From NCBI GenBank assembly GCA_903958085.1, contig CAJBRY010000571.1:1-33412 (forward strand): a stretch of DNA of 33,412 bases, given 5' to 3'. Of the stretch, positions 1-33,412 are shown piece by piece. Position 1 is the stretch's first letter. Every line of letters starts with the position of its first letter. A program made the position numbers and the translations under genes. This stretch comes from an uncultured Geobacteraceae bacterium (GTDB taxonomy: Bacteria > Desulfobacterota > Desulfuromonadia > Geobacterales > Pseudopelobacteraceae). The notes under the pieces are model-generated. The model had not been told where the DNA came from. It worked only from the letters and a program-made list of their open reading frames with translations, and did no database searches.

Positions 1-729
1 GGCATTGTAGGTGACGGTGTAGGTTGGCAGTGCTGTCCATTTGGCATATAGCGTGACGTTGGCCGAACCCATGGTGAAGCTGGCTCCATAAGCAGTCCCG
101 GTGCCATCACTGTTTTGATACCAACCGGCGAAGCTGTAACCTGTTCTGGTGAAGGTGTTTGTTTTGACTGTGACTGTTGCGCCGGTCAGATATGGACTGC
201 TTGCATCAGTCATTGTGCCGGTGCCGCCGTTGGCGTTGTAAGTGACAGTGTAGGTTGGGAGTGCTGTCCATTTGGCATATAGCGTGACGTTGGCGGAAGC
301 CATGGTGAAGGTTGTTCCGTAAGCGGTGCCGGTGCAAGCACTGTTTTGATACCAAGCAACAAAACTGTAACCTGTTCTGGTGAAGGTGTTGTTTTTTACG
401 GTTACCGTTGCGCCGGTGAGATACGGACTGTTTGCGTCAGTCATGGTGCCGGTTCCACCGTTTGAATTGTAGGTTACGGTGTAAGTCGGCAGTGCTGTCC
501 ATTTGGCATAAAGTGTGACGTTGGCGGTACCCATGCTGAAGGTTGCCGCTGCCGCGTAATTCGTACCACCTCCATTGGCCTCTGTATTCCAACCGGCAAA
601 GGTGTAGCCTGTTCTGCTGAAAGTGTTGGATTTGACGGTTACTGTTGCGCCGGTCAGATATGGACTGCCTGCATCGGTCATTGTGCCTGTGCCGCCGTTG
701 GCGTTGTAGGTTACGGTGTAGGTTGGCGG
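1..729 (-). repeat. Tandem ~231-bp (77-aa) InlB/Listeria-Bacteroides-type repeats, three full copies, continuing out of the window
   Basis: The string tgctgtccatttggcat recurs at 31, 262 and 493 (exact 231-bp steps); each unit translates as PTYTVTYNANGGTGTMTDAxSPYLTGATVTVKxNTFxRTGYxFAGW...LYAKWTAL. Confidence 0.9.
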
Positions 730-3700
730 CGGTATTGTGGTGACTTTGAATGCCCCATCAACGCCACCGATGGTGAGGGTTGCGGTTGTCATAGTGCTGT
801 AGCTAGCCGAGGCGGTCTGGCGCACGGTAACGGTCTGGCCGTTAGTGACAGTGCCGGCTGTCGATTTATAATCGCCGCCGTTAATCGAATAAGTCCCGCC
901 AACGATACTGATATTTGCGTCGCTGTTAATACCCGCAACAGTGATGGTATTGGAGGTGGCCACAGAACTGAGTGCCGCAGCAGTCTGTGCAGTGAAAGAG
1001 AAGGCATCCGGTGTGGTATCCAGCATCAATTCAAACGCGCACATGCCACTTGTGTCGGCGTTGTAAATTGCCAGAATTTCTGAAGCATTAAGAGCGGTGT
1101 TGAATATCTGCGGTTCGTCAATTATTCCGTTGGTAGGATTACGTAAACCATTTTGTGATCCAATAGAGATTGGATTTTGACTGCTTGGAATTTGATTTGT
1201 TATCGTCCATGTTGTTGCGACTGCGCCGTTAATATACAGCTTTACATTATCGGCAGTGTTCGTTGTACCATCCCAGGTTAAGGCGATGTGATACCACTGG
1301 TTGGCAGTTATAAGATTTATTGCAGAATAGAGGGGGGTGGGGTTTGTAATGCCTGGAACAACAACGATCCTCCCATCGCTAACTACAGCCAAAGTATAGG
1401 AATAGTCGCTTCCATTATCTGTGCCTTTATAAAAGATATGGGAGTATTCAGTAGGTAAAGTGTTCAGTTTTACCCATGTCTGCAAGGTGATTGGGCCTGT
1501 TATGTCCAAAGATTCGGAATTAGGCACACTCAGATAAGTGTTTTCACTGACACTGAATCCCTGCCCTACTTTTCCAGCCGCATAACTGCCGGTGAAAGTA
1601 CCATTATTTACACCTTTCTGATCATTGGCATTTCCTTCACCCCTCCACCAGGAGACAAGACCGGTTGGTGGTGCAATACACGCATTCAATTCAAACGCGC
1701 CGATATCGCAAATGTTTCCTTGTGGCCTAACTACCCCTCGCTGGTCAAGCCCGCTTACTGGTGCCTCCGCGCAAATAGTATTGTCGCCTGCATCTATGGC
1801 AGGGGAGCCAGTTGTAAGTGCATGTGTCTGTGTAGGCCCACCGTTGCTGGCTAATGCACTCAGCAGAGGATTAGAATTCTGCAAATCTCCCGTTCCCGTG
1901 AACCCACATGTTGTGCCACTTTCCAAATTATGACCTGCGGAGGTTATTGTCCCAGCATCATTAGTACAATTATTAGCATTGATTGTGTTGGAAAGAGTGG
2001 TGGTGCCACCGTTATTGTAAATGCCACTACCCCCGTCAGTAGCAGAATTGCCGCTGATTGTAGAATTTTTCATTATGAGGGTGCCGGTGTTTGCAACACC
2101 ACCGCCAACCGTAACGGCAGAATTACCGCTCACAGTGGAATTAATAACTGAAACCGTGCCAGTAATAAAAATACCTCCACCACTATAATCTATCGTGTTG
2201 TTATTGTTTATGGTGGAACTTATAACGGTAAGCGTGCCACTACTATAAATACCTCCGCCACTGCTAGCTGAATTACCACTAATGGTTGAGTTGGTTATGA
2301 TAGCAGTATCGCGGTTATCTATGCCCCCACCGCTATTGGACGTAGTGTTGCCGCTGATGGTAGAATTGGAGATGGTTAGTGTGCCGCCGCTATCGCTGTA
2401 AATTCCGCCACCAGAGTTGTTACTGATGATTGAATTTGAGATAACAAGCGTTCCGTCTCTGTGATAAATGCCGGCTGCGATGTTGCTTGCCGCATTGCTT
2501 GTGATGGTGGAGTTAGTTATTGTGAGTAAAGCTCTGTTATAAATTCCGCCACCACGATACGACGTGTTACCGTTAGTAATAGTGACACCTGTTATGGAGA
2601 CAACCACCCCGGCAGTAAAGTCCGGGTTAATATGGAAAATACCGTCCAATCCACCACCGTTTATAGTTGTAGAGCTAGAGCCTGCACCAATAACAGCAAC
2701 ACTTTTTCTTATGTCATAATCACCTTTGGCATTGAGGTTTTCTTCAGCTCCGGCAATCAAAGTAATATAAGTCCCTGCCGGGATGTTTATCGTATCGTTT
2801 ATTCCATATGTACCTGTAGTCGCGCAGTCAGCATAGGTTGTGGCTGCGTTGTTAATATTGCTTATCGCCTCGCGCAGTGAGCATTTACCGTCAGAACCAT
2901 CAAGCGCATCAGTGGCGTCTGCAGTTACATTCAAAGTTACCGGTACCGGCATGATGAACTGACCCAATGAAAAGGGACCCGATCCCACCGGGATAGTGGT
3001 AGGGGAGACGGTGTTGGTGCTGGTGTCAATTACAGAAACAGTACTACTCCCATAATTCGACACATACACACGTGTGCCTGCCGGATTGACAGAAATGCCA
3101 TAAGGGATCGAGCCCACCGTCACAGTATCGATGACGGTGTTGGTGCTGGTGTCGATCACATAAACAGTATTGGCGGTATAACTGGCCACATATGCCCGAG
3201 TACCGGCCGGATTCACTGCTACCCCTGTAAGATCCGGCCCCACAGATATAGTTGCCGTGACGGTGTTGTTGCTGGTGTCGATCACCGAGACAGAATTATC
3301 ATTATTCGAATTCGTCACATACACTCGCGTACCGGTCGGGTTTATGGCAATACCAAGAGGAAAATTTCCCACCGTCACGGTGGCGATGACGCTATTATCA
3401 CTGGTGTCGATAACTTTGACGGTATTGCCTCCAGCGTAGTTCGCAACATAAAGCCGCGTACCCGTAGGATTAACTACAACACCAATTGGTTCCCCCATGT
3501 CAGGAATTGTGGCTACAGAGTTATCGCTGGTGTTGATCACTGAAACGGTACCACCAACCCTGTTCGCAACATACACCCTCGTACCTGCAGGGTTTACTGT
3601 AATGCCATAAGGGTTGTTACCCACAGGTATCGGATCACCGATGACAGTGTTGAGACTGGTGTCGATCACAGAAACTGTGTTGGCAAGAGCATTTGTCACA

Positions 3701-3915
3701 TACACCCGCGTACCGCTCGGGCTGACTGCGACGCCAAAAGGGCCATCTCCCACTGTTACAGTGTCAGTGACTAAGTTGCTACCGGTATCGATCACCGAGA
3801 CGGAGTCGCTGTTATAATTAGCAATATACGCAAACGGTCCCGCCGAGCTTCCCCAAACTGATGTCGCAAAAAAGCAAAATCCGAAAAACAGGAACATTCT
3901 CAATGAATTTTTCAT
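1..3915 (-). CDS. Giant mosaic surface protein (N-terminal 1305 codons; 3' end outside window): signal peptide, YVTN beta-propeller repeats, CSLREAI right-handed beta-helix, choice-of-anchor-Q-like segment, LamG/concanavalin-like domain, InlB B-type repeats
   Basis: Manual minus-strand translation from ATG at 3915 (MKNSLRMFLFFGFCFFATSVWGSSAGPFAYIANYNSDSVSVIDTGSN...) with an RBS-like AAAGGTGA upstream; stays open to base 1. Motifs read: GTRVYVTN repeats, DGSDGKCSLREAISNI, GGGIYN...ISNSTISGN, DQRGVVRPQGNICDIGAFE, GLVSWWRGEGNANDQKG, YTVTYNANGGTGTMTDA...GYTFAGW...LYAKW. Missing from the ORF track because it has no stop inside the window. Confidence 0.9.
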   Translation of the reverse strand, partial: MKNSLRMFLFFGFCFFATSVWGSSAGPFAYIANYNSDSVSVIDTGSNLVTDTVTVGDGPFGVAVSPSGTRVYVTNALANTVSVIDTSLNTVIGDPIPVGNNPYGITVNPAGTRVYVANRVGGTVSVINTSDNSVATIPDMGEPIGVVVNPTGTRLYVANYAGGNTVKVIDTSDNSVIATVTVGNFPLGIAINPTGTRVYVTNSNNDNSVSVIDTSNNTVTATISVGPDLTGVAVNPAGTRAYVASYTANTVYVIDTSTNTVIDTVTVGSIPYGISVNPAGTRVYVSNYGSSTVSVIDTSTNTVSPTTIPVGSGPFSLGQFIMPVPVTLNVTADATDALDGSDGKCSLREAISNINNAATTYADCATTGTYGINDTINIPAGTYITLIAGAEENLNAKGDYDIRKSVAVIGAGSSSTTINGGGLDGIFHINPDFTAGVVVSITGVTITNGNTSYRGGGIYNRALLTITNSTITSNAASNIAAGIYHRDGTLVISNSIISNNSGGGIYSDSGGTLTISNSTISGNTTSNSGGGIDNRDTAIITNSTISGNSASSGGGIYSSGTLTVISSTINNNNTIDYSGGGIFITGTVSVINSTVSGNSAVTVGGGVANTGTLIMKNSTISGNSATDGGSGIYNNGGTTTLSNTINANNCTNDAGTITSAGHNLESGTTCGFTGTGDLQNSNPLLSALASNGGPTQTHALTTGSPAIDAGDNTICAEAPVSGLDQRGVVRPQGNICDIGAFELNACIAPPTGLVSWWRGEGNANDQKGVNNGTFTGSYAAGKVGQGFSVSENTYLSVPNSESLDITGPITLQTWVKLNTLPTEYSHIFYKGTDNGSDYSYTLAVVSDGRIVVVPGITNPTPLYSAINLITANQWYHIALTWDGTTNTADNVKLYINGAVATTWTITNQIPSSQNPISIGSQNGLRNPTNGIIDEPQIFNTALNASEILAIYNADTSGMCAFELMLDTTPDAFSFTAQTAAALSSVATSNTITVAGINSDANISIVGGTYSINGGDYKSTAGTVTNGQTVTVRQTASASYSTMTTATLTIGGVDGAFKVTTIPPPTYTVTYNANGGTGTMTDAGSPYLTGATVTVKSNTFSRTGYTFAGWNTEANGGGTNYAAAATFSMGTANVTLYAKWTALPTYTVTYNSNGGTGTMTDANSPYLTGATVTVKNNTFTRTGYSFVAWYQNSACTGTAYGTTFTMASANVTLYAKWTALPTYTVTYNANGGTGTMTDASSPYLTGATVTVKTNTFTRTGYSFAGWYQNSDGTGTAYGASFTMGSANVTLYAKWTALPTYTVTYNA
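2960..3850 (-). repeat. About seven YVTN-type beta-propeller repeats, period ~126-129 bp
   Basis: gacggtgttggtgctggtgtcgatcac-like strings at ~3007, 3133, 3259, 3388 and onward; protein repeats xVxVIDTSxNTVxxTxxVGxxPxGxxVxPxGTRVYVxN. Confidence 0.85.
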
Positions 3916-4162
3916 AGCTATTCACCTTTATATTTTGATTGGCTGAGATGAGAGGAGGAAAGGAGGTGGCAGAAAATATCAGCAAAGCAGATATATTAGC
4001 AATAAAAAAGAGCATAAAGAGAAGAGCAGGGTGGGGGGAAATAAGTGAAGGAAATAATCCGACTTGTTCTAATTTGCCGCTTCCCCGCCCATTGAGAAGG
4101 TCGGCTCCTCAAACAGATGAGTACACATGTGGAATTTGAGAAGTGATAGAGTCAGCAGCTAT

Positions 4163-4486
4163 TCAGAAAGTTTTCAGAATGTATTCCGCCAGCGCAGCAG
4201 CTTCGCTGTCTGAAATGGCTTTGGCATCAAACGGGAGCATATCAGGTCCCGGCTTCCGGATGTAGGCAACAATCTCTGCCACAGTCTTTATGTTGTTTCT
4301 CTCTAAATCTGCCCGTTTCAGGCCTTTTGTGCCCCGCATTATGTTACCGCCATCTGGGTGGCAGTAAGCACACTTTTCTGCGAAAAGAGCTTTCGCACTC
4401 CGCGTTTCTCCGGATTTTGAGCACGCGGCAACAATCAGTAATGCTGCAACAGCTATCATATTTGATGTGATTTGAGATGCTTTCAT
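4163..4486 (-). CDS. Monoheme class I c-type cytochrome, lipoprotein-like signal
   Basis: 107 aa; one CxxCH (CAYCH); N-terminal hydrophobic stretch ending LLIVAACSKS (lipobox-like); candidate distal Met ligand in PGPDMLPFD; last gene of the hyb cluster. Confidence 0.82.
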   Translation of the reverse strand: MKASQITSNMIAVAALLIVAACSKSGETRSAKALFAEKCAYCHPDGGNIMRGTKGLKRADLERNNIKTVAEIVAYIRKPGPDMLPFDAKAISDSEAAALAEYILKTF

Positions 4487-4494
4487 GTGCCTCC

Positions 4495-4977
4495 TTAAAG
4501 ACTTCTCGGTTCTACAACAAGGCCAAGTGAACGCAGTTCTTCAGCGACCAGGCCGGCCAGTACCGAAATTTTGCCTGCAACTACTTCGGTCAGTTCAAGT
4601 CCGGTATCGATGGATTGCGGATCAACACCGAGCAGGACGATTTTATTAGGAACAGAACCGGTCAGTCGGGCTGTTGCAAGCAGGTCGGAGATTCCGAGTT
4701 GGTGCGGTGAGATTTTCTTTTGGAAGAAGGCTGGAACATCCTCACCTTCGAATCTCGATATTGTTCCGGCAGCAGAACCTGTATTGATTACATCGACCAG
4801 TATAAGTACATCGCGATTATCGATATACTGGAGAAGCTCAATGCCGGCTGTTCCACCATCCAGAAGTTCGACGCCATCAGGCATCTCATATTTTTTTTCC
4901 AGTTCCTCAATAACGCGAACACCTGCCCCTTCATCCTGAAGGAGCAGATTTCCGATTCCCATCACTAATACATTCAT
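4495..4977 (-). CDS. hybD: HyaD/HybD-family hydrogenase maturation endopeptidase (HybP of Geobacter nomenclature)
   Basis: MNVLVMGIGNLLLQDEGAGVRVIEEL, LLDGGTAGIELL, ISPHQLGISDLL; directly downstream of the hydrogenase large subunit. Confidence 0.93.
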   Translation of the reverse strand: MNVLVMGIGNLLLQDEGAGVRVIEELEKKYEMPDGVELLDGGTAGIELLQYIDNRDVLILVDVINTGSAAGTISRFEGEDVPAFFQKKISPHQLGISDLLATARLTGSVPNKIVLLGVDPQSIDTGLELTEVVAGKISVLAGLVAEELRSLGLVVEPRSL

Positions 4978-4985
4978 AAAGTTTC

Positions 4986-6686
4986 CTATAATGCCCTGAC
5001 TTTGACAATTTCCTTGTTTTCCTTATCAACCAGATGAATGGCGCATGCCAGACATGGATCGAAAGAGTGTATAGTTCTTAAAACCTCGAGCGGTTTTTCC
5101 GGATCGGCAATTGGTGTCCCGATCAACGATGCTTCATACGGCCCCGGAACATCCTTGGAATTTCTTGGACTTGAATTCCATGTTGATGGGACTACGCACT
5201 GATAGTTTTTAATCTTCTTTTTGTCAATCACAATCCAGTGAGACAGGACACCACGCGGCGCTTCGTGCATACCTACGCCGCTGATTTCGCCATTTGGAAA
5301 TTCAGGCTTGTTGAAGGTTTTGGTGTCACCCTTGCCAATGTTGTCGATTAGAAGCTGCCATTGGCTCTGGAGGGTCTCGTGTATAACTGCGGCACGGATT
5401 GCTCTGGCTGCATGGCGGCCAATTGTTGAGTGAAGTGCACCGATCCCGACGCTTTTTCCGGCGAGACTGCTGACGGTTTTAAGCGCCTTTTCGGCATATT
5501 TTTTCGTAGGAGCATGGCCGGCAGCATACATGCAGAGAACATTTGCCAAAGGTCCGACCTGAGCCGGAGAACCGTGGAATGTTGGAGCCTTGACCCAGGA
5601 ATATTTTCCGTCATCCTGAAAGTCTGTATAATTAGGCTCTGTCTCGCCTTGCCATGGATGAAGGTCCGCACTCCCCTTGTACCATGCATGCTTATTGCTT
5701 TCGCTTACACCCTTTATAAAATATTCATCATGGAAATTTTTGATCGGCTGGAATTTTGATACGTCACCGTTTGGAATATAGCCGCCTGAGTGAGCGAAAG
5801 TCGTGCCTTTTGTATCAAGCGGATATTCCGGCACACTGAGATAATTCATTACGCCGGCGCCGTAGGCAGTCCAGTCACTGTAAAATGCACCAATGGCGCA
5901 CACATCGGGGAAGTAGACATTGTTGATAAAGTCGCCCAGTTCGTCAATAAGTGTCTTAACATAGAAAAGTCGTTCAATGGAAAGAGTGGAAGGGCTGTCC
6001 GTGTTGATCGCGTTAGTTACGCCGCCAACAGCAAGATTCTGGATATGCGGCGTTTTTGAACCAAGAATTGAGACAATCATGTTTGCCCGGCGCTGGATCT
6101 CCAGAGCCTGAAGATAATGGGTGGTTGCCAGAAGATTGACTTCCGGGGAAAGCTTCATTGCCGGATGTCCCCAGTAACCATTGGCAAATATGCCAAGCTG
6201 ACCGCTCCCGACAAAACCTTTCAGTTTTTCCTGCGTCTGCGTCAACTCCTGAACACTGTTCAAATGCCATGAAGAGATTCCCTGAGCAAGTGAAGCGGTC
6301 TTTTTGGGATCTGCTTTAAGAGCAGAAGTCACATCCACCCAGTCGAGCGCCGACAGGTGATAGAAATGAACGATATGATCGTGCAGGGAATGAGCCGCAA
6401 TCAACATATTCCTGATGTACTGTGCGTTCAGCGGAATTTCCAACTTCAATGCGTTCTCGACAGACCTGACGGATGCAATTGCGTGTACAGTCGTACAGAC
6501 TCCGCAGATGCGCTGGGTAAAGAGCCACGCCTCACGAGGGTCTCTCCCTTTGAGAATGGTCTCGATACCGCGCCACATCTGTCCGGATGCCCAGGCATTT
6601 GTAACTCGTCCGCCGTCAATTGAGCAGTCAACTCTCAAGTGACCTTCTATTCTTGTTACCGGGTCAATGGTGATTCGTTTTGCCAT
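4986..6686 (-). CDS. hybL: [NiFe]-hydrogenase large subunit (group 1, membrane-bound uptake type)
   Basis: 566 aa; N-terminal RICGVCTTVHA and C-terminal DPCLACAIH motifs coordinating the NiFe site; C-terminal extension LVDKENKEIVKVRAL after the expected processing His. Confidence 0.97.
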   Translation of the reverse strand: MAKRITIDPVTRIEGHLRVDCSIDGGRVTNAWASGQMWRGIETILKGRDPREAWLFTQRICGVCTTVHAIASVRSVENALKLEIPLNAQYIRNMLIAAHSLHDHIVHFYHLSALDWVDVTSALKADPKKTASLAQGISSWHLNSVQELTQTQEKLKGFVGSGQLGIFANGYWGHPAMKLSPEVNLLATTHYLQALEIQRRANMIVSILGSKTPHIQNLAVGGVTNAINTDSPSTLSIERLFYVKTLIDELGDFINNVYFPDVCAIGAFYSDWTAYGAGVMNYLSVPEYPLDTKGTTFAHSGGYIPNGDVSKFQPIKNFHDEYFIKGVSESNKHAWYKGSADLHPWQGETEPNYTDFQDDGKYSWVKAPTFHGSPAQVGPLANVLCMYAAGHAPTKKYAEKALKTVSSLAGKSVGIGALHSTIGRHAARAIRAAVIHETLQSQWQLLIDNIGKGDTKTFNKPEFPNGEISGVGMHEAPRGVLSHWIVIDKKKIKNYQCVVPSTWNSSPRNSKDVPGPYEASLIGTPIADPEKPLEVLRTIHSFDPCLACAIHLVDKENKEIVKVRAL

Positions 6687-6734
6687 TATATCCTCCGTGT
6701 TTTCATATTCTTTTTATTTGAATTCAGTAAATTA

Positions 6735-7937
6735 TCAATGATGGTCTTCAGGGAACAGATTCAGATATTTTGCACAAACCTTGAAGCCGAGTATTGCAAA
6801 AGCGATCATTCCCGCTGTAAGTAACAGTTCCATAAATGAAGGGAAATAATCTCCACCTACCCGGTTCGCATAATCAGATACCCCAAATACTCCGACGTTA
6901 AGGCGGTTCAGCAATACGCCAACTATGACCATGATGTTTGCAACAAAAATTGTATTCAGGTCAGCACGGTTCGACTTTTTTGCCAGCAATACACAAGGAA
7001 TGACTATACCTACCGCCATCTCAAGCAGCCACATGAAGCCGAGGAAACCACTGGTGAAAAGAGCTCCGATTCCCGGGCCGGTGATTACGTGTCCAAACTT
7101 GAAAAGAGTATAAAAAGAGCCGAAGAATACGACGCCTTTCGCCAGTCCATCAAGAACATCCTTAGGGGCTTCATGGTTGAATACTTTGCTTGTCAGGATA
7201 GTTTCAAAGCTTACCATTGAGAGTCCCATCATTATTGCTGAAATGAGGAACATATATGGAATATGTTTGCTGTACCAGAGCGGGGAAAGCTTGCTGGGGG
7301 CTATCAGGTAAACTGCGCCAAGGGATGACTGATGCAGGAGAGACAGGAGCACCCCGAAAAGAACGATTCCCACCATGCATCTGTTAACCCAACCAAGAGC
7401 CTTGTTCCAGCCAAGTTTTTCAAAAATCATAGGACTTGATTCAGTAGCCAGGGTCGAAGTATAGGCCACTACATGCAACGCAACGATGAACATGATCGAA
7501 TTTACCTGCCACATGACCATCGGGTGCCAGATTACGAAAGAACGACCGATGTCCAGGGTTATGGATAAAGCAGCAAGCAGGTAACCGAAAAAGGCGTTCA
7601 GAATTGATGCTCTAACGATGCATTTGTACTTTTTCCAGTTAAGGAGATAGACCATTGCGGCAATAATGAAGCCACCGGCGGCCATGGCAACGCCACCAAG
7701 AACATCAAAAGCAATCCATATCCCCCATGGCCAATAATCATTCAGATTTGTGGAAGCGCCAAGACCAAAGATAACCCGATAGGCAGCAACAGCAACCGCA
7801 CCTAGAATCAGCATAATCAGAACTCTTGTAAACGGAGTGTCCATCTTGATGCCAAGGTGGTCACTATGCCTGTCGTCCATCAGCTTGTTTAAAGCGCCAC
7901 CCAGTTTCGGGCCGGCAAATTTGGTGAAATCAGTCAT
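6735..7937 (-). CDS. hybB: HybB-type NrfD-family integral membrane hydrogenase subunit
   Basis: Polytopic hydrophobic protein; start chosen as MTDFTKF at 7937 (track start 7952 lies deeper in hybA); overlaps the hybA stop (ATGACTGA). Confidence 0.92.
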   Translation of the reverse strand: MTDFTKFAGPKLGGALNKLMDDRHSDHLGIKMDTPFTRVLIMLILGAVAVAAYRVIFGLGASTNLNDYWPWGIWIAFDVLGGVAMAAGGFIIAAMVYLLNWKKYKCIVRASILNAFFGYLLAALSITLDIGRSFVIWHPMVMWQVNSIMFIVALHVVAYTSTLATESSPMIFEKLGWNKALGWVNRCMVGIVLFGVLLSLLHQSSLGAVYLIAPSKLSPLWYSKHIPYMFLISAIMMGLSMVSFETILTSKVFNHEAPKDVLDGLAKGVVFFGSFYTLFKFGHVITGPGIGALFTSGFLGFMWLLEMAVGIVIPCVLLAKKSNRADLNTIFVANIMVIVGVLLNRLNVGVFGVSDYANRVGGDYFPSFMELLLTAGMIAFAILGFKVCAKYLNLFPEDHH

Positions 7938-9012
7938 GATGATCCCCCTCATCCTTTTTTTTCTTGTACATGCGACTGGTTATCGCATGAAGCGTGGTTC
8001 CACCGAGAAATACGCCAAGAAAAACCCAGGGGATTTTGGCAATGTATGCCCAGGTAAGATCAGGGAGTGCAGAATTTGGAATATCCTTATTGAATCCCAG
8101 AAGCTCGTATGAGATGCCTGAAAGCATCAGATTCTGCGTGCCTCCTGCTTCAGTCAGACCATAAACCTTATCTGCGTAAGCAGCTACGGGTCTTGACAAT
8201 GTCTCCTTTGAGCCAAGAGTTTTTATCGGAAAGTTGTATTCGGTACCAGGTTTCATTGCAAACCGTTTTTTTGCCTCTTCGCGAAGGTCTGTAACTTTTC
8301 CGAAGATGGTTGCGCCTGTTGGACAATATTCAGCGCAGGCAGCATATTTGCCATCTTTCAGGCGATGCCTGCATAGCTGGCATTTTCTAACTTCCGGCCA
8401 TGCAGAATTCCATTCATAGCGGGGGATGTTGAAAGGGCAGCCTATCTGGCAGTAACGACAGCCTATGCAACGATATGCCTCGTAATAGACTACTCCGTTT
8501 TTTGGATCTTTGATGAAGGCGCCGGCCGGACAAACGGAAGCGCAGGCCGGTGTAATACAGTGAAGGCATTGCTGTTTGAAAAAGGCATGCCCGTTCACGG
8601 CAGAATCCTTTTTCTCGCCGGTACCGTTTCTATATGCCTTGATTACGTTAATCGTATTTCCCGAAAGATCCTGAGCGACATCCCAGATTCCCTCGTTTCC
8701 TTTGATTGTGTCAGTCTCATAGCTCGGAGCTTTCATCGGCTCGGTCTTTTCGGATTTAGTGCAAATGAGCGAATCTACTACCCCGGAGACCAGGCCTTCC
8801 TTATAGAGGGCACCGCCAGGCACGCTGTTATGAGTTTTACAGTTAACCATGCATGACTTGCAACCAACACAGAGAGTCGCATCGTACAGAAGACCGATTG
8901 CCTCAGGCGGAAGCTCTGTAGACATTTTAGCCTCTACCGATGGAACCCCTGCGGCAAGGACAACTGCACTGCCTGTAACCCCCTTCAAAAATCCACGTCT
9001 ACTGATCGACAT
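7930..9012 (-). CDS. hybA: HybA-type 4Fe-4S ferredoxin hydrogenase subunit, Tat signal and C-terminal membrane anchor
   Basis: MSISRRGFLKGV Tat motif; clusters CVGCKSCMVNC, CLHCITPACASVCPAGA, CIGCRYCQIGCPF, CQLCRHR...CAEYCPTGA; C-terminal hydrophobic helix WVFLGVFLGGTTLHAITSRM. Confidence 0.95.
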   Translation of the reverse strand: MSISRRGFLKGVTGSAVVLAAGVPSVEAKMSTELPPEAIGLLYDATLCVGCKSCMVNCKTHNSVPGGALYKEGLVSGVVDSLICTKSEKTEPMKAPSYETDTIKGNEGIWDVAQDLSGNTINVIKAYRNGTGEKKDSAVNGHAFFKQQCLHCITPACASVCPAGAFIKDPKNGVVYYEAYRCIGCRYCQIGCPFNIPRYEWNSAWPEVRKCQLCRHRLKDGKYAACAEYCPTGATIFGKVTDLREEAKKRFAMKPGTEYNFPIKTLGSKETLSRPVAAYADKVYGLTEAGGTQNLMLSGISYELLGFNKDIPNSALPDLTWAYIAKIPWVFLGVFLGGTTLHAITSRMYKKKKDEGDHHD

Positions 9013-9014
9013 AA

Positions 9015-10166
9015 TTATTCCTCCTTGCCGTGATCGTTATCACCGCTTCCAGAGTCCTTGCCATCTTTACCTTTTTTACCGAGACCGGTAAGCATAGCAG
9101 CTCCGGCAGCTCCAATCACAACGCCGGCAGTTCCCGCAGCAAATGCTTTGACTCCACCAGGAACGACACCCTTGTCGGGGAATGCCTCAGTGAAGAACGT
9201 TGGAGGCGTGAATGCTCCAATGTTTGCAAGTGTATGAAGTGGAGTAGAAAACCCGACCCCTTTCTCAGTACAGCCAAAGCATGGATGACCTGTGCCAACA
9301 GGCCAGGAACCCGCACCGACGTCACCAAACAGCAACGATGGGCAGTTTGCATGTGTTTCAGGCCCTTTGCAGCCAAGCTTGAACAGGCAGGCACCCTGCC
9401 TGTGAAGGTCATCACCGAACTGGGTTGCAAAACGACCTGCATCGAAATGCGGCCTGCGCTCACAATTTTCGTGAATAAGCCTGCCGTATGCAAACTTCGG
9501 ACGACCTTTGGAGTCAAGCTCAGGAAGCTTTTTGTAAGTAAGGAAGTGTATAAGGGTTGAGAGAAGATTGTATGGACTTGGAGGACATCCTGGAATTGTT
9601 ACAACAGTTTTTCCGGCAAGTATTTCCGGAATTCCTTTGGCATCAGTCGGGTTCGGAGCAGCTGCGGCAACTCCACCCCAGGAGGCACATGAACCCATGG
9701 CAACTATGGCAGCGGCATGAGGTGCAGTTTCGTTGAGAATCTGCAGTGCGGTTTTTCCGGCAATCTTGCAGTATATTCCGTTATCTTTGGTCGGCACGGC
9801 GCCGTCTACCACCAGAATAAACTTTCCTTTGTTCTCCTTGATAGAGGCTTCCTTGGCAGCTTCAGCCTGATGACCTGCAGCGGCAGAAAGAGTTTCCGAG
9901 TAGTCCAGCGAAATCAAATCAAGAATAAGATGTTCAAGCGTAGGATGATTGGCACGCAGCAGAGACTCAACACATCCGGTACATTCCTGGAATGAAAGCC
10001 AGATGACCGGAGGCCGTTTTACAGCGGTAATCGCCTCGGCAATTTTCGCCCCGGCGCTTAACGGCAACCCCATGCTTGCCGCCATTACCGTACAAAATTT
10101 CAGAAAATCTCTTCGCGAAACCCCACTCAGCTTCTGCTTTGCGTATTCTGACTCCTCTGGTTTCAT
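9015..10166 (-). CDS. hybS: [NiFe]-hydrogenase small subunit, Tat signal and C-terminal membrane anchor
   Basis: SRRDFLKFC Tat motif; PPVIWLSFQECTGCVESLLRA, GSCASWGGVAAAAPNPT, CPPSPYN, CFGCTEKGVGF; hydrophobic C-terminal stretch GTAGVVIGAAGAAMLTGL. Confidence 0.96.
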   Translation of the reverse strand: MKPEESEYAKQKLSGVSRRDFLKFCTVMAASMGLPLSAGAKIAEAITAVKRPPVIWLSFQECTGCVESLLRANHPTLEHLILDLISLDYSETLSAAAGHQAEAAKEASIKENKGKFILVVDGAVPTKDNGIYCKIAGKTALQILNETAPHAAAIVAMGSCASWGGVAAAAPNPTDAKGIPEILAGKTVVTIPGCPPSPYNLLSTLIHFLTYKKLPELDSKGRPKFAYGRLIHENCERRPHFDAGRFATQFGDDLHRQGACLFKLGCKGPETHANCPSLLFGDVGAGSWPVGTGHPCFGCTEKGVGFSTPLHTLANIGAFTPPTFFTEAFPDKGVVPGGVKAFAAGTAGVVIGAAGAAMLTGLGKKGKDGKDSGSGDNDHGKEE

Positions 10167-10186
10167 ATCCCCCCCTTATGATTGAA

Positions 10187-10204
10187 TACTTGATACATCA
10201 AGTA
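10187..10204. promoter_or_regulatory. Palindrome TACTTGAT-AC-ATCAAGTA in the hybS leader (operator or RNA hairpin)
   Basis: Perfect 8-bp arms separated by 2 bp, ~20 bp upstream of the hybS ATG and downstream of the putative sigma54 promoter. Confidence 0.55.
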
Positions 10205-10235
10205 AGCATTGATTGAGCACAAACTGGTCGTACAC

Positions 10236-10251
10236 GGCAACAGACGTGCCA
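10236..10251 (-). promoter_or_regulatory. Putative sigma54 (-24/-12) promoter for the hyb operon
   Basis: Minus strand reads TGGCACGTCTGTTGCC: GG-N10-GC spacing and close match to TGGCAC-N5-TTGC; ~70 bp upstream of the hybS start; next to a divergent sigma54 activator gene. Confidence 0.8.
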
Positions 10252-10400
10252 ATCATCCCAGGAGGTTCCATTTATTTATAACATCGTAAATTCAGTCATT
10301 TAAAGCAGTACCGGATAAATATCAAATAAAACCTAGAAAGATCGGTTGATTCTTTTTGTCTGCAACTGTATCATTTTGTCCAGTTCAGGAGGGGATCCAA

Positions 10401-11771
10401 ATGCCGAAAATATTTATCTGTGACGATGAGCAGGAAATACTTAAGTACCTGGATAAACTGCTTCAGGCCAACGGCTATCGGGTGGAAACATTCTCGCGTG
10501 GTTCTGATTTGCTGATGCGCCTGAATGATTCACCTGTAATGCCGTGCGATGTAATTTTACAGGATGTGCGAATGCCGGATATGGACGGCCTGCAGGTGCT
10601 TAATCAGCTTTGCAAACGCTGGCCTGATACACCGGTGATTATCATGACCGCCCACGGGACTATCGATGATGCGATCAACGCAATTAAGCAGGGAGCATAC
10701 GACTACATAACCAAACCATTCCCAAAAGAAAGAATCCTCGGGATGCTGAAACGCCTGCTTGACCATCGCCGACTGGCAAGGGAAAATCTCGAACTGCGCG
10801 AAGGAATGCAGCGTGGTGTCGGAAGTACCGATGCAATAATTTTCAGAAGCGAAACCTTCCGGGAGGTTTATGATTTGACGCTGCAGGTTGCCGAAAGCGA
10901 TGCCAACATTCTGGTAATGGGTGAATCCGGCACGGGCAAGGAGCTTATAGCAGCGGCACTCCACCGCAACAGCCCCAGACGTGAAAGACCTTTTGTTTCA
11001 CTGAATTGCGCAGTTTTGTCCGACACACTGCTGGAAAGTCAGCTTTTCGGTCATATACGCGGAGCATTCACCGGTGCAGTGATGAATCAGAAAGGCCTGC
11101 TGGAAGAAGCAGACGGCGGAACTTTGTTTCTTGATGAAATTGGAGATGTGAGTCCGGCAGTACAGGCGAAGCTGTTGAGGGTCACTCAGGAGAAGGATTT
11201 CATCGTCCTGGGATCCACCCGCACCAAAAAAGTAGATGTCCGCTTTGTCGCGGCGACAAACAAGGATCTAATGATTGAAGTGAATAAAGGGCGCTTCCGC
11301 GAAGATCTTTACTATCGCCTGAATGTAATCTCCATAAATCTGCCACCTTTGCGTGATCGACGGGAAGATATCGAACCACTTGCACTCCATTTCCTGAAAG
11401 AATCAGCTCTCCGTATGAAGAAAAATTTGCACGGCATCGAGGATGATGCGTTGCATGCACTTCAACAGTACGACTGGCCAGGAAATGTGCGCGAACTCGA
11501 AAATGTAATTGAACGGGCCGTTATACTTGCCCGATGCGGAACAATCACATTAGGATTGCTGCCGCTTGGAGCACGCCGTGAGCCGCCGGTTGCTGCAAAA
11601 GAGCCGATCCGGATGGTTGGCCTTGAAGAAATTGAGCGCCAGCACATCACCTCCATACTAAAAGAAACCTCCTTCAACAAAAGTCGTGCAGCAGAAATTC
11701 TTGGCATATCCAGAAAAACCCTTGATCGTAAAATTGCGGAGTACAACTTGAGCGAGAAAGGAATCTCTTGA
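10401..11771 (+). CDS. Sigma54-dependent response regulator (NtrC family: REC, AAA+, Fis-type HTH)
   Basis: MPKIFICDDEQEIL; ESGTGKE Walker A, GAFTGA, GGTLFLDEIGD, C-terminal FNKSRAAEILGISRKTLDRKI HTH. Start placed at ATG 10401 with AGGAGGGG upstream; track start 10356 is a non-conserved extension. Confidence 0.95.
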   Translation: MPKIFICDDEQEILKYLDKLLQANGYRVETFSRGSDLLMRLNDSPVMPCDVILQDVRMPDMDGLQVLNQLCKRWPDTPVIIMTAHGTIDDAINAIKQGAYDYITKPFPKERILGMLKRLLDHRRLARENLELREGMQRGVGSTDAIIFRSETFREVYDLTLQVAESDANILVMGESGTGKELIAAALHRNSPRRERPFVSLNCAVLSDTLLESQLFGHIRGAFTGAVMNQKGLLEEADGGTLFLDEIGDVSPAVQAKLLRVTQEKDFIVLGSTRTKKVDVRFVAATNKDLMIEVNKGRFREDLYYRLNVISINLPPLRDRREDIEPLALHFLKESALRMKKNLHGIEDDALHALQQYDWPGNVRELENVIERAVILARCGTITLGLLPLGARREPPVAAKEPIRMVGLEEIERQHITSILKETSFNKSRAAEILGISRKTLDRKIAEYNLSEKGIS

Positions 11772-12925
11772 GACCATATTTCCGTTATTCGATCCGTTTG
11801 AAACTGACGCTGGCAACTTTAACGCCGCTTATGATTGCTATACTGATTTTCTGGGTAATCGGGTTCTCGGCTTTCTATCTGGAAATTTCAGAACTCCCCT
11901 TTTTCGATCTCAGGAACAGCATGCACTTCGTCTTTTCCGCAGTTCTGCTGTTTGTAACCCTGATCGGATTCGCCATTTCAGCCTGGCTCGGCTCCAGTCT
12001 TTCCCGTCCAATCAAGGCACTTGAGAAAGCAGCGAGACAACTGGCGCTGGGCGAACATATTCCGGACATTGTTGTAGGAGGACATGATGAGATTTCGGTC
12101 ATGGCAGAAGAATTCAACATAATGAAACATCGACTTATTGAAAGAGAAGACGAGATATTGCTCCTTAACCGGACTCTGGAGCAAAAAGTTGAAGAACGAA
12201 CCGCACAGCTTGATGAAAAAAATCAGTGGCTCCTTGTTGCTCAGCAGGAACTGGCACGTGCAGAACGCCTTGTTGGCATCGGCATGCTTGCATCAGGCGT
12301 TGCCCATGAAATCAATAATCCTCTAGCAATTATTCGCGGCAATGCAGAATTGCTTGAAATGTCAGAAGATTTAAATGAAACCAGCAGGGGTGAAGTTGAG
12401 ACCATCATCAAACAGGTTGGTCGGGTGGAGCGTATTGTTTCAAATCTGCTAACCTTTGCAAGAACCAAAAAAATGGTAGTCCGTCCGTTTAATATCGATG
12501 CCCTTCTTGATGATATTCTGGGGCAGATAGGGCACCAGATACCATTGAATACATACGATATAAAACGGCGGTATCAAACTGGCGGTGAAATTCTGGAAGG
12601 TGATGAGGATCAACTGCGACAGGTCTTCACCAACCTGATTGTGAACAGCCTGCAGGCGATGGAATCGGGGGGAACTCTCACCATTTCAACATTTATAGAC
12701 CTGGATACCAATAGTTGCTCAATCAGCATACAGGACACCGGGACTGGAATATCCCCCGAAATAATTGAAAAACTCTTCACTCCGTTTTTTTCTACCAAGC
12801 CAAAAGGGACCGGCCTGGGGCTTGCCGTTTCCTACGGTATAATCAAGGATCATGGTGGTGACATTAAAGTAACCAGCGAAACAGAGAGTGGTACGGAATT
12901 TATCGTAATTCTGCCATTACCTTGA
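11768..12925 (+). CDS. HAMP-domain sensor histidine kinase (partner of the sigma54 regulator)
   Basis: Two N-terminal TM segments, HAMP (SRPIKALEKAARQLALGEHIPD), H-box ASGVAHEINNPLAIIRGNAELL, DTGTGISPE, FSTKPKGTGLGLAVSYGIIKDHGG; TTG start overlapping the regulator stop. Confidence 0.93.
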   Translation: MRPYFRYSIRLKLTLATLTPLMIAILIFWVIGFSAFYLEISELPFFDLRNSMHFVFSAVLLFVTLIGFAISAWLGSSLSRPIKALEKAARQLALGEHIPDIVVGGHDEISVMAEEFNIMKHRLIEREDEILLLNRTLEQKVEERTAQLDEKNQWLLVAQQELARAERLVGIGMLASGVAHEINNPLAIIRGNAELLEMSEDLNETSRGEVETIIKQVGRVERIVSNLLTFARTKKMVVRPFNIDALLDDILGQIGHQIPLNTYDIKRRYQTGGEILEGDEDQLRQVFTNLIVNSLQAMESGGTLTISTFIDLDTNSCSISIQDTGTGISPEIIEKLFTPFFSTKPKGTGLGLAVSYGIIKDHGGDIKVTSETESGTEFIVILPLP

Positions 12926-13068
12926 AATCTGCTGATATGACTCCAGCTTAAAAACAACCTCTGAATAATTGAACTATGAATTAATCGTAAAATAGCTGGA
13001 CAAAAACTGGACAAATCCGGACTAATTGTTTAATCTCGCAAACACTTATTGAACAGGGGAGTGAAATC

Positions 13069-13359
13069 ATGAGTAGATATGTATTATTGATGTCGGTTCT
13101 GGCAATCGCAAGCCTGGTTGTTTCGATGGATTCAGGGGCCGGGCAGGATACCGGAGCAGAAACCATTAATATGAAAAAAGGTGTGATATTCACACACAAA
13201 AAACACCAGACTTTTCAGAACAGCGAGTGTTCGCAGTGTCATCAGTTGGGAAACTGGAAGATTGAAGACTGGGGGAAGGAAGTGGCTCACACCATGTGCA
13301 TTTCGTGCCATGATCTGAGCGAGAAGGGCCCTCTGAAATGTGACGAGTGCCATAAATAA
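13069..13359 (+). CDS. Small periplasmic triheme c-type cytochrome (c7-like)
   Basis: 96 aa with signal peptide; three CxxCH motifs (CSQCH, CISCH, CDECH) and FTHKKHQ distal-His region; good RBS (AGGGGAG). Confidence 0.88.
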   Translation: MSRYVLLMSVLAIASLVVSMDSGAGQDTGAETINMKKGVIFTHKKHQTFQNSECSQCHQLGNWKIEDWGKEVAHTMCISCHDLSEKGPLKCDECHK

Positions 13360-13394
13360 TTAGATTCACGCGACTACTCAGGACTAAACATGAA

Positions 13395-13432
13395 CAAAGG
13401 GTTGGCTTTATTAGCTAACCCTTTGTTTTATC
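13395..13432 (+). terminator. Rho-independent terminator after the triheme cytochrome gene
   Basis: CAAAGGGTTGGCT-TTATT-AGCTAACCCTTTG (13-bp stem with one G:U) followed by TTTTATCTTT. Confidence 0.9.
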
Positions 13433-13463
13433 TTTATATCATAGAACAACAAGAGAACAGACA

Positions 13464-15101
13464 ATGAACTCATCCGAAATCGTAAATATTTCCCGCCCGC
13501 TATCTGAAATGGCAAAAATTCAACCAAACACCGCTGCCATTATTTTTCCGCAGGAAAAACGGACAATGACTTTTCGCGAACTGGATCAGGAGAGTGACCG
13601 GCTGGCCGACGGACTCTGTCGAATCGGAATTATGCGTGGAATGCGGGTCGCCCTGCTTGTTCCACCCTCTCCGGAACTTTTCGCTCTTACATTTGCCCTT
13701 TTCAAAACCGGCGCGGTACCGGTATTTATCGATCCAGGCATTGGAGTCGGCAATATGAAGAGCTGTCTGGCCGAAGCCGAACCGGAGGCTTTCATAGGTA
13801 TTCCCAAAGCCCATCTGGCAAGGAGACTGCTCGGTTGGGGACGTAAAAACATTCGCATAACAGTTGTCGTCGGTGGTGGTTCCTTCTGGGGTGGCATCCC
13901 TCTCAATAAACTGAGAAATCACGGTCTTGCTGTATCATTCACCGCTGCGGAAACCAGAGGTGACGACGTTGCTGCAATTCTCTTCACAAGCGGCAGCACC
14001 GGCCCGCCAAAAGGAGCGATTTACACACACGGGACCTTTACCGCACAGGTTGACACACTGAAAGAGATTTATGATATCCGCCCCGGCGAGATTGATCTGC
14101 CTACATTCCCTCTGTTTGCGCTTTTTGCTCCGGCGCTCGGCATGACTGCCGTGATTCCGGAAATGGATTTTACCCGTCCTGGCAACGTCGAACCGGAAAG
14201 TATTTTCGGTCCGGCAGCCGAGTTTTCCGCAACAACCATGTTTGGCTCCCCTGCCCTGCTCAACCGTATAGGCCGATATGGAGAAACAAACAACTGCAAA
14301 TTTTCCACCATTAAAAGAGTAATTTCGGCGGGCGCACCGGTTCCGGCATCGGTGCTGAAACGTTTTGCCGCCATCCTCCCTGAAGATGCCGAAATATTTA
14401 CCCCATACGGGGCCACCGAGGCGCTTCCGGTATGCTCAATAAGCAGTCGCGAGATTCTCGCTGAAACGGGAGCCATGACTGGCGAAGGATATGGGGTTTG
14501 CATCGGTCAACCGGTCAGCAGCATTACGCTCGCCATAATCCCTGTTATTGACACTCAAATTGAAGAATGGAACGAAAAAATGATCCTCCCATTCTGGGAG
14601 GTTGGTGAAATTGCCGTGAGGGGACCGCAGGTAAGCAGCTCATACCTGAACAGACCCGAAGCAAACAGAATGGCAAAAATAACTGACCCTGATGGTGGCG
14701 TCTGGCATCGCATGGGTGATGTCGGTTATCGGGACAACAGCGGCAGAATCTGGTTTTGCGGGCGCAAGGCACACCGGGTGGTAACTTCACGCGAAACTCT
14801 GTTTACGATACCTGTCGAAGGTATCTTTAACACCCATCCTTCGGTGTTGCGCACTGCACTGGTCGGTGTCGGAATGCTGGGAAGTCAGCGACCGGTGCTC
14901 TGTGTTGAGTTGGAAACAAAATCAGATAAGGCTGCGCAGGAGCAGATACGCAATGATCTTCTCAAACTTGGCAATCGTTTTCCGCACACGAAAAACATTC
15001 GCGAAATCCTCTTTCATCCCGCCTTCCCGGTCGATATTCGCCATAATGCCAAAATCTTCAGGGAGAAGCTGGCAGTATGGGCAGCGGATAAACTCAAATG
15101 A
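13464..15101 (+). CDS. oleC: OleC-like AMP-dependent synthetase/ligase (beta-lactone synthetase of long-chain olefin biosynthesis)
   Basis: 545 aa; AILFTSGSTGPPKGAIYTHGTF, FTPYGATEALPVCSISS, GDVGYRDNSGRIWFCGRKAHRV; 4-nt overlap with an OleD-like gene. Confidence 0.82.
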   Translation: MNSSEIVNISRPLSEMAKIQPNTAAIIFPQEKRTMTFRELDQESDRLADGLCRIGIMRGMRVALLVPPSPELFALTFALFKTGAVPVFIDPGIGVGNMKSCLAEAEPEAFIGIPKAHLARRLLGWGRKNIRITVVVGGGSFWGGIPLNKLRNHGLAVSFTAAETRGDDVAAILFTSGSTGPPKGAIYTHGTFTAQVDTLKEIYDIRPGEIDLPTFPLFALFAPALGMTAVIPEMDFTRPGNVEPESIFGPAAEFSATTMFGSPALLNRIGRYGETNNCKFSTIKRVISAGAPVPASVLKRFAAILPEDAEIFTPYGATEALPVCSISSREILAETGAMTGEGYGVCIGQPVSSITLAIIPVIDTQIEEWNEKMILPFWEVGEIAVRGPQVSSSYLNRPEANRMAKITDPDGGVWHRMGDVGYRDNSGRIWFCGRKAHRVVTSRETLFTIPVEGIFNTHPSVLRTALVGVGMLGSQRPVLCVELETKSDKAAQEQIRNDLLKLGNRFPHTKNIREILFHPAFPVDIRHNAKIFREKLAVWAADKLK

Positions 15102-16090
15102 AGGTTCTTGTTACCGGGGGTGGAGGCTTTCTTGGTGGCGTTATTGTCAGGATGTTGCGTGAACGTGGCGATGAAGTACGCAGTTTTTCACGCGGCAAAT
15201 ATCCGGCTCTGGCAGAACTTGGCGTTGAGCAGGTAAGCGGTGCTCTGGAAAATTCTGACGCCGTCATCAAGGCTGCATCAGGCTGCGACCTTGTTTTCCA
15301 TGTTGCCGCAAAAGCCGGTATATGGGGAAGCTACAACGATTTTTATCAGGCCAATGTAACAGGAACCCGAAACGTAATTGCCGCCTGCAAAAGCAACCAC
15401 ATCAGCAAACTTGTCTATACCAGCTCACCAAGTGTCGTTTTTGACGGCAGCGATGTGGAAGGAGGGGATGAATCACTCCCCTATCCGGCAAAATATGAGG
15501 CACACTATCCGGCAACAAAAGCTATCGCCGAACAGATGGTACTGGCGGCAAACTCTCCGGATCTCGCTGTAACAGCTTTACGCCCGCATCTGATATGGGG
15601 GCCGGGAGACAATCATCTTGTTCCAAGAATAATTGCAAAAGGACGAGCCGGCAAACTTCGCCGTATCGGCAACCGCACCAATCTGGTTGATACTGTTTAT
15701 GTGGACAACGCCGCCCGCGCCCATCTGCTGGCTGCCGACAAACTTTTTCCAGGCAGCATCGTCAGCGGGAAAAGCTATTTCATCAGCAACGGTCAGCCTA
15801 TCCCTTTGTGGGAAATGGTCAACCTTATCCTGGCCGCAGCAGGGGTTCCTCCGGTAACCCGCAGCATTTCTCCAAATCTGGCTTATACAATAGGATGTAT
15901 CTGTGAAGGAATATGGGGAGCCCTTCGACTTGACGGAGAACCGCCAATGACGCGCTTTGTCGCCCACGAGCTTTCAACAGCACACTGGTTTGATATAAGC
16001 GCTGCCAGAAAAGACTTCGGTTATCTGCCGGAGGTTTCCATAGACGAAGGCTTGATAAGGCTGCAGAGGTCGCTTCATAATTTGCATTAA
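15098..16090 (+). CDS. oleD: OleD-like NAD(P)-dependent 3-beta-HSD/epimerase family reductase
   Basis: MKVLVTGGGGFLGGVIVRML; VFHVAAKAGIWGSYNDFYQANVTGTRNV; YPATKAIAEQMVL (YxxxK); fused operonically to the OleC-like gene. Confidence 0.85.
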   Translation: MKVLVTGGGGFLGGVIVRMLRERGDEVRSFSRGKYPALAELGVEQVSGALENSDAVIKAASGCDLVFHVAAKAGIWGSYNDFYQANVTGTRNVIAACKSNHISKLVYTSSPSVVFDGSDVEGGDESLPYPAKYEAHYPATKAIAEQMVLAANSPDLAVTALRPHLIWGPGDNHLVPRIIAKGRAGKLRRIGNRTNLVDTVYVDNAARAHLLAADKLFPGSIVSGKSYFISNGQPIPLWEMVNLILAAAGVPPVTRSISPNLAYTIGCICEGIWGALRLDGEPPMTRFVAHELSTAHWFDISAARKDFGYLPEVSIDEGLIRLQRSLHNLH

Positions 16091-16128
16091 CTGTTATTCT
16101 TGTTCTTTTTCAGGAGCATCCGCTTTTT

Positions 16129-17829
16129 ATGACATTATCACCATCATGCGTCACCGTCTTTCCGCCCAATAACTATCTCTGGCTCTATCTCACCAGCATT
16201 GCCGTGTTCGAAGCTCTGGCGGTCTACCTTTATCAGTACCGTGCCATACCTGGTGCCCGGCCGCTGATCCTCAATCTGTCATGCAAAGCACTCTGGCTAT
16301 TAAGCCGTGTTTTGTACGGTGCCACTGCAAGCATGCAGATCAAGATGTTTTGGGTTAACTGTTCGCAAATGTTGCAGCTTCTGTTTCTTCTGTTTTGGTT
16401 TCAGTTTATTCTGGAGATCAGTCAGCAGAAAGAAAAACTGCCGCTTTTTATTCGTATAGGCAGTTACGGGGTAGCGGCCTGCCTGGTGTTTTTAATCGTG
16501 TTTGATAGTCAGTTCGGTTGGTTGTGGGGGGCAATCACCATGAGCGGGCCGGTAATGAAGCTTGCGTTTGGTCCTGTAGCTCTGGCGCTCCTGTGGTTCA
16601 GCTATCTGCTCAACCTGTTTGTTCTGGTGATATGCATTCGCTGGATACTGAACACACATGGCTTGCGCCGTTGGCAGGCCATCGCGCTCTCCGTGCCGCC
16701 GCTGTTTATCTTGTCTTGCAATATGCTGAGCAGAGTGCCTTTGTTTCAGCCGTTTGCTCCGCAACTGGTGGGACTTTTACTGGGTGGAATTTACATAACC
16801 TGGGTTTTTTACCGACTACGGCTTTACAGCATCCTGCCGCTTGCGCATGATGTGGTCAGCCGCTCCATGATCGACGGCCTGCTGGTGGTTGACGAAAAAG
16901 GGTACATTGTCGAAATGAATGCTACCGCCAAAGAGCTGTTCAGCGGTTCCACGGCAGCGGTTGGCGGCGCGTTCGGCGATCTGTCCGCCACCAGGCCGGT
17001 TCTTGTCAACTTTGACCAAAAACCGGATGAGCAGAAACTTGAAACAGTCCTCTCTTTTTCCGAAGGTGAACGCCACTTTCAGATAACCATGACCCCGCTT
17101 ATTGCATCGGGTAACCACCTGCTAGGGAAAGTCTTTGTCCTGAAAGATATTACCCGGCAAAAGCGCGATCAGGCGACACTGATAGAGCAACAAAAAACAT
17201 TATCCGTAATGGCCGAACGGGAACGCCTGGGGCGTGAACTGCACGACACCAGGGGGCAGTTTCCCGGCTATGTCAAAACCCAGACCCAGGCCATCCGGCT
17301 GTTGTTGAAAAGAGAGCGGGTAGATGACGCAAACATGCAGCTGGATCAGATGATTGCCGCCGCCGATACCGCCTTCAGCGACGCACGGGAACTAATAACC
17401 AGCTTGAGGAATGTGGGCAAAGAGTGGCCTTTTTTTCAAAAACTGCCGGATTGGCTGGAGCAGTTCCGTGCCATGTCCGGTCTCACCGTTGACTACTCCG
17501 GCCCGGGTCAGCAACCGCCGTGCTGGGTTGCCCCGGAAGCTGAGGTGCATCTGCTGCGCATTATTCAGGAAGCACTGACCAATGCCCGGAAACATGCCGG
17601 AGCTGACCGGATTCAGCTGGAATTGAAAATGGGAAATGACCGACTAACCGTAACGGTAACCGACAATGGCAGAGGCTTTGATGTCACGGCTGCCGAGAGC
17701 GACACCACCAGATACGGCCTGGGAATCATCAGGGAACGGGTTGCGGAGATTGGCGGCAGGTGCGATATCAGCTCTGATCCGGCACACGGCACAACGATTA
17801 CGATTCAGGCTCCGCTCACCTCATTATAA
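16129..17829 (+). CDS. Membrane sensor histidine kinase: multi-TM N-terminus, PAS-like, HisKA_3 and HATPase (NarL-type)
   Basis: N-terminal ~7 hydrophobic segments; PAS-like MIDGLLVVDEKGYIVEMNATAKELF; RERLGRELHDTRGQ; IIQEALTNARKHAGADRI; VTDNGRGFDV; GLGIIRERVAEIGG. Confidence 0.92.
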   Translation: MTLSPSCVTVFPPNNYLWLYLTSIAVFEALAVYLYQYRAIPGARPLILNLSCKALWLLSRVLYGATASMQIKMFWVNCSQMLQLLFLLFWFQFILEISQQKEKLPLFIRIGSYGVAACLVFLIVFDSQFGWLWGAITMSGPVMKLAFGPVALALLWFSYLLNLFVLVICIRWILNTHGLRRWQAIALSVPPLFILSCNMLSRVPLFQPFAPQLVGLLLGGIYITWVFYRLRLYSILPLAHDVVSRSMIDGLLVVDEKGYIVEMNATAKELFSGSTAAVGGAFGDLSATRPVLVNFDQKPDEQKLETVLSFSEGERHFQITMTPLIASGNHLLGKVFVLKDITRQKRDQATLIEQQKTLSVMAERERLGRELHDTRGQFPGYVKTQTQAIRLLLKRERVDDANMQLDQMIAAADTAFSDARELITSLRNVGKEWPFFQKLPDWLEQFRAMSGLTVDYSGPGQQPPCWVAPEAEVHLLRIIQEALTNARKHAGADRIQLELKMGNDRLTVTVTDNGRGFDVTAAESDTTRYGLGIIRERVAEIGGRCDISSDPAHGTTITIQAPLTSL

Positions 17830-17841
17830 GGAATGCTCACC

Positions 17842-18492
17842 ATGAACATATTACTTGTAGACGACCATAAACTGTTTGCCAGCGGAGTAAAAAACCTGTT
17901 GGAAGCCGGTGGCATTCGCGTTGCGGGAATGGCGCGGAACGGCCACGAGGCGCTGGAGGCAGCGCGCCGCCTGAAACCGGACATTATCCTGATGGACATC
18001 AACATGCCCGGCTGTGACGGCTTGACCGCCACCCGCCAGATCAAAGCCGAATTTCCCAAAATCAAAATCGTCATGCTGACGGTAAGCGCCGACGATGAAT
18101 CACTCTTTGAAGCGATGCGCAACGGCGCATCCGGTTTTCTGCTGAAAAACCTGGATGCGGATGAATTCTTTGCCTGTCTGGAGCAGCTTGCACTGGGGGA
18201 GACGGTCTATTCGCCGGGGCTGGCGGAGCGGATGTTAAAAGAGTTCATGCGCGGCAGCGGCACAGCCGAAACTCACAAGCAAGCGATCAACCCGCTGACC
18301 CCGCGCCAGGAAGAGGTGCTGGCATGTGTCGCGCGCGGCCTGACGTATAAACAGGTGGCCGCACAACTCGCCATCAGTGAAACCACCGTTAAATTCCACA
18401 TGAACGAAATCCTCGAACGCCTGCAGTTGGACAACCGCGCCCAGGCTATCGCCTACATCAGCGGAGACAGAACCGGCAAACGGCTGCTTTAA
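17842..18492 (+). CDS. NarL/FixJ-family response regulator (REC plus LuxR HTH)
   Basis: MNILLVDDHKLFASGVKNLL; DIILMDINMPGCDG; LTPRQEEVLACVARGLTYKQVAAQLAISETTVKFHMNEILERL. ATG 17842 preferred (RBS TAAGGA) over track start 17833. Confidence 0.95.
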   Translation: MNILLVDDHKLFASGVKNLLEAGGIRVAGMARNGHEALEAARRLKPDIILMDINMPGCDGLTATRQIKAEFPKIKIVMLTVSADDESLFEAMRNGASGFLLKNLDADEFFACLEQLALGETVYSPGLAERMLKEFMRGSGTAETHKQAINPLTPRQEEVLACVARGLTYKQVAAQLAISETTVKFHMNEILERLQLDNRAQAIAYISGDRTGKRLL

Positions 18493-18586
18493 ATCTGTAG
18501 TCTTGTTGTCATTAGCAAGTTTCAAATTTTTCTTTCCTCCCATTTCTTACAAGATGGCAAATTATCCTGGAAACGGCAGTTCGAAT

Positions 18587-18715
18587 AACACAGAGCAACG
18601 GAGCAACAGAGAAATCAAGATCTTATATTAGAAACATCATTCACCAAAAAGGTGAGTTTCAAGAAGTCTTTTACGAGAATTTTCTCTTTAGTTTTTACTC
18701 CGTTGCTCCGTGTTT
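18587..18715. repeat. Inverted pair of a CACRGAGCAACGGAG intergenic motif
   Basis: AACACAGAGCAACGGAGCAACAGAGAAAT at 18587-18615 and the inverted AACACGGAGCAACGGAGTAAAAAC...AGAGAAAA at 18681-18715, flanking a small TCACC-AAAAA-GGTGA hairpin at 18641-18655. Confidence 0.75.
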
Positions 18716-18848
18716 CAAATGCTTTTTTTAGACATAACGATATTTATGGCGATATGACCTTGCGTATCGCCACAGTCGTCCTCCCTCCGAAAAATCACCC
18801 CTGTAAAAAAAATCAAATTTTATAATCAAATAAATATAGATAGTTATC

Positions 18849-18910
18849 TGTGACCCTGTACTTTAGTACAGTACACAGACGCTTCACAACGTGCTACAGG
18901 GGTGGTCACA
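18849..18910 (+). promoter_or_regulatory. Structured 5' leader with mutually exclusive hairpins
   Basis: Long-range arms TGTGACCCTGTA (18849-18860) and TACAGGGGTGGTCACA (18895-18910); competing local hairpin CTGTAC-TTTA-GTACAG (18856-18871); ATG follows at 18958. Confidence 0.5.
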
Positions 18911-18957
18911 ACTATTTCACTCTCAAATTTATAGCCATAGATACAAGTGAGGACACT

Positions 18958-21900
18958 ATGAACAGGATTAAAAGTTTCAGCGGAATTTGTTATTTTCTGG
19001 CGGTGGTTGCACTACTTCTGCTTCCGGCAACCGGCTACAGCGCGGTGCGCTATGCTGTACCGGTTGCCGTCGGCACGGGTGATTGCCTTAGTTGGGACAA
19101 CGCCTGCACCCTGCAAAGCGCCCTGACCGGCGCTGTCAGTGGCGATGAATTGTGGGTGACGGCCGGGACGCATAAACCGACCACCGGCACTGACCGCCTC
19201 GCCACCTTCCAGCTCAAAGCCGGAGTGGCAATTTACGGCGGCTTTGCCGAATACGACAGCGATATGTCTGAACGCCGCTGGAAAACCAATGTCACCATCC
19301 TGAGCGGCGATATTGGCGTAGTTGGAAATAATGCCGATAACTCCTACCACGTGGTCACCGGCGCAACCGGCGCAATTCTGGATGGTGTGACAATCAGCGG
19401 CGGCAATGCCAATGGAACTAATCCGCACTACAACGGTGGTGGGATGTATAACCTCAACGCAAGTCCGACTCTGACTAATGTCATCTTCAACGGAAATATG
19501 GCTGCTTTAGGTGGCGGGATGCACAATATTGGCAGCAACCCTACGCTGACCAACGTCACCTTTAGTGGCAACATTGCAACCGGCGAAGGTGGCGGGATGT
19601 ACAATATTACCGGCAGCCCGACTCTAGCCAACGTCACTTTTAGTAACAATACAGCACATTATGGCGGCGGAATGAGTATCCATGGTACCAGCAATCCTAC
19701 GCTGACCAACGTCACCTTTAGCGGAAATACGTCAACCAGTGATGGCGGGGGGATGTTCTATGTCGGCTTATCCAGCATGACTCTGACAAACGTCATCTTC
19801 AGCGGAAATACGGCAGCCCTTGATGGCGGCGGGATGTACAACAACGCAAACGGGACGACCCTGACAAACGTCACCTTCAGCGGCAATTCAGCAATTCGCA
19901 ATGGCGGCGGGATGAATATCAAGAACAGCATCCTTACCCTGACCAATGTCACTTTCAGCGGCAACACGGCTGCTGCCGGTGGCGGGGTGTACAACGTCAA
20001 CAACGGCGCGACCCTCAAAATCCGCAATAGCATCCTGTGGGGCAATAGCGGTGGCGAAATCATTAACAGTTCAATAACAGCTAACGTCAGCTACAGCGAC
20101 ATTCAGGGTGGCTATGTTGGCCCCGGAAATATCAACGCCGACCCGTTGTTTGTGAACTCTGCCGCCGGTGATTTGCATCTGCGGGCCAATTCACCGGTCA
20201 TCAATAAAGGCAGCAACAGCGTGGCAACGCCAGCCTTGCCCGCCACCGATCTGGATGGCAGTCCGCGTATTGTTTACACCACGGTTGATATGGGGGCTTA
20301 CGAGTATGTAAATGTGCGCTATGTGAAAAGTGACGCCACCACCGGCGCCAACAACGGCGCATCCTGGGCAGATGCCTACACCGACCTGCAGAGCGCCCTG
20401 GCTGCTGCAGTAAGCGGTGACGTGATCTGGGTGGCTGCCGGAACCTACAAACCTACCACCGGCACCGATCGCACCATCTCCTTTCAGCTCAAAACCGGCG
20501 TGGCAATCTATGGCGGCTTTGCCGGGGCCGAAACCGCCCGCGCCGACCGCAACTGGACAACCAACATCACCACCCTGAGCGGTGATATCGGTGCAGTGGG
20601 TGATAGTGCCGATAACTCCTATCACGTTGTATCTGCCGGTGACACTACAGACAGTTCCGCCCTGCTCGACGGTTTTACCATTACCGCTGGAAATGCAAAT
20701 CTTGAAGAGGGTGGCTATGGTGGCGGGATTTACATTGATGCTTATGGCAATTCGACCCTGACAAACCTCATCTTCAGCGGCAATTCGGCTGGCAGTGGCG
20801 GTGGGATGTATATACAATCTCGTTACTCCTGGGACGAGCCAATTACCTTAACCAATGTCACCTTCAGTAACAATGTGGCGATCGGGAGCGGAGCCGGGTT
20901 ATTAGTTGATAATGCTTTGGTGACGCTTACCAATGCCACTTTTAACAATAATATGGTGGTCGGTGGTGATTTCGTCACCTTTGGCGGTGGGATACGATCT
21001 AGTGATTGTGACATGAAGCTGACCAATGTTACCTTCAGCGGCAATTCGGCGCCCAATGCAGGCGGTGGGATATTCAGCGAATATGATCGCCTGGAGCTGA
21101 CCAATGTTACCTTCAGCAACAACTCAGTAACCGATACAACTAACGGCGCCGGCGGTGGTATGTATACTGGCGTAGACATCATAAAGCTGACAAACGTCAG
21201 CTTCAGCGGCAATTCGGCTGCCGGTAGCGCTGCAGATAGTGGCGGTGGTGGTATGTATAATGCACTTAGCGAAATAACGGTCAACAACAGCATCTTCTGG
21301 GGTAATAGCGCCCCCAACGCGCCTGGCACGGAGCAGTTCTTTGTCTCCACTGATTCAACGAATCCTGTTACCATCAACGACAGCATCCTGCCGAACGGTT
21401 GTCCCGACAGAGCCAGCTGTACAAACATCCTGACCACTAATCCCAACCTCGGCGCTTTAGGCAGCTATGGCGGTTTCACCCAGACCATTCCGTTGCTCCC
21501 CGGCTCACCGGCCATTAACGCCGGTAATGCAACGAACTGCCCGGCCACCGACCAGCGCGGCCTGGCACGGGTAGGCGCCTGCGACATCGGCGCGTTTGAA
21601 TCGCAAGGCTTCATCCTTGCCAAAACCGGCGGCGATAACCAAAGCGCTGTCAGCGGCATGACATTTACCAATCCACTTGATCTGACCGTGACGGCCAACA
21701 ATGCTGTCGAGCCGGTTAATGGCGGCACAGTCACCTTCACCGCACCGGCAACAGGCGCCAGCACCAACCCGGCAACAAACAGCAGCGTCATAGCTGGCGG
21801 CGCAGTTTCCAAGAGTGTCACCGCCAACGCCACAGCCGGTGGACCGTACAGTGTTATTGCTAGCGCGACAGGGGCTGCAAACCAGACCTTCAGCCTGACC

Positions 21901-24900
21901 AACAGCAACAGCGTCACCTATTCCGTCACCTACAACGCCAACGGCGCGACCTCCGGTACACCACCCACCGACAGCAACGACTACCTGAGCGACGCCACAG
22001 TCACCGTGCTCGGCAACACCGGCGATCCAATCCTCACCAAAACCGGCTATATCTTCAGCGGTTGGAACACTGCTTCCAACGGCAGTGGCACAACATATTC
22101 GGCAGCCAGCACATTTTCAATCAATTCAAGCACCACCCTATATGCCAAGTGGGTTAATGTAGTTGCTTACGTCAAGCCCACCGCAACCGGCACAGGCGAC
22201 TGCAGCAGCTGGACAAACGCCTGTACCACCCTGCAGACCGCGCTGACCAACTCCGTAGCCGGGCAGGAAATCTGGGTTGCCAAAGGGACTTACAAACCGA
22301 CCACCAGTGCTGATCTAACCATATCCTTCAATCTCAAAACCGGCGTTTCCCTATACGGCGGCTTTGCCGGAACTGAAACTGCCCGCGATCAGCGCGACAG
22401 CGCCGCAAACGTCACCACCCTGAGCGGCGACCTGAACGAAAATGACAACAGCAACATAGCAAACAATGAACCGACCCGTTCAGACAACTCCTACCATGTG
22501 ATATATGCCAGTAATGTAACCGGCAGTACCCTTGACGGCTTCACTATCAGCGGCGGAAATGCCAATGGTAGTAATAATCCTGTTGATCCTAAAGGCGATG
22601 GTGGAGGTATGTACATTGCCGGTGGTACCCCGACAGTAAGCAACTGCACCTTCAGTAACAATTCAGCTATTGATGCAGGTGGTGGGGTTCTTGCTGCAAG
22701 TGGCAACCTGTTATTGGACCGAGTCACCTTTGCGAATAATAAATCATTCATTGGCGGTGGAATGAACAGTGATGCCACTACAACCCTGACCAACTGCACT
22801 TTCATTAACAATACGGCTAATAATAATTCAGGCGGCGGGATGGCTAATTGGGCTACCACGACCCTGATCAATTGCACCTTTAGCGGCAATTCGGCTGGAA
22901 TGTACGGCGGTGGGATGCTTAACGGCTTCTCTGGCGTTGCGAATCTTGCCAACTGCACTTTTAGTGGCAATTCGGCTCCTACTGGTGGCAGTGGAATGAC
23001 CAACTGGGGGCACGCTACGCTGGCCAGCTCTATCTTTTGGGGCAATGGCGCCTCGGAGATTCTTAACCAAAATGGCATTATTGCAGCATCAAACAACATC
23101 GTAAAAGGTGGCGGTTCCTACGGAATCAACTCTGACCCCAAGCTAGGCACACTCGGCAACTACGGTGGCACTACCCAGACCATCCCGCTCCTCGCCGGTT
23201 CATCAGCAATCGACGCCACAAACAGTGACTGTCCTGCCACTGACCAGCGGGGCGTCCTCCGACCGCAGGGGAGCAAATGCGACATCGGCGCCTACGAAGT
23301 AGCTACCCCCACAGTTACCACTAACGCCGCATCAGGCATCACCCAGACCGGCGCCACCCTTAACGGCACAGTCAACGCCAACGGCCTCTCGACAACCACA
23401 ACCTTTGAATATGGCTTGACAGATACCTACGGCACCTCCATGGACGCAACCCAAAGCCCTGTCACAGGAACATCAGCAACCTCCGTCAGCAACGCAATCA
23501 CCGGCCTAACCTGCGGCACAATATACCACTACCGCGCAACAGGGGCTAATATTGACGGCACAACTTACGGCAGCGACACTACCTTCTCCACCACCCCCTG
23601 CATCCCGGTCGCTCCAACCACTCCGGTAGCCACACACATATCCACCACCCGGATTGACCTAACCTGGACCGACAACAGCAACAACGAAAGCGGCTTTAAA
23701 ATCTACCGCAACGGCACCCTCATAAACACAACCGCCGCCGATGCCACATCATACAGCGACACCGGCCTCACCACCGGCACGGCATACAACTACACAATCA
23801 AAGCAACCAACGCAGGAGGGGACTCCACAGGCGTCACAGCAAGCGCCACCACCCTAAAACTCCCTGCCTTCACCAGCGCAACCTTCAAAAACTTCACCTT
23901 CAACACCCCCGGCAGCTTCACCGTAACCGCCACCGGCATACCTGCACCAACCTTCAGCAAAACAGGCACACTCCCTGCCGGCATCACCCTTAACAGCAAC
24001 GGAACACTCAGCGGCACACCAACCCAGGTCGGCACCTTCCCGCTCACCATAACAGCAACCAACAGCGCAGGAGCAACCAACCAGAACTTCTCGCTCACCG
24101 TAAGCAAAGGAGCAGCAACAGTAACCATAACTCCCGAAACACTCTCGGCTGTATATAACGGATCACCCAAAACAGTAACAGCCACCACCTCACCAACAGG
24201 CTTAACTGTAACCTTCACCTACAACGGCTCCGGCACAGCACCAACCAACCCCGGCATATACGCCGTAATAGCAACAATAAATGACTCAAACTACACAGGC
24301 AGCACAACCGGAACACTCCAGATCATCGACACCACCGGACCTAATCTCACCGTATCGACACTAGCCAACGGATCTGTGACCAACAACCCGACCCTCAACA
24401 TAACCGGAACCGCAAGTGACACTCAAAGCGGCATCGCCCTGGTCACCCTCAGCGGCACACCACTCGACCTCAGAAACGAAACCGGAAACTACACCTTCTC
24501 AACCGCCATAACCCTCACAGAAGGAGCAAACAACATAACAGTAACTGCAACCAACAACTCCTCCGTATCCACCACAGACAGCAGAACCGTATACCTTGAC
24601 CTCACCGCACCCACTATAGCAGTAGACCAACCAACCGATGCCAGCCTCACCGGCAAAACATACAGCGACATAAGCGGAACAATTGACGACCCGACCGCAA
24701 CAGTAACTGCCATAGTAAACAGCGGTTCACCCGCAATCGCCAACATAACCGGAACCACCTTCGGCGTAACAGTCAACCTCATCCCCGGACTCAACACCAT
24801 AGACATAACTGCCGCAGACCAGAACGGCAACAGCAGCAGCGTAAAACGGACCATATTCTCCGACAGCACCGCACCAAACCTCTCTGTCACCACACCGTCA

Positions 24901-25359
24901 CAAGACATAACCACCATAGAAACCGGCATCACCATCAACGGCACCGTAACAGACACACTAACAGCAGTAACAATCAGCATAAAAGTGGACGACCAGACCT
25001 TTGAACCAACTTTAGCCGAAAACGGCAACTTCAGTCAGCCCATTACCCTCTCTACTGACAAAACATACAACATAATAGTAACAGCCACCGATCAGGCTGG
25101 AAACAAAGCCGCCGTACAACGCAACATCATCAAAAAAACTCTCCCCTCGGGCGACATAAACGGAGACGGCGTTGTTGATATTGCTGATGCGTTAAAGGCA
25201 TTGAGGATTGCCGTTGGGCTGGAAACCGCCACAGAGTCTGATTATGTCAACGGTGATGTTGCGCCGCTCGTAAATGGCAAACCAGCGCCTGACGGAGTCA
25301 TAGACATCGCCGATGCCACGGTTATTTTGATGAAAACAGTTGGATTGAGGAATTGGTAA
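18958..25359 (+). CDS. Giant modular surface protein: signal peptide, three right-handed beta-helix modules, InlB-type repeat, Fn3 and Ig-like/MBG-like domains, C-terminal dockerin-like module
   Basis: MNRIKSFSGICYFLAVVALLLLPATGYSA signal; three copies of the helix head (Q(S/T)AL...W(V)AAGTYKPTTGTD...GGFAG...LSGD...DNSYHV); YSVTYNANGATSG...YAKW; TGATLNGTVNANG Fn3; terminal GDINGDGVVDIADALKALRIAVGL...PDGVIDIADATVILMKTVGLRNW. Track start 18850 is a GTG inside a hairpin. Confidence 0.92.
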   Translation: MNRIKSFSGICYFLAVVALLLLPATGYSAVRYAVPVAVGTGDCLSWDNACTLQSALTGAVSGDELWVTAGTHKPTTGTDRLATFQLKAGVAIYGGFAEYDSDMSERRWKTNVTILSGDIGVVGNNADNSYHVVTGATGAILDGVTISGGNANGTNPHYNGGGMYNLNASPTLTNVIFNGNMAALGGGMHNIGSNPTLTNVTFSGNIATGEGGGMYNITGSPTLANVTFSNNTAHYGGGMSIHGTSNPTLTNVTFSGNTSTSDGGGMFYVGLSSMTLTNVIFSGNTAALDGGGMYNNANGTTLTNVTFSGNSAIRNGGGMNIKNSILTLTNVTFSGNTAAAGGGVYNVNNGATLKIRNSILWGNSGGEIINSSITANVSYSDIQGGYVGPGNINADPLFVNSAAGDLHLRANSPVINKGSNSVATPALPATDLDGSPRIVYTTVDMGAYEYVNVRYVKSDATTGANNGASWADAYTDLQSALAAAVSGDVIWVAAGTYKPTTGTDRTISFQLKTGVAIYGGFAGAETARADRNWTTNITTLSGDIGAVGDSADNSYHVVSAGDTTDSSALLDGFTITAGNANLEEGGYGGGIYIDAYGNSTLTNLIFSGNSAGSGGGMYIQSRYSWDEPITLTNVTFSNNVAIGSGAGLLVDNALVTLTNATFNNNMVVGGDFVTFGGGIRSSDCDMKLTNVTFSGNSAPNAGGGIFSEYDRLELTNVTFSNNSVTDTTNGAGGGMYTGVDIIKLTNVSFSGNSAAGSAADSGGGGMYNALSEITVNNSIFWGNSAPNAPGTEQFFVSTDSTNPVTINDSILPNGCPDRASCTNILTTNPNLGALGSYGGFTQTIPLLPGSPAINAGNATNCPATDQRGLARVGACDIGAFESQGFILAKTGGDNQSAVSGMTFTNPLDLTVTANNAVEPVNGGTVTFTAPATGASTNPATNSSVIAGGAVSKSVTANATAGGPYSVIASATGAANQTFSLTNSNSVTYSVTYNANGATSGTPPTDSNDYLSDATVTVLGNTGDPILTKTGYIFSGWNTASNGSGTTYSAASTFSINSSTTLYAKWVNVVAYVKPTATGTGDCSSWTNACTTLQTALTNSVAGQEIWVAKGTYKPTTSADLTISFNLKTGVSLYGGFAGTETARDQRDSAANVTTLSGDLNENDNSNIANNEPTRSDNSYHVIYASNVTGSTLDGFTISGGNANGSNNPVDPKGDGGGMYIAGGTPTVSNCTFSNNSAIDAGGGVLAASGNLLLDRVTFANNKSFIGGGMNSDATTTLTNCTFINNTANNNSGGGMANWATTTLINCTFSGNSAGMYGGGMLNGFSGVANLANCTFSGNSAPTGGSGMTNWGHATLASSIFWGNGASEILNQNGIIAASNNIVKGGGSYGINSDPKLGTLGNYGGTTQTIPLLAGSSAIDATNSDCPATDQRGVLRPQGSKCDIGAYEVATPTVTTNAASGITQTGATLNGTVNANGLSTTTTFEYGLTDTYGTSMDATQSPVTGTSATSVSNAITGLTCGTIYHYRATGANIDGTTYGSDTTFSTTPCIPVAPTTPVATHISTTRIDLTWTDNSNNESGFKIYRNGTLINTTAADATSYSDTGLTTGTAYNYTIKATNAGGDSTGVTASATTLKLPAFTSATFKNFTFNTPGSFTVTATGIPAPTFSKTGTLPAGITLNSNGTLSGTPTQVGTFPLTITATNSAGATNQNFSLTVSKGAATVTITPETLSAVYNGSPKTVTATTSPTGLTVTFTYNGSGTAPTNPGIYAVIATINDSNYTGSTTGTLQIIDTTGPNLTVSTLANGSVTNNPTLNITGTASDTQSGIALVTLSGTPLDLRNETGNYTFSTAITLTEGANNITVTATNNSSVSTTDSRTVYLDLTAPTIAVDQPTDASLTGKTYSDISGTIDDPTATVTAIVNSGSPAIANITGTTFGVTVNLIPGLNTIDITAADQNGNSSSVKRTIFSDSTAPNLSVTTPSQDITTIETGITINGTVTDTLTAVTISIKVDDQTFEPTLAENGNFSQPITLSTDKTYNIIVTATDQAGNKAAVQRNIIKKTLPSGDINGDGVVDIADALKALRIAVGLETATESDYVNGDVAPLVNGKPAPDGVIDIADATVILMKTVGLRNW
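25150..25356 (+). other. Dockerin type I-like module (two F-hand-like Ca-binding repeats) at the C-terminus of the giant protein
   Basis: GDINGDGVVDIADALKALRIAVGLETATESDYVNGDVAPLVNGKPAPDGVIDIADATVILMKTVGLRNW. Confidence 0.8.
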
Positions 25360-25402
25360 GGAAGCCTTACATAACAACATCAGGTAACAACATGAACAAA
25401 CT

Positions 25403-25463
25403 CCGTTCGCCCTGAGCTTGTCGAAGGGCTCACTTCATGGTTCGACAAGCTCACCACGAACGG
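25403..25463. repeat. REP-like imperfect palindrome
   Basis: CCGTTCGccctGAGCTTGTCGAAgggctcacttcatggTTCGACAAGCTCaccaCGAACGG: long inverted arms, resembles a widespread bacterial intergenic palindrome. Confidence 0.85.
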
Positions 25464-25518
25464 ATAATTGCTTAACTTATTTTGTAATGCATCCTAACAA
25501 CAAAAAACGGAGGAATTC

Positions 25519-25992
25519 ATGAACATCATAAAATACATTCTCACAATTGCATCACTTTTGCTCCTTACCGCCTGCGGCGGTGGAAGCGACAGCACCGGAA
25601 CAGGAATAACAGCCGCTGCAACCACCATGAAACTGACCGTAGCCATAAACGGCAGTAACGCCTCTTCAGTCAAAGGGATTCAGGCGACTATAACTGTACC
25701 TGACGGTGTCTCCATAAAAGCTGATGCAGAAGGCAAAATAACAGAAGGTGTAATAACAGGATCAGCAACCGCACCGACCGGTAATATTGATGGTAAATAC
25801 ACAGCGATAGATAAGAAGGTAACACTCGGCTTCACAACCGATGGAACTATAACAGAAGGTGACCTTGCGACAATGACGATAGACTTCACAACAGCCACTG
25901 CACCTGCAGCTACAGCGTTCACTATAACAAGCAGCAAACTGGTGGATGCGGATGGGAATGCGGTGAGCGGGGTGTCTCTTGCGTTGAGGTAG
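25519..25992 (+). CDS. Small lipoprotein with cohesin-like fold prediction
   Basis: Signal MNIIKYILTIASLLLLTACGGG (lipobox LTAC); body KLTVAINGSNASSVKGIQATITVPDGVSI...ITEGDLATMTIDFTTATAPAATAFTITSSKLVDADGNAVSGVSLAL matches the general cohesin pattern; RBS CGGAGGAATTC. Confidence 0.75.
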   Translation: MNIIKYILTIASLLLLTACGGGSDSTGTGITAAATTMKLTVAINGSNASSVKGIQATITVPDGVSIKADAEGKITEGVITGSATAPTGNIDGKYTAIDKKVTLGFTTDGTITEGDLATMTIDFTTATAPAATAFTITSSKLVDADGNAVSGVSLALR

Positions 25993-26002
25993 GGTTTGTA
26001 AA

Positions 26003-26050
26003 GCGGTAGTGGAAGACGAATCGCCTTCCACTACCGCGAAAGCATCTTTT
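26003..26050 (+). terminator. Intrinsic terminator between convergent genes
   Basis: GCGGTAGTGGAAG-ACGAATCG-CTTCCACTACCGC perfect stem at 26003-26037, then GAAAGCATCTTTTTT. Confidence 0.85.
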
Positions 26051-27466
26051 TTATTCTTTCATCTCATCAGCCGCTTTAGGCGGGTAGAGATGAGGATATT
26101 TCAGTATCCTGTTTTCGATTGATCCCATCGGTTTAAGAGTAGTTTTGGCAGGTTTTGGAGAGCCCGAATAATAATCGCGAATAGCCAGAACCAGTGAAGT
26201 TCCCATATCCCGCATATCATCCGGCACAATCCATCTGGGCGAATAACCCGCTCTGCCGTATGTCATTTCCAGGGTCATTGCCAGCACCCTATCCTGATAA
26301 TTGGCCCACCACCAGCTTTCCGGATATGTTTTGGTCGCAAAACTTCCACCACCGTCTGCCGGAACCGGCTCGATCATATCCACTCCATGGTGTGCAGCCA
26401 CGTTGCTGATAAAGCTAAGCTGTTTCTCCCACAGGGAAACCTGTTCCGGCGAATATCCCAAAGATACCGGCCCGAAATGCGGATAGAAGAAGGGGCGGAT
26501 GTCAGGTTCACTGTTGGAGGCGTGCAGATTAAGCGCCATCGATACCGGAGGGCCGCCGTCACTCATCAGCTTTATTGCACAATCATGGATAACTGACACT
26601 TCCTGTGAGACAGTCCCTGTCAGATTTAGCGGGTTTGAGGCATCAAACGTCCATGACATCTCAAGATTTTCCGTTTTTGGGGTGGAACGGTAATTGCCGG
26701 TTATCACCCCGTCAACATTCTGCATCGGGAAAATATAGAACTCGTATCCAGACAGCAGATCGGCAGCCTCACCGGTTCCAGACAGGAGCCTGGCAATCAG
26801 GCCTTCAATCAGAAACGAGGGGGACGTTTCCGCCGGATGAGTACGGGCGTGCAAAATGATTCTCTTTTTACCTGATACAGGAACGTTAGGATCTGTGATT
26901 TTTATCAGGTAAAGGGGCCTGCCCTCCCCGGAATTGCCGGGTATCGATATAACGACAAAGGAATTGCCCTGAATAGTTTTCAAATAGTTTTCAAGGTCGG
27001 TAAAGGTGTAGGGATAAAACCTGGCCAACCAGACCGTTCCATGATTAAACTGTTTTGTAATTATTAACTCATTATTCGCGTTCTGGTTTACTTCGCTTTC
27101 TGCAAAGCGCAACCACTCTTTCTGATCAAAGGAGTATACCGGCAGATAGTAATATGGCCATCCGGAGTTTTTCAGAGTAATTTTCGTCGGAGCATCCTGC
27201 ACCAGGTTATCCATTCTTATATACCACCAACTGCGCCATGACGCCGGTAGAGCGGAATCATTATTGTCATCCGCCAGAGAAAGTTCCCACTCGGTGTCAG
27301 CAATTTTTGAAATATTGCCAATACTTCCGGACTCGAAGAAATCTGAAACTGTTGTAGTACTCTTTTCTTGAGTCCCGTCACCACAACCGGTTAATGAGAC
27401 GACTGCAAACAGCAACAAAACTATCCATATTTTCCATTTCATATCCATCTGATCATTCCTTTGCAT
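26051..27466 (-). CDS. M14-like zinc carboxypeptidase, lipoprotein
   Basis: KWKIWIVLLLFAVVSLTGCGDG lipoprotein signal; HARTHPAETSPSFLIEGLIARLL (HxxE), NVDGVITGNYRS, LNLHASNSEPD, LAMTLEMTYGRAG. Precise start among M1/M7/M9 uncertain. Confidence 0.83.
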   Translation of the reverse strand: MQRNDQMDMKWKIWIVLLLFAVVSLTGCGDGTQEKSTTTVSDFFESGSIGNISKIADTEWELSLADDNNDSALPASWRSWWYIRMDNLVQDAPTKITLKNSGWPYYYLPVYSFDQKEWLRFAESEVNQNANNELIITKQFNHGTVWLARFYPYTFTDLENYLKTIQGNSFVVISIPGNSGEGRPLYLIKITDPNVPVSGKKRIILHARTHPAETSPSFLIEGLIARLLSGTGEAADLLSGYEFYIFPMQNVDGVITGNYRSTPKTENLEMSWTFDASNPLNLTGTVSQEVSVIHDCAIKLMSDGGPPVSMALNLHASNSEPDIRPFFYPHFGPVSLGYSPEQVSLWEKQLSFISNVAAHHGVDMIEPVPADGGGSFATKTYPESWWWANYQDRVLAMTLEMTYGRAGYSPRWIVPDDMRDMGTSLVLAIRDYYSGSPKPAKTTLKPMGSIENRILKYPHLYPPKAADEMKE

Positions 27467-27619
27467 TCTGAATTATTATCCGAGAGTAGCACCCGTTTAT
27501 CACCTGGTCAAACGCTTATGATCATCCGCCAAACCCATTTGCCAGGTTACGGTGTACTTTTTGCAAATCAAGAGATCCTTCCGAAGAAAAAAACTATCAC
27601 CACATCCGGAGAAAACAAC

Positions 27620-30600
27620 TTGAAATACCGTACAATTAGCATTTTTATCTCTATTTTAGGCGTGGTTATCCTTTCTTTTTCTCCTCTGTATGCAACTCCT
27701 GCAGAGAACATGAATAAAGTATCAGGGGCGGTTAAGCGGTCAAAAAGCCCGCTATTCCGCGATGGCGAACTTATCATTAAGTTCAAAAAGAAAGCTAATG
27801 AATCAGAGCAGCGACTGGTTGCCGAGCGTCTTAACAACAAAACAGATGCCACTAAAAAGCGTGAGTTCAAAAAACTCCGTATGCAACACGTCAAATTGAA
27901 GAAGGGGATGACGGTAGAGCAGGGTATAGCCGCCTATACGGCTGACCCTGATGTGGAATACGCCGAACCAAACTACCGGTTCAGACTCAATCAGACGCCC
28001 AACGACACCCTGTACGGTCAACTGTGGGGCATGCCGCGCATACATATGCCGCAGGCATGGGACAGTGTTACCGGCAGCAGTTCAGTAGTTGTGGGGGTTA
28101 TTGATACCGGTATCGATGTTACGCATCCCGATCTGGTTCAGAATCTCTGGATCAACAGCGCCGAACAGACGGGTGCGGCCGATGCGGATGATGACGGCAA
28201 CGGCTATGCGGACGATCTGTACGGGTGGAATTCCTACACCAATTCCGCGGATGTGACGGATGACCATTCACACGGCACCCATGTTGCCGGCACCATAGCC
28301 GCGGCCGGCAACAACGGCATCGGGGTCGCCGGGATGAACTGGAACCTGAAGGTTGCGTCATGCAAGGCTTTTGACAGCACCGGGTATGCCTCTACGGCTG
28401 ACCTGATGGAGTGTCTGCAGTATTTTACGGTACTGAAAAGCAGGGGCGTCAATCTGGTGGCAACCAACAACAGTTACGGTGGCGATGATTACAGTCAGGC
28501 GTTCAGCGATGCCATTAGCGCCATGCCCGATGTGCTATTTGTTGCGGCTGCCGGGAATGATTCAAATGATAACGACATCCTTCCGTATTATCCGGCTAAC
28601 TATGATCTGCCTAATGTGATTACCGTGGCGGCCACCGATGTGGCTGATGACCTGGCCGGTTTTTCAAGCTATGGCCGGCGCACGACCCACGTCGGAGCGC
28701 CAGGGAACGATGTCATAAGTACCATACCGGTAGCCATGGCTACCGATGGGGATCCGCTGCAGGCCTACCAGTCCAAGTCCGGCACCTCCATGGCCACCCC
28801 CCATGTGGTCGGCCTGGCAGCTTTGCTGAAATCCCAGAATACGGGCAGGGACTGGCGGGCAATCAGGAACCTGATTCTGTCTTCGGGAGAGGATCTGCCG
28901 GCCCTGCAGGGAAAAACGGTGTCGGGCCGGCTTATCGACGGCGCCCGGGCGGTCAATTGCGTAAACAGGCCGCTGTTTGCACTGCTCACCCCCCAGGTGG
29001 CAGCTGCGGCCGGGGTTCCCTATCATATCCGCGTACTGAGTATCAACTGCGACCAAGCGGCCGGCCCGATTACCGTGACAGTAAGCGGCATCGGCGCGGT
29101 CACTCTCCATGATGACGGCATCACCCCTGACCAGGCGGCCGGTGATGGGATGTTTTCGGCAGTCTGGACACCTCCAGACAATCTGGCACGGGTCGTCACG
29201 ATTGTTTCTCCGGCCGGTGGCACCACGTTTGAAACCATTCCGCTGCTGTTTAGTCCGCTTGCCGATGCAACGGCCAACCTCCTGCATGACAGCATAACCG
29301 CATCGCTGCTTGCCCCGGATAATGAAGCACTTTCCTTCCGCTTTACCGCCAGCGGCGGTCAGACTCCGTATCTCTGGAGCATTTCTGCGGGAACTCTTCC
29401 CGCCGGCCTGACGCTTGATCCGGCATCAGGCGTGGTAAGCGGCAGTGCCACCCAGACCGGTATTTTCGAAGTGACTGTGCAGGTTACCGACAAGCTTGGT
29501 TTTCAGGCTACCAAAGCCTGGAACGTGAATATCCTGTCCGGCATTCGCGGCGGGTGGCCTAAAGTGATGCAACTGCGTGACGCCGGACAGGAAAGTTACC
29601 CGCCCGTATTTGCTGATATTGACGGTAACGGCAGTCAGGAATTGCTGGTCAGCGATGGAACCGTGCTGTATGTCTATGACGCAACCGGTCTGCGGGTCTC
29701 CCGTGATATCGGCTGGCCTCTGACCGCCCCGGCTGTTGCCGATATTGATGGTGACGGCGTACCGGAGATCGCCATCGGCCTGCGGGGAAATTTTCCCGGC
29801 CCTGATCTGCCGCTCCGCATCATGAATGCCGATTTGACACTGAAAGCCGGTTTCACCTCTCCCGATCTTTCCGGGATGCTGCCGTGGGGTCGGGCGCCTG
29901 TTCTGGCCGATATCAACGGTGACGGTTTGAAGGAAATCATCATGACGGTCCATGACCGTCAAAACTATCAGATCCTGTTGTATGCCATGTATCCCGACGG
30001 TGTGCTGCTGCCGGGGTGGCCGGTGCTTGCAGAGGCTCTTGGCACCGACAACAACAGTGATAAACGTCCCGCTGTCGGCGATATAGATCTGGACGGTCTG
30101 GCCGAGGTTGTGTATCCGGACGACATCGGTAACCTGCATATCTTCAAGGCGGACGGCAGCAAAGTGACTAGGGTATTTTATCCCGACCTCGGTGCGGACT
30201 GGAGCAAGCTTCATACCCCGGTACTGCATGATGTGGACAACAACGGTATCCCGGATATCATCTTCAATGCGGGAACTCTGGCAGCTGCCACCAGCAGCGG
30301 CACGATCTACTCATACAACAGTGACGGTTCAACCCAGTCGGCGTTTTCACTCGCCGGATTCAGCACTTCTGAAACCTCATCGGTTGCCCTTGGCGACCTG
30401 GACGGTGACGGGCTGCCCGAACTAGTATACCTGAACAACCCTGGGATCGTGGGCCAATACCAGCTTAACGCCGTTCGTGGGGACGGCTCGTCGCTGCCCG
30501 GTTGGCCGGTCTCACTACCCCCGTTTCACGCCATGCCCTACGGTTTCAATCAGCCGGTTATTGCTGACATCAATGGCGACGGCACGGCCGAGGTGCTACT

Positions 30601-33412
30601 GAATCTTGCCCATTACACTGATGAGGGTGCATCATACGTGTTCGATACCCCCTACCTGGCAGCTTACAGTGTCAACGGCTTCCCGGCGGCAGGTTTTCCC
30701 AAACCGGTTCTGGGGAGCAGTTATGCCGGCACATCACCTGCAGTCGGTGATCTGGATGGCGACGGCAGAGTGGATATTGCCTTGAAGGGTGATGACGGCA
30801 GGCTGTATGTATTCTCTCAGACGGTGCCGTCATCTCTTGCCGGCGCCCCCTGGCCGATGTACAGCGGAAACAGTGCCTTGACGAGCTTTGTCCCGCCGGC
30901 AGTTACGGTGGATTCTATTCATATAGACCCACTCCCGGTGACGGTTAGCACGGTGGATGTAACAGTGAGCGGCACACGTCCCGCAGGCATCGACATTATG
31001 CTCACCAACCTGACCACTGGTGAGAGCCTGGTTCCTGATTATCCGACCGTCACCACCTGGAGCGGCACTGTCAGTCTGGTTCCAGGAAGCAATCTCATCA
31101 GGGCGGCGGGGAGTAACGGCCGCACGGCGGGGCGCGGTATCACGCTGGCTGGAGCAGACGGCGAAGCACCTGTCGTGACGGAGTTCTCCATGCCGGCCAC
31201 CCATACATCCCTGGCGGTGCCTGTCACGGTCTTTACCGCCAGTGACAATATCGAGGTCAGCGGCTACAAAATCACGCAGTCTGCCGTGCCGCCGACTGCG
31301 TCGGATTCCGGTTGGCGCCTGCCGGCACCGGCCAGCTTCACCTTCAGCGGTCAGGGCCTACAAACCGCCTACGCCTGGGCAAAGGATGCAAGCGGCAACG
31401 TTAGCGCCGCAATCTCCACACCGGTCGACATTACTGTCGTGCCGCCTGTTGATGGCGTCTGCGGCAGCGATAACGGACAGACTCTGGCCATGCCTACTGG
31501 AACGGGTCTGTGTACAAGCGGCACCGCCTCGGTGGCAACCTTCAGTTTTGGAGCCTGGAACTGGCAGTGTCACGGGCAGTACAGCGGCTTCAGCAGATTT
31601 TGTTCCGCCACCGTTCCGGCACTTCCAGATACACCGGTGAGAATCGGCAGCGGAACAGGGCTGCAGCTATATCCGGCGACCAATGATATTGGTGAGATCG
31701 TCTGGGTTGAGGAAAATCAGCAGCCCTATTCCAGACGCATCCTGTCAAACATTCGCGGAGAGTTGTTAAATATCAGTAGCGGCCCCTATAATCTTGCCAT
31801 CAACAATCTGGGGGATCTGGCCTGGGTAGAAAAAATCACCGGCTACGGGCAGATCTTCTGCCGTGTTAACGGCGTCATCACCCAGGTGACCAGCGGGGCC
31901 AAAGATCATGATTACCCGTCCATAACGGATACTGGTGAAATTTTCTGGATTCAGCAGGACGATACCATGCAGGTTTATTCAAGCCTCCGGGGTGCGCTCA
32001 CATCAGATGGCGTCGATCATCCCTACCTGTCGGTCAACAACCGCGACGACATGGTCTGGTCTGTGGGTACTGAAGGAATCGGCGGAAATGTTGCCGGCAT
32101 CCCGTTGCTGATGCACACGCCGTCCGGTTTTGATCCGGTGATTAGTGATCAGCGTGAAATAGTCTGGAATGATAATAATTTCAATGGATTTAGCAGGCTC
32201 TTTTCCTCGCTGCGGGGAGAACTTAACGCCGGTTGGGGACAGGACAGCCTTTTTCACCGCCAGCCTGCCATTAACGGCTGCGGAGATGTTGCTTTTGTCG
32301 ATGCTGATTTCTTCGGAACCGTAGCAACTCTCTATCGCCTCGGCAACAGCTCACCCTGCGGTGGCGAACCGGAACCGAACGATACAAGTCAGCAGGCGTC
32401 TGCAATCAGCAGCGGCAGCGTAACCGTCGGCACCTTGACCCCCGGCAGTGACGCGGAAGACTGGTACACCTTCGGTGCGGCAGCAGGAATGCCGATAGAC
32501 CTGTGCATCAACTGGGATGCCTCGGGAACAAACACCCTGACCGTAGAACTGCGCAACGCTGCCGGTACGGTACTGGCAACTGCTACAGGCAGCGGCTTCG
32601 GCAAAACCCTCTCCTACACTCCATCAGCAAACGGTGTGTACTATCTGCGCTTTGCAGGTACTGCGGACGTTAAATTCGGCTATGCCGTCAAAACCACCTT
32701 CACCCCATGGACGCCGCCCCCTGTAGCTTCAGCCACCACCGGTTCCGCTTCGTCTGTATCAACGACCGGCGCCACCCTGAACGGCACGGTCAGCTCAAAC
32801 GGCGCTGCGACTACAGTAACCTTCCAGTACGGCTTGACCGCCGGCTACGGGAGCACCGCAACCGCCAGCCAGAGCCCTTTGGCGGCAGATGTAAGCAACA
32901 GTGATGTGTCAGCCGCCGTATCCGGCCTCACCTGCAACACCACCTACCACTACCGCGTAGTTGCTGCGAACAGCGCCGGAACAACAAACGGCAGCGACGC
33001 AACATTCACCACCAGCGCCTGCGCTTCTATCGGTACCACCTACACCTGGACCGCCACCGGCGGCACCAACAACACCGTCTACCGTATTGCACCAGATGGA
33101 ACAACAGTATCCATGGGGAGTTTCCCAGCAGCAACATTGAGCTACACCGACACCTCCGCCCTATCCAACACCATCTACACCTACTGTGTCAAAGCAGACA
33201 ACAACGATCCATGCCTCCAGTCAACCGCCATCCGCACACCACTCTACAACGGCTGGAACATTCTAGGTGTCCCATACAACACAACCGGGATTACCGCATC
33301 AACACTATTCAGCAACACAGTCAGCGCAGTCTATGAATGGATGCCCACAGGCACCAAAAACGATGCAGGCTATAACGCAGACATCAGCGGCTATTACATA
33401 ACCGTAGGCACC
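27620..33412 (+). CDS. Giant S8 subtilisin-like serine protease (1931 codons in window, continues past end): propeptide, catalytic domain, Ig-like, FG-GAP/VCBS repeats, Cys-containing segment, propeller-like repeats, PPC-like domain, Fn3
   Basis: TTG start with GGAG upstream (MKYRTISIFISILGVVILSFSPLYA); catalytic D VVVGVIDTGIDVTHPDL, H HSHGTHVAGTIAAAGNNGIGVAG, S SGTSMATPHVVGLAALL; repeated ADIDGDGxPEI; frame stays open to 33412. Missing from the ORF track because of no stop. Confidence 0.92.
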   Translation, partial: MKYRTISIFISILGVVILSFSPLYATPAENMNKVSGAVKRSKSPLFRDGELIIKFKKKANESEQRLVAERLNNKTDATKKREFKKLRMQHVKLKKGMTVEQGIAAYTADPDVEYAEPNYRFRLNQTPNDTLYGQLWGMPRIHMPQAWDSVTGSSSVVVGVIDTGIDVTHPDLVQNLWINSAEQTGAADADDDGNGYADDLYGWNSYTNSADVTDDHSHGTHVAGTIAAAGNNGIGVAGMNWNLKVASCKAFDSTGYASTADLMECLQYFTVLKSRGVNLVATNNSYGGDDYSQAFSDAISAMPDVLFVAAAGNDSNDNDILPYYPANYDLPNVITVAATDVADDLAGFSSYGRRTTHVGAPGNDVISTIPVAMATDGDPLQAYQSKSGTSMATPHVVGLAALLKSQNTGRDWRAIRNLILSSGEDLPALQGKTVSGRLIDGARAVNCVNRPLFALLTPQVAAAAGVPYHIRVLSINCDQAAGPITVTVSGIGAVTLHDDGITPDQAAGDGMFSAVWTPPDNLARVVTIVSPAGGTTFETIPLLFSPLADATANLLHDSITASLLAPDNEALSFRFTASGGQTPYLWSISAGTLPAGLTLDPASGVVSGSATQTGIFEVTVQVTDKLGFQATKAWNVNILSGIRGGWPKVMQLRDAGQESYPPVFADIDGNGSQELLVSDGTVLYVYDATGLRVSRDIGWPLTAPAVADIDGDGVPEIAIGLRGNFPGPDLPLRIMNADLTLKAGFTSPDLSGMLPWGRAPVLADINGDGLKEIIMTVHDRQNYQILLYAMYPDGVLLPGWPVLAEALGTDNNSDKRPAVGDIDLDGLAEVVYPDDIGNLHIFKADGSKVTRVFYPDLGADWSKLHTPVLHDVDNNGIPDIIFNAGTLAAATSSGTIYSYNSDGSTQSAFSLAGFSTSETSSVALGDLDGDGLPELVYLNNPGIVGQYQLNAVRGDGSSLPGWPVSLPPFHAMPYGFNQPVIADINGDGTAEVLLNLAHYTDEGASYVFDTPYLAAYSVNGFPAAGFPKPVLGSSYAGTSPAVGDLDGDGRVDIALKGDDGRLYVFSQTVPSSLAGAPWPMYSGNSALTSFVPPAVTVDSIHIDPLPVTVSTVDVTVSGTRPAGIDIMLTNLTTGESLVPDYPTVTTWSGTVSLVPGSNLIRAAGSNGRTAGRGITLAGADGEAPVVTEFSMPATHTSLAVPVTVFTASDNIEVSGYKITQSAVPPTASDSGWRLPAPASFTFSGQGLQTAYAWAKDASGNVSAAISTPVDITVVPPVDGVCGSDNGQTLAMPTGTGLCTSGTASVATFSFGAWNWQCHGQYSGFSRFCSATVPALPDTPVRIGSGTGLQLYPATNDIGEIVWVEENQQPYSRRILSNIRGELLNISSGPYNLAINNLGDLAWVEKITGYGQIFCRVNGVITQVTSGAKDHDYPSITDTGEIFWIQQDDTMQVYSSLRGALTSDGVDHPYLSVNNRDDMVWSVGTEGIGGNVAGIPLLMHTPSGFDPVISDQREIVWNDNNFNGFSRLFSSLRGELNAGWGQDSLFHRQPAINGCGDVAFVDADFFGTVATLYRLGNSSPCGGEPEPNDTSQQASAISSGSVTVGTLTPGSDAEDWYTFGAAAGMPIDLCINWDASGTNTLTVELRNAAGTVLATATGSGFGKTLSYTPSANGVYYLRFAGTADVKFGYAVKTTFTPWTPPPVASATTGSASSVSTTGATLNGTVSSNGAATTVTFQYGLTAGYGSTATASQSPLAADVSNSDVSAAVSGLTCNTTYHYRVVAANSAGTTNGSDATFTTSACASIGTTYTWTATGGTNNTVYRIAPDGTTVSMGSFPAATLSYTDTSALSNTIYTYCVKADNNDPCLQSTAIRTPLYNGWNILGVPYNTTGITASTLFSNTVSAVYEWMPTGTKNDAGYNADISGYYITVGT
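29540..30860 (+). repeat. FG-GAP/VCBS-type beta-propeller repeats within the S8 protease
   Basis: PVFADIDGNGSQELLV, PAVADIDGDGVPEIAI, PVLADINGDGLKEIIM, PAVGDIDLDGLAEVVY, PVLHDVDNNGIPDIIF, VALGDLDGDGLPELVY, PVIADINGDGTAEVLL, PAVGDLDGDGRVDIAL. Confidence 0.85.

Follow-up and report, generated by a model that had tools for sequence, protein, structure and literature searches.

A giant secreted protein ending in a dockerin and a neighbouring cohesin lipoprotein form a candidate surface-anchoring pair in the Geobacterales

The window, by which we mean the whole stretch of DNA that was analysed, is the 33,412-nucleotide contig C571 of a 4.53-Mb genome in 804 contigs, whose named relatives are Geobacter, Geomonas and uncultured Geobacteraceae. 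It carries a gene for a giant secreted protein followed on the same strand by a gene for a lipoprotein, with the following features.

18850 to 25359, forward strand: gene for the giant secreted protein, an open reading frame of 2169 aa from GTG 18850
25135 to 25356, forward strand: C-terminal dockerin of the giant protein, two repeats (GDINGDGVVDIADALKALRIAVGL...GDVAPLVNGKPAPDGVIDIADATVILMKTVGLRNW), extending to the last residue
25153 to 25188, forward strand: first calcium-loop motif in the sequence, DINGDGVVDIAD, perfect
25255 to 25314, forward strand: second loop in the sequence, with a family-specific insertion, DVAPLVNGKPAPDGVIDIAD
25403 to 25463, forward strand: intergenic imperfect palindrome of 60 bp (CCGTTCGCCCTGAGCTTGTCGAAGGGC...GGTTCGACAAGCTCACCACGAACGG)
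25519 to 25992, forward strand: gene for the cohesin lipoprotein, 157 aa
25618 to 25989, forward strand: single cohesin domain (residues 34-157), a predicted beta sandwich with pLDDT mostly 95-99

The giant open reading frame probably starts at the in-frame ATG 18958, which yields a 2133-aa protein whose signal peptide is good (MNRIKSFSGICYFLAVVALLLLPATGYSA), and the numbering used in an earlier sequence-only reading (residues 2065-2133) fits this form of the protein. Besides the signal peptide and the C-terminal dockerin, it has three choice-of-anchor-Q/beta-helix blocks, a Listeria-Bacteroides repeat, FN3, MBG and Glucodextran_B-type Ig repeats. Glucodextran_B is an Ig-like accessory domain, and choice_anch_Q is named for proteins with interchangeable C-terminal anchors. 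A dockerin in the place of such an anchor fits an anchoring role. Directly upstream of the giant gene and on the same strand (16129-18492) lie genes for a histidine kinase (7TM, PAS, HisKA_3) and a LuxR-type response regulator, which are possible regulators of the pair.

Dockerins of type I (PF00404) were recognised by two tandem F-hand repeats with Dx[DN]x[DN]Gxx[DNS]xxD calcium loops. The tail of the giant protein contains both repeats, with a perfect first loop and the insertion in the second. Among 85 members of the dockerin family, the second-loop motif, searched as a regular expression, was present in 77. The strict first-loop motif was retained in only 33, so calcium may matter less for many of the relatives; the copy in the window has both loops. 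On the tail alone, Dockerin_1 scored 15.8 bits, below the Pfam gathering cut-off of 22.9, and other dockerin matches in the same genome scored 28-30.5 bits. By its sequence, the dockerin of the giant protein is thus classed as a divergent member. When the family profile was compared with PDB sequences, cellulosomal dockerins ranked first (E 0.0016-0.004), and a Foldseek comparison of the AlphaFold2 model with the solved dockerin 4uyq_B gave a TM-score of 0.78 and an rmsd of 2.1. The claim that the giant protein ends in two dockerin-type repeats was therefore upheld.

A gap of 159 bp separates the stop codon of the giant gene from the start of the lipoprotein gene, in line with the roughly 160 bp noted before. 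The palindrome within this gap was predicted to form a strong RNA hairpin in the transcript (z = -4.6), which may weaken co-transcription of the two genes here. Its core had no second occurrence in this genome, and one arm matched multi-copy plasmid sequences of Sphingobium at 92-97% identity. Downstream of the cohesin gene and convergent with it lies the gene for a secreted M14 zinc carboxypeptidase (26051-27466, reverse strand), whose signal resembles a lipobox (SLTGC). Two further giant secreted proteins run off the contig ends, namely a beta-propeller/beta-helix/laminin-G protein at 1-3915 on the reverse strand and a subtilisin with FG-GAP repeats and a choice-of-anchor-X domain at 27461-33412 on the forward strand; the C-termini of both, and hence possible dockerins, lie beyond the contig. 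An AMP-binding enzyme followed by a 3-beta-HSD-type dehydrogenase (13464-16090) resembles the oleC/oleD long-chain olefin cluster.

The lipoprotein gene is preceded by a ribosome-binding site, GGAGG, at 25509-25513. The signal peptide comprises residues 1-18 and the lipobox LTAC residues 16-19 (LTA|C-GGG), with Cys19 as the predicted lipidated residue and Gly at position +2. Judged from the sequence, this Gly would point solely to outer-membrane sorting and not to which side of the membrane the protein faces. Taken alone, the lipoprotein gave no Cohesin (PF00963) match in Pfam, NCBIfam or PDB sequences. Its sole Pfam match, ribosomal L6, was judged to be due to chance. Its family profile likewise found no cohesin among PDB sequences, only one of 23 relatives scored against Pfam Cohesin (E 0.0028), and a single-protein search of genome contigs found no relatives. 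Since the single-sequence assignments were weak, about 100 relatives were gathered from related genomes for family alignments, followed by structure prediction.

The AlphaFold2 model of the lipoprotein on the family alignment reached a pLDDT of 91.3, and in a Foldseek search the best 23 of 774 PDB matches were all cohesins. Type II cohesins dominated (Clostridium thermocellum, Acetivibrio, Bacteroides cellulosolvens), and the Archaeoglobus fulgidus cohesin 2xdh was the best or second-best structural match (TM 0.54/0.60). The E-values were modest (best 7.8e-4), with TM-scores of about 0.5-0.6. The body of the lipoprotein is thus predicted to be one cohesin domain, as had been proposed from the letters, and the fold search did not assign it to an unrelated fold. 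Pfam profiles on the individual proteins had supported neither half of the proposal, with Dockerin_1 below its cut-off and Cohesin unmatched, but the family alignments and structures gave both folds. Two other open reading frames in the genome match Pfam Cohesin (G000:C178:3407-3643 and G000:C50:1210-1545, at 30.4 and 23.2 bits); they were absent among the matches of the cohesin lipoprotein family.

Because the dockerin, the intergenic stretch and the lipoprotein lie in one frame, read-through of the stop codons (NCBI table 28) yields a natural single chain. This chain of dockerin, 53-residue linker and lipoprotein was modelled on an alignment of 136 rows, in which 15 relatives were fused likewise. 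Both domains had a pLDDT of about 96-98, the linker was disordered and the pTM was 0.73, a single value that reports model confidence and is not a binding measurement. As 201 of the 288 residues belong to the two domains, a pTM of about 0.44-0.55 would be expected without docking and 0.64-0.72 with docking. The observed value is expected only if the relative placement of the domains is predicted within about 2-3 Å, and the model is thus confident enough to require a dockerin-cohesin interface of the kind suggested earlier. On this model, the dockerin of the giant protein very probably docks on the cohesin of the neighbouring lipoprotein. Such binding would probably be calcium-dependent.

To follow the two families beyond the window, lipoprotein and dockerin profiles were both run on the same 98 Geobacterales genomes. 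Both families occurred in 71 genomes, the dockerin only in 7, the cohesin only in none and neither in 20 (Fisher p 3e-15). For 69 of the best 150 lipoprotein matches, one of the best 150 dockerin matches lay at most 2.5 kb upstream on the same strand, where 0.07 would be expected, and within 5 kb these best matches were found in no other arrangement. The expectation that the pair is conserved in neighbouring genomes was thus borne out. Of 40 seemingly unpaired lipoproteins whose loci were re-fetched, 27 turned out to be immediately preceded by a weaker dockerin, and a further two were at contig edges; away from contig edges, 11 of 99 lipoproteins had no upstream dockerin gene. Among 40 re-fetched dockerins without a listed partner, 18 were followed by a divergent cohesin lipoprotein and 22 by no recognisable cohesin gene. 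Six dockerins beside such lipoproteins served as seeds for the dockerin profile, so its recall of unpaired dockerins may be low. The profiles were built partly from adjacent pairs, and adjacency as an artefact of this seeding is countered by the 27 of 40 loci, which had been chosen because they seemed partnerless.

The dockerin ended at most 6 residues from the C-terminus in 160 of 162 open reading frames, all 85 paired cohesin proteins had a lipobox (regular expression) and 81 of them had Gly at +2, and no open reading frame carried both a dockerin and a cohesin. The lipoproteins fall into a short class of about 160-220 aa, to which the copy in the window belongs, and a long class of about 400 aa, in which some 230 aa are added at the N-terminus; in either class the cohesin is C-terminal. 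One clear cohesin was seen in each of 143 cohesin open reading frames except L149, which encodes a Geomonas lipoprotein carrying two cohesins in tandem; a few others had second matches that were weak N-terminal or partial ones. At two loci (L054, L091), two cohesin lipoprotein genes stand in tandem after one dockerin gene. In a phylum-wide search, the matches beyond the order were weak, confined to long open reading frames in 3 genomes, which indicates that almost the whole lipoprotein family is confined to it; one pair was found in a MAG labelled Nitrospirota (L154). Six pairs were recognised in this genome (C571, which is the window, C545, C542, C682, C469 and C761), and many more occur across the order. 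In eight genomes of one genus, a cohesin lipoprotein and a dockerin open reading frame of about 1600-2000 aa, both orphans, lie about 40-46 kb apart (G097:C55, G093:C15, G081:C1, G079:C1, G077:C3, G091:C22, G089:C10, G092:C3), and it is possible that these pair in trans.

The cargo of recognised pairs included M6 and M4 metallopeptidases, beta-propeller, laminin-G, Lcl_C, FN3 and Ig-repeat proteins. The sampled cargo showed no common catalytic theme and no catalytic CAZyme domains; peptidases, lectin-like and Ig modules were present. A cellulosome was rejected, as there was neither a multi-cohesin scaffoldin nor a carbohydrate-active enzyme among the sampled cargo, and this agrees with the sequence-only reading, which had argued against a classical cellulosome. 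The varied cargo instead makes a one-to-one anchoring module likely.

We thus consider it likely that the giant protein is the cargo and the downstream cohesin lipoprotein its private anchor, which holds the dockerin non-covalently on the envelope. The in silico support covers the dockerin fold, the cohesin fold, the gene pairing and the lipobox, and for docking it takes the form of model confidence. Both proteins would be exported by Sec, after which the lipoprotein would be lipidated on its cysteine, inserted into the membrane and sorted to the outer membrane. The giant protein probably crosses the outer membrane, and the genome carries a type II secretin as a candidate export route. Its extreme C-terminal dockerin would then bind the single cohesin, probably with calcium, and the cargo would thereby stay attached to the envelope, most probably at its outer face, with a presumed role in adhesion or biofilm formation. 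The same module, a C-terminal dockerin on diverse secreted proteins with a cohesin lipoprotein downstream, would be reused across the Geobacterales and would stand in for sortase, PEP-CTERM or type IX-type anchors. Whether it amounts to general surface anchoring in this order, with the dockerin as sorting tag, one co-encoded cohesin lipoprotein per cargo and orthogonal pairs working in parallel, is in our view evenly balanced.

Other readings of the pair were weighed against a private anchor. That the two genes are unrelated neighbours, the first ending in a dockerin-like tail that is merely a calcium-binding terminus and the second encoding a free-standing Ig-like lipoprotein, would suit the weak single-sequence scores, but the gene pairing already tells against it and it conflicts with the fold search, the pTM of the fused model, the co-occurrence and the adjacency, and we regard it as highly improbable. 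A less remote reading is that specificity for the neighbour is lacking, so that within one genome any cohesin may pair with any dockerin and the anchors form a pool shared in trans. Several dockerins without an adjacent cohesin, and the orphan lipoproteins and dockerins about 43 kb apart in some Geomonas-type genomes, are in keeping with such a pool, but the near-strict order and strand of the pair speak against it. The distances among dockerins and among cohesins also correlated (r 0.52, against a maximum of 0.41 in 3000 within-genome re-pairings), which suggests that the pairs are inherited as units; this correlation was lost on re-pairing, although co-inheritance alone could cause it. We therefore hold a shared pool to be unlikely.

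It is somewhat less probable still that the pair binds but the complex remains in the periplasm or serves assembly, with the lipoprotein acting as an export chaperone or retention factor rather than as a permanent surface anchor. Gly at +2 predicts an outer-membrane location for a lipoprotein without implying that it faces outwards, a private one-to-one partner encoded directly downstream would also suit a dedicated chaperone, and the lipoproteins without an upstream dockerin gene (11/99) can be counted on the same side. Cohesin-dockerin pairs elsewhere are, however, stable attachment devices, and a cargo of beta-helix, Ig, FN3 and lectin-like modules is typical of surface proteins.

Non-cellulosomal cohesins and dockerins are already known, including from archaea and sulfate reducers. 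Non-cellulosomal proteins of Archaeoglobus fulgidus, the source of 2xdh, which resembles the lipoprotein, likewise carry the modules without cellulolysis, and a passage of PMC9012536 that draws on earlier work states that the archaeal cohesin and dockerin bind each other specifically. In the Geobacterales, by comparison, a bacterial lipoprotein bears the cohesin singly, a large secreted cargo has the dockerin at its C-terminus, and the pair occurs many times over in a genome. In ANME archaea and their sulfate-reducing partners, non-cellulosomal cohesin/dockerin proteins with a proposed role in adhesion or biofilm formation, and in Hot-Seep1 adjacent cohesin/dockerin domains, have been reported (PMC9012536, PMC10553843). 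The ANME proteins include scaffoldin-like ones with up to five cohesins, whereas the Geobacterales have one cohesin, one lipoprotein and one cargo. The type II anchoring of the clostridial cellulosome likewise attaches a dockerin-tagged protein to the cell via a cohesin on an anchored protein, but the Geobacterales have no multi-cohesin scaffoldin (with the exception of L149), no X module was seen, the anchor is a lipid rather than SLH or sortase and the cargo is without catalytic CAZyme domains. The dockerin of the giant protein occupies the same place as LPXTG, PEP-CTERM and type IX tails, which are also C-terminal anchor or sorting tags. In contrast to these, attachment in the Geobacterales would be non-covalent and the receptor a cargo-specific neighbouring gene product, not one shared enzyme. 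In the literature searched, no paper naming both dockerin and Geobacteraceae was found, and an order-wide, apparently one-to-one pair of dockerin cargo and cohesin lipoprotein was not found described; the principal survey on such modules, Peer et al. 2009, lay outside this literature and may list Geobacter proteins.

The way of life of Geobacter relatives depends on contact with partner cells, minerals and electrodes, and to our knowledge it is poorly known how their large surface proteins are held. If the proposed anchoring is true, a repeated one-to-one module would explain how these large proteins are retained, and it would account for many hypothetical lipoproteins that Pfam does not name. 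Display and assembly work would also gain dozens of naturally matched cohesin-dockerin pairs that may be orthogonal. In this Gram-negative order, the cohesin-dockerin interaction would then have shifted from multi-enzyme scaffolding to generic protein anchoring.
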